Positions 1 through 64,000 of a stretch of DNA of 64,000 nucleotides are shown in pieces; the stretch's first letter is position 1; the number at the start of each line of letters is the position of its first letter. Location of the stretch: NCBI GenBank assembly GCA_021904315.1, contig CM038919.1, positions 4,588,001-4,652,000 on the forward strand, in the 5' to 3' direction. The position numbers and the translations under genes were made by a program. Source of the DNA: Sphagnum magellanicum (lineage: Eukaryota > Streptophyta > Sphagnopsida > Sphagnales > Sphagnaceae). A model generated the notes under the pieces. That model saw only the letters and a list, made by a program, of their open reading frames with translations, did not search any database and had not been told where the DNA came from.

Positions 1-1879
1 CTTGGAGCTTTCCCTTACACATGACCTTTAATGTCCTTTATTTTGGTGTAGCTGGCAAAAACACCAAGTGCCTAAAAGTGCCATACAAATAAATGCCAAT
101 AAATATTTTTGGTGAAACAGGCCACATCAAAGCTGAACTTATTCATGAAAACATTCATAAATGTACTTGTTTATGAAAGGTCCTCCCCTTTCCTTTTTTT
201 ATATGCTTCTCACGACAGGAGTGGGTTTGGGAACTTGATGTTCCCCTTGTGGTTCACCCTCTTAGGTGGTTTTTTTTTTTTGTCTTCTTTGACGTGGGTG
301 CTTCCATTTTGTTCCTTGTATTCCCCCCTTCTTTTGATGCTTTGGTTTATTTGTGATTGGCAGGGTTTCATCATCAACACTTGTTACTCCATACCATTTT
401 GGTGGGAATTGAAACCCTAATAACTATGTACAAATTGATTGAATTGGTTGTGATTACCACTTGTACCCTGTCACTCCTACATAAACCCTAAACTCATATT
501 ACAAAATGATCATCTGATTTTTTTGTTGCAAAATTTTGCCATTTCTTGAAATTGTTCTTCAGAAAAGCTTGGAAAAAGCTGTTTTTTAAAGCATAAAATT
601 CATTTTTCTTGAAAGAGTTTGCTACTTTTTCCAAATCAAAAAATTGTAAAAAATCACAATTTCCTAAGCGAGGCTCAAGTTAAGTACAGCCAATTTTTAT
701 ATTTATTACTTTTTCAGGTACCCAGGGGGCCCAGGGGATTGGGAAACAGAACCACATACCCTAACCTAGGGTCAGCTCCCACATTGACAAAACCAATTGG
801 TTTTTTTCAAAAAAATGAATTCTTAATTTTGATTTTGATTTTTTTTCATGATCTACTATAATATTGTGATATGAGTAGTGAAATTATTCAGAGTGTAGCC
901 TATGATAATTATGATAATTTTTTTTATTTTTCCCAATCTTAGTTAACTTCATATTTCCACAAATTTTCATTACTATTTTGACGATTGTTTAATGACGAAA
1001 CTGACCTTAGGGTAAGGTAGTATTGTTATCACGCACCTGGGTTGATGAAAAAGTTGAAAAACGCAAAAGAACAAGTCACAACCTACTCCCTTACCTAGTT
1101 AGCAATTACAAGACACCAATATTGACCAATGAAAATATTGCGACAAATGTAAGTATAATTGCAAAAAACTTGTTGACAACTATTTTATTTTGTATATGAT
1201 CCTCAGATGAGGATATTGTGCTAGCCTTGAATTTGAGTATTGTAATTGCATTTGGTTCCATTGGTTTCAATCTTTCGCCTCCATTTTACATGATGTACTT
1301 AATTTAATTCAGCAATAGGTTTAAAAATTTAATGATATATCTAATTTAATTAAATAATAAAATGTAGATTTAGGATTAGGAAGACAACAAACATTTATGA
1401 TGTTTTGTATTTTTCACTATTAATTAAAATTAACCTTAGGTTGAATTTTGGAAGAAGATTTCCAATGGTTCAAATGCATTGTGGACTTAATCAACCCAAA
1501 ATGTAAGTATTATAGGCATGGCAATGTTCCATATGTGGGTATTCGTTGCTTTAGACATTTGGACATTGTTGATTAGAGTTTGTAGTCAAAATGGGGATAT
1601 TGCAATCAACCTTCTATCATTTTTTAATTTTTTTTGGTGGTTAAGTTTACATCCAAATTAGGGTATTGGATAAATGTGAGGTACCCTTAGTTAAAGTCCC
1701 TTAGTTAATTTTCAGATGTACCCTGCATGTAGGTATTGCATGCAAGGGTTTGAATGGCTTATGTAATCTTATTTTATTTTAATTATTTTTTAAAAAATGA
1801 TTTTTCTTCTTCTTTTAATTGATTTTTTTCTATTTCTACTTCTCAATGATTTTTTCTTTTTATTTTCCTTCTTGTCTTT
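1..1879. other. AT-rich intergenic DNA, no gene seen
   Basis: Open frames here are short, lack recognisable domains and run through poly-T and poly-A tracts. A phrase near 463-490 (taccctgtcactcct followed by cataaa) recurs near 2271-2300, so part of this is dispersed-repeat debris. The motif tgtaggtattgca recurs near 1730 and 1971. Confidence 0.6.
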
Positions 1880-2290
1880 TCCCCCAACGCTGTAGATGCA
1901 TATTGTGTGCCTCACATGTGTGAATTGCATGAACCATCTGAAAATCTAATGGACATTTTATGGTTCCCATGTAGGTATTGCAAGGTATACCCCAAAAATC
2001 CAATGTGTATTGTTGTCTCACATGCAAATATTGCAACCTAAACCTGAAAAAACCACATATGCAACGTGGCTGACCTTGCAACACCTACATGTGAATAGCA
2101 AAACATGCTTTGGTTTTTTGGGGTTTAGGTTACCATATCTCAATGTGGGGGCAACAATACACATTGGTTTTTTGAGTCAATCTTGCAATAATCACATGGG
2201 AGCCATAAAATGTCCACTGGGTTTTTGGACAATGCATGCAATACCTTTCAACCTCTTGAGCTTTTGCATCTATGCTACCCTGTCACTCCT
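1880..2290. repeat. Long imperfect foldback (inverted repeat)
   Basis: The segment about 1880-2085 is repeated in reverse complement at about 2085-2290. The best-matched parts of the arms are 1945-2012 and 2153-2222, which share ggacattttatgg, cccatgt, attgcaag and ccaatgtgtattg in inverted order. The outer ends also pair (gtagatgcat against atagatgcaa). Almost no loop separates the arms, so the transcript could fold into a hairpin of nearly 200 bp. It could be a MITE, or a hairpin small-RNA source. No target duplication was identified. Confidence 0.6.
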
Positions 2291-2725
2291 GCATAAAAAT
2301 ACACAAAGGAGGATTCATACAAGCAACCAAAAAAATTCAAAAATTAGAAGATTTAATTTAATTTTTTTTCCCCCTTGCTTTTCGTTTATTTTTTTAATTT
2401 AGTTTTCTGGTTTTGTTTATGTTCATCTCTATCCTCTTTTCACAAACCAACAAAAGAAAAAAGAAAAAAAATAAAGGAAATGAGAAAGAGAAGGGAAAAA
2501 ATTTTCTTCTTATTCTTTTTTCTTTTGTTATTTCTCCATCATCATAAACCAAATAAAAAAAGTCAAAGAAAAAACAAAGGGTATGTTTTTCCTTCTTCAT
2601 AAACCAAAAAAAAAAAGGGGTATGGGGGTACCTTTCTGCTTCTTTTACAACCGCTTTTTTTACTTACAAACCAACTAAAAAATCAAGAAAAAGAAAAGGG
2701 GAAGAAATGTTGTTTCTTCTTCTTC
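2291..2725. other. Low-complexity A/T tracts with cttcttc and aaaaag runs
   Basis: Alternating pyrimidine tracts (ttcttcttctt) and purine tracts (aaagaaaaaa) create long spurious frames on both strands, all rich in Phe, Lys and Ser. Similar tract DNA continues past the MITE to about 3400. No gene is supported. Confidence 0.6.
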
Positions 2726-3022
2726 GGCCCGTTTCACACTAGGAGTCAGGGCCAAAAAAACCTTGGGACCAACTTCGAGCATTTTTGAGTTGCAAATTGG
2801 CCCCCAAGTTACTCATAAATGCTAGAACATTGATGTCAGAATATTAATAAATGCTGAAACATTGGCCCCAGGGGTTGCAAATCGGCCTCTCAAATTTGAT
2901 GGCATCCTTTTTCCAGCCTTGGGGCCAATACAAGGCCATAAAGTTCAGCATTTATTAGTACTTGGTGCAGATTGAAAAGTTTTTTTTCTATTTCAGCCTT
3001 GACTCCTAGCGTAAAGCGGGCC
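2726..3022. mobile_element. hAT-like MITE, 297 bp
   Basis: The left end begins ggcccgtttcacactaggag. The right end, read in reverse complement, begins ggcccgctttacgctaggag, giving terminal inverted repeats of about 28 bp. Both sides carry an 8-bp flank matching at 7 of 8 positions (tcttcttc at 2718-2725, tcttattc at 3023-3030). An 8-bp duplication is typical of hAT elements, but this flank lies in cttcttc-rich DNA and could match by chance. There is no coding capacity. Confidence 0.6.
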
Positions 3023-5843
3023 TCTTATTCTTCTTCTCATAAACCTCAAAAAAAAAGAAAAACAGGAAGGGCTACCGGTCTTCTTCTTAATTAGTTACTT
3101 ATTCTTGTTCATAAACCAAACCAAAAAAAAAGTTTCAAAACACAAAAGGACATGCATGAAAAGAAGAATAAATTGTTTATGGTTCTTTTTCATCATCTCA
3201 AACCTAAAAAAAAATCCCAAAAACTAATGAAAAGGGAAAGTTTCTTTTATGGCTACAATTTTTATTTTTTTGGCAAGCCAATTTGACAAGGAAAAAAAGA
3301 AAAAGAAAAATGAAGAAGTCACTTCTCTTTATGTGTCTCTTTCTTCTTCACAAACCAATTGAAATATATATATATAAAAGGGGAAGGGGAAAAAGAAACT
3401 ATTTCATCTCCAAGGTCTTTTCCCGTAATGTTTAACTTGGTCACTTTTTGATTTGGCTTCTAGTTTTCCTCTTCTTAGTGATTTTTGTTACATGTTGGAC
3501 GACATTAAAGTTTTGGGCATCCTGTTTGTGTTTGCTTCTTTTTGTGCAAGATACATTAAATGAAGATGTTTGTCATGTATAAGTGCTTTTAAGGTTAAAG
3601 GATGTTTAAGTTATTTTTCGGATCCTCTTTTGGTGTTTTGTTTAAAAACTTTTTTATTTATTTCATTGTTTTTTTTTTTATCAAGTCTTTTGGCATCAGC
3701 TTGTCTCTTTCAACTTGATCTTCCTCCAAGTTTTTTAATTGCCTTGACGCCCCATTAATGCATTGACAAGTTTTTCTTTTCATCTTTCATCAGAGATCAT
3801 TTTCATAGAACTCATTGTGCCAATGGGTTGTCTAGTGAATTGAACATTTATTACACCTATCATCGTTGCTAGATCCCTATTAGATCATCACTAGTTCTTA
3901 TTGGAAGCAATAGGTGCTAGCAATTTCAACCCACTCCCTTTCCAAGCCCATTTGAAGTTGATGGAGGAGCTCTTTCCCTAGATGTATTGACATGTGTTCC
4001 TTTTTTCATGCAATTTGTTGAAAGGGGGATTAGATTGACTTCATGAAAATATTTCAAGTGAATGGCACACCCATTCTTTCTCCAATATCATCTCTAACAT
4101 GATTTTTTATTCACATTATGCACGTTTGAAATCTTGTGTGTGCCCAAGGGAAGGTGCTTGAGTTTTACTTGTTTAATCATTTCATCTTTTTGCCTACCTT
4201 TTAATGTTTTTCTTTTATATTACACACTAAATGGGTTCTCTCATTTGTTAGCTCTTAGGGTAGACTCATTGTATTTGTCGCTAACCTTTAAATCTTGCAG
4301 GGATTCAAGGACACTAATAAAAAATAAAATGGAATACATGATTAAAAGTATAACATATAATATATTGGTTGTTGGGTAAAAATTATCAATTAATTAGTTT
4401 AAAAATAGGTTATATTTTATTCAAATAATTAATATCATTATAATATAAGATATGTAATAATTTGAGATAATGAATTATAATTAATATAAGGTGGTTTTAA
4501 TATGTATATATTACAGAATTAAATAATAATAAAATGATAAAAAATAAGTTGGACAATTATTTGATACGTTTTTAAAATGATCATTTGACCCACATAGATC
4601 CTAAACTTTACACTAAATATCCCTTTGAGGTAGGGATCCATTTTTTTCATTGCTACCATGGTGGGGAATGGACTGCATCCCATGATGCAATTTGAAATGC
4701 TTTGGCTTTCATTGAAAAAAATGCAAAGTTTCATGTTTTGCATGAACCAACCCATGTCCTTCCATCCCCTTTCATTAAGTCTTTTCATTGACGAGTTAAC
4801 ATCATGTTATCAATTGTTGACATTAGCATTTTGACAAATGTGATCATCACCAATCCCACCTGAATAAATTTGGTCTTTCAAGTTGTTTCATCTTGTGAGG
4901 TGGTGATTCAGGCGAAGAAATTTTTTTTATCACAATTGGCATTGGACAAATACATTTTTTCCTCTTGCCATTGAGATTTTTGGGTGCTTACACTAACAAA
5001 CAAACAAACAACTTTTTTCATCAATGTGCTAACATATGATATGATTAACAAATGGCACCAATAACCCTCCTTTGTTAGTTCTACATGCCTTCTATAGGCA
5101 AAGAATGTTAGTAGCCCTGCAAAAATGTAAGCCATTTTTATTTTGGAACGTGTCATCCTTACATGTGAGGGTTTTCCTAAGGTTACTACACTTTTAGGTT
5201 TTCTTCCCTTTCTCTCTTATATGCTTCCTGCAACTGGTTAAAGCTCTGGAACATAATTTGTTCCTTTGCCCATTTGTGACCTGCTTTGAATCTTTGCACT
5301 TCTAGTTTGAACTTGGGTCCTTTGTCTTTGTTCATCCTTTCCCCCTTTGTTGGGTACTTTGTTTAATGAAGTTTACCGGGTTTCATCATTTCATCTTCTT
5401 TATCTGTTTTTTCTCCACAACCAGAAACATCAATATAAAAAAAGGGAAAAGAAAGGGGAGTGGGGTACTGTTCTAGCTACTGTTCCTTTTCCTAAGGCTT
5501 CTACTTTTCTAGTTGGTGCTTGTTCTTCTTATTTGCAAACCAACAAAAACAAATTCAAAATTAAAAAAGAGGGGAAATGGAAGAAGAAAAGTTGTAAAGG
5601 TGTTAAGCCATGTTGGAGCTTCAGGGATGGTGGGTCAAAGTTTGGGTGATGACAATAAAGGGGATGGAAAGTAGAGGTAAGAGGAATACGCAGGTAGAGC
5701 TGAGAAAAACATTTATAGGCAGAATGGGTTTCATCCATGAATGAAACCCATTATGGGTTTTTCTCAATTGGTGCATTGGCAGGTGTGGAGTCACTTGGGC
5801 TTAAGAGTTAGTCCCATGGAACTTGGTCGAAAAATAAGAATGA
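3023..5843. other. AT-rich intergenic DNA, no gene seen
   Basis: Purine/pyrimidine tracts extend to about 3400, then ordinary AT-rich sequence follows. The longest frames (4134-4379 plus; 4519-4788 and 4908-5156 minus) have no domain or family resemblance I recognise. Overlapping frames on both strands argue against coding. Confidence 0.5.
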
Positions 5844-6157
5844 ACAAGGGATGTGTTGTGCTGTGGCCTTGCCCTTTACATTAAAAAGCATGTTAAGGCA
5901 AAAGAAGAATTATGGAAACTCGAATATTTCACCATGCAAAAATATAATCTTCAAAAACTCCTATCAAAGAAACCAAAATCCTCCAAGATATTATAACTTT
6001 AGAACTAATCTCAAGTTTGAACACAAGCCAAAATATAATCTTTCAAAAAATCCTGATATAAAAATAGACCTATTATTACCTAGGGGTCAAAATCCCTTAA
6101 GCTACTATACTCTACAATGAATTTAAACACAATATCCTTGCCTTGGTAGGCAAGGCC
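5844..6157. repeat. 290-bp dispersed repeat, copy 1
   Basis: This segment is strongly similar to 40080-40388. Both copies contain ggccttgcc near the left end (5865-5873 here) and its reverse complement ggcaaggcc at the right end (6149-6157 here), a 9-bp inverted pair. Homology starts about 20 bp before the left motif, so that pair may not mark the true ends. It lies about 0.7 kb upstream of the tubulin ATG. Probably a non-autonomous element; the family is unknown. Confidence 0.65.
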
Positions 6158-6885
6158 AAAAAAACAGATAATTTACCAACAAGGGAACAAGTAAATATTA
6201 TACTCAATCCAATGGTTTTTTTTGGGTGAATCTTCACAACTTGGTGAGAATACCTTTCAACAAGTCATCAAAATTATAAGAGGAATCCTAAAGTTTTCTA
6301 TTTCCCCCTTTCACCTTAAGTCCTCTTGGGCATGGTGGCCAACTTACTCTCCTACTTCACAAATTTCAAAAAAAAAGAAAAAAGACACTGGACCCAGTCA
6401 AGTTTTCTTTGAGAAAAAAAAGGGTCCAAATGAACTAGAAACAAAAAAGGGGGGTTATAATTGTTTTTATAAGTGTCTTATAAAAATAAAGATAAAGAAG
6501 GTGCCAAAGAAGGTGACCGACAGTCGCCAGTCTTAGTGACTAGGCCCTAGGTGAACTCGGTTTTACCCCTCCAATGGTATCTTTTTAGCGCAAACGGGAC
6601 TATTGGGTTGGGGGTAAAAGTAAGAATGGTAAAAACAGATGAGAGACACGACGACGCAGCAGCGGCTGAAGAACGCTAGTGTTCTGAAAACAAACGAACA
6701 AACGAAACACTGCCGGAATCGACGCACGAGCTTCTTCGCCGCCATCGCGTTCTTCGATCTCTCGTACTAGTACTCCTCATCGGATCTCTGCAGCGTGTTT
6801 GCGAAATCGAGGCTGATTTGTTTCGGAGTTTTTTTGGTTTCTTTTTGTTTTGTTTTGCTCTGTCGCTCTAGGAAGAAGAACAGGA
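6158..6885 (+). promoter_or_regulatory. Upstream region of the alpha-tubulin gene
   Basis: This is non-coding DNA between a dispersed repeat and the tubulin ATG. From about 6530 it becomes less AT-biased (gacgacgcagcagcgg; gcgttcttcgatctctcg), as expected for a core promoter and 5' leader. I see no convincing TATA box at a fixed distance, so the transcription start is not placed. Confidence 0.4.
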
Positions 6886-9800
6886 ATGAGAGAAATAATC
6901 TGTGTTCACGTTGGACAAGCGGGAATCCAACTCGGTAATGCATGCTGGGAGCTCTTCTGTCTAGAACATGGCATTCAGCCCGATGGCAATCTCATCACGT
7001 ACTCTTCTAACGACTCCTGCATCCCCCCATATTGTTCGCTGTTGTTTTCCTCTCTTACAAAAAAAATTCAAGACATTATCTATGTGTCTGCGACAAGTAG
7101 CCTAGTGCCAACCTATAAGTCGTTTTGCAAGCTGGGATTCATATCTATCATGCGTGACGGCGTTTCTACAGGTCTTTGGTCTAGGAACGCAGGGGACAGG
7201 AAATATAGCTGCTCATGATTTTTTATCATGTGCTGTTATTGTCGTGTTTGGAAGTGTCCCTCTCTGTCTGTCGATTCAGGATGTCTTCGTCACTGAGAAG
7301 AAGTTGCAAAAGCTTCAACCGCTCGTTACTTATTTGCCTAATCTTCTTGTGGCGGTCTTTCTCCCTTTTCCTTTGGTCGAGAAATTCCAGATTTGTTACG
7401 AGCATGTAGATGCAGTTGTTCCGTTTAGGTCTCAGTTTGTCTCACAACGAACGTAGGAAGCTGTGTGTACGATAAAAAAGCGTGATAAGACTCTAGACCG
7501 CTTCCTCCAACAAAATAGAGATCCGATCGGCGTTGACATCAACGCTGCTCACACCTCTTGAAAGTTCTTCCGGGCGGGAGGATCAAAATCTGGTTCCTGA
7601 AAATCCAGGAACGGCCCTTAAAGCTTCGAACCCGCCGATGGCCAGATGGGCGGGTGCAAGCTGTACCATGGAGAATATAATTCAGATTGTTCCTCCATGC
7701 TTTTGCTTACAAACAAAGTTCGTAAGGATGAGGATATCAAGGTGTTTCTCTTTGATGTCAGCAGGCGATTTCATCGCGTTAAGGGAACTGGCTTCTTGTC
7801 ATAGCTGGATTGTTTCTTTTAGCGTCATGGAACTTATATCTGCTGTGAGCACTTGCTCAGTTCCCCCGCGTTCTGTTTGTGTCAAGATCCAATTCTTATT
7901 CAATTTACTGAAGGGCACTCCTAAAAGGAGCTTTAGAGGCTGTTATATGTGTTTTTTCGTGGCTTGCCGTGAAGTGTGAAATGCGCCCTGGTAGTGATTG
8001 TTTTCAGGATCTGTGTGAGCGCTTGCTTGTAGAACTCCATTCTACAAACGAGCTTCCTCTACACGGAAATTGAATATTGTGATGCAACTCGGAAGAGTAG
8101 GTCACTTTTTGCTTCTTTGTGTTGGATGACAGCTTTTATGGAGATCCATGTGTTAAGTGATATAGTAGATTTGTATCATGAAGCTTCTCATAACAGAAAA
8201 TCATCAAGGTTTTCAAAGAGAACAGAAGCACCATGCCTGATTTAATTGGCATGAGCAAAGACATACATTGGCTTTCCTGCATCCCAACACAGTTTTAGGT
8301 CATCCTTTTTCTCAGTTTGGAATTTTTTTTTAATGAAATGCCTGAATTCATGGCTGCAGGGGTGAAGGAAGTGTGGAAATGGAGTCTTTCAGCACATTTT
8401 TCAGTGAGACAGGAGCTGGGAAGCATGTACCTCGGGCATTGCTTGTAGATTTGGAGCCCACTGTTATTGATGAGGTTCGAACTGGCACCTACCGTCAACT
8501 TTTCCATCCAGAGCAATTGCTTTCTGGCAAGGAGGATGCTGCTAACAACTTTGCCCGGGGGCACTACACAGGTGATGTTCTTTGTTGCACTTATGGTTAT
8601 ATGGCACAAGGCAATCTTTAGGGGCAGTTATAAATGTGTCATGATTTTGCTCAGAAGTGGATGGTCCAATCTCTTTTTGTTCTGTTCTTTTGCTGTGGTG
8701 GCCTTCTTGCCATCAACAGTTAGCTAAGAAGACAGAATTGCCATCATTTGTAGTGCTGAAGGCTGGAATTCAAAAGTCTGTCATTTTCCTGGCATTGTTG
8801 TGACTGGTCTGTCTCACCCACCTAGTAGGTGCATGAAAGGCTAACAATATCTGTTGGTGTGGTTTTGCAGTTGGAAGAGATGTTGTGGAATCCTGTCTTG
8901 ACCGGATTAGAAAACTGGCAGACAATTGCTCAGGCTTGCAAGGATTTCTGGTCTTCAATGCTGTGGGAGGTGGAACAGGTTCTGGTTTGGGTGCCCTGCT
9001 GCTCGAAAGGTTGTCAGTTGATTATGGGAAGAAGTCCAAATTAGGCTTCACTATCTATCCTTCCCCACAGGTATGTCTATTGTCTGTTATTGATGCAAGG
9101 CGAGTCTTCTGTTTCATCATATAGGCTCCAGTGTATTCTGGCAGTGAAGTAAGTGGCCAAGTGTTCCACATACTGTTTTCAGCTTGAAAATTTCTCAGCT
9201 ATGGATTTTTTTGGTATGTGTTGGCAGGTGTCAACAGCTGTGGTAGAACCTTACAATAGTGTGCTCTCGACTCACTCCCTCATTGAGCATACGGATGTTT
9301 CTGTGCTCCTAGATAATGAAGCCATCTATGATATCTGCAAGAAGTCACTTGACATTGACAGGCCAACATACACCAATCTGAATCGTCTTGTATCCCAAGT
9401 TATTTCATCCTTGACTGCATCACTGAGGTTCAGTGGTGCCCTGAATGTTGACATAACAGAGTTTCAAACAAACCTTGTTCCTTATCCAAGAATACATTTC
9501 ATGCTGTCCTCGTATGCCCCTGTTATCTCTGCTGAGAAAGCCTACCATGAGAACCTCTCTGTTGCGGAAATCACAAGCAGTGTTTTTGATCCAGCGTCCA
9601 TGATGGCCAAGTGTGACCCACGCCATGGCAAATACATGGCTTGTTGCATGATGTTTCGGGGTGATCTCACTCCTAAGGATGTCCAAGCAGCTGTAGCAAC
9701 CATTAAGAGTCGACGTGCTGTGCAATTCGTTGACTGGTAAATTGTTTACTGGTCATTCTCCAGAACATATAGAAGAGTTGTGATGACCTTCCTAGTTCCT

Positions 9801-10233
9801 TTCCATAGCCAGTTCTTGTATGTCAGTAACATTGGTAAGATACATTGAAAGATTTCTTTTGGAGTTGACTGATGTCGATAGCATGGAGCTATTGCATTTA
9901 ATTCTCTTGTGAAATTGCAGGTGCCCAACTGGATTCAAGTGTGGAATCAATCATCAGCCACCAACAGTAGTGCCTGGCGGTGATCTTGCAAAGGTGCGCC
10001 GGGCTGTATGCATGATCAGTAACACCACAGCTGTAGCCGAGGTTTTCTCTCGTATCAATCACAAATTTGACCTGATGTACAGCAAGCGGGCATTTGTCCA
10101 CTGGTATGTGGGTGAGGGCATGGAGGAAGGTGAATTCTCAGAGGCACGAGAAGACCTGGCTTCATTGGAAAGAGATTATGAAGAGGTTGGAGCAGACACA
10201 ACTGATGAAGCTGAGGATGCAAACGGTGAATGA
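6886..10233 (+). CDS. TUA: Alpha-tubulin, five exons, 448 aa
   Basis: Alpha subunit of the tubulin heterodimer that builds cortical, spindle and phragmoplast (and, where sperm are motile, flagellar) microtubules. Exons read as 6886-6998, 8360-8571, 8871-9070, 9228-9736 and 9921-10233, all with GT-AG borders and in frame. The protein starts [18 protein letters not shown] and carries [13 protein letters not shown], the nucleotide-binding GGGTGSGLG loop, [12 protein letters not shown] with the Glu needed for GTP hydrolysis, and [20 protein letters not shown]. Length matches the usual 450 aa. Two features are odd. The loop that normally holds Lys40 reads [13 protein letters not shown], without lysine. 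The tail ends ANGE, with no terminal Tyr and few acidic residues. The exon 1 donor (AC|GT at 6998/6999) is inferred from frame and family length; a longer exon 1 is less likely. It converges on the MCM-binding protein gene downstream. Confidence 0.95.
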
Positions 10234-12347
10234 AAGTAGCTCGTAACCACAGCCCTGGACTGGTCACTAACTTGGAGACTTGGAGGCCCTTTTCCTGGCC
10301 AGTATATTTGGGCATTGCAAAAGTCAATTTGTTCATTCAGCCCAAGTTCCCAATTTTGACTTCATCAGGTTGAATGATTGTTTGACTATTCAGAAGCTGC
10401 TTTGAAGAGCTTTGGTATCGTTTGTGAACTGTTGTTGATGCAGGTCACTTATATAACTGTCAAAAAGCACTGTTGGAGTTGCTGTGGGCACCATGTTCTG
10501 CTTGAAGTAGGTTTACATGTTTGTGCAATCAATGTTAGCCTGATTGTACCCAAGTTGAGATCACTGTGTACACTTGAATCCATTTTACCAATTTAGAGAT
10601 CTGTAATTAGCCATGCAAAGGTGCATGGAATAGCCTCCAACCATTATAGTATTATGTGTGGTCTTGTCATACCTGTTGAACACGTACCATGCATCCATGC
10701 AAAATTTAGTTAGTGGTAACATGATGTTTACTTCTTGTTTTATTTTGGCATGTGCATGAACATGTTGGGCATTGAATCATTTGTTATCATTTGAAGAGGC
10801 AAAACCCATACATGCAATGCAATTCACACGGTCCTTGTTGATTACCTTAATTGCAACCCTTATTAAGTTGGGTTTTTCCTACAGTGAGTAGGGAAGGAAG
10901 AGAGTAAAATGAATACATAGAAGGGCTAAATTTACTCAAATTTAAGAACAAGATCTTGAATATGTGGTGAGTTGTGTTTCAGTCTTTTCTGTTAGTATAC
11001 TCTTTTTGTTAAACATGAAAATTGGCAAAATGTGAATGTCAAGTATAAAATCCTCTCTCGCACTTGCAAGGTTTCATGATAGTGGAAAAAAAACCCAATC
11101 TTTTCAAGGGAGATGTATTGCATTCCATGAAATCACAAACCAAAAAATTAGTTTCTCCAGAGAAGTATTGCATTTCTTGGAATCACAAATCTAAGAATTT
11201 ATTTCACGAAAATATACTATTCCAATTTGCACGTAAAAGTTTCATTTTATTTCTCCCTCCCTGTTTTAATGCTTGCTAATTACCATGCAAATTTTGTGGT
11301 TCCTCTTTTCCTTGATCCCTATCTCCAAAGTCACCAAATGCAAGAAAGAAAATTAAAGCTTTCCTTGTGAAGGATAATTCATCCTTGACTACAAGATGCA
11401 TAGTTTCTGAGGTAGAAGAAGCTCTTTGGAACTCAAGATTAGGTTTTAGGGTTTAAGACTGAATAGGGTTCATTTTTCAAATTCCTCAAGTAGGTTTTAC
11501 TGGCGCGGATCCCCAGCATTAATTAGCAAAAAGTGGCGACTATCCTGGTGGACTAGTAGATCTTTTCGGAATCCTGCCTAGTTCTGGCGACCTAATGGAA
11601 CACACTGTCTAAATCTGGCGAGTTCTAACTTTTTTTCTCGAGATATGGCGAATTTTTAAAGTAAATTCTCAAAAATCCCTTTATTGGATTCGCCAACCCT
11701 TTTTTTTTGTCGCCGGTTGGCGAAAATTCGCCAAATTTTATTTTTCCTGCTCAATACAACATAGAACCTGCTGTATGATGCAGGCTATGGTCACCAGGGA
11801 GGAATAAGAACCATGTCTGTATCTTGTTGAGTGAACTGTCCACACAGATCTACCAAGGCTGTTAGTTTCAGAATCCTTTCTTGTCACCAAAGAGTAACAT
11901 AGGGTGGGATGCAGGACCCAAGGCTGTGTTACACCTCTGAGAATGGGGAAGACTCTGACCATGGTAATGAATGAAGTGTGTAACGAACTTAGCTAGTTCA
12001 TTTGTTTAGTTGTGGCTGAGGGTTGCAACAACAGTGTGCAGATTTCAAAGATGACTTGAAGTTCATCCCCAGATTCCTGACAACTCTTTAGCCAGAATAA
12101 AATGATGCTACTGATGCATCATGAATACATTGTGAATGGTTCAAGGTAGTTCTGGAAGGATTTTATGTAGAAGGTTCCTACAAAAACTGAGTCACCTTAT
12201 TGATATAGTCACCAGGGCACAGATACACAAAGGAAGCTCCAGTATACCAGGTGCAGAGCTTGAAGGTGTATGAATACCATACAATGTTCCATATCAGATA
12301 CATGTATCCAGCAATCTAATGTCAATATCTCCCACTCCAAATATGCA
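10234..12347. other. Convergent 3' intergenic region
   Basis: Lies between the stops of the tubulin and MCM-binding protein genes and presumably holds both 3' UTRs. I could not place poly(A) sites. A cluster of tggcga/tcgcca motifs occupies about 11520-11740 and is listed separately. No additional gene is supported. Confidence 0.6.
11510..11742. repeat. Cluster of tggcga / tcgcca motifs with a near-palindrome
   Basis: Within about 230 bp the hexamer tggcga occurs repeatedly (ctggcgac, gtggcgac, ctggcgag, atggcgaa), followed by inverted copies (attcgccaa, gtcgccgg) and the near-palindrome ttggcgaaaattcgccaa near 11720. The motif is scarce elsewhere in this AT-rich window. The function is unknown; it could be the subterminal array of a small transposon. 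Confidence 0.45.
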
Positions 12348-15300
12348 CTAACAGCAGCGCAGTCGTTCTGCACAGCGGAACTCCAGATCACGCACCATGC
12401 GCCAGCGTTCAGGCAGCAGTGTCGGTTCCATGTAGCTCACAGCCATCAACCTTGCCATTGTTAACCACCTAGAAACAACAACATCTTCATCAACAAACAG
12501 CACCGCCAATCTCATGCCTACTTCCATTTCGCTCGTTGTTTGTCTCCCTGACAAGAATCCCAATCATAGCAGAGGCCAAACAACAAATGATGTGAAGGTT
12601 GCTTTTGTACCTGTGGAAGGTCTCCGGGCCTAAAGTTCGATCTTCTTGCCTAGCTGCCACAAGATCATCCTCCACAGTCTGCGAGCATTAACACAATTTG
12701 GGACTCTATTAGTGAACATGCTTCACCTGCATGAAGGAAACCCTGCTAAGAGGGATCTACTGCCTATAGTTATGCCCAGAGAGCTCACATCCATATTGGA
12801 ACAAAGAAGAGGATTTTGAGGAAAGCACTGATCTGCAGAGAAGGTGGCAAGCTGATGGTGACTACCTTTCTGGGAGCTCACACAAGTAGGTATATTACCT
12901 TCAAAATAGAAGGCTGTAAGGTGACTACCTTTCTGGGAGCTCAAACAAGTGGTACATTACCTTCAAAATAGAAGGCTGTAAGGTGACTACCTTTCTGGGA
13001 GCTCACCCAAGTAGTATATTACCTTCAAAATAGAAGGCTGTAAGGTATGCTCCATGTCTCTTGCCATTGTAAGGTACAGGCGCCACTTTGCAAAATCCAA
13101 TTCATCAGCAGTTGAACAAGCAGGGGTTGCAGTTGACATGAGGGGGACAACAGCATCTGCTGGGAGCATCCGAGATTTTGCCTGTTGCATGATTGCACAT
13201 CCAGAGTGTGTATGAGCCAACCCTTTTCTTGAACACTGACCATCAGATGGGTGAGATATGAAGAAATGGCCTTTACCTGAGAAAGAATCAATACTGGCAA
13301 ATCAGCTGGCATCTCCATCTTGTAGAACTGGAAGTCATATTCCACCTACATCATTTCAAAAGTAGTCAGCAATCACCTTGACCCTGGAACCTGTAAAATA
13401 GATTTGTGCATTGACAAAAGCAAATTAGTATCACCTTTTGCCATTCCAGTAGATGCTTTAAGCTTGCCAGGTTTTGGATACCAGTGGCATTGAGGGTGCC
13501 AGCTTCCAAAGCTGTCTCATCAAGTGTTAAGTGTGTTCCTTCAGCTAGTTGCAGCATCCCTGTAACAAGCCTGCATCACACTGATCAAATCTGAGTTACC
13601 AGAATCGCTAACTGGTGGCATGAAGAAGAAAGAAGGTAGAAATTATGATCTGACCTGTTGGCAGCATAATCTTTCCGAGGAGCAATGGATGCCAAATTCA
13701 AAGAATGGAGGGAGAGGGGCATAAGATGTGATCGTGGCAACAACTTTGCTATGGTGTTTGAGGCTGAAACAGCCAAGGGCGATGGAGCACCCTGCACTCC
13801 TGGGTTGCAGCCTGTAAGGTTGAGGGACAGCTTTCCAAGTGCCATTGAGTCAACTCGTGTATGCACCTGTGAAATCATGATAAGGTTTTGGATTGTTTGC
13901 ATTTTTAAATGGAAGGGGAACACCAAATCAGAATGAGAGTCTTTCAGGATCTTTTCCAAGCTTGATGACATGATTATACAAGTAGTGCAAAGATGGAATG
14001 AAAGATTGCTAATAGGCCCCAAACTGGGAAGACACCATTTTCTCTGTTAACTTGTAAGGGCCAAGATGATACCTGGGAGAGCAAATGCAAGAGCATATAC
14101 TCAGCAGCAAGAGAGTCACCCCCAATGACATTCCTTAAGCAGTCCAAAAGAGATTGTCTAATTTGCTCTATAGCTGGCAGTGGTACCTGGCATGGACCAG
14201 TGCAACTCTCAGCATACGTGCCTATCCAAGGAAATCTTTAGAAGTTCAGTACTGGGTCCCTAAATCTCTTCAAAAGGGTCCACTACATATTGATAAGATT
14301 GCTTCATCTGACCTGTGCATGTGCTCATCTGAATGTTTACAACAGGCAAGCAGAGAGGCAACATTGGACAGGGGTAAAAGACTTACAGGGACACCAGGGT
14401 GGAGAGTGGGCAATGTCGAAATAAGGGTTTGCTGAGATATCTTTCGAAGAGTAATACATTGCAAGCGTGGCACCTGTGCACAATAAGTTGATCAGTTAAT
14501 GCTTAAACTAAAGAGAGAATGAGTGTATGCAATAGTAAGTACAACTAACAGACTCCCACAAGGAACCAGCCTGTCTTTGTATATATGTCATTAGTGAGTT
14601 AAATCATTTTTCTCCAGATTAAGAGTTCATATCTATCATTGGTATTACATTAATGAACTTTTGTCTTACTTTTTCTCCAGATTAAGAGTTCATACCTATC
14701 ATTGCATTACATTGATGATCTTTTCTCTTACCTTGCTCGCAGGCAGCAAGACAGAGACATGATCTTCAATAAAAGCAGACTCAAACTCAGCATCAATGTT
14801 TGCTCCATTGGCTTGAGGAAATCCAACAGCTGATAATTCCGGGTCAAAGGTGAGGACCCCAAAGAACTCCACAATGTCATTAAGCTTAATGTCTGCATCT
14901 AGACCGTCATAGACCTGCCAGATTGCAGATTATGTAAAAGCTGCAAACCCATGGTGTATGTTGCAAGCTTAGAACCCCAATTACTGTTAATACACTAAAA
15001 AGGAACCAAAAATGACTTGAAACAGCACAAGGCCACTGAATAAGACTTAGTAAGAAGGGACAAGGTCATCAAATTTCCAGGACAATGTCGTAAGACTCTG
15101 CAATTCCTTCAGACCTGACAACATATCAGCAGATGAGGGAAAATAAAGAAAAAAGATTCAACCCTAAAAACAGAGAAAGACTAAGATTCATTTGAGTAAA
15201 AATGACAGTCATACATCTTCAGTGATCTTCAGCAGCAACATGTATGAAATGACTGGCTACCATACCATCCCCACTGACACCAACAGCTCTCACAGCAGCA

Positions 15301-17616
15301 GGTGGAGGTCAATGCCATGTGTTAACCAGATGCTGGCTAGCTCAACATATAAAAGAGAAAGAGACACCAATGACATCAAGGAGAAAGAGGAACACAAAAC
15401 AGAATAACATAAAAGAAGAACAAAAAAAGGATAGAGGAAGAGAAGAGAGAAGCCACATGTAGAACTTTGAGAGCATGATACAATGAAAAGAACACCAATG
15501 TCTTCATATACAGGGCCTCCAATGCAAGGAGAGCACCCATTCATGATTCAACCTCTGTTGTATCATGTCCACCATTGGAGAGAATATAGATGGAGCCTTC
15601 AATGATAACTAGGCTTTCAGAAAAAATCTGGGCGTAGGAATCCGGAGGGCTACCTTGACAAGACATGGAACCAGCTTGTTTCCACCAACAGCATTTAATG
15701 GCATATTCAGGTCCAAGGTATGCACAGCTGCAGTAGCCACCTCTTGTGATGTACATGTTGCAGATGAGCTCGCATCTTCTCTCTGATCACAAAACAGCAG
15801 CTCAGTGGCAATTCATCAAACCTTGACAACGGCAACCCACTGAAGCAAAGAGTTCCTGATGAACTCACTTCGTGCAAAGTACCTTCAGTGACAGTATAGA
15901 AAAAGTACCATTCGCTTATTGTCAATAAGTTCATCTGCACATGCCATAGTTGCATCCATATCCTGTGACAAGGAATGTGGAAATTTTCAGAACATACAGT
16001 AACATACTGAGGTTTAACTACTTGTACTAACAATGTGAGAATACAGATACAAGCTACAAGCCATAATGCCAATTGCATGTTCTCCAACATTCTTGAGAAT
16101 GAACAGCAACACACCTCAGCACCTTCTGCATCTCGTGGTCTTTTTTCACCTCGTACTGCAACCAGAGGTCTAATAGCAGCTGTTTCACCCAGCCCATCTG
16201 TTGGTGAAAATGCTTCTTTCACCCACTCATTCTCACCTGGAACCTGAAGAACCCATGAACCAGTTTAAAAATTCTGAATATATTGTGCCCTCAGGCAAAA
16301 AACTCTATAACTTAGGAATGCTGGAAGGCCAATGCATCATAGTGTGGGAAGCATGGCCATACAGGTACACAGTAGAGAAGACGGCGATCCCACATTTGTG
16401 GTTCTGTATCCTGCCCTGTTGGCACATCAGCTACATCCATGTACTTGGTCGTGTGCCAGTCCCCACCTTCCTGTTGAAACAAAACCTTGATTACATGTGC
16501 TGCAGGTTGACATAGGGTCTACTAAGTTTGCCAATTTCACAATGCTCTAGGTCTGATAATAGCTTGGACAATCAGAATCCAATGCTTGCAAAGTTAGACT
16601 GAAACTGTTTTGTTCAAATTCACTAGAGGACAGAATTGCATATTAAAATAGATCTTCTAAAATTTAGAAAAACAGCAGAATGTGCAAGCAATCAATGAGA
16701 GAAATTACAATTCAGGGGGTTTTTTTCATTCCAGCAGTAAGCCTCTCTACAGCCTTGGTGATTAAACAGCATGAAGATGATCACGTGGGAGATAACATAG
16801 GCAAGAGAGATTGGAACTTGATTTAAGTGAAAAATGGCTCCAGCAATAGAAACCTTGTAAGCCCCAATGTAGTATTCCACATCAAACATGTCTTGCACCT
16901 GTGCACATATGAACAGGTGGAGGGCCTTCGTCATCGTCTTTCTATAGAAAAAGAGAGTACAAAGTCCAAGCAGGTGAGCTGGTTAAACAAACTTCCTCCA
17001 CATTCAAACCTACTGAAGCAAAAGAGCATGCAACGGATCATCCCTACAAGTATAAGACGATGGATGCCCTTCAATGTCCCTGAAATATGAATGTATGCAG
17101 TGTAAAGAACGAATTTCTTAAGCTCTTCAAGATCCTGATAAGACCGGAATTAGGCAAGTGAAGGAGAAGTGTACCATGCCGCGAAACCTGACAAGCGAAT
17201 TGACGGGTAGGGAGTCCAGTTGCACCGAGTTGACCTCAGGTACCTGTTGTCTCCGTGACAACCAGCAATTCCGAGTCAAAAGACATGTCCAACGCAGAAA
17301 ACACACCAGACCTGTTGCGAGACTCGCCGGTAGGTTTCTCCGAAGCCGCTTGAGGAAACCATGGAGAAGGCAAAAGTATGACGATTATTAAAAAGATGCC
17401 ACCATAGAATACAAGTGGACGAAAAAAAGGAGAAAGCTGAGTTGGGACCTTGCAATGGGCATTGCGGCCAAACAAATAGGACTCGAAGAGTTCCTTGACA
17501 CCCCAGTCAGAGCGAGTGAAGTCTGCAGGCGACGTCGCCGCACGGCAGGCCTTGTCGAACAAAACCCTGACAGCGCCAACAGGGTTACGGAAACAGTCCA
17601 CCGGCGGACCTCCCAT
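12348..17616 (-). CDS. ETG1: MCM-binding protein (ETG1/MCMBP), 16 exons, 616 aa
   Basis: Nuclear replication factor that binds the MCM2-7 helicase, helps unload it in late S phase and supports sister-chromatid cohesion (established for Arabidopsis ETG1 and animal MCMBP). Exons on the minus strand: 17616-17449, 17243-17175, 16898-16854, 16470-16363, 16243-16115, 15962-15909, 15782-15654, 14914-14732, 14473-14387, 14186-14073, 13866-13655, 13570-13435, 13345-13277, 13181-13023, 12678-12611, 12468-12348. All borders are GT-AG, and the 1851 nt give one open frame ending TAG. Family blocks include MGGPPVDCFRNPVGAVR at the N-terminus, SLVRFRGMVQDMFDVEYYIG, RVDSMALGKLSLNL, EGTHLTLDETALEAGTLN, EYDFQFYKMEMPADL, EDDLVAARQEDRTLG and WLTMARLMAVSY. 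Arabidopsis ETG1 is somewhat shorter. The start at 17616 is chosen because the family begins MGGP; an upstream in-frame Met at 17670 is not conserved. Two introns carry tandem repeats that copy a splice donor. Confidence 0.95.
12858..13044. repeat. Three 62-bp tandem copies overlapping the end of ETG1 exon 14
   Basis: Units start at 12858, 12921 and 12983, each beginning gtgactacctttctgggagc and ending gaaggctgtaag. The last unit contains the true 3' end of exon 14 (13023) and its donor. The other two units are intronic but carry the same 15-nt exon end, preceded on the minus strand by CTTACAG and followed by GTAAT. Confidence 0.9.
14607..14731. repeat. Two 63-bp tandem copies ending at the ETG1 exon 8 donor
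   Basis: Two copies of a unit containing tctccagattaagagttcat lie in the intron after exon 8. The second ends at the functional donor (14732/14731, GTAAGAG on the minus strand). The first ends with a similar GTAAGAC, so a donor-like site has been duplicated. Confidence 0.8.
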
Positions 17617-18177
17617 TCTAAAACTACTAAGTAGTACTTGCCGCGGCCCCTGCCCACCCCTCCTCCTCAATCTACGACGATGTTAAATGTCCTCTTGGAA
17701 AATATATACAATGTCCGCAATTTCACGATGCAGCCGCTTCTCGACAAGCGGCTGGATCCAAGTCGATCAAGCTGTATGTTGCTACAGCAATTCTTTCTCT
17801 TACAAAACTAGTTGATAGACAGATCCCTGGTTTCAACCAATGCAAAAAGAATGGCAGAATAATAAGAGGATCTTTGCGCTACTTCTGTTTCGATCTGTGC
17901 AGAAAAAAAGGCCCCCGAATTCTAGAAAATCGCGAGTTTGGACTGCGGATTTGGTGTCGCTCTGAGGAGAAGAAGAATCGATTGGCGACGCAACGACAAG
18001 AAGACGAAGAAGAGGGCGGGAAACGGAACTTCCCGGCGCACAGTTCGACCAATGAGGGTGTGGCACGTGGTGGTTTGTTATGGAACTGAGCGTTTTGGGC
18101 CAGGGCGTTCCGGCTTCGAATGTTGTTACACATTCTGCGACCGTGGAAAATACACCCAATGTCACTAGTACAAACTA
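17617..18177 (-). promoter_or_regulatory. ETG1 upstream region
   Basis: Less AT-biased than its surroundings and probably contains the ETG1 5' UTR and promoter. Short frames on both strands overlap and resemble no family. An E2F consensus lies at 18016-18023. The region ends where GGGT-rich, transposon-like sequence begins near 18178. Confidence 0.5.
18016..18023 (-). promoter_or_regulatory. E2F-binding consensus upstream of ETG1
   Basis: The plus strand reads gcgggaaa, so the ETG1-sense strand reads TTTCCCGC, a perfect match to the plant E2F consensus TTTSSCGC. It sits 400 bp upstream of the chosen ATG. ETG1 was named as an E2F target, so an S-phase role is expected. A related ttcccggcgc lies 8 bp further out on the plus strand. 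Confidence 0.65.
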
Positions 18178-19472
18178 GTGTGGGGGCGGGTATGTAATTT
18201 TTTGATAATAGTCGGGTCTACAACGGGTCCAGGTCTATGGATATTAGAAATTTCAAATAACAGGTCAGGTTCGGGTTTTTTAAATGTAAGTGAGCAACGA
18301 GTGTGAGGTGGGTTCGGGGGTTCAATGCATTTGAAGGCGGGTATACAATCTTGGGTCTTTACCAAAAACCCTGTCCAATATCCTATTGAGTTCTTTAAAT
18401 TATTTTGGTTCTTTGACAAAAACCCTCACAATCATTCTTGATCTTTTACCCAGTTCTTAGAAATGGAATATTCAATTTTTTTTACTTTCACAAAACCTAT
18501 TGACATTTAGGGTTTAGGGTTCATGGATTATGAAGCTACAATCCAAAGTTCAAAGAAAGAATTTTATTAACAAAGAGTTTTGAAAAGGCATAACATTGTC
18601 TTTTTTTATATTTCGAAATTCTAACCTAATTATAAAAACTCATCCTAATGCCCAACCAGCATGCATGAATCAGAATGATTGTTTATTTTCTTACAGTTGG
18701 TTTTTTGTATTAAACTATTCCATGTTCCTTTCATCTAACATGTTCTAGATATCAAAAGCTTGATCCAACTGACCTCAAAGCCTAACACCTTCACTCAGTT
18801 CCTCAAAAACAAATACACATACTAATTTTCAACATGTAACCCTAAATGACATAAACAAATAAATAGGTAGACAAAAAACCTTCAAAAACAAATATAAACA
18901 AACAAAGCAAGCAATAGACATATATTATATGTATACCCTCAAAGACAAACAGACAGACAAGTAATCAACAAATAACTAACCCTCAAAATAAACAAATTAT
19001 AGATAGTAAACCCAGAAAGATAAACAACTAGTAGGCCCTAAAAGAAAAACAAACCTTCACAGACATTACATACAGATTTTGAAAGCCTAATTTAAGCAAA
19101 AGGCAAACCTAAAATGTCACAAACATACATATTTTAAAAAGGCAAACACAAAGTAACCTTGAAAGACACTAATACACAAACAAAAAAACAACTAGACAAT
19201 AAACAACACATTTTCAAATACACAAACAAGCTTTCAAAACAATTCAAAGTTCAAAAATTATAAACTTTGCAAACCAACACAAATTGAACCTCAAAAACCA
19301 TGAATCTAAAATCTTCAAACTATCCATGTTTTACATTGAAACACAATGAAGACTAAAGACCTCAAAATCTATAAACATGGAAAAACTTTCTATGCAAAAC
19401 CCTAACACATGTAATCAATTCATCATTTTCATATTCAACTAGTCCTCACATGTAAGGAACGACTTCTAACAA
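18178..19472. other. GGGT-rich stretch, then A/C-rich low-complexity DNA
   Basis: From 18178 to about 18380 the sequence repeats gggt and ggtc words (gggcgggtatg, tcgggtctac, acgggtccagg, ttcgggtttt). This resembles the subterminal regions of hAT transposons and lies beyond the C-terminal end of the hAT transposase remnant. From about 18800 to 19300 it is A/C-rich (acaaacaaa). No gene is seen. Assignment as the 3' end of that hAT element is inference; I found no matching inverted end. Confidence 0.4.
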
Positions 19473-20480
19473 CTACAAATTTCCATCTGCATATTCTTCA
19501 TGCTCCACTTCATCCACAAATTCAACATCCAACTCCTTTGTCAAGTCAGATTTTGCTTCACAAATAGTTGCCAAATCAGATGGTTTTAAACAACCAACAT
19601 GAAGATCAAATGGCCAATTCTTGTGGACAAATATTAGCTTGTCCAGATTGTCAATTTGAAGTTGACATCTTTTGAGTGTTGTGAGGATTCCAGCAATGGA
19701 AAAGATTTTTTTAGTCTCAATTTGGCTAGTTGGGATTCCCAAAATTTGTCTTGCAAGTGCAACCACTGTTGGAAACTTTTACTTTTTTATCCGCCACCAT
19801 GTCAAAGCACATGAACAAGTTTCTGCATCAATAGGATACCAATGAACAGACTAAAGTCTTAGCATACAATGTCTTTGTAAATATTTGTAGTTCTATTATC
19901 TACTAGAATAGATTTTGAAAATCCACAAGTGAAGCAGAGTCATCCAAACAATCCCCTTTATTTGGTAGCAAACCTTTGTAAGCCTCTAACAATAGAGGCA
20001 ACAACAACTATTTGTCATAATTTGCCACTTCACAACCCAAATAAGTAATCACCAAATGCTTACTTTTGTATTTGGGATCCAACATAAGAGCCAACATGTT
20101 ATGGCCTTTTTTTTAAAAACCATGCATAAAGGAAATAAAGGGTAGAAGGACCTCTAGCATTTGGCGTTTCATACAAAAAATGAACTCTTCTAGTTCATAA
20201 TCAAATACATTTATCTCATCTTCAGCACGGTTATTGGGCACCCTTTAATGTGAAACCTCATCACGAAATCTCAACATGTGAATAAAATGGAAGGCATCCC
20301 CAAGGAGCCAATGCCCTTGGCTCTAGTTCAAAACACACCTTCTTACAATGGGTGAAAGAAATTTCACAATAGATTCACAAACAGCCCAAGTTTAAGGAGA
20401 GGGTATGTGGTTTTGTAATGCAATAGTTTGTCGACTATAGCAAAGTGCAATGGCATTTTGGAGAGTTAGTGCATTTTGGA
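19473..20480 (-). pseudogene. hAT-family transposase remnant
   Basis: Transposase of an Ac/hAT-type DNA transposon, decayed. The C-terminal 97-residue frame (19766-19473) carries the hAT dimerisation domain, with ARQILGIPTSQIETKKIFS, AGILTTLKRCQL and LIFVHKNWPFD in the usual order. Reading upstream in broken frames gives CALTWWRIKK, LALMLDPKYKSKHLV, GHWLLGDAFHFIHMLRF and HIPSP followed by TWAVCESIVKFLSPIVRRC, all in transposase order. Several stops and frame changes interrupt it (a stop just before the dimerisation frame, another before KKGHNM), so it is not functional. The N-terminal BED zinc finger and the start are missing; homology fades near 20480. Confidence 0.85.
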
Positions 20481-20931
20481 ATAATAAAACACAACAAATT
20501 TAATGGCTAACATAATGCTTGCACTTAATGCCTAAACATAATGGTTAAACTTAAGTTAAACTTAATGGTTGAAATTTGGCTAAACTTTGGGTAAACCTAA
20601 TGGTTAAATCTAATGACTAAACATAATGACTAAACCTAATAGCTACACTTAACGGATAATTTTTGTTAGGTATGTGGGCAAATAGATATGTGAAAAAATA
20701 TAGATAGGTAAGTAGCATGTGGATGGCTAGGTGCATGGGGTAGTTGCAAGGTAGACCATCCATTTTTTGATGTCACAAGGGTACTTTCTATGGGGTTACA
20801 TGTAAATTAAGTGTTACACAACTTGGGATATGATTGAAAAATGTTGAAAGTGCTCATTTAAGCAATCTATAATACTAGTGTGAACCTAGTGCATAATGCA
20901 CCCATCGAGTAATAACTGTCACCAAAAAAAA
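20481..20931. other. AT-rich flank of the hAT remnant
   Basis: Contains short repeats of aatggttaaac/taatgactaaac (about 20500-20650) and degenerate aggtaagtag words near 20720. No gene is seen. Confidence 0.5.
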
Positions 20932-21230
20932 AACCCATCAAAAAAAAAAAAAAAAAATCAAAGGTCCAGGCAATTTAACTAACACAGAAAACAAAACCCA
21001 TCAAAAAAAAAAAAAAAAAAAAAAGGTCCAGGCAATTTAACTGACACAGAAAACAAAACCCATCAAAAAAAAAAAAAAAAAAAACAAAGGTCCGGGTAGT
21101 TTAACTGACAGAGAAAATAAAACCCATCAAAAAAAAAAAAAAAAACAAAAGTCCGGGCAGTTTAACTGACATAGAAAACAAAACCCATCAAAAAAAAAAA
21201 AAAAACAGAAAAACAAAGGTCTGGGCAGTG
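20932..21230. repeat. Poly(A)-containing minisatellite, five copies of about 61 bp
   Basis: The unit is aacccatc followed by 15-20 A residues, then aaggtccaggcaatttaact and gacacagaaaacaaa. Copies begin near 20932, 20997, 21057, 21121 and 21181. The A-tract length varies between copies; the rest is nearly identical, so the array is young. Confidence 0.85.
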
Positions 21231-24200
21231 CCTGGAAATTGTCCGGACAGATAGACAGACACACCTGTAGATTTAATATATAAGATGCATAATATCAAAT
21301 GTAAAAATTTGACAATAAAAAACCACCATTTCATTATGAGGTCGACTTTTGAAATGATATGAGACACCATGATCATAATCCATAAAATGTTTTATGGACG
21401 TTTATTTCACAATCCACATGTGGGATGTGTAAAAACAAAATTCTAATATATTTGTGATTGTATTGTCATGCTAAAATTAAGTTTGAATGCATACTTTCAT
21501 AATTCATTTATCACCATGCCATATGAAATCATTAAAGTTGAGAAAGTCCACCATTTACTATAGAAAAAAATTTGAGGGACAATTTTTCAAGGAAAAGGGC
21601 TTTAAGGCCTTACACACTAAAAGAAAAACACTTATTTTTTATTGGTCCCTACAACTAAATTTTAATCACAAGCAACATTTGTGACTAAAATCCCCTTAGC
21701 CCCTTAAACAATTTGCATGTGATATTAATTACAAACAACAAGGGTATTGGATGAACGAAAAAATCAACAAATACAAGTTCATCCTTTAACTCCATTGTAT
21801 ATGTATTGTCACATGCAACTAAGATGTGACTATTTTAGTCATTATTAAAAGCAAATGATGTGTTGCCACGTGTCCCGATATTTAATTATTTAAAATTATT
21901 ATTATTATTATTTTGAAACAATTTGCGAAATTCAATTCACATGCTTGGATGATTTATATTATGACACATAACCCAATGTAAATATGCCATGTGACATTTT
22001 AAATGAATTTAATACAAAATACTAATATTAGGTTGGTAGGTAACTAGGTAGGTACATAAGTAAATGCCTACAAACTTAGGCTAAATACCTATTTACTTAC
22101 TTAGGTGAGAAAGTAAGTAGGTAAGTAGGTAAATAAATAAGTCAACCTAGGTGGGTAAGTTAAATTAAGAACATACTTAGTTAAGTAGATAAGTAGGTTA
22201 GGGAAGTAAGTAGTTTAAAATTGTACATAATTTTTATTTTTATTTTGGGTTAAACCTTTTGAATGGCTCATCCCATGTGCACACATTTTTTAATGTGAAG
22301 TTGGATGATCACACCTCTTGTTTATATAGTGATCAAACTAGGAATGGAGAAAAAACAATATGGGATAAGTTTTCAAGTTATAACTTTTTCACAAACTAAG
22401 TTGTAACTTCAAAACTTTCCTCATGCCTTTTTTCTTAATTTTTAGCTTTCTAAACAATTCAAGTACATGATTCCATAGATAATTAGATAATCATTTAATT
22501 AATAATGATTAAATTTAACATATATTTCAAATATAAACTATACATTACAAATATTAAGTATTCATTATCAACTATTTAAATAACTCATAACTTTTTAATA
22601 TTTAACTAATTAACTATCTAGTTATTCACAACTTATTAATGCAAATGTCAAACATAAATAAATAACTTAAGTGTTTTAAAATATTTTTGTATTTTTGAAA
22701 ATCTGGTTGAATTATAGACAATAAAATTCACATAAAAATAAATATTATAAATATTTATTTTCAATTTACAAATAATGAACTAATAATTGCTACTAGAAAA
22801 TAAATTCCTACACAAATTATTTATTTAAAATGTAACTATATAATTACATTTATTATTGTAAAAATTGTTATCGAACAATTAAATGTTTTTTCCATTGGTG
22901 ATTAATAACTATGAATATAATAATCTGCCAAGCATATATTAATATTTTTTACATACTGTAATATTATTATGAAATATTTGTCATAGATAAGTAATTACAG
23001 AATTTTTTTATCAAAAAAAATTACTATATGATAATTCCTGCAATTATAATCATTACAATAATTATTTAAACAACATTGTAATTTTTCCAAAATTTTAATT
23101 CAGATTTAAATTTATAAATTACAAATTGTGAATAGTTGTGTTCAACTAGAAAATAATTATGAAATAACTATAAATATTTCTTATCTGAAATAATTACAAT
23201 GAGTTTTAAATAATGTAACATTAATTACAGTAATTGATTTATTTTACTATAAAGAATATAAATTATATGATATAAAACTTATGTTGTAACAATAACCATT
23301 TAGTGTAACTTATAATTAATAAATATAATCATTCACTATTTCTGAAAGTGATATATTATGAAAAAGTAGATATAAGAAATAAACATTTTAGTTTATTATA
23401 TTAAAATCCATGTAGTTGTGGTCATAACATTAAACATTTTAATTAAATTGTGATTATTCAAGAAACTTAAATAAGAACTAAATTTATAAATTATAAATTA
23501 ATTATTCAAGCATTATAATTCTAACTTACAAATAAACTAAGTAATTACAACGATTTTATGTCACTATAGAATTATTATTATTATTATTATTATTAAAAAT
23601 TTACAATAAATAAGTAAATAATGAGTAATACATAATATTATTTTAATGTATCTTTGTTCTAAATACATTAATTATTCTTTAGGATTAGGAACTATCATTT
23701 TAATTAATTTTTATGTTGTAATATTATTTATTATTTTTATATAAATAATAATAAATAATAAGAGAAATAATTTATTACAATTATTTTCAATTTGCAATAA
23801 AATTATTCTAAAATTTTATGACATAATAACAATTATATATTGTAAGTACATAATTAAATTTTCTGGTATATTGGAATGTAATTCTTACAATTATAGAAAT
23901 TAAATCAATTCTTTTAATTATAGTGGAAATATTTTAATTTCTTAAATATTAAAAGAATTATGAATAATTAAGCTGAATTATAAATTATGTGTTTATTATA
24001 ATTAACATATAAATTAATTAATTATTATGATTTTATAGTAATTATAACTTAATTATAATAATTTTATTGTTATTAAAAAATAGTCAAATATTTAGTATAA
24101 TATTTTATGTTGGAATTTATTTTATTTATTTGAAATTATAAGTAATTTAATGTAATGAAATTAATATAATTAAAATAATCATAACAATGATTTTAATTAG

Positions 24201-26449
24201 AATAAAAATACTATGAATATTAAGTTTAATTATAAATCAAATAGTTAATATAATTGATGGATATAGACATATGTTGATTGCAACTAAGCACCACTTCACT
24301 TATGATTAATAGGATTTTAGATGGTTATTTTTGGGTGATAAATCCAACCCATATATAAATGTAAACCAATTTAATTTCAAATTAGTTGCAAGTTAGTCGT
24401 AGGTGACTTGGTTGATTTTAGCATGATGTCATAGTAGTTGTATAGGGAAAAAATTTAGTTGCAAAACCAAGTAGTTGCAAGTAATTATAAATGCATTGGT
24501 TACCTATTAGCCTTTTTATTATTATGTTAACCATAAAATCTTTTCCATTTATATATAATGTGCTGAAGTTTCTATTTTCTTAAAAAGAATTGTCACTAAA
24601 GTCTTATAAAATGACAAAATAAAAATGTGTTTTTGTTCAAATAAGTTTCCATATTGAAAAGGAAATAAATTAAATGTGTACACCATTGAAAAGAATTAAA
24701 AATGAATTTTAATTTTTTCATTTAATTTTTAATATCAATAAAATATTAGGTATTAAAATTGGCATTGTGGAACATTTTTAATTTGAAGAATGGGTTAAAT
24801 CAAGTGCGTTCCAATATGTTTTCACAAGTGAAGTGGTCCTTTGATTAAAGAATTGATTTCCACCCTTGTGGTTGATGGATCAAACTTCAAAAAGTGACAA
24901 AGTGATGGTCAACAATGGAATATTGGTCAAATATTCTCTACCTCCCTAGTTTACATAGTTCAAATAATGACACATGTAAAAAATTCATAGGACAAATATA
25001 ATGAAACTATACGATAATAATAATATCATTATCATCATCATCATCATCATTATAAATTATTATATTATATATGTATTTTATTTATAAATAGATAATATAA
25101 ACAATTACATCAAATTATTCATATTAAATATATCAATTATATTATATATAAATATGTAAATAATTGATTAATTAATTTGATGTCCTTTATGATTACATAG
25201 ATTCAAAAGTCATAGGTATTCACTTGTATGACTAAATGACACAATGTCTTATGCAACAAGTCCTATTCAACTAGTTAATCATGTAATCATGGATGTAGTC
25301 ATGAAAGAAACATTTTGGCATTGTGCACATAAGGACATTGCTTATATTATTTACAAATACAAATGTTATTTGTTCTACACTGGTTTGTAAACATTGTAAG
25401 CAACATGTGGACTTAGATACACATTGAAGATTGAAATTAATGAAATAGGAAGAGCAAAAGGCTACATAGTTAAATTATGTACTATTCCCAATGCCAACTA
25501 TTGGTGTGTGTCATGTTGTTTTGTAAAAAGTAAGTGATGGTAAAGGATTAATGTTAGATGTTTTTGGTAAAGTGGAGAGGATGTTGAATTAGAAAGGGGT
25601 AATGGATCAAAAGTAAGATGAAACTAATCAAAAGTTATATGAAACCACAATTTCAATTAGCCATTTACATTCAATGTGCATGAACATTTTCATTAACACA
25701 CACAAAGCTTTAGTAGAAAAGTTTGGAGTTTCTTTGCCTATAGATGGCAATTTGAGTTAATTCACAAGAATGAGGTGCAACAAGCTACACACCCACCAAT
25801 TAATTTGCAAAGGAACAGAGGAAATGATGAGGATGGGGTGGTGTAGGAGGTGATAATTACAAGAACAACATAGAAAACACACACATATAGAAAAGTAGAC
25901 AATTATGTGGTAGTCAATGTGGGTGTAGAATAAGTTTCACATGGCCTTTCAAGTATCCTTGGTGCTTTGGACAATGTAAGTGGGACTTCATTGGTGTCAT
26001 TAGTGGGTCAACTTCAAAAAACAAAAGTTAACCTTGAAAACCCTACAACATTTTCCATGCCTTTATAAGCATTCTCATTGACTTTTTGTTGATGTTTACA
26101 AGAGTAAAAGATAATTCCAACGGCCAAAAGTAATGCACTGATTAATGCACAAAAAAGTTCAAAGCCAAATCCAATTTATTTCATTCATTTATTTTTATGA
26201 TCTATGTTGTTGTTGGACAAGTTTTGAGTTTTTAATTTATCTTGGGTAATTTTTTTGCCATTGGGTATTTAAAGATTGTGATCAAATGGCCAATTTTTTC
26301 TGGATTGAAGTTTAAGTTAAACTGTTATTTAATGTGTAGTTTCCATATTACAATTTAATGTTAATCTTATCATTGTAACCATTTTTAGCCCTAAGTTGAC
26401 AAGGTTCTTTAACATGAACAAATTTGTATTTGCCTTGAAGTTTTTTTCA
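21231..26449. other. Very AT-rich, cytosine-poor gene desert
   Basis: No supported coding region. About 22450-24300 is almost entirely A and T with few C or G. It holds a TTA microsatellite (about 23571-23596), an ATC microsatellite (about 25030-25050) and degenerate ggtaggta/aagtaagtag repeats at 22025-22200. The sequence around 22210-22380 shares words (aatggctcatc, tatgggataa) with 27500-27650, showing a dispersed repeat family. Confidence 0.6.
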
Positions 26450-29400
26450 TTAACCCCATATCAAAGTGGAAGGTTTGAATAGGGCTTGTATGTGTTCAAT
26501 GGTAACAAAGTTGGTGAAAGGACCATACTTGTTGACTATGTGGTTATTGTGGTCAAGGGGGTCATATGGAAGATGCCATTGTTGTTTTTGTCCATCAATG
26601 ATAGGTCTTAGAAAAGCCCATTTTGACATAGAACTTGGGGTTGTGGTCCTTTGGTCATCAAAATTCTTGAAGCTTGTCAATGATGTAGTATGGGGTAATT
26701 ATTAGTTATATTTGCTTTAGATTTTGGAATACAAGGCTTATATGGAAATTTAGTTGGATGCATGGACATTAATAAGATTGTGTAATGTGATTAAACGTTT
26801 TGGAAAAGGTGGGGTTGAATTAGTAATGTGCAAATAGAACACATTACATGCAAGTTGTTTATGGACTAGGTATGTACTTTTGCGAGAATTTAAACATTAT
26901 AGTTTAATAATGACATGCATGATATTGGCATGAATATTAGGTTTGTTTAAAAATAAATGTTGTGATTTTTTTATACTTGAACGTGGATTTTCATATTGAT
27001 TAATTATGTTAGTTATTAGGATAATGTAATGTTGATTTAATGCATTGAAGATGTACTTGTTGTATGAGATGAATATTAATCTCAAACCCTAATAATGGAA
27101 ACCTAGTTCCCTAGATCTAGAGATCCTAACTCAATAACCTCAATCCATGATTCTCGAAATCCTAAATTTGAAACCTATAACCCTAAGTTCAAAACCCTAA
27201 ACTTGAAACCCTAAATTTGAAACTTTAAACCTAAAACCTAAAACCTTAACATAACGCCAAAACATGGCAAATATGACTACACCCATGACTAAGTTTGTAT
27301 ATGTAAATGTCATTCATGATTACATGACTATGTAGTGAATATGGACACGTTGCTTATCCATTAGTCATATTTTTGACCTAGATGTAAATGCCATCAAATA
27401 TATTATTTATTAATTTCAATTTAATCTAGCCATTTGGTAGGTAGGTAGATAGGTAGGCCTAAGTAGGTGGGTAAGTAAGATCCCATTTATTTATTGGTGA
27501 CAAGTTTTTTTTAATGGCTCATCAAAAGTAATAATTACACTTTGATTATACTTAGTGCATATATTGTGTGTAGACTAGTACGTTTTTCACTTAATTATAT
27601 AGTTTCGAAAGTTGAATTTGTTTACAAGGATATGGGATAAATTCACAACATTATCTCACATCATCCTTTGTCGTACACAAAAGTACCCTATTTTGACCAT
27701 TATTATCTTTTCCATACTTTGTCAAAACGAAAATAAATAAATTTCATTCCTAAAGATTTTCCAAGATCTACACATCTATAAAAAAAAATTAACAAAAAAT
27801 CAAGTGATTTGATTGAAAATGCATTTGAATCTTCACTATTTCATACATTTGAACAACAATGATATCTTGAAGATTTTCTTGTTCTTTTTATATATAAAAG
27901 GATTTGTAAATAAATATATTTAAAATCAACATGTTTTTTTTGGTGTGTACATATATATATATATTCCCACCTTTTAAAAATATAATTAATAAATAAAAAC
28001 GATAAAAATGTTGTGTTATATTTATTTATAATTATAAAAATTATTTAAATGTCATAATTATTAATTTATACACATTTTTTAATTTCATAATTTTTTATCA
28101 AATTTATTGTGAGTAGTAAAGTTTTCTTTTTTCAATTCATTAAATGTGAATGAATATATACATAATATTTAAGAATTCCAAGTTGTATGACCAAATATTT
28201 TGATAAATTATTAAAGATCAAATTTTATATTCTTTGCTACCCATCACATGGAAACATGAAAAACAATGTCATTTTGGGGCATGTGGATTCCTTTTGAAAT
28301 TCATTGGATATCACTAATAAGAATATCTTTCATTATTTAATGTCAAAAAATTCAAAAAAATGATTCATTTAAATAAACCTTTGAGTAGGAGTCTCAACTT
28401 AAATGTTTTAATTATATTATAGGCATCAATTTTTACTTAACTTTATGGTTTCAGAAACTTTGGCAATTTGTTTTAGCCACTATCCAGAAATTCACATTAA
28501 ATAATTAGTGACTTTAAAGCAAATTTTTAGAAATTATAAGGTATTAGTTATTTATTTGTGCACTAATTATGTGTTTGATCATTTACAAATTTATAATATG
28601 CTTACTAGGTATGTACATCTACCTTCTAATTCTTTTCCCTTTTAATTCATAAATTTTTAATGTTTCAAATTATATATTATTAAATAATTATATGGTGTTC
28701 ATGAAGAAGATTTTTAATCATGTAGTCATATCCATGGTTACAAGAATACGACTAGGCACAAAAACATATGATTAGAAATGGTCTCTAGTCATATTTGTCT
28801 TAGTCATAAATGTCAAGTTTTGGCTTAGTGTAAATTTGAAATCCTAACTATAAATATGAAACTATAAATTTGAGTCACCAAAAAATTGCCATGTGTCCAC
28901 TTTTCATTCACCAAAAATTGCCAAATCTTTAACATTGGTTGGAATTCACATTGAAATTACAAATATTTTTCAGCATTAAAAATCACTATGCCATATGGGA
29001 TTTAGTAATTATTTAGTGTTTGACACATGGAAATTGCCATTTTTTTTCAAAATAGCCATGTGTTACTGCATAATACATAAATAATATTTATATTTTCAAG
29101 AATTTTATTTACAACATGTGGCACATACAACTTGGTTAAAGAATTGCCATGTGCACACATTGCATTGGATGAATTGTTTTTGTTTTTTTTGAAAAAAAAT
29201 CTTGATCCAATGACCAAGATCAAATCTTGAACATTCCAACAACACTATAGTCATGGTTGATGAATGGACATTATGACTATATTGGTCTTTGATGGTCATT
29301 TACAAATTATCCATATTTATGATTTCAAATGGTTCTTACAACCATGACCATAATTTGCAACTACATGGTAAAAGCTACAAATCTCATTCAAATATGTAGT

Positions 29401-31929
29401 TAGAAGTAGTTGTAAATATTGCATATGAGTAAAATTATAATTATAACTTTAGTAGTCATAAAAACCACAATTTGACATAATGTTTGTTTGGATTACATTT
29501 TTGAGTTTTACAATTTATATTTACATGAATCCAAATGATGATCCTAAGTCGTGTAAAATGTAATAATTATTTAATTTTCATTAATATAGAAAAAATTCAA
29601 AAATATTTGGCATAATTTTCAAAAAACAATTTCAACTTATTCAAGACCTCATGAATATTAGTGACTAGTGCTAAATTATTCATTTTTCACCCTCAAACAT
29701 TGATAGAAGTGATTCATATTTTTATATGCCATTATTGCATATTATATGTTACATCATAATCCATAGGTTATATGAAAAATATTGAATCCTAAGTCACGTT
29801 GAAAACTTACAAACATGTTAATTAAGAGTTATTACACTTGTAATATTGAGTAATTTTCTCACATACTTACCCCGAAATATATGTTTTCAAAATGAATCAT
29901 ATATTTAGTAGTTAAATGCTGAAACCATCAAAGTATTACAATATTGTTGGTCTAAAGGGAAATATGGAGTTTAAAAGTAAATGCCACTCATTGATGATGG
30001 ATCCTTCAAGGCCTTATGAATACTTACAAAATGGTGTTTTCCTTTAATCATCTTTAAAATATTCAAATTATCAAAGTTGAAAGTCCACATATTTGACTTT
30101 CATTCCTGCATTTGGTTTGTGTTGAAGGCTTAAGTTCATCAACCATGTTGATATCCAAGGACAAATTAATAGTTATTTCAATGGCTACCTTCAATGTGAT
30201 ATTATTGGCAATGAAAATACTTTTGATTCATGCTTGATACATGCATAATGATGGTGACACATTAATTATAATGTTGACATGCCTTAGTGAATTGTTTTCC
30301 TTCAAATTAAGCATTACATGCTTGTATGGATTCAATTTTATTTGTAATCTAGAAAATTATGATGTCACACCACTCCTAATTGTTAATATGATCCTTATTT
30401 CACCTTTTGCCAAATTAGATTATATGCTTAACTTGTTTACTCTTTATCTTTATTTGTAATCAATTTTGAGATTTTGAAAAGATTTATGCAATAAGCCCAA
30501 GATAATTATTGAATGAAATAAACCCAAATCCTAAGTGCTATTTCTAGCAAACTAAAACAAAAATATATATAAATATGTGAAATATCCTTTAAATTTATTT
30601 TTTTGATCTAAGTGCTCATATCATTTCTTCACAATGTATCAATATACTCCACAATTTGAAGAATTTATTATTTAAAGTTGGCTTGATTTACTTCAATGTC
30701 ATGTTGTTGATTGTAATGGAATGGTTCATGATTTCAATATAAACTAACAATTCTCAATTCTTTTTCTTGCAAATGAGTCACGAACTCATGGAATTTCCTT
30801 GTGTTCATTTTTACCAATCACGTTTAATGGTCTTTTGAATGGTCTTCTTCTATTTAGATCTTACAATTTTCATTTTCACTTCCATATTTAAGATTTCCTA
30901 TGGTCCTTATTTGAATTTTCTTAACCAACAATGAGGTGAAAGGACAAAAATGGAGAAAATTAGATTGAAGAGTATGAATAGTGTGAGAATCCAATGATGT
31001 TGAGATAGGGTTGGGTACACAACAATTTAAGGGATCCAAATTGAATGACCATAGTTCATGAATGAAATGTTAAGAAAAATATGGAACAAAGAAAAGAGGA
31101 ACGATCCGTATTAAAAATTTTAGAAGTACTACAAGTAGGTCCCAAATACATTGATTGGACTAATTTCCTAGGTAGTTCATAAGCTCTTGTTGAATATGAC
31201 TTCTTTGTAGAACATGACTCCTTAAGTCAATAATTGTAATTTTGCTTAAAATGAAATTCTTGTTCCTTCATAATTGATTTTTGTTTTTTTAAAAAGTTTG
31301 TCAAAGGAAGCCCAAGTTTTCTTTGAAAGGAAAACAAATAATAGAAGTTCCAATACTTGGAATGAACTTGCTCCCATTTGTTGTACACTAAATGGAGGAA
31401 ACTTGGTTCTAATTCCTTTTTTGATATTTTAATTGTTCTATCACTTGTGTGTATTCAACACATGGGATAAGTCTTTATTTTGCACACTCTTACATTTTGA
31501 GTAGTATATGAGGTTAGAAGTTGTTATTAATATTTCAATCTAGGTAATTAACAATGTTGTTTAATTTTTGATTGTAAAGAAAACCTTTGGTTCTGAATTT
31601 AATTTTTTTTCCCCTTTGTTTGATAAAACTTCTAATATGGTTTTGAAAATGTTTTTCTTTATTTAATAGACCTCTAGTTCTTGAGGTTTTTCTCAAAATT
31701 TGAAATTGTATGGTCTAGTTCAAGATTGTTAGGGTATAAAGGAAAATGTTACATTTGTCATGTTTTATGGATGTGTAAGTATATAATAATTTTCATGTTG
31801 GGGATAAATATTAGTGAATTTGGTGTGGGCGGTGAGGAGGAGGGAGAGGGGGAGGAGGAAGATGGAGATTAGATTGCAATTTAATTTGTCTAAAAAAAAA
31901 CTATCTAAGTTTTTAAAACTATGTCATAA
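26450..31929. other. AT-rich DNA with telomere-like and ggtaggta repeats, no gene seen
   Basis: Frames at 26450-26680 (minus) and 26466-26705 (plus) overlap each other and resemble nothing I know. At 27085-27245 short aaccctaa words are spaced irregularly, like a degenerate interstitial telomere array. At 27430-27480 ggtaggtagataggtagg occurs. The rest, to 31929, is AT-rich, including a gga/gag-rich run near 31835-31865. Confidence 0.5.
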
Positions 31930-32220
31930 GGTTTAGGTAGGGGGTTTTTTTTTTCAATTTTGTGATGTAATTAAAGTGATGATCATCTTAAGATGATTTA
32001 GCCAGATTTGGCTATAGGTTAGATATGAAAAGAAAAGAAAATTATAAAATCTTTCTATATTTTTAGCTACCTTTTGAAACTTATCATAAAGATATGGTGA
32101 TTTGGAAACGTTTTTTTGAAATTTGGCAAATTTGGGCCATTTTTTCCTTAGAAAACCCTTTGCATAGGTCAGAATCATATTTTCCAAGTCAAAATTTGAT
32201 GAAATTTTGCCAAGAAAAAA
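31930..32220. repeat. Dispersed repeat with palindromic core, copy 1
   Basis: Contains tttagccagatttggctata (about 31996) followed by ggttagatatgaaaag. It is related to 39290-39580 and 48420-48650, where the core is the perfect palindrome agccaaatttggct. Downstream words (ataaagatatggtg) also match, so homology covers about 250 bp. The family is unknown. Confidence 0.5.
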
Positions 32221-34299
32221 AACATTGGGTTTAGGTACTTAACAAACACCTAGTTTAAACATAGTACAATAGTAAACAACTTGTTATAAAATTGTTTCTC
32301 TTGTTAATCATATTGTTTATACCAAAATGTTTAAGAATCTAGTGTTGAACCTAAAAAAATGAAATTATTAATTATTCAGAAAATGTTTGCCGAATCCATT
32401 CATGGACTATGGTAAACAAAAATCAATAGAATATGTTTACAAATATAAATAAAATATTATAAATGATTTCCTAGAGAAAGAGCTTTGGATAAAATATCTA
32501 ATAGCAAATACACAATGATAATTTAAAGCATTTGTCAAATTATAAATGGTCTTACCAATATTCCCAAACCTTGTGTACTAATCAAAATGTTTGTCGTACT
32601 TTGTTTGATATGTTCAAAGTTCTAATTTGACATCTTCATATCATGTGCTTTTAGTTTATATCACACTTTTTAGATGTTATTTTCTAGATTCAAGTGATTT
32701 TTTGGGTTTATGGTAATAAGTAGAAAAATAAAACAAGTTAAGGACTATCCCCCGATAGAGATATATTCATTTATGACATGTCAAGACAAGCCTTGGTTGG
32801 AGGTCAAGAACATGCCATACTTTTCTAAAACAAATGTTGAGAAACTATGCAAGATCCATACATAAAATTTATAGTAGGCAATAATATTTTGTTTTCTTGA
32901 GAACAACATTCATTGTGATAACATGCATCCAAATAGGAAAGGGGCTATATTTCATATTATTGTCTCTTGAGCATATCACACAAACAACATGTTGATAAAA
33001 TGTGCACATGATATCAAACTTTATTTTTTGAATTGTCTATGCATTCCAACTCTAAACACTAGTTAGATGCAAATTTATCTTTCGTTTTAAAAACTAGGAA
33101 TGACCCAAAACATGAGATATATTCTTTGGAGTCAAGTCTCCAAAAATCCCAATGTACCTTATTGTCAATGCTAATGAGTATTAAAAAATTTGCATCTTGC
33201 TCAAATTTCTTGGATTTCATAACAATAATGATAATAAGTCACCATTCATCTTGGTTTTAGTCACTAGAAACATATTCTCATTGAGTTTTATGTAAAGAGA
33301 ATATAAACGAGTGAAAACAAGAGTCATCATATTGTGGCCTACGATCGTGACATCCACAATCAACTAGAGTCCATTTGCATGTGATGATTTTATTTGATCT
33401 CCCCATGACTATGATGTGCCCACACTATTCATATTGGTCTTCACCAACATCAAATTTGCATTGAATGTGCTGATGTGGGTGGAATAGGCAAGTGGTATTT
33501 TACTTAATATTATGTGTCCCCTCTAGATGTGAATAGGATGAAAGCCAATAATGTAGTACCTTGGCCACTTCAACACATGTTTGTCAAATAAATAAATAAA
33601 TAATTTAGAGGATTCCGTTTCAACAAATGATATATTCTCAAATATTTTATCAGATTCTTTATTTTCATTCATAAAGAAAATTCCTCTTTTTTTTTTGGTC
33701 GAAAATTTCAACATTTCTGAAAATAATATAATTCGTGTCGAATTGGCCTAGGTACTATGATATGCATGGGTGGATACCGATACATAGTGAGTACACCCAT
33801 ACATAAGGAAATCACAAGGCCTAAAGAGTCTCTTACAAGATGAAATTATACTGTTGAGCTTATGTTGATCTACATAGTTTAAGGCTCAATAACATTGGGA
33901 TAATACATGGACCTAGGGGCCCAAGAAAGTGAATGACGCATATTGCAACAAACAAAACATAGGTAATGAGGGGTACATATGCACCTTTTGCTGCAAAAGC
34001 AAATTTAAGTAGGCACATTGGGGGCCCAATTATATCATGCAAGACCTACTCCCTTTCTCCTTGTTGCAAGGAGGCTCATAATGAATGGTGAAGACAGAAC
34101 TTGGACTTTGTCCAATAGATGAATTATGTGACCCTAAGGCTTGTGCAAGGATTGATAATGTCGACCAACCATCCACTAGTGCACCATCCATTGAAAACCC
34201 ATTCTGACTCCATCGTGGTTCGTACTAACGTTCCCCTTCGGTAACCTATCTTGTAAGCCCTCCTCCTTCTCCCTTCCCTTACCTAGATAATTACTTTTG
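32221..34299. other. AT-rich intergenic DNA, no gene seen
   Basis: No domain-bearing frame on either strand. A small aaataaat microsatellite lies near 33585-33600. From about 33750 to 34299 the composition is less AT-biased but still without a recognisable product. Confidence 0.5.
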
Positions 34300-34870
34300 C
34301 AAATGGGTTTAAGTATCATAGATAACTTGTAAGTAGGGATTGTAGGTGGGTACACGTACTCGGTAATTTAGGCAGGGATTGTCAGCGGTTACCATGTAAG
34401 TAGGCAAGGCACTTGGTGACTACTAGGTAGGTAGATGCATGTGGATGGTTAGCACATAGGTAACCAATGTGGTTAGCTACGAGAGAAGGAGACAAGAATA
34501 CAACAAATACACCATGGCCCATCCCTCATGGATGGGTCACTCTGGCCAACTTGAAGGAGCATCAACAATGGCTGGAACATAATTGGTAGATCTAGGTAGT
34601 AAAAGCAAATTCAAACTTCAGCTCAAGCTCAAGGGCAAAGCAAACCAACACCAACAAATAAAGCAATCAAGATGGCTGATGGTATGTGGACAGAGAATAC
34701 TTTTTCATCCTATTCCTGTCCTATGTGGTTACCTATGTACTAAAGCACTAGCTGTTCACATGTATCTAACTACCTAGTGGCCACCAAGTGCTTTACCTAC
34801 TTAAGTCATATCTCATATTCACTTGCATTTCATACCCACTTATCAATGATAGTTATCCATTTAGAGCATC
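34300..34870. repeat. Foldback with ggtagg-rich arms
   Basis: About 34392-34475 (aagtaggcaaggcacttggt, actaggtaggtagatgcatg, cacataggtaacca) recurs in reverse complement at about 34717-34807. Weaker pairing continues outwards to about 34300 and 34870. The spacer is about 240 bp. It is probably a non-autonomous element; the ggtaggta stretches at 22025 and 27435 may be related fragments. Confidence 0.6.
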
Positions 34871-37800
34871 CCTCTACCAGCATTTACCACATCCAGTGTG
34901 CACTATTTAGTTTCTCTCTCATCCTCACCCATGAAACTGAAAAGATGGATTGTACAAAGTGAGGGATTATGTAACTCTCATCACCTGGGCCAATCATTGT
35001 AGTTGGCCAACGAGAAACAATCATTTCCTGCTACAGGCGCCCTATGAGAGCATTGGTAACATGTGCACTTTCCCAGGACCCAGGCAGTTCCACAGTATTT
35101 TACTCCAAATCTTCATCTAAAAAGTATTGTACATGGGCATTTTAATTTATTGCTGCCATTGGGCATGCTCTTAGCTAGTAGGTAGGATGTTTTAAGGGAT
35201 AAGTTATCAAGGTGGAAATGCTGAAAATTCAGTTTTGGTTCATCCACAACTAAGTCATAATGAGTTTTCAATGGATGGTGCACTAGTGTGTGTGCTGGGG
35301 GTCACACAATCCCTTCAAAGGGGGGAAAACTAGGATATCACAGGGAATGGCCAGTCTGACAAAATCAGCACCAATAGTGGTTGTCCACAACTCTCTACAT
35401 GTGAACAAACCACAAGCTCCCAAAATAATAACCATGAAATTAATATAAGTGTGATGCAGCAGATGGCATCCCATGATCCATCTCTTCTCGTGTTTTTTTT
35501 TTCCCCAAAACATTTTGTAGTTTTTCTCAAAAAAAGTTGGGAAAATTTTGAATTTTTTCCCACCTAAAGTCAATTAATTCATATTTATTAAAATTTTGGG
35601 AAAGTTTGCCAAATTTTTGATGTAATGAAAAAACAGAAGAAAACCCTGATCTCTTCTCTCTCTCTCTCTCCTAAAGTAAATACATCTATTCCCCTCTTTA
35701 AATACCACATTATGTACACTTTGTGGTTTCATACTTCACAAATGGTTTTGGTGAATGAAATGGAAATTGGACAAATGCACAAAAGTGTATAGTCCCCTCG
35801 CTTCTTTGTGATGTCCGGAAAATCACAATGTTTGGTGGTGACTTGGTGATTAAAGTACCTACCACATATCAATTGTCATATTTGATATGATTTGTTTGGA
35901 TAGAGGATTCCATATACTACGGGTGGTCAAATCTACAAGATCCAACCCATAGTAGGACCATTGTCCTCGACAAGAGTAGAAGATTGGGTGCATTCTCGTC
36001 AACTTTGTAGTGAATTCTCAAAAGCCAAACTTCATTTTGAGTTTTATCGTTGAAAGGCCGAGGATTGATAATTTTGACTAGATTTGCGTTTTCAAATTTC
36101 TGATGCTACTTATCATTTGCCATCATCCCAAATGAGCTTTAGTGTGGATTGGTGAAAAGTATGAGAAAAATGTTTAAAATGTTACAAAACTTCCCTCCAA
36201 AAGTCTAATTGTCTCAAACTCTTGGTGTTTTTCAAATGAAAAACAAGGAACTTGTCACCCAAAAAAAAATTTAAAAAAAAATAAAATTGTTCTTTCTAAG
36301 TAAAACATTTTGCAAAAAAATTTCTGAAAAAAAAACCTGCTCCCTATGAACATTATTTAATTTCAAGATCAATGTACTTAAAAACCAGCTTTTGTAATTA
36401 TGCCATATCTGCATAGAAACATAATATAAGGCTTTCAATATTTTGGTCCTTCTTTCAGTTCTGTCATTACATAACTTTAGAGCTTTCAAGTTAGTCTGTC
36501 ATTTGTCATTCTAAAATTGTTCAATTATTATATGTTGGAATTATTATGATGTTTCCAAAGGTACAGATAATTTACAATATATAAAAATACAACACCTTCA
36601 TCCAGTTCATTGTGTGAAGCATTGAAGTAATCTGGATGAGTAAGGGGTTAATATTAACAAGGTTACGGACTATGTACTACCAGATTGCCTTGAGAACATG
36701 TAAATTGTATGTACACATGCCATTCAATAATGCACTTACTCTGGCTGTCAAACCCTAAACTTACCCTAAACCCTAAAAGATGTGATTGGATGATTTTTTT
36801 TCCCAAACAAAAGAGAATATTGTGATGAAATAGACCTTAAAAATATTTCGTAACAATGCAAAAATTTTCAAAAAAAAATAGAGAAGCTGATTGGATGTTT
36901 AGAGGCTGATGTCAAATTTTCTTTAGGTTATTAAATAATTACTTGACTAGTTACTTACACAAAATTCATTCATTCATTCATTTATGTATTTTGTATAAAA
37001 GAGCTGTTCTGATGAAATTTTGTGACTAATTGCCTCTTCCTGGAATTGCGGTCTATTTGTGTAATGATGGTATTGCGGTCACCCATGCCTGAATTCATTA
37101 ACTTCAATTTCATTTAAAGTATATTTTAACATGATGGGGTCATTCTTGAAAATTTCGAATTTATGACTACTCTAAAAATTAGAAGGTATTTTCTCAAATT
37201 GTAGCATAATTGCAATTTATTTTGTTTACAAGTAATTAAATTTATGGGTGGGCTTGCATGAGCAAACCCACCAAACAAATCACGTTAAACTTCATTATAT
37301 GTGTTCAAATGGGGTAGATTAATTGTAAGTAGTAATTTAAATTAGATTGAGAATATACCTCTCCGAAGTGAGAAAAATTGACTTGAATTATAAGCATCTA
37401 AAATCCATTTGAAGGCTCAAAATAACAAGATACTAAAAGCTTTTTGAGACTTACTGTTTTCAAAGCAAGAAATTATCCAGTGGTGTTTTTGGGGGAAGCA
37501 AGACTATTTTCCAAGTTCAAATCCTTTTTTTCATCTAGGGCATTCATTGATCATCTTTAAAATTCAAAAACAAAGTGCAATCTACATATAACATATATCC
37601 AAGGAAAGTGACATGTGACTAATTTTTTTATTTTTCAGTTTTGGAAATTTATTCAAAGAATGAGATACATCACAAACTTGTCCTCTCTATGTATCTATGT
37701 TTTTATAATATTTAAGTGATATGTTGAAGATTATATGTTAACGAAGTGTTGATACAATAATTAATATGATGTTGTGTTGACGTTGTAACACATTGTGATG

Positions 37801-38392
37801 GTTGATTAATATTTTATTAATATTTAATTTTGAACATATCATTAAAATGTTATACAAGAAAATATACATGAAGGAGGCAAGTTTATGATTTAAATAATAA
37901 AGATGACAAAAGAGGGACTTATGTCGTACTCAAGATCATTTTTAAAAACAAGTTTACAAAGATCAAAATATCCTAGATCTATTTATAAAAATATATTATT
38001 GTTTTGTTTTGTTTGCAATCATGCCTTAACTAGAGGTCCTCAAATGAGGTTGTGTGCATGGTGACTGATTCACAATTTTTTTATTAGTAGAGTATAAGTT
38101 ATTGATTTCAAAATGATTTTCATCATTGGAAATTAATTAAAATTACAAAAATGATTTTTTTGTTTCGTTTGTGACCACACCTTAATAGTGGGGACCCTCA
38201 TTGTTCACCCAAAATGTCTTCCACAAGGCAATTTGCATGATGGTCATTTCCAAATTTTTGGATTAGTAAGTAGAGCAAAAATTATTGAACTTAGAATGAA
38301 TTTTCTCATTGAAAATTACAAAAATAAAAATTTCAACATGAATCAATGTACTTTCACCATATTGGGCATTGTCTTTAGGAAAATATTAAACA
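34871..38392. other. AT-rich intergenic DNA, no gene seen
   Basis: Contains a TC microsatellite (about 35654-35671), attcattc repeats (about 36965-36985) and a telobox cluster with three CCCTAAA words at about 36752-36780. Two minus-strand frames at 35283-35573 overlap each other and have no family resemblance. Confidence 0.5.
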
Positions 38393-38714
38393 GGCCAAAG
38401 GAAATGAATGCAGTCAGTACAAAGGTACTGCTACTATTTTTTCCTCCAGTCTGCCCATTTGCCCCATCCAGGCTTTTCTCAAGTGACACCCAGGCATGTT
38501 TTGCACGCATAACCTCATATAATATTGCATGTTTTGCACTTGTAACCTCACATAACATGCCAAGTAATATGTTACATACCCCTTTATACCCCTAGTGTGT
38601 TCATAACATGCATAACATGGATTCAAAACATGCTTAGGCATGACAAGGTGAAAATAAACAGGGCAAATGGGCAGACTGGAGGAAAAAATTGCAGTAGTAC
38701 TTTTGTCTTTGGCC
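38393..38714. repeat. Foldback element with about 60-bp inverted ends
   Basis: The left arm 38393-38465 starts ggccaaag and contains ttttttcctccagtctgccc. The right arm 38661-38714 is its reverse complement, starting gggcaaatgggcagactgga and ending ctttggcc. The left arm has about 15 extra bases. The spacer carries repeated cataac(c/a)t and acatgc words. I see no clear target duplication. Confidence 0.7.
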
Positions 38715-40099
38715 TTTCATATTACAAACCTTGACAGTTGGGCCAACGACACTTGGCTTCACACTTGAACGAATAATTTTTTTGTGAAAAAGTCATGCCT
38801 TTTAATGCCTTGAAGAGATTTTTTGGAAAGTATTATGCCTTCAAAGAGCCTTGAAGACAATCCCAATTGGACCAATGGTGTTGGCACAAGGATCCACTAG
38901 TTTAGGATGAAGAAGGTCAGACATGTGGACTATATGTGATCATTCCCATAAACAAGTTTATAAGCTTTAAGATCCTACTAAGCATGCCAAGTAGACATTT
39001 TGATTCAAATGCACCAATGTAGGTTCACATGTGATTCAAAAAACTTATCTTTAGAAACAAGCTAGAATCATATAATATCTCATCAACACCTTCACTTTGA
39101 CACAAACAAGTACACAGTAGGAAAACTCAGAGAATTGAAAATTTCAAAGGTGGTTAGTAAGGTTGAGTCTGACATGCAGTTCCATCGATGTGAAGTGTGA
39201 ACTACTACTTTTGGACGTCTCTTTCTTTTTCACTTTTCTGATGTCAAGTGAATGGCGACTTCCATAACATGATGGAACAACTTGTATCCAGTGTTTTTTC
39301 TCAAATTTGTGATGAGGGTGGGTTGGCTATGATCCATCCATGAGTCTACGACTCAGCCAAATTTGGCTATAGGTCAGAGATGAAGTAGAAAAGTTTACTT
39401 GAATCATGCACTATTTTGGTGACATGCTATGTACAACCTATTGTATAAATATGGTGCCTTCAAGTTTTTCTCTTCATAATGTGGTGAAAGTGGACCATTT
39501 GTTTTTGAAAAAAAAGGCCTTTGTACTTGCTGCAAGGGCCTTTTTCTTGTTGCCCGGTTGTGAAATTTTTCCAAAATAAAATAAAATCACTGCTTGTATT
39601 GTGTAAAAGTAAATAAATTCCCACATTGTATTTTGAGTGCCTAAGTTAAAATCTGGGAAATTTCAAATTTTTCTCAAAAAAAAATTCAAAAAATCAATGG
39701 AAAACTGGATCATCAAATTTTTATGTTTTTCTTCCCTGCATTGAAAATACAGGTTTAATTAATTTTGAATTACCAATTTCAGACATGACAAATTTTTTAA
39801 AAAAAATACCAACCTGTATTTTCTTCAATATTCTGACATTGCATCAGTAATGTTGTGAGCATCCCAAGAGGGATTTACCAGTAAATGGTGACAGGTTTCT
39901 GGAACCTGTAAACGATGCCACCAAACCAAAATCTGAATATACTCAATTGAGATGTGGTGGATTTTTTAAAAAATTTAATTGTTTTGTGAAACTTGATGAA
40001 AATTTCCCCAAAAGACATGAATAATGAGACAGAAATATATTTATTTTTCGCACTTGTGAGAAATTTCTCACATGTAAAACAAGGGGTGTGTCACGCTGT
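38715..40099. other. AT-rich DNA with a second palindromic-core repeat copy
   Basis: About 39290-39580 is the second copy of the dispersed repeat (agccaaatttggctatagg near 39358, then tataaatatggtg). Elsewhere no gene is seen. Confidence 0.5.
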
Positions 40100-40388
40100 G
40101 GCCTTGCCATTTACATTAAAAAGCATCTCAAGGCAAAGGAAGAATTATGGAAACTCAAATATTTTACCATGCAAAAATATAATCTTCAAAAAATCCTCTG
40201 AAAGAAACCAAAATCCTGCAAGACGTTATAACTCTATAACTAATCTCAAGTTTCAACACAAGCCAAAATATCATCTTGAAAAATTCCTCGTATCAAAATG
40301 GACCTATTACCTAGGGGCCAAAATCCCTTAAGCTAATATACTCTATAATGAATCTAAACACAAAATCCTTGCCTTGGTAGGCAAGGCC
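40100..40388. repeat. 290-bp dispersed repeat, copy 2
   Basis: Matches 5865-6157 along its whole length with scattered substitutions and small indels. Ends are ggccttgcc (40100-40108) and ggcaaggcc (40380-40388). Homology extends about 20 bp further left. Confidence 0.7.
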
Positions 40389-41826
40389 AATAAAAGGAAG
40401 GCGTCAACCTCAGTTACAAATTGCAAACAAAAAGTCTGCCAACTGCTGAATTCACTCTAATATCCAACTGTAACTGGTATGAGTTCCCTATTGTACTGAG
40501 TCAGCACTGCATTAATGTGAGCGAGCGTTATATAGAGTGGGTGTCTGTTACCCACCCAGAACCAGTTCCCCAGTTATAGTACCGACTGATCTGCTTGATC
40601 AGGGACGTTACTAGTTAGAGGTCTTCAGTCCCTGTTGCAATGTGATCAGATCAGAGCTGCCGGCCCGGGACTAGCTAAAAACACTTATATTTTTTCTGAG
40701 GAAAAAAAAAACTCCTAATTACATTAAAAACGTGTACACAGATCTCTAATAACGTACTAGATATTTCATTTCTGACTATAAATCAATTTCGGTCTCTCGC
40801 GGACCTGATCTATCAAGATCATTCTCAGAAAGAACCCTTGCTAGCACACATTGAGCTGACTAGGTCAATTTGATTGCTGATGGAAAATAAATTAGAACTC
40901 GACCCCGACTAATTAGCTGATTCTTAATCTCCCTCCATAATCAACAGAAATATGAATTAGCATAGTGATGAGAACTCTAGTGATGATGCAGATATTTGAT
41001 TTGGAACAGGAGGTGCAGTTGATATGCACTAAAGCTTCTTCACGTGAGAATTGTAGCTCAATATTTACCAGCTCTACTAGACAGGAGAATTCTAGGTCAA
41101 TTACCAGACGCTAGACATGAGAATTTTTAGGTCAATTACCAGCTACTTATAGATAGGAACAGATATATTATTAATGCAGTTCAAGTATCCAGCTGGTTTA
41201 AGCAACAATATGTTTACAGTGGCCTGATTTAAAGATTAGCAATTTTGAATCAGTTGGGTAGTTCATGCTTTATGATTATTGCAGAGTCTAGATGATTTTA
41301 TGCTTGCTTTGCGTGTACTCCACAAAAATAAATTATGATTTGATATCGATTTGGAACTCGACCAGATCTTCTGTATGTTAGGAAAATATGCTTTACTTTT
41401 TGTTCACAAAATACCGCCTGATCTGGCATATCCGAGGAACATTCACTGCATGCCGGCAACGCTGTTGAAAAGCATACTCATGGTGGCGACCAGCAGCTCA
41501 TGATGCAGCTATCCATCCATCCATGACCAGTTTCACAGTACTTACGACAATGTTGTCGAGCGGATTAATGGATCGCAGGCCAATATAAAATTGGTTCAAA
41601 AATCTCTGAAGAATCTCACACTGCATCAAGTTGTCGTGCAGCTTGCCTTTCAAATAAAAGCCTGGAAAGAATTAGTCGAGCTTCAGCAGCAGCTGCTGGG
41701 GTGACCCCCGCTAGCTAGACATGTCTAGCTGTTGTCCTACTGGTTGGAAACTGCTTCCTTCCTGGGACATGTTATAAATGTAAGCAAAACTTCATTTTAA
41801 GTTTCACTGCAAATTACGCACTGTAA

Positions 41827-42100
41827 GAGCAACTCCACCGGTCCACTGAGTAGCAAATTTTGGATGAAGAAAATTGAAAACATGCTGGATTGGCGCCCAG
41901 CATTTTTGCACAGGATTATGGGGCTGGCAAAAGGCACAGCGAAGATGGTTTGATTGGTCCAGGTGGGTTGCTATTAATAATCCTCTACATTTTATAGGAC
42001 TAGTTTCGGTTTTATGGGTGGGGTTGAGAAAAATAAATAAGTAATCTTGGAAGTGAGAAATATTGTTGCAGGGCTACATACTGAGCATGGGTGGAGCCTC
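41827..42100. mobile_element. MITE, copy 1 of a pair
   Basis: Begins gagcaactccaccggtccac and ends with a related inverted sequence (tactgagcatgggtggagcctc). The interior includes ttttatgggtggggtt. Its interior matches 42393-42728 in reverse complement. Copy 2 also ends in similar inverted sequences, so each copy looks like a complete short element. The target duplication could not be resolved. Confidence 0.6.
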
Positions 42101-42392
42101 ACTAATAATTTTAATCCACTAGAGCATTCATACCGACTTCTGCTCACTATTCTTCTGGCAACATACAACCTGGACCAACATATATAATCAGGCGGCACTA
42201 GTGTCCTGTACTCGTAAGATCAGCATCCACGGTGTAAGCTAGTGGCTACACATGAAGTGCGAAAGGACGTGGTACGCACCTGTCTTTGATGGACACGGGG
42301 CTATATGTAGGAGAAGGGCAACATGCAGGAAGATTTGATCCACCGATTTGCAGTAGAGATCACGTCAACTGATCATAATCTATAGAATATTA

Positions 42393-42728
42393 GAGCATCT
42401 CAAGCGGTGCTCATTATGTGATGTTACAAAAGTATTTCTCAAATCCAAGTTTGGTTATTCACTTTTTCCCAACCCCACCCATAAAACTAAAATTGGGACT
42501 GCATTTGTAGGTGCCAAGTGGGAGACTATTATTACCATTAAGCCACCTAGACCAATCGAACTATGTAGCCAATCAACAGAAGGTGTTACGCTTTGCTGTG
42601 CCTTTTACCAGCCTCAGCATCCTATGCAAAAATGCTGGGTCAAAACCATCGAGCCAAACCGGCATGTTGTGACTTTTCTTCATCCAATTTTCCTTTGCAG
42701 GGCCACGTACTGAGCACAGGTGGAACTC
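42393..42728. mobile_element. MITE, copy 2, opposite orientation
   Basis: Begins gagcatctcaagcggtgctc and ends tactgagcacaggtggaactc. The interior (aaccccacccataaaac, atccaattttcc) is the reverse complement of copy 1. The two copies are 292 bp apart and could pair in a transcript. Confidence 0.6.
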
Positions 42729-45700
42729 TAGCTGGTAACAAAACATGGTGTGCCAATACAATTATAAGCGCTCGGCATAATTACTCATAGATTGGATCCT
42801 GTACAACAAGAAAGTGTGTGGTGTGGAAGTGATCACATGCAGCCGAGGATCAGTAGTTACTCATGAGCTCTATGTAATAATGACGACAAAAGTAAGCCAC
42901 TGCAGGGGAAAAGTACCGCACTCTTTTGAGGAAAAAGCGGTCCCAGGTGAAGAAGGGTGATACAAAGTTTCCCCCTAGTTCACCACTAGACTCTAGAGTG
43001 GTAAATTTATATGTGTACCCGCTGGCGCTGTTTGATGTCTACCTAGGTCATCCATCGGTACTACGGTGACTCACAAGACTCTTGCTTGTGTGAAGAAGCT
43101 TGAAGAAGTTGGAATATTTCAAAGAGAGTTTGGTAATTTACAAGTATAAAACTCTAGTGTTGTCTCCCACTCACAATCCCGCAGCTAGTTAATTCCTTTG
43201 TGCATTCTTGTGCTGCTTGCAGTGCGGCTATCTTGTCTGATCTTTTCTTGCTCGTCTTTGGGTCTTGATCCCGCCTTGCATCAAGGTCCTGGATCAAGAC
43301 CCTAATAGCTGCTCCAGCACCCCTGATAACCTAGAAACTGCTTGCTGTGATCTCATATGCATCAGGCTAATGATACTTCTATTGAAGCCCACAGCTACGG
43401 GCAAACATGCCTCGACGTCATCCTTCTCATTCCATGGCTCCCTGCTCTGTTCAAGTCGTCGTGCTAGAAAAGCTTGAGTATGGCGCATGCTCTAGGTTTG
43501 ATGAAGGTCATGAAATTGAGGCTTGTGATCAGGTTCGATATCCGCGTCTGCCAAATGCTCAAAACTATCTACTCTTATATCGAATATTAGTCAAGCTCTT
43601 GATCTCGATTTCTGTATCTTCAACCCATCAAGAGTGTCTTTAGTGTGAAAGACAAGGTTCTTTTCAGAAGCATATAAGCTCTTGAACCCGATCAGTGGCT
43701 GGTATTGAGATTGGTAGAAGAAATCTTACTTTCTTTGCCTGGTTGCGGTCAACAGGATGCCAAGAAGTTTCTAATCCAAGTCTGATCAGTTGCACTTGCA
43801 GGGACGCACGTTTGGTTGCAGGAGACGGATGTTGTCGAGACTCTCAATGGCGGAGGTTCCAGCTGCTGGACGACGTTTTTCTACTTCTGGTGACGGTAAT
43901 ACCATAATAATGAGTTCGCTTGTTATAGAGCTTGACAATCAGCTACTGGGCTTGAAGATTTTACAAACTTGGAAGAAAGTTTGGCCGGTCCAGTTCGGAC
44001 AGTATGTATGTTGGATCCGGAACACATGACGACGTCGTGGTGATTGAAATCTAGTTGATGCCTACCATGATGTGTTTAGTTAACTGCAGATCAAAAGTAT
44101 ATGTAGATTTATAAAGGTATCGTGATCAGGCCTAAGACTGATCATTTTCCTGATCTTTTGCTTGAGATGATACGGCCATCAAAAGTCATCTGTTTTGATT
44201 GGAACCTTCATGAGTAAATTGCCGCAATAGCTGTCTGTAGAGCATCAGATTAAGGTTGCTTGTTTCCATTGAGAAGTGGCGAGCCCTAGTAATTACAGCA
44301 CGGCTTTTGATGGCAACAAGATGGAAGCTCCCACTTATCAAGTCCAAATGTAAGGATCTGCTGCCCGGGTCCTGATCTAAGTGTAGTAGTGTCATACATA
44401 TGTCCATTCTGATAATATATATACTTGTTTTCTGGTTGAAATAACGACTTCTTGCTTTATACTACTCCACATTGAGAGCTTTTTCATCTGGTTATAAACC
44501 AGTTATAGTTTCTTACTCTATGCTGCAGCTGGACAAGATTAGAGCAAAAAAACGTTTCACATGCTTATGCTATAAAGATATGTAAATCAACAAGCCACAT
44601 ATATGCATGATGCGATCTATTCTGGTCTCGTTTGAAAACATATGCAATTACGCTTCAAGTAGCAATTGATGATGTCGAAAGTCGAACCCTTCTCAGGTCA
44701 GGGGTCTCTTCACTTCAAATCAGCTTCTGCAGTCTGGAAGCCCTTCCTCATGCTAAGAGTGATCAGATGTGCAAACCCTAGACAGTTTTCTGAATAAAGG
44801 TTGATTGATCAGGTGCAAACTGCTTATAACCGTAGTCTCTTCGACTGCATTATTTACTCAATACTAAGTAGACCCAATTATTCATGATCCAAATATCACT
44901 CGAGTATATATAATAACCACGGTTGATCACTACTGTATTCGGTCTGTGATAGAGTAGTAAACGCATAAATTCAGTCAAAGAATCTGATCACTGCAGGTTC
45001 CATCGACCACCGGCCTGCACATGAGCAGTTGAATCTGTTTGAATTGCAAGTGAATTAATTCTCAGGACGACATGAACTCTGAGGACTACGCGTGCTCCTT
45101 TATATATATTATTCACCACAGCTCTAGTGTTTTCGGCTCGAGAATTTCTGTGATGGGTTTCTGCTTTTAATCGCTAAAGATTACACAAGTTATAACTACT
45201 GTCAATTAGTTGCAGGAGAGTGTGGGTGATGATAAACTGATCTGGCCTTATAATATCACCAAAGCTCTTAACAACTGAATTAGGTTAAGTTCCTAAAAAG
45301 TCCAGAGAAGTTATAGCCGGGGTTATTATAGGTGATCCATCTGCAAGGCTACGTCTGGTCCTGCAAGACTGCATCTGGTAGTGCTGCAACTTAGTCATCA
45401 AGACGGACGCCAAGAAGCTTCAGCTAGCCTTTAATTCTTGCTTTGTGTACTCAGATATTGTTAGTAGGCATCCACAGTGTAAGACCTCGATGAGCAATAT
45501 GACTAAGATATGTGTGCTTTTTGTCATGTAGAGGTTTTTGCTAAATGTATGGAGAAGTTACAGAATTCGAATTGCTCGTAAGCCGGTCTAGTGATGTGAA
45601 GTATAGGTGCATACACAGAGTTAGAAATTCGACTGGGATGTGCCAGACTCATCTGACCCGCTATACTTGAGTGTGGAGTACTGTAGACCCACTGCAGAAC

Positions 45701-46700
45701 CTTGTACAGGCAATAGAGGACTCGCGTGTGCAGGACCTTTCATGTCCATGTGGGTATCGAGCTCTCTAATGATACCATGACATGCACCGTATGTACAGCC
45801 ATTCTTCGACCAAAAACACCTGCAACGAGACACAAAGCCTCAGTTGGACAATATCGATTCAAAGCATTTGTGGGCTCCAGTACTTACATCTTGGTGATCA
45901 CTTCTGTCGATCATCAGGCACTTAGGTTGTGAACAAAACTTCACTCTGTTTCACTCTTATAGTGACATTGATGAGCATTGGCAGTGTGTAATTTGGGGCT
46001 CCCATATTGTAATTCACCCACCACAGGTTGCAGCACAGCTACATCCTCTTAATCCCTAACATATACAGCAAACCCGTGTGAGAAGCTGCAATGGCGCCCC
46101 TAAGTTCCTTAGGCTCCCCCTGATCAGCACATGCAGCTGGTCTACTCAGAATCTTCTCTTACAGATCACATATTGACATGTCTAGAAAATACCATCACTG
46201 GAATTAATTATCCACAGCTGCAGCAGCTTCTAGCTATCTCGGATAATATCTCATGGCTTGACGTTCAAACCAGCTAACAGTTGAAAATAGGAAAAGTTCA
46301 ATGAAGTTCTGAAATGGAAGTCACAGTTCACAAAGTAATTACACTGCTCAAACCACCCAGCTGGTTGAACCATACTTTCACCTGGAGAAGATTCAGGACT
46401 CAAAAATGTGGGATCAAATGAAAACTAGATCTTTGAGCTCTGTCTAGTCTCTCCCTTACAGGCAAGCTGAGCCAGTTCAAAGTTGCATCCAGTTGCTGCA
46501 AAGAGGCCAGCTGCAGTCATAGTGTTTGATGGGTATAAACCAAGTCACTATATTCCTTAACCAGTAGTTTACACATGAATCTTAGTTTGTGCACTGTGCT
46601 GTGACTCAAAAAGAAAAACCTTTTATTCGTGAGCCTTTGTGAGTGAAGATCAATTTGATTTGTAATGTTTTCTTGATTTGTTCAATGGAGAATCATAGAC

Positions 46701-49520
46701 ATGAAGAACTGAGAATTTTGAGAATTGAGTAAGGTACACTACCAGTAACATCAACATGCCACTAACTTAGACAACTGAAATTTATTATCCAGGCAAAAAT
46801 TGTTGGAACTTGGATCATGTTTCATTTTTTGTACGTGATAGATATAGATTACAAGTTGATAGTTCCAAAAAAGTATGTAATTTGTTTTACATTAAGATTG
46901 TGGTATCATTGTCCATAGAAGACAAATCCCATTTTGAATTGGTCAAGGAACTGCCATGCCAAAAAAGATCAAAAAAGTACCTTTTAGAGCTCTGCATTTT
47001 CCCCCCCCTATCTCTTGCTCTCTTTTGAGCTCTTTTCTGTTGCTTTGTTGTAATGTGTACTGCAAAGCAATAGTGCAATCAGCAGATTTATCCAAGTCTG
47101 GCTAGGTATTAACGAAGTATGATTTAGGAGAACTTTATACAAACTTAAATATTCTTTTGCATTTAAGTTTGAACCACACATAGAAATGTGGCGATTTTTA
47201 ATGATTTTTTGAGTTTTTTTTTCGAATTTTCGCGATTTTATTCAAATTATCATTGAAGTTTTTTTTCAAATTCCAAAATTTTGAAATCAGTGTGCAAAAA
47301 TTCTCTCTAAAGAAAAATTGACTGGTTCTAAAAACTACCTATACAAACACCGCAAATTTTGATTAAAAAATGTTACTTACAGGGAATCACAATTGGTCTC
47401 CAGATCTTGTAAACACTGTGAGCGTGATGCAAATACACTCAAAGGAGCCAAGTTCAAGAAAAGTTTATCAAAAAATTGGGAATTTTTTTCTCAATCTTTT
47501 TCAAATTTTCATACAAATTTTTTTTGAATGACATTTTTTATAATTTATATTAAAAATACATATAGTTATCTTAATATGTCATAATCTTTTTATGTTAGTT
47601 GTTGTTGAATAAATATAATTTTTCTAATGCGTAAATTTTGTTATATTTTACATTTTATTTTGGAACATTATCATGCTTTCAAATCATATTAAATATGTTA
47701 ATTACTATAAGTTTTAGATTTTTATATCATGCATTACAACTTTGTTTTATATGTCATATACATTACACCATTTACATGTAAGAAATGATTTTATTTTTTT
47801 TGAAATTCAAAAAATATTTTGAATTAATTTTTTTTTAAACTTGATAATTTTTAAATTATGAATTTATTCAATTTTTATATTGTGAGCAGGGTTTTCAAAA
47901 TTGACATGATTCAAAATTAACATGATGTGCTCAAATTGTGCCTGTTGTCACATTGGCATTTGTCTGAATGTGTTGGTTTTGTTTGTCACAACAAATATTC
48001 ACCATTTTTTTTTCACAACTATAGATTTTTGGTCAAATTGATTTTTGCAATCAAAAATTTTCAATCATCGAATATTTTTATGACTGAACTGGGCAATAAA
48101 AAATTTCAATCATTAATTGATCAAAAGTTTCAATTGCTAACTTTGAGTTGTCATAGTGAGCAATTGAAAAAAAATTGATGACCAAATTGAGTGATTTAGA
48201 TTTTTTTCTGTCCCTATTCATAAAATTTGGTTGATGCTCTAAGGTAAATTTATTAGGCCAAATAAGGATTAACCCCTAAACCAGTACAAAAACCGCCCAG
48301 CTTGGTCAATCCATCATCTTACTCTATTTCCTGAATTTTATGGACTTATGAAGGTAATCAGGTAAGCGACGTTAACCTCTCTACTGCTCTCAGTGTTTTC
48401 TTAGGAATTTGTTATGCAGTCTAAGTGAGGATCATGCAGAGGAAGATGAAAAAAATTGGTGATCATCCAGGTAGCAGGATTTAGCCAAATTTGGCTATAA
48501 ATCAATTATGAAATACAAATATTTAATCAACTTTCCATAGTTATGGCTACACACTGAAAACCAATATACAAATCTAGTGTTTTGCACTATTTCTTTCTCA
48601 TAATTTCTGACAATTCAAACCTTCCAAAATAATTTCATTCTTAATTCTTTACTTTTAACTTTGCCTATTGGTCACAGAAAAATTCCAATAATAGAGAAGG
48701 CTGATACTCATGAATGTAAGCAGATGTTAGTAATTATACTTGAAAAACTCCGAAGAAAGTAGAATTATCCAAAGTCACCTTGTCTTTGGCCCATAGTTTG
48801 ACTGTTTAAATTAATGGCAAGGCAAGTTCTAGAAGTTGGGTAGGTTCAGGTGTAGGTTATAGGTCAAATTGTAAGGTCTTTTGACCAAAGATTTCAAGTT
48901 TTGTTAGAACCACAATTGGAATCTAATTGAACAATAATTTGGTCTTTTTTCAAAATTGAAAGAACTTAAATCAGGTGTTGTCACCATTTTAAATAGATTC
49001 AAGTTCTTTGATATAGATTCATGATATTTAAAATAAATTACTGATTTTGATGGGGTGTAAATAATTAATATTATAATCTTTGTTTTGAATTGTGTGCATT
49101 AATTAATATTACACAAATAAGATAAATTATTTAATTGAATGTAATGGAAACTTAAATTAGGTTGACTATAATTATTTATGAAAATGATTGAGATCAAAAG
49201 TTTTTAAAATTGAAAGAATTCATTTCAAAACTGAACTGGAGATTACATCAAATTTTTTTTTAAATGTTAAAACTAAGACGAATGTTAATAGGTTCAAGGT
49301 ACTGGTGAAGTTCTTTGGCCAAGTTAAAGTTAAGTTTTAGAATGCTTGAACCAAAGATTCACAATTTTATTAAAATTGAAATTGGTTGAAAATTGTGTGG
49401 ATCTATAACTTAATGTCATTAGATTATTACCTATGTAATTATTTAATAGTTAAGTTTGGTGATTTACTTATTAATTAGATTTCATAGTTTAATTATGATT
49501 TGGTCATAGTTTCAATTAGG
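46701..49520. other. AT-rich DNA with a third palindromic-core repeat copy
   Basis: About 48420-48650 carries agccaaatttggctata (near 48482) and is the third copy of that family. No gene is seen. A C8 tract lies near 47001. Confidence 0.5.
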
Positions 49521-49672
49521 GTGCATTGATTTTCATATGATAATTCATGTGAAAAGTTTTTGGCACATTAGTGTGCATTGATTTTCACATGATAATTCAT
49601 GTGAAAAGTTTTTGGGACATTAGTGTGCATTGACTTTCACATGATAATTCATGTGAAAAGTCTTTGCCACTT
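49521..49672. repeat. Three tandem 52-bp units, each a hairpin
   Basis: Units start at 49521, 49573 and 49625 with gtgcattga. Each contains ttttcacatg, a 6-base ataatt loop and catgtgaaaa (unit 1 has tttcatatga; unit 3 ctttcacatg), a 10-bp inverted repeat. Flank words ttttggcacatta and ttttgggacatta separate them. Confidence 0.9.
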
Positions 49673-51202
49673 TATTATGCATGTGAAATCACATATGAAA
49701 CCATGGGGAAACATGTGATGTGTACACTTTAAGAAATTTTTTATTTAATTTTTTTTTATTAATATATAAGTGGGTGTTTGTGACCTTTGAAAAGATTTTC
49801 ATTTGATAAAAATAAATTGTTGTATGAGTGTAAAATTTCATAGAATAGAATTGTGAAGATAATTGAAATTTTAGTTTTGAAATGTTTTGGTATAATTTAT
49901 GAAAAGTCCATTGTAGGAAAATGGTGTGGCATATTAGTTACACATAGACAGTAGAAAGGTGAAAAAATATTTATGTAAACAAAAACATAAATTTCCATAA
50001 CCATGTAATAAACATACATAATTTCGATTTTAAACCCACTTGTGATTTACGTCTGTTAATTTTGTAACTAGGACTCAAGTCTATGTTCTTTGTGTTATAG
50101 AAATTAATTTTATTATTGAAAATTTGGTGGGAAAGAATAAATTATTTATTTTGTTTTAGAACATGAAATGCAAGGTGATTTATTTATCTTTGAATCATGG
50201 ATAGAAATGATAACATGGGTGGAGGAAGAAATTATACTTGTGGCAATGGAAATTATGAAGGCAAGCTAAATCAAATTTTGAGCACAATTGAACACATAAA
50301 GCAACATCATAAAGACCATAAATATGAGTCATTCCATTTGACCCAAAATTTGCTTTTAGATCTTACATGTAATCCTAGGCACAAACTAAAGTTGGATTTA
50401 TGGGAATTTGAAAAGTTTTGCAAAGAAAAGCTATAGTTAAGAAAGGAAAAGAAAATGACATGTGTTAAGCCATATGAAATAATATAAATAAAAAGTCTAT
50501 AAAGAATAATAGGTGTTCATGAATAAGTTCTGTTTGTTAGACCTAGTTGAAACCTTGAGACTTTTTAATTTCTGATGTAAAAAATGTTATAAGTTTTTGA
50601 AAGGAAATTATATGTTTTATTTTTAGGTTTAATTTTTTAAATAAAACACTAATGTCAATGTTAGAAAAAGCTTTTGATTCCCCTAATACATAGTTTCTAG
50701 AAAATAGGCCACAAACCCCATCACTAACATTAAAAATTATTGGGCCAAATTCACATGTTGAAAGATTTCTTGAGAGACCTAATGAAAAGCCTAGAATTGT
50801 ACGTGAACCAAGTGTGTTAATGTCACAACTACATAAATGATGAAAAAAACATGGACCTCAACTTAACCTTGAATTTGCGAAGCAACACCAAAAGGTGATC
50901 ACATTATAATAACATTTATTCATCTAGCTTAAGGAGAAAGATACAACTTAAGATTATGCCAGAACCAATAATTTACATGTCATGTGAAATGGAGGTGTTA
51001 TTAATACTCATGATCTTATAAATGTTGTATTTTAATCCAAACATTTAAAGAGGATAATTGCAAGGTTGGAGATGTCTGGTCCTTTTAGAGAATTGCACCA
51101 AGAAAATAGAAAAAAATTTATTACAATTGCAATTCAGGCCATTAGGGGTTTTCTAATTCATGAAAAGAGACCGTGAAACTAAGTGATTATTGGTTAAAAG
51201 TA
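49673..51202. other. AT-rich DNA with one unassigned small frame
   Basis: A 79-residue plus-strand frame at 50197-50436 is unusually polar (MDRNDNMGGGRNYTCGNGNY, IEHIKQHHKDHKYESFHLTQ) and could be a remnant of a gag-like or host gene, but I do not recognise it. The A-rich sequence that follows reads in no long frame. Confidence 0.35.
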
Positions 51203-52558
51203 TGTCATGCCCATATGCATGGCTTCATACATGACGACCGGTTATAAGCATGCCAATCATGCATTTTAAGGTTAATGTACGTTCTTAGGGTTAATGTACA
51301 TTTTTAGGTTACTGTACATTATTAGGTATTTTAGGGTTATGGCTTGTTTAAGGTTTCAGCTTGTTGGCAGCTGTATAAAAGGCCAAGCTCTTCCCTTCTC
51401 TTGTTAGTTTTTCTAGAATTCCTTTGTCAGGGAGAGTTTCTTCCATAGTCAAACTGGATTTTCAGATGTTCACAACGGCTATTGCATGGCCATCATTTAC
51501 ATACACTACATTTTCTTTCCTTCTTTTCAATTTAATTGTAGAAAAAAAACTCCTCTTTATCATTTAATGTTGAAAGCATCAAATTTTTCTTAGCTTTGAA
51601 TTTTTTACATTTCTTTTGCTTGCTAGTTTCTATAATCTTGAGTTGCTGCTACTTCTTTTTCTTTTTCTACTCTTGTACTACAACTACAACAGGAACAACA
51701 ACAACCATAACTAGCAACAACGTAAACAAGGGAAAAAGGACACCGAAAACAAGCTACAAGCTTTGAAGTTTTGAACTTCGGAGCTTTGGAAAAAGGAAGG
51801 AACGAGTAGTTCCAAAGCTTGTTTTACTGTCAGCTTTAGGTATTGGGAGCACGCACACACACACAAAAAAGGTTGGATTATAGTACAAGATCTCCACTAG
51901 GTGATGTAACCCCACATACATTTCCTTTCCTTGTACATGGGTTTTGAGGTTAGCATTTGGGCTGTACACTCTTGTGTGTTTTTGAGCTTGCAATCATGTA
52001 CTGAGTAGACCGTGTGGTAGCTCTGGAAGAAGAAAAAGAAGAAGAAAATAATAATAATTAAAAAAAACATCAAGTAAAAGAAAAATAAAATAAAATTCAT
52101 TTATGCACACCATCGCCGTAAAGCTCGCAGACGCAGATCGCATCACAATGCTGTCATTGGCGTAGTTCATTACAATCGTAGTCTGTTTCGTTCCACTATT
52201 CTATTTCGTTGCAATTCATTCCATTACGCCATTCCGTCCAATGTCCATCCCCATTTTGTCCAACGTTCGTCCTTGTTCCATTCAACGTTTGTTGTCGTTC
52301 TGTCCAACATCCGTTCCCATTTCGTTTGACGTTCGTTCTCATTTCGTTCGACATCCACTCCCATTTTCGTTCCATCTGACGTCCATCACCGGTCGTCAGT
52401 CTAGTTCCATTCGTCCAACCCCTTCTATCCACCAACATCCATCCATAGATGTCCATTCACTGATGTCTATCCATCGCCATTCATTCGTGTCGACGGACTA
52501 TATTCTTTAAATTGTTCGTTTTGTTAGAACTTTGTAGTTAGTGCTCTTCATTGCTACA
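51203..52558 (+). repeat. Candidate 5' LTR of the methyltransferase-bearing gypsy element
   Basis: Begins TGTCATGCCC and ends ...TTGCTACA, the TG...CA pattern of LTRs. It contains a TATA-like tgtataaaaggcc at 51373-51385. The downstream half holds pyrimidine-rich repeats (51840-52100, 52190-52500). It immediately precedes the gag region. No matching 3' copy is visible in the window, so the limits are inferred and a primer-binding site is not identified. Confidence 0.35.
52190..52500. repeat. Degenerate 20-bp repeats (cattccgtccaa / gttcgt)
   Basis: Repeated words of the form cattt.gtccaacgttcgtc, ttccattcaacgtttgttg and tttcgttcgacatccactcc recur with a period of about 20 bp. This is low-complexity DNA inside the candidate LTR; the frames on both strands are artefacts of it. 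Confidence 0.6.
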
Positions 52559-52814
52559 AAATTTTGGGGCATGGGACAACACCATGTCCTTGGATGATGA
52601 GAGCATTACCATTTAGCCAGAGCCAAGGTATCAACTACAAAATAACACACAATCATTTGAGTTGATTTCTTTGAGCTCATAATCTTCACAATGGTACCAT
52701 CAATCATCTATAGCACCATCGTCACCCAGTACAACTCCTACTAAGAATTCAGGTTTAGGTTACACTACATCAACAATACATTAAAGTCCATTTGGAGGGG
52801 TTAATCAATGGGGT

Positions 52815-55015
52815 ATGCCTCTTGCTGCACCAGCTTTCACACCATCACTATATATTCCATTGCAAGCTGCTACTTCTACACCCATATACACCATGGAAGT
52901 AAGTAATTCTTCTAGGAAAATTGAAAAGTTTAGCGGAAGGCCAAGTACCATTTCTTTGAGGGAGTTCAAAACAACTTTTTCAACTATGGTTTGTGAAGTA
53001 GAGCTCAAGTATGGTGTAAATTACACCGAGGCATTCGCATTCAAACAACTAGTTCGTTATGTGCACTATGAGGCATTGGATGTTTACGAACAACATTTTC
53101 CGAAAATTTTAGGCGTCACCCAAATCCCCAATCCAACTTATGCCACCACCATCACCACCGCCTCTCAAGCTGGATAGTAAGTTGACATTACACATAATGG
53201 GATTGTGCCCAATAATCCAAATCTGATACCTACTTTAGTAAACCTTTCTCTTCAACAACTCATTGCTGCTACCGCAAACATTCCTTCCACCATTGATGCA
53301 CCAACTTTTACTGATCAAGTGGGGGTATTCTTTCGAGTTCTTGAGCTAGAATTTCTGGTTAAAAGTTTTGAAAAAGTTTTATAGCTTGGCAGAAAGATGA
53401 AACCTTCAAGATGCTCTATAGGAGGTTTCTCAAGCTTAAAAAGGATACTCAAAGCATCACAAATTTAGAAGCTGCCCATCGGTATTTTCGTTCTTTAGAA
53501 GATACTCCAACACTCCATGCACAGGTTTTGCAACGAGTTTTTACAAAATTTGGAAACTTGTACACTTCGTTAGATGTGTATAACATTCTTAAAAAGTTGG
53601 AACTAGCTCATGCACATTATGAGGCTAGTACTATGAAGCCTCCATCACATTCAAGGCCTTAGCTTGCACCAACTACACTAACCAGATCATCACATTCTTC
53701 TTCAAAGGCTAAAACGGTGCACTCAACTACACCTATCCTACCTTCTTACAACTATGGTGGCAATCCTGCCCAGAAAGTTACTAAGTGCAACATTCCTTTT
53801 GAGGATCTTTTTTGTGATTATTGTGGGAAAGAAGGACATTAGGAAGCTATTTATTTTGCTAAGTTCTCGAAATGGAAACAACTCCAATTACCACGGCAAA
53901 ATCTACCAACATCTTTTGTTGCCCCTCAACCAAAAACCAAGGCACCTCAACTTTCCACTCATGCTTTCCCCACCAAAGGTAATTCTAATAAAAATGTTAA
54001 GAAAGAGCATAATGTTGATAAGAGGGAGGTGCTTCAAGCCCATGTTGCTCAAATTCAAACTCTACAAAATGAACTTGAATCATTTAAGGCCCAACTTGAT
54101 AATTTTAAAGGCAAGTCTTTCCAACTAGTTAGTCATGCCCAACCTATACAGGGTTTAAGATCATGGGAGGGACCTCCTAGGTCGTTCTATGGCCTCTCAC
54201 ATAATGCCATGGTTGGGGAGTATGTTCTTTCTAATGCACACAATTTTAGTTTCACACCAAAATTTGCCACTTCTTTTTGCCCTTCGTACTTTGCGACACA
54301 AGAGGCTAGTGTGGCACCCAAAGTTTCTACCACTAGACAGGTAATGCAAACTAATGGACTTGCATCTGGTTTAAGTCCTATTACTAAGGCTAAAGGGGCT
54401 CGAGCAATCATGCCACAATCTTTTCTTCCTCTTAACACGGAAAAACACATTTTGTTAGCGAGCGGGGAGGAAACTATTACACCACAAGCTGCTAGGGCAT
54501 CAAATTCTTGTGTCCAAAGAATACCTATACATTAGGAAAACACATAATTTTCCACTAATCAACTTATGGAGTGTTAATTTCAAATGCGTGAAGTGGCACA
54601 AAAGCTTACACCATTATTTAATTTTCAAGATTTGAAATTAAGCACCAGGGACATAATTGCACTATTAAAGGATACCCTAAACATTACATCAAGTCCTCTA
54701 CCAATCTCTGATCCACATGCTATAAGGGTCCTATCCAACACCTTGGAGAGACATTCGATTGGTTCACGTGTTATAGATGGGGTTCATAATTTGGTCATTA
54801 GTTCTAGCATGGCTAAACTAGTGGGCTCTTCTATTTTTATTCTACATTCACATATTAGAAGGGAATTAAGAATGCCTCACTTGTGGATTTGTTACATAGC
54901 AAAGGCGTTATGGATAGGCATTCTCTCCACAAAGTCTTTGACTCATTTTCCAAAGGTGGTGCCTAGTGAAAAAACTTCCATTGCCACTAGAGTTGCCATT
55001 GTCAACAAATACTGA
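52815..55015 (+). pseudogene. Gag of the methyltransferase-bearing gypsy element
   Basis: Capsid/nucleocapsid precursor, decayed. The N-terminal part (52815-53174) holds FSGRPSTISLREFKTTFSTM, and the middle (53411-53659) reads FLKLKKDTQSITNLEAAHRY. Around 53740-53860 two zinc knuckles are seen, both damaged: the first has lost an early Cys, and the second (CDYCGKEGH) is followed by TAG and a Tyr where the last Cys should be. A likely coiled coil follows (VLQAHVAQIQTLQNELESFK, near 54030-54090). A further conserved-looking part runs 54584-55015 (LSTRDIIALLKDTL). Stops include TAG at 53175, 53382, 53660, 53840 and 54533. One frame change lies between 53384 and 53411; from there to 55015 the frame is constant. 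Confidence 0.75.
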
Positions 55016-55640
55016 GTCAATAATCCAAGTGGGAGGACATACACTCAGAGTGATACTTCTTGATACAGGTGCCCAACTAGTGATCCTTGGAATTCAATTC
55101 GCCAACAAGATGGGCATGCTAAACTCCAAACTACAAAAATCTATGTGGCAAATTCGCATCGCTAATGGGAGTGGAAAGGAAGTACTTGGGGAGAGCTCAG
55201 ATTTTATTACATTTAACTTCAATGAAGGTATAGATCAGGAGCTTTACCTATTGGTCAAATGTTTACTCACACATGCCACCAGTTACGATGTGTTCATTAG
55301 GCAAGAGGCTTGTTTCCACCAGGTTTCATAATTGACAATTCATTCGAACATGCGTACTACCAAATGGATTGAGAGACTAATGGCCACCACCTAGGATACA
55401 TACCCCTTGATTTACATGGGAACCATAGTCCTATGCTTCACCATTGTATGCTCAAGGAAACACACATTATTTCCTACATCCAACAAGTTAGCCACGAATG
55501 GATAGAAGGAGATGAAAAGGAGATAGCTTATGCCCAAGCTACTGATAGCTTAAGGGTGGTTACTACTAACATTCAACACGGACCAGAGGTTTTACAAAGG
55601 TTCAAAGTAGCCCACGAGCCCTTGGTCAAAGCTTAATCTA
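54966..55640 (+). pseudogene. Retroelement aspartic protease region
   Basis: Would cleave the Gag-Pol polyprotein. The active-site Asp is in VILLDTGAQLVILG (DTG codons 55062-55070). A downstream block SYDVFIRQEA resembles the flap and C-terminal region of gypsy proteases. The frame differs from gag by +1 and overlaps it by about 50 nt, consistent with gag-pol frameshifting in the ancestor. A one-base loss near 55310 shifts the frame for the remainder (55433-55636), which leads towards the methyltransferase. Confidence 0.75.
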
Positions 55641-55674
55641 GTTTTGAGAACATGGAGAACCATGGTGAACCGAT

Positions 55675-55869
55675 CATAGTTATGACATTCTTGGTGCGAG
55701 AATGTTATGGAAGCCTAAAGAAGCAAGAATTTTAAAGAATTTTAAAAAAATTTATAGATCAACCAGTGTAATTTGGTAAACATTCGCAGGTAAAGAATGT
55801 TATGACAAGGTGCTAAATGAAGAATTTTAAAGAATTTTAATGTGCAAAATGAAGAATGTCATAACTATG
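55675..55869. mobile_element. MITE with 18-bp perfect TIRs and 8-bp TSD, nested in pol
   Basis: The element starts CATAGTTATGACATTCTT and ends with its exact reverse complement. Both sides carry the 8-bp duplication GAACCGAT (55667-55674 and 55870-55877), pointing to a hAT-type transposase. Inside, gaagaattttaaagaatttt-like words occur twice. Removing the 195 bp plus one duplication (203 nt) makes the frame before it and the methyltransferase frame after it coincide. Confidence 0.95.
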
Positions 55870-55920
55870 GAACCGATTAAACCAGTACTTCGTTAACTAA
55901 TCACCTAGACATTACCTAAA

Positions 55921-56868
55921 GAAGGGATTACATTACTAAAGCTTTTTGGTGGTATTGGTACAGGTGTCGAAACCCTACTATAGTTAGGGATGGTGGTTCA
56001 AAGGTATTTCTACATAGACATTGATCCTATTGCAAGGCAAGTGGCAACATCGAGAATGATGGAGCTCACAGCCAAATTTCCACAACAGTTTACAACCACC
56101 ACATGGAAGGCCAGTTTCACTTTCTTGCCTTTTGACATACAACTAATTCGAAAGCAGCATATGGAATTACTTGGCCTCGTGGACCTCATCATTTCAGGTT
56201 GGGGGTGTCAAGGATTTTCAACGGTTAAATTTGGAGAAGGCTTGAATGACATAAGATCCGATCTTTTCATGGACATGGTATGATTGATCACGTGGGTTCA
56301 ATCTATTTCTCCTATGCTTGGTTATGTAATTGAGAATACCCCTTCTTAGCTTGACCAGGGGGAGAAAGTCTAAGAGCACTACACACTGGTCAAGCATTAC
56401 CTTGGAGAGCCACTCCTACTCGATGTGGCACAATGCGGTTCCTATGCGCACTGACTACGTAACTTGTGGACCAACCTTGCACCATTCTTAGTTTTACAAT
56501 TGATTTTGATATACACCATCAGAGACCCCAACCTATAGGTTTATCACATATTAGATGATTAGAGCTCTTGCCAACAAGTTACAAGGCAAGAAAAACCTCC
56601 TTGGTTTCCTACGAATATAATAGGAAAACCAAGAGGTGTTTGGCCCACCTTTGGCTCCTTCCCAGGAGCACACACCTTCCAAGGAGATGGACCAAGCTTG
56701 GTGTATCGTCATGTTTCAACCACTTGGGATGAACCGAGCCTAGAAGAAAGAAAAAAGGCTATGGGGTTCCAAATTCGCACTACTAGTTACACCAAGGTGA
56801 CTAGGTCGGAGCGTAACATTCTATTGGGGAGAAGCATGGACATGAACTCCCTTAATGGTTGTTGGTAA
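55921..56868 (+). pseudogene. DNA (cytosine-5) methyltransferase domain, DNMT3-like, inside pol
   Basis: Would transfer a methyl group from S-adenosylmethionine to cytosine C5. One frame spans about 315 codons. Motif I (SAM binding) is LKLFGGIGTG at 55938. Motif II is YFYIDIDPIA. Motif IV with the catalytic Cys is VDLIISGWGCQGFS near 56183-56220. Motif V is GLNDIRSDLF, and motif VI is GYVIENTP. Motif VIII-like is SYAH, stop, LRNLWTNLA, and motif IX/X is AMGFQ...ERNILLGRSMDMNSL near 56760-56850. Motifs are in canonical order, unlike rearranged plant DRM enzymes; LLGRS and AH-x-x-R-x-x-W-x-N-L fit DNMT3 best. The Pro of the usual PCQ/PCN is Gly here. Stops at 55981, 56281, 56347, 56371, 56452, 56536 and 56560 make this copy inactive. 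It sits between protease and RT of the same polyprotein. Confidence 0.88.
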
Positions 56869-57098
56869 CTTGTGTATTCTTTCAAATGTACAGAACACCA
56901 GCATTGTAATTAGCTTATAGTTTTGGCGATGTGCCTACATGGCACCCTAACCAAGTACACTTGCCTATGTTCAACACTTTACACTACACTCTTAGTGTTA
57001 GGGGGAAGGAGGTACCATGTAATTTGATTCAAGTTGTTTTTGATACACTTTGAGTTACATCAACTTCTGGAGAAACAATTATAACCTTCTACGAATTT

Positions 57099-58200
57099 GT
57101 GCAGTTGGATAGTGGAGAACCTAATACACCAGGTTCTTTAAACACACTTTCCAACTCCATTCCATGTGTTTCCAACTACCCTTTCATTATGGGGAACCAG
57201 CTCACCAAGAAGGAGAGAGACCAAGTCACAGACTTGCTAATTAAGTACAAAAATGTTCACATTGTCAATGAAAAACTTAGGTAGGTGTAAGACCATGCAG
57301 TTTTCTATAGACCTTACAGATGAAACACCCATCTATTGAAGGAGGCATAGGTTGAGTAAACATGAGTGGGAACTGGTAAATGAAAGATGTAAAAAGCTCC
57401 ATGAAACTAGTTTCATTCAACCATCAAGTTTTGATTTCATAGCCATTATAATAATGCCAGCAAATAAAGATTCAACTGGATTATGGATTGAGAAAAGGAT
57501 GTGCAGGGATTATAAGCCTTTGAACTCAGTTACACCTTAGGATAGGTACCCCATGCCATCCCTGAGGAATTGTTTGATAGGATTGGAAATTCAAACATCT
57601 TCATAATTGTGGATCTAAGGTAAGGCTTCCACCATATTTTGCTTGTTACAAAGGATCGCAAGAAAACAACATTCCATGGAAACAACAAGTTATGGGAATG
57701 GCTTGTGATGCCTTTTAGATTGAAGAATGCACCTGTCTTCTTTCAATGAGTCATGGACCAAGTTCTCGAAGGAGCAAATTTCATGAAGTGCTTACATAGA
57801 TGACTTCTGAATGCATAGCAAGGGATTCCTACAACACTTGGTTCATCTTGAAAAGTTATTCAAAAGGTTCCATGAAGTTAATATGAAGATCCATCTTTAA
57901 AAATGTGAGTTTGCTATCACCTCAGTAATCTACCTTGGACATAGAATTTTGCTAAATGGTATTATGGCTCATTGGGCCAAAGTAATAGCCATTTTGGAGA
58001 TGCCCAATCCTACTGATGTTCACACTTTGAGGAGCTTCATCAAACTATGTAATTATTAAAGGATTTATGTCCAAGACTTTAGTACTATTACTCATCCTCT
58101 CTATGCATTGTCAAAGAAGGATGTTGCTTGGACATAGAGTGAAGAGGCTCAAGAAGCTTTCAACACACTCAAGGAAAAGCTTTCAAAGTTCCCCATTTTG
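57099..58200 (+). pseudogene. Reverse transcriptase of the gypsy element
   Basis: RNA-dependent DNA polymerase, decayed. In order the frames show ERDQVTDLLIKYKNV, LTDETPIY then RRHRLSKHEWELV, MCRDYKPLNSVTP, IFIIVDLR, LWEWLVMPFRLKNAPVFFQ and the catalytic YIDD (57793-57804), then VNMKIHL, YLGHRIL and PTDVHTLRSF. Frame changes occur near 57285, 57560 and 57790; stops include TAG at 57538, TGA at 57337 and 57747, and TAG at 58135. About 80 codons of linker separate it from the methyltransferase. Confidence 0.85.
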
Positions 58201-58600
58201 AGAAGACTTGATTTCAGCAACGTCTTCATTCTACACACTTACTGGAGTGCTCTTGGTATTGGTGTTATTCTTAGCCAACTTGATGAAAAAGGCAAGGAAT
58301 GTGTTATCACCTATGGATCCCGAAACAACAACAAGCCTAAAAGTAACTATTCTTCATACGAAAGGCAGTGTCTTACTATTGTATGGGCTGTCATACATTT
58401 CAAGCCCTATTTTTATGACACCAAGTTCACTTTGTATATCGACCACTAGCGTATAAAGTGGTTGATGACCAACGATAAACTTACTAGTAAGTTAGTTCAT
58501 TGGGCGCTTATACTTTAGGAGTATGAGTTCAAGGTTATTCACCGACCTGGTATTATAGATCAGAACGCGGATACCATGTCGTAGAGACCTTTCACTACCT
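58201..58600 (+). pseudogene. RNase H domain of the gypsy element
   Basis: Degrades the RNA strand of the RNA-DNA hybrid during reverse transcription. The frame reads FILHTYWSALGIGVIL, where the first catalytic Asp is replaced by Tyr (codon 58240-58242). SYERQCLTIVWAV supplies the Glu region and LYIDH the second Asp, followed by TAG (58447) and IKWLM. The connection EYEFKVIHRPG is typical of gypsy elements. It is in one frame with the integrase downstream. Confidence 0.8.
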
Positions 58601-58699
58601 CTAAATATTTCTCAGAAACCAAGCAAGACTTTGATTAGATTCTAGTTATACATGTATCCTATGCATCTAATTATCTTGCACTACTGCAATGTAACCTGG

Positions 58700-59960
58700 T
58701 AGAACATCCCATTGTGGATATATGGGAGGATTTGGACATTCTAAGGTTTCTTTAGCATGGGGAATACCCTCCCCAAGTTACATCAAATCAACGAGATCGC
58801 ATACAATAATGGTCCAAACGCTACTCATGGAAGGACAATCACTTCGTCCGATGTTTAACACAAGGCGACAGAATGGTTCCTTCACCACATGAATGGCCTG
58901 GTCTTATTCAGAAGGTACATTTGGAGCTTGGACACTTTGGAGTTAAACATACTTATAGCTTCTTCATTCTTCATTATCATTGGAAAGGTATGTATGTTCA
59001 AGTTCGAGACATCATTACTAGGTGTGAACAATGTGATAGAGTGAGAACTTCCTTCTCCTTTCAATAGTTCATGCTTTCTCCACTCCCTATTCAGGGCATG
59101 TTTTATTGCTAGTCATGTGATTTAGTTGGAGAATTACCACAAACCTCCAAAGGTAATGTTTACATCATGATTATGATTGAGCATTTTTCAAATTGGGTCG
59201 AGCTTGTTGCGCTGCCGGATAAGTCATCATATAGCACCAACTACGCTTTCTTACAACAGGACCTAAGTAGGTTTAGGGCTTGTGCTAAGTGCCTTACTAA
59301 TTAAGGATCAGAATTCAAAAGAGAATTCCAAGACCTACTTGATCATGCTCTCATTGACCATCACCGGACTTCAAGGGATCATCCCCAAGTTGATGGCCTT
59401 GTAGAGAGGATAGTTTAGACATGCAAGAAGGGACTTTAGAATATTTGTCTCATTGGGAACAAAGAAGATTGGGACCTGGCCCTACCTTACATCGCCATGG
59501 GTTACAGGATGTCCAAACACCCCTCTTTGTCTCATTTCTCTCCTTACTTTTTACTTTTTTGGAAACATCCCATTCCACCCTCTTCCATTGCTGCTCAAAT
59601 GGACCAGGTTGTGGACTTGGACTCCCTAACCACTTAAATTAGGGTCATTACAGAAAAGGCTACTCTATTCAAGAGGGTTATGCCCATGGCCATGGAGAAC
59701 TTGTCCATTGCACAACATCAAGACACCTTACGGTATGCACACACACGAGGTGGCAATTACAAACCTAAGGTGAGACAATTTGATGTTGGTGACTTTGTGT
59801 ATCTTTAGCGACAACGCAATGATACTCTTGACACTTCTTCCAGTCGCATTATCTTGAGGATTAAGGCGATCAAGCCTTCAGGTGTGTTAGAGTTGCAAGG
59901 AGCTAATGGACGCACAATTCAGGATCACTCCCAAAACTATGCACCCTAACACCTACTAAA
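58700..59960 (+). pseudogene. Integrase of the gypsy element
   Basis: Inserts the cDNA into host chromatin. An N-terminal HHCC zinc-binding region is visible (HLELGHFGVKHT ... HYHWKGMY ... CEQCDR, 58920-59040). In the catalytic core the first Asp is in SCDLVGELP (59119), the second Asp has become Asn (LTN at 59299) and is followed by TAA, and the Glu is in VDGLVERIV (59404). A C-terminal block VRQFDVGDFVYL follows. The frame is unbroken for over 1 kb but holds stops at 58753, 58807, 59065, 59110, 59302, 59416, 59437, 59635, 59806 and 59947. Confidence 0.85.
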
Positions 59961-59988
59961 CTTGGATCCTACCATCATCACGTCGACT

Positions 59989-60165
59989 TAGATTCCTCCA
60001 CTTGAATATCCATGTTAGGTATGTCAGAGGATAGATGATGTTAATTATATGTTATTTTGTGATAATTGTAATGGTGGATATCATGTATTCTATCTCAAGC
60101 CGGAGCTCACTAAAGTTCCTGCCGACATTTGGTACTATTCATCATGTTCTCCTGTAGCACCTTGA
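59989..60165 (+). pseudogene. C-terminal PHD finger of the gypsy polyprotein
   Basis: PHD fingers bind histone H3 tails, often reading the K4 methylation state. In frame with integrase the sequence reads EYPC, TAG (60016), VCQRIDDVNYMLFCDNCNGG, YHVFYLKPEL, then VPADIWYYSSCSP. This matches the C4-H-C3 spacing with aromatic Trp before the last pair. Two zinc ligands are now Tyr (after YHVF and after IW). A chromodomain is what many gypsy elements carry here instead. The ligand losses mean this copy could not fold. Confidence 0.8.
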
Positions 60166-60398
60166 TTTCTACTCAAACCATGCCACGCTTTTCCTGGCTC
60201 AGGTCTGGGGGGGGATACATGAAAATTTCATCTCAACCTCCTCTTGTGCATTGTATATATATGTGTGCGTGCATCTCTTTTTGGTTGATTAGTTTCTACC
60301 TTTGGCTAATTTTAGTCTTTTTGTTCAGCAGAGTTTACTATGGATTTACACCCTTACAACATCGAACATCACATCACTACACGTCGCGACAAGTGTTG

Positions 60399-61219
60399 TG
60401 TCGCAACCCTACTTTGGCCAAGTGTGGGGGGTGAAGCCCAACACTTGGAAAAGTTGGAGGTTGGGAGTCTTCCGGGACTCCCGAATGTTCAAAGCTCGAC
60501 AGCAAGGGGCAAAACACCTCGCATTGGGGTGTTCTTGGTGTCATTGGAAAGGTCTTGAAACGTAAATATCGAAAATGCCCTCGCATTGGCAATTAGGACA
60601 TCTGCAGCCCAAGTTATGGGCAAAAGAAGGGCCGGGAGTCAAATTGGCAGTTTGAGTCCCGACCACTAAAAGTCGGGAATCGACCTCTTCCCGACGTCTG
60701 ATTTGAGCGTGCGACATGGCGTGGAAAGATCTCGACGAGGGCTACAACTTTGGTTCAGACCTCGTCACGATCCAACTCTGCAGTCGGGAGTTATGGCGGT
60801 TCAAAGTTCCGGGAGTCCCGTCGGGACAATTTCGGGACTCCATTTCGGGAGTCCCGGGAATTTGTGCCATTTGGATGTAGCCTCCGCGACCAGCCGCAGA
60901 AAATACTATATGGGGGAAGGTGGTGGCTTCCCCTGAGTCCGGGCCGTGGTGAATCTTGTGTGTCCAAATGCTCGTGGCAAGTCCCAACACCAAAGGGTGT
61001 CCCGAAGGCTAAACTAACCCGATTTGGGTGGTTTTTTGGATGCAGATTCACATGAGCTAAGTTAGTCCCTCGTCCTAGTCTAATCCCGGGGCTCCCAACT
61101 CGACCCTCTACCCCTTTCTAAAGTTGGAAGCCGGGAGCGTGCTACCAAGTTCAACTTTCTGCAACTTGATTTTGTGAAACCCTCAAGTGGGTTTCACCCC
61201 GTGACTTGGGAGCGCGTCA
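60399..61219. repeat. LTR-like unit A
   Basis: Begins TGTCGCAACCC and ends GCGTCA directly against unit B. It is relatively GC-rich with many cgggagtcccg and cgggactc words. It shares long collinear similarity with unit B (gggagtcaaattg, gtgcgacat, ggaaagatct, gccatttggatgt, gaaggtggtggcttccc), clearly diverged. Confidence 0.6.
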
Positions 61220-62126
61220 TGTTGCAACCCTAGCTTTGGGCTCGCAAACAAGGCAAAGGGGTTACAAGGTGGCAAGCTAAGAAGAAGCCCAGGAGTCACA
61301 TCACATACTCCCAGGAGTGTAAGAAAGCGTGAGGGAGTGTGAGGGACTAAACCCTCACACTCCCAAGGCAACTCCCACTTTGGGAGATGAAGTCCCAGTG
61401 AACTCCTGAAATTTCAAAGAGCAATTTCAAGGGTCAAAACTCAATGGTTTGTGGTGTTCTTTATATCATTGGAAAGTTGTTAGAACGTAGATGTCTAAAA
61501 TGGGATCACATTACTCATTTGGACATTTGAAACATAAGTTATGACCAAAAGAAAGGTCGGGAGTCAAATTGCCAATTTGACTCTTGACCAGAAAAAGTCG
61601 GAAATCGACCCGATTTACTTGGCTGGAGAGGGCGTGCGACATACCGTTGGAAAGATCTTGACGAAAACTACAACTTTGCTTGAAACTTCATCTCGATCCG
61701 ATGTCTACTCGCAAAGTTATGGGGCTCCAAAGTCACGGGAGTCCTAACTAACCCAATTTCGGGAGTCCCGAAAGAGAAAAGCCATTTGGATGTGGGCTCC
61801 ATGGCCAGCCACAAAGTATACTATAAGGATGAAGGTGGTGGCTTCCCTTAAGTTCGAGCTGTGATGAGTTTAGTGTGTCCGTGTTGCCCGTGGCTCGTCC
61901 TAGCACCAAAGGTGCTCCAACTATGCACTAACCACTTTGTGTGAGTTGTGTGCAGGCTCATGCGAATGAGTGAAGCTTGTCAACTCTTCTTAGTCCCATC
62001 CTAGAGCTTCAACACGCCCCTTTACCCCTCAAAGTGTTTTGAACTAGGGAGTGTGCCCCGACTCCTTTTCCGCTGTCTTCCACTTGGACTCGCATTTGAG
62101 TCCTTTAAGGAGTTGGGAATGTGTCA
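61220..62126. repeat. LTR-like unit B, head to tail with A
   Basis: Begins TGTTGCAACCC and ends GTGTCA. It lies directly upstream of a second gypsy gag, so it is probably that element's 5' LTR. It is 907 bp against 821 bp for unit A; the extra length lies near its start. A primer-binding site is not evident after its end. Confidence 0.5.
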
Positions 62127-62199
62127 ACAAGGAATCAATTCATTTGGTGTGTTTTTTATCTTTTAGAAAATAAATAAATAAAATAAAATAAAAATCAAC

Positions 62200-64000
62200 A
62201 TGGTTATTCCAGCTTTTAGGGGAAGTAAGGGTGAAGATCTTGAAGTATTTTTAAAGGAATATAAAAAAATTTGTATTGGTATTGGGCTTAAAACAATTGT
62301 AGAATGGTTTGATTTCTTTCCTGAATTCTTTGAAGGTATAACATCACATTGGTTTGAACGATAGATAGAAGCATTGAAAGGATCATGGAATGACATAATT
62401 GAAGCCTTAGTGAAAAAATTTCTATGAAAAATGTCTACCAAAACTTAATATTTGAACTGAATCAATTAAAGCAGGGGGCTTTAGAGTAAGTGAAAGAATA
62501 TAAGGAGAAAACAATGACATTGCAAAGTAAACTCCGAAGGTGTTTTAAACATGATGCCATGAAAGAATTGATCTAATTTTTGTTGGAATTAATGCATTAG
62601 TGCTAGAGCATTTCACCATTGGTTTATTATCAGAGTTACAACAAGAAATGAGATATGAACAAATAGAAACATTTGATGAAGCGATGGAGGTGGCCAAAAA
62701 GAAAAAAAAAACATGAAAGAAGTTCCACAACTAACTATACAATCCATGGCAAAAACAGTTTAATTCTCTACTAAACTAAAGTTGTGAAAGCATCTAGAAG
62801 TGAATTCTCACATGGAGTCAGTTATGGAATAGATGATAAATCAAATGAACCAATTAAACTTCCATTTACTACAACCAAGGATTAGTAAAAGTTGAAACAT
62901 GGCAAAGGACCTATAAACAATTCAATAATATAAATGTCGAGAAATGGGACATTATTCAAGAGAATGTCCAAACTTGCTAGCCTAGCCTACTAGAGAAAAC
63001 GCGCATTCTTCTACTTGAAGCTTTTTTAGAAAAAGCAAGGGCAAAATTCAAGTACATTTAATTGAACTAATGAGTCAAAGGTGAAAAAATGTTTTGACGG
63101 GTTTAAAGAAAAGCCTCAAAATTCTTAAGGATGTGGTTAATGTCATGGCCCAAACAAACAATCGTTAGAGGACACTACTCATCTTGACACAAGCGTTAAC
63201 CGGTTCAAAGAAATGGTGAAGGCACCAAAAAAGAAAAAAAAAATTGAAAACAAAGGTTTGGATTCCAAGACTTTCTAATTTCCAAAGATTTTGGTCTTTA
63301 TCTAATGGTGAAGGATGTGAGATCATTGAAGGCAAACATCACCATTGGATAATTGGTGGCAATGATGTCATTAGTTTGAAGGGAATTGAAGAAAGGGTTA
63401 TTAACACCTAAAGTCCCAAAGGTATCCACATCTTTGAATGCCATAGGAGTTGAGCATGAATGTGATCCAATCATTAATGTGCAATGTAATGGATTATTGT
63501 TATGCAAAGTGTTGGTGGATGGAGGGGAAGGAATTAATGTGATGACAATTCCTGCAATCAAGTAATTAGGGTTGATAATTGATAGACCAACCTCAATAAC
63601 CCTAAAAATGGCTAACAAACGAATTATTAGGCTAGAAGGAGTAATTAACAGTGTTATAATCACTATAATGAAAATTTCCACCATTGTGGATTTCCATGTG
63701 GTATTAGAGGAAGATGGGGCTTACCTAATGATATTAGGTAGGCCTTGGTTAATAAAATCACATGCGAGGAACTATCGGGGCAAAGGATACATGACCATTA
63801 GAGTTCATTCTAATCAATAGAAAGTTCCATTTGTAAATTTTATGAAGAGCTGCGAAGGAATGAATGATTATGATGATGAATAAAAAAAAACCAAAGCTCT
63901 AGTTTTGAAGGGATTTACATAGATGATTTTAGTGAAGAAAATAAAGTTATACATTTTTGAAATAATCCCCAAGGTTGGAGCTTTGTCTTAGGCAGATCAA
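62200..64000 (+). pseudogene. Gag-protease of a second, different gypsy element (partial)
   Basis: Starts at ATG 62200 with VIPAFRGSKGEDLEVFLKEY, then FFPEFFEGITSHWFE, a retrotransposon Gag pattern. A zinc knuckle reads CREMGHYSREC near 62937-62970 with its first Cys replaced by Tyr. The protease active site is VLVDGGEGINVMTIP near 63508-63555, and YLMILGRPWL near 63720-63755 is the conserved C-terminal block. Stops (first TAG at 62362) and frame changes are frequent. RT would lie beyond the window edge. The sequence is unrelated to the gag of the upstream element. Confidence 0.75.

Follow-up and report, generated by a model that had tools for sequence, protein, structure and literature searches.

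Introduction

The closest described system is KnitGypsy-Dnmt3 of Klebsormidium nitens, an LTR Gypsy element whose Pol includes a DNMT3-type methyltransferase (MTase; de Mendoza et al., 2018, PMC5890265). According to the published description, this element joins DIRS-like repeats to a gypsy domain content and its MTase is under purifying selection; no methylation was found when the K. nitens MTase was assayed in yeast, an assay that the authors call inconclusive (PMC5890265). SymbioDIRS-Dnmt3, as described in the same paper, also places a DNMT3-type MTase with a reverse transcriptase (RT) in Pol and has the repeat plan A-coding-B-A-B, and it carries a tyrosine recombinase (PMC5890265). Retrotransposon-borne DNMT3 elements were described as absent from land plants in a 2019 opinion article (PMC6338049).

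Animal DNMT3A and DNMT3B provide the nearest solved MTase domain, and in each of them a single protein unites an MTase with an H3-type finger, as in the moss element described here; they differ from it in that no ADD or PWWP was found in the moss element, where RT and integrase separate the MTase from the PHD finger. Chromoviruses are Ty3/gypsy elements with a chromodomain after the integrase. The moss element resembles them in having a histone-reading module C-terminal to integrase (PHD binding being predicted), and is unlike them in its PHD finger in place of a chromodomain, its extra MTase and its split repeats. Tf1/sushi and Tcn1-like elements prime themselves from a primer site complementary to the 5' end of their RNA; pairing of the primer site with the predicted RNA 5' end is common to these and the moss element, whereas repeat layout, MTase and PHD differ.

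Here we analyze a 64,000-nucleotide stretch of the Sphagnum magellanicum genome (the window). The lineage that it contains seems to be a variant of the KnitGypsy-Dnmt3 kind, with which, judging from the published description, it has in common a DNMT3-type MTase in a gypsy Pol and A-coding-B-A-B repeats. Relative to that description, its new features are a land-plant host, a C-terminal PHD finger, target duplications, self-priming ends and an apparent cleavage by the integrase at a palindrome in the repeats. It extends retrotransposon-borne DNMT3 to a land plant, in many copies, with low omega and, in some of them, long open frames.

Layout of the element in the window

A single element on the + strand encodes gag, protease, DNMT3-type MTase, RT, RNase H, DDE integrase and a C-terminal PHD finger. 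The original prediction of one gypsy-type element with the MTase between protease and RT agrees with Pfam, with structure matches and with the relatives; the interval that it had given, 55921-60165, does lie inside the element, but the true span is longer, 51203-60391. In the Pfam scan of window pieces, stops were read as X and bases left unchanged.

The left end is terminal block A (51203-51537), which starts with TGTC, is 73% identical to block A of a relative (blastn, E 1.8e-52) and contains, by position read from the sequence, TATAAAAGG at 51374-51382 and AGTTTTTCTAGA at 51406-51417. Two gag pieces (52785-53177 and 53372-53662) correspond to pieces 74-85% identical at the same place in other copies, and in the window copy they have no credible Pfam match; a degenerate zinc-knuckle-like stretch was read by eye near 53803-53860. 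The aspartic protease (54942-55331) matches gag-asp_proteas at 7e-5, below cut-off, and a relative's protease matches the same profile above cut-off (1.1e-7). Between protease and MTase sits a short foldback-like insertion (55675-55869), in which self-blastn finds 18-bp inverted ends and an internal 21-bp direct repeat.

The MTase (55912-56865) lies in one frame with seven stops and matches PF00145, DNA_methylase, at 2e-5 (24.6 bits; cut-off 22), a match that covers only profile positions 37-99 of 324. It is followed by a frameshifted RT (57100-58050; RVT_1 8.1e-9, C-terminal third), pieces of which recur in 16 copies at the corresponding position, with 72-87% identity, and by RNase H (58138-58590; RT_RNaseH_2 1.2e-28, RT_RNaseH 1e-20). 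The integrase (58810-59990) comprises an H2C2 part (58810-59064; Integrase_H2C2 6.3e-13), the DDE core (59065-59700; rve 1.9e-9) and a C-terminal part that extends to 59990. The last domain of Pol, as had been predicted, is a PHD finger after the integrase and in its frame (60013-60147; PF00628 5e-8, residues 6-50 of 59998-60165), and it recurs in relatives. A polypurine-tract-like GGTCTGGGGGGGG (60202-60214), the same in seven relatives compared, lies immediately 5' of terminal block B (60215-60391), which ends in GACA and is 80% identical to block B of a relative (blastn, E 1.2e-38). The element is flanked by AGTA (51199-51202) and AGTG (60392-60395), the two halves of a decayed 4-bp target duplication that agree at 3 of 4 bases. 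Neither an Rfam nor a tRNA scan of the window gave a match, and blastn found no ordinary LTR pair for this copy, as follows from its split repeats.

The copy is degenerate, as first suspected, with a frameshifted RT and stops in most domains. Stop density per 100 codons is similar in the MTase (2.2), the three RT pieces (2.1-3.3), RNase H (2.0), the integrase core and tail (2.6) and the PHD finger (1.8), with none in the H2C2 piece; stop counts for gag and protease are uninformative because those pieces were picked as open frames. The window element is an old, dead copy, of the A-coding-B type, of a multi-copy Ty3/gypsy-like lineage bearing an integrase.

Relatives in the genome

Taken by itself, a degenerate and frameshifted copy could be an ordinary gypsy element that, once inserted, was struck by MTase and PHD fragments unrelated to it. 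The original prediction had set beforehand, as the test on which it could fail, a genome search for copies with the same domain order. The assembly of the window (438,994,042 bases) contains at least 124 PF00145 matches, and we fetched 20 of these regions, chosen mainly for long open frames. Sixteen have the same domain order (family 1), some with long open frames, one belongs to a second family and three are host DRM genes. The MTase of the second family is only 36% identical, and that family also ends in a PHD finger. Among the element copies, one has MTase, RT and PHD within one continuous open frame. The other copies refute chance juxtaposition, to which we assign a negligible probability.

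Stops interrupt the MTase piece in 7 of the 16 copies. Median omega across the 16, in a sample picked mostly for long open frames, is 0.25 for the MTase and 0.12 for the PHD finger, compared with 0.32 and 0.19 for RT pieces, 0.27 for the integrase core, 0.40 for gag and 0.59 for protease. By these estimates, MTase and PHD omega is low and similar to that of RT and integrase.

The order protease, RT, RNase H, integrase in Pol is that of Ty3/gypsy elements. Both families have an rve match in Pfam; the integrase D, D and E residues, with 34 residues between the last two, were measured in three copies, the scan patterns having missed the rest, including family 2. A DDE integrase, TG...CA ends and a 4-bp duplication (4-6 bp in Ty3/gypsy) point the same way.

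Affinities of the methyltransferase

The window MTase has motifs I (LFGGIGTG), IV (GWGCQGFS) and VI (VIEN). Compared with solved structures at E up to 10, it matched 32 distinct sequences, 29 of them DNMT3A, DNMT3B or DNMT3C; the best was DNMT3A (3.5e-5), aligned over query residues 5-190 and again 279-310. The remaining matches were 4onj and 4onq, named 'DNA methyltransferase', which we take to be plant DRM, and one cytosine-specific methyltransferase at 0.097. A profile search gave DNMT3A at 3.2e-15, 4onj at 7.8e-8 and HhaI at 3.8e-6. Motifs I, IV, VI and VIII occur in linear order at four loci (L046, L045, L044 and L035). Motif IV reads GWECQG in family 1, without the usual proline, and GWPCQG in the second family. 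On best match and linear motif order, the element MTases fit the DNMT3 type.

In the host genes L036, L037 and L054 the motif order, read by eye, is rearranged, unlike that of the element MTases, and capture from a host DRM gene was rejected on this ground. Plant DNMT3 host genes are described as carrying a C-terminal DUF3444 (PMC6453930), a domain without a match in the pieces scanned here. A tblastn search of phages returned 144 records, all below 60% identity. Four that were fetched proved to be phage MTases, and the two compared with solved structures were both closest to DNMT3. With the window MTase as blastp query, the four phage enzymes scored 54-61 bits, against 50 for DNMT3C and 42 for DNMT3A segments; 'DNMT3-type' is therefore compatible with a prokaryote-like origin. 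IMG/VR scans with three window pieces gave no confirmed relative. A tree of 17 rows groups the element MTases in one clade (100/99), apart from the host DRMs; among DNMT3, DRM and phage enzymes, where long branches meet, this clade has no firm placement.

The C-terminal PHD finger

The PHD finger of the window matches that of KMT2D at 2e-10, and the fingers nearest in sequence to the element PHD are those of KMT2D, CHD4, WSTF, KMT2C, ATXR5 and KDM5. All eight zinc ligands of the C4HC3 pattern are invariant across the 11 copies selected for alignment. One copy of each family gave PHD matches of 5.9e-12 and 1.2e-8 and no match to a chromodomain after the integrase. The finger had been likened to the ADD domain of animal DNMT3; this equivalence does not hold, as the finger is a C4HC3 PHD in its own right and lies at the extreme C-terminal end of Pol. 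In the main text of the KnitGypsy-Dnmt3 paper, figure aside, none of the terms PHD, chromodomain and zinc finger is used (PMC5890265). A paper on Culex gypsy elements was considered as a precedent and set aside, since the PHD there belongs to a neighbouring gene.

Ends, repeats and junctions

Copies of the lineage have ends of the form TGTC...GACA and follow the plan A-coding-B or A-coding-B-GC-A-B, split as in DIRS elements. An identical whole LTR at both ends is absent: the left end is A only, and the right end is B or B-GC-A-B. In family 1 a B-A-B right end is present in 8 of 16 copies (A1 also seen in seven of the eight), and a ninth copy is truncated where its sequenced stretch stops; the DIRS-like A-coding-B-A-B arrangement is found in family 2 too. 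Across the genome, a B|A junction follows 7.5-12 kb downstream of 19 of the 36 A|coding junctions, and 63 of 92 B|A junctions are without an MTase match upstream. The commonest form of the B-GC-A junction is the palindrome GACAGCTGTC. Despite these repeats, the lineage does not belong to DIRS, the tyrosine-recombinase elements: target duplications are present, and seven pieces of one copy gave no match to a tyrosine recombinase but one to rve. SymbioDIRS-Dnmt3, as described, differs in just this respect, having a tyrosine recombinase as opposed to a DDE integrase with 4-bp duplications (PMC5890265). The combination of split repeats and DDE integrase puts in doubt the usual pairing of such repeats with tyrosine recombinases.

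The primer site is complementary to sequence that lies 31-32 nt downstream of the point where the TATA box begins, and this self-priming complement is 12-13 nt long in all four copies tested. Because the polypurine tract directly abuts B on its 5' side and the primer site directly abuts A on its 3' side, standard reverse transcription predicts a B-GC-A repeat. The element could accordingly be an ordinary one, with B-GC-A as its LTR, the usual integration, and MTase and PHD as passengers. Exact 4-bp target duplications in the five relatives for which both ends were available, however, adjoin the start of A, not B, and the end of B at the right (5/5), with none flanking B...A (0/5), and low omega speaks against passenger domains. 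We consider this ordinary-LTR explanation improbable.

Proposed mechanism

The explanation that best fits the data as a whole, and that we regard as likely, is a split-repeat Ty3/gypsy-like lineage with MTase and PHD in Pol, self-priming, and an integrase that cuts the palindrome. The RNA would start in A and prime itself, as in Tf1, and reverse transcription is expected to yield B-GC-A repeats. Cleavage of the palindrome by the integrase, on a circular form or internally on the linear DNA, may then lead to insertion of A-coding-B or A-coding-B-GC-A-B. Several observations count against this explanation: the yeast result for the K. nitens MTase, the motif IV of family 1 without its proline, the stops in the MTase piece of 7 copies, and the 63 B|A junctions for which the scheme does not account.

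It is also plausible, though we put it somewhat short of even, that insertion yields A-coding-B-GC-A-B alone, through DIRS-like copying, and that A-coding-B copies are later B1/B2 recombinants; these could indeed stem from B1 x B2 recombination after insertion. The full split-repeat form is published for SymbioDIRS-Dnmt3 and, per a figure legend, for KnitGypsy-Dnmt3, and roughly half of the junctions belong to the B-GC-A-B type. One A-coding-B copy has an uninterrupted frame and therefore looks young, a weak counterargument in that recombination could be fast.

In this scheme the MTase would mark DNA and the PHD finger would steer. The MTase may methylate cDNA or fresh insertions of the element itself, and the PHD finger, in the place of the chromoviruses' chromodomain, may tether the integrase to histone H3 tails. 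With an element that encodes both a DNA-methylation writer and a histone reader, the idea that transposons exploit silencing marks to their own advantage becomes testable. A more specific version, which we offer tentatively, combines a circular cycle of the DIRS kind with a DDE integrase of retrovirus type: cutting of GACAGCTGTC in one- or two-repeat circles would give both insertion forms, the DNMT3-type writer would methylate incoming DNA and the PHD finger, perhaps as a reader of unmodified H3K4, would pick chromatin, so that the writer-reader pairing of DNMT3 would have been rebuilt outside animals.

The MTase might have a target other than the element's own cDNA and act on host DNA or RNA, or it might give protection from host nucleases or from other elements; antiviral-defence and RNA-methylation roles are among those proposed for transposon MTases in the published discussions (PMC6338049, PMC5890265). 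We judge such a role rather unlikely, as the MTase lies between protease and RT and would therefore be made inside the reverse-transcribing particle.

Copies of the element in the genome

The window copy, a decayed gypsy-type element (51203-60391, + strand), carries polyprotein pieces on the + strand in the order gag, aspartic protease, DNMT3-type C5-methyltransferase (MTase), RT, RNase H, integrase and PHD finger. Pfam matches the protease (7e-5, below cut-off), MTase (2e-5), C-terminal third only of the RT (8.1e-9), RNase H (1.2e-28), integrase zinc finger (6.3e-13), integrase core (1.9e-9) and PHD finger (5e-8). The MTase spans 318 codons in a single reading frame interrupted by seven stops, a density similar to that of the RT, RNase H, integrase core and PHD finger, which fits joint decay. 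Because a large neighbouring stretch is as CpG-poor as the element (observed/expected 0.34), this depletion is not informative about the element.

A profile search of the window's assembly (438,994,042 bases, 31 contigs; the window is contig 13, 4588001-4652000) gave at least 124 PF00145 matches besides the window's own copy, and 20 regions, selected mainly for long open frames, were fetched for comparison. In tblastn searches with the window pieces, 16 of the 20 hold protease, MTase, RT, RNase H, integrase and PHD finger in order on one strand, with MTases 78-81% identical to the window's. The original prediction, that one gypsy-type element unites an MTase and a PHD finger, is real, with Pfam-supported domains and other copies of the same domain order, and the condition set to refute it, a lack of such copies, does not hold. 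The first gag piece is matched in all 16 (one match is short) and the second in 15; one copy has its PHD piece shifted by ~0.8 kb. In one copy a single frame of 2379 codons covers gag to PHD finger; scanned by Pfam as seven pieces, it matches MTase (1.5e-9), RT (6e-30), integrase core (3.1e-12) and PHD (5.9e-12), and its two gag pieces have no match over the cut-off.

These 16 copies form family 1. A second family is represented by region L035, which is 36% identical to the window copy in the MTase and 53% in the integrase, and whose C-terminal PHD finger, recognized by Pfam (1.2e-8), was missed by the window PHD piece. Three regions (L036, L037 and L054) lack an RT, have rearranged MTase motifs and are interpreted as host DRM genes. 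Of the 30 loci of 3.3 kb with the highest scores, a set overlapping the 20 regions, 28 contain an element MTase relative and 24 have a same-strand downstream RT. Two of these loci (L021 and L024) make up a third group of element MTases that is more distant, 30% identical to the window MTase and 42-47% to family 2.

Affinity of the MTase and selection on the domains

DNMT3 enzymes account for 29 of the 32 matches when solved structures are searched with the window MTase alone, and a profile of 11 MTases matches DNMT3A (3.2e-15) ahead of 4onj (7.8e-8), which we take to be a plant DRM, HhaI (3.8e-6) and named DRM2 chains (2.5e-5). In pairwise blastp, four DNMT3-type phage enzymes score somewhat above the mammalian segments. 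A 17-row tree places the element MTases in a single clade (100/99) separate from host DRMs, with no resolution of deeper branching. No host DNMT3 gene was identified among the MTase matches examined in the assembly.

The domains are under selection. Median Nei-Gojobori omega, computed pairwise among the 16 copies (pairs with dS <=0.01 dropped, leaving 115-120 of 120) and biased downward because long-framed copies were favoured, is 0.25 for the MTase, 0.12 for the PHD finger (55 codons), 0.32 and 0.19 for two RT pieces, 0.30 for RNase H, 0.22 for H2C2, 0.27 for the integrase core, 0.15 for the integrase tail, 0.40 for gag and 0.59 for the protease. Stops interrupt the MTase piece (313 codons) in seven of the 16 copies, the integrase core in four, its tail in six, the PHD finger in one, and the RT pieces in none and one. 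The PHD zinc ligands are invariant across 11 aligned copies, both families included, and MTase motif IV keeps its catalytic cysteine (GWECQG in family 1, GWPCQG in family 2).

Terminal blocks and target duplications

The element is bounded by a left block A of 313 bp, which starts TGTC, and a right block B of 172 bp, which directly follows the polypurine tract and ends GACA. Eight of the 16 family 1 copies end B-A-B, seven of these with the left A (A1) also seen, and a ninth (L042) reads B-A as far as its stretch reaches. The other seven have the first B (B1) without a same-direction second A (A2); one (L050) has no A within its available stretch, and another (L049) has an inverted block A directly after block B (8898-9173, oriented), perhaps a neighbouring insertion. 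The B-A junction is GACA-GC-TGTC in five of the eight copies, with single-base variants in the rest (L039, L052 and L053), and is exact in the family 2 copy. All five copies for which both ends were available have exact 4-bp target duplications around TGTC...GACA (ATAT, GGTT, CAGC and GCAC in family 1; TTTC in family 2). Identities of 300/311 to 309/312 bases for A1/A2 (some A1 partial) and 164/172 to 178/178 for B1/B2 indicate insertions of mixed, partly recent age.

Block A is followed by TCTAGAAAAACT. Its reverse complement occurs 31-32 nt past the TATA-box start in A in all four family 1 copies tested. The window copy retains TATAAAAGG and AGTTTTTCTAGA; its primer site has decayed, and AGTA/AGTG flank it at the duplication sites.

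Genome-wide, allowing up to two mismatches, we counted 36 A|coding and 92 B|A junctions, and reversed control patterns gave zero. A B|A junction lies 7.5-12 kb downstream of 19 of the 36 A|coding junctions and an MTase match downstream of 25; 63 of the 92 B|A junctions lack an upstream MTase match. On contig 4, two B|A junctions (3308679 and 3309167) lie 488 bp apart, as if a copy ended in three repeat units.

Proposed life cycle and domain roles

We propose that the RNA starts within A, close to AGTTTTTCTAGA, and that its 5' end folds back onto the primer site, as in Tf1. Copying with the polypurine tract ahead of B and the primer site behind A would produce a B-GC-A repeat. The B|A junction, however, is where the five insertions with both ends have their boundaries. 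If GACA-GC-TGTC were cut in a staggered way, both sides would be left with recessed CA ends such as integrase uses, so opening circles of one or two repeats at this site would yield precisely the insertion types observed, A-coding-B and A-coding-B-GC-A-B. Alternatively, the A-coding-B type could be a product of later recombination between B1 and B2. The replication layout is unusual and merits separate study.

The MTase is probably packaged together with the RT and probably methylates either the cDNA or the newly inserted copy. Where chromoviruses carry a chromodomain, this element has its PHD finger, which probably tethers the integrase. Among the finger's solved relatives are the KDM5, ATXR5, BAZ2 and AIRE fingers, which read H3 with unmodified K4; its top three matches, however, are KMT2D, CHD4 and WSTF, so any statement on the mark it prefers is a guess.

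Comparison with published elements

The closest published element, KnitGypsy-Dnmt3, is an LTR Gypsy element whose Pol includes a DNMT3 and whose repeats have a DIRS-like arrangement; it is described as under purifying selection, and its MTase domain gave no methylation in yeast, a result called inconclusive there (de Mendoza et al. 2018, PMC5890265). It resembles the moss element in both its Pol-borne DNMT3-type MTase and its DIRS-like repeats. The words PHD, chromodomain and zinc finger are absent from the main text of PMC5890265, and KnitGypsy may have a PHD finger left unmentioned there. The main text of a plant LTR element survey makes no mention of PHD or methyltransferase, and a search for additional domains in angiosperm elements does not mention PHD. 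Land plants lack transposon-borne methylases according to a 2019 opinion article (PMC6338049), and excerpts of a 2025 paper again place DNMT3 within retrotransposons of streptophytes and dinoflagellates and do not mention PHD. Among the literature matches listed, none reports a retrotransposon with both an MTase and a PHD finger.

Surroundings of the window copy

Just right of the element lies a direct duplication (60477-61115 and 61402-62029; 70% identity, ~920 bp apart), in which no link to the end blocks was seen, followed at 62200-62430 by the beginning of a further retrotransposon gag, which Retrotrans_gag matches weakly (0.0097, below cut-off). The + strand at 6817-9740 carries alpha-tubulin-like exons (Tubulin 9.6e-9, Tubulin_C 7.9e-33), probably of a host gene or its pseudogene. 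A short tandem array at 20924-21212 comprises four overlapping 102-nt copies at 61-64 bp spacing, the second to fourth 81-88% like the first, and a 206-bp direct repeat (5843-6048 and 40078-40283) recurs 34 kb apart at 89% identity.
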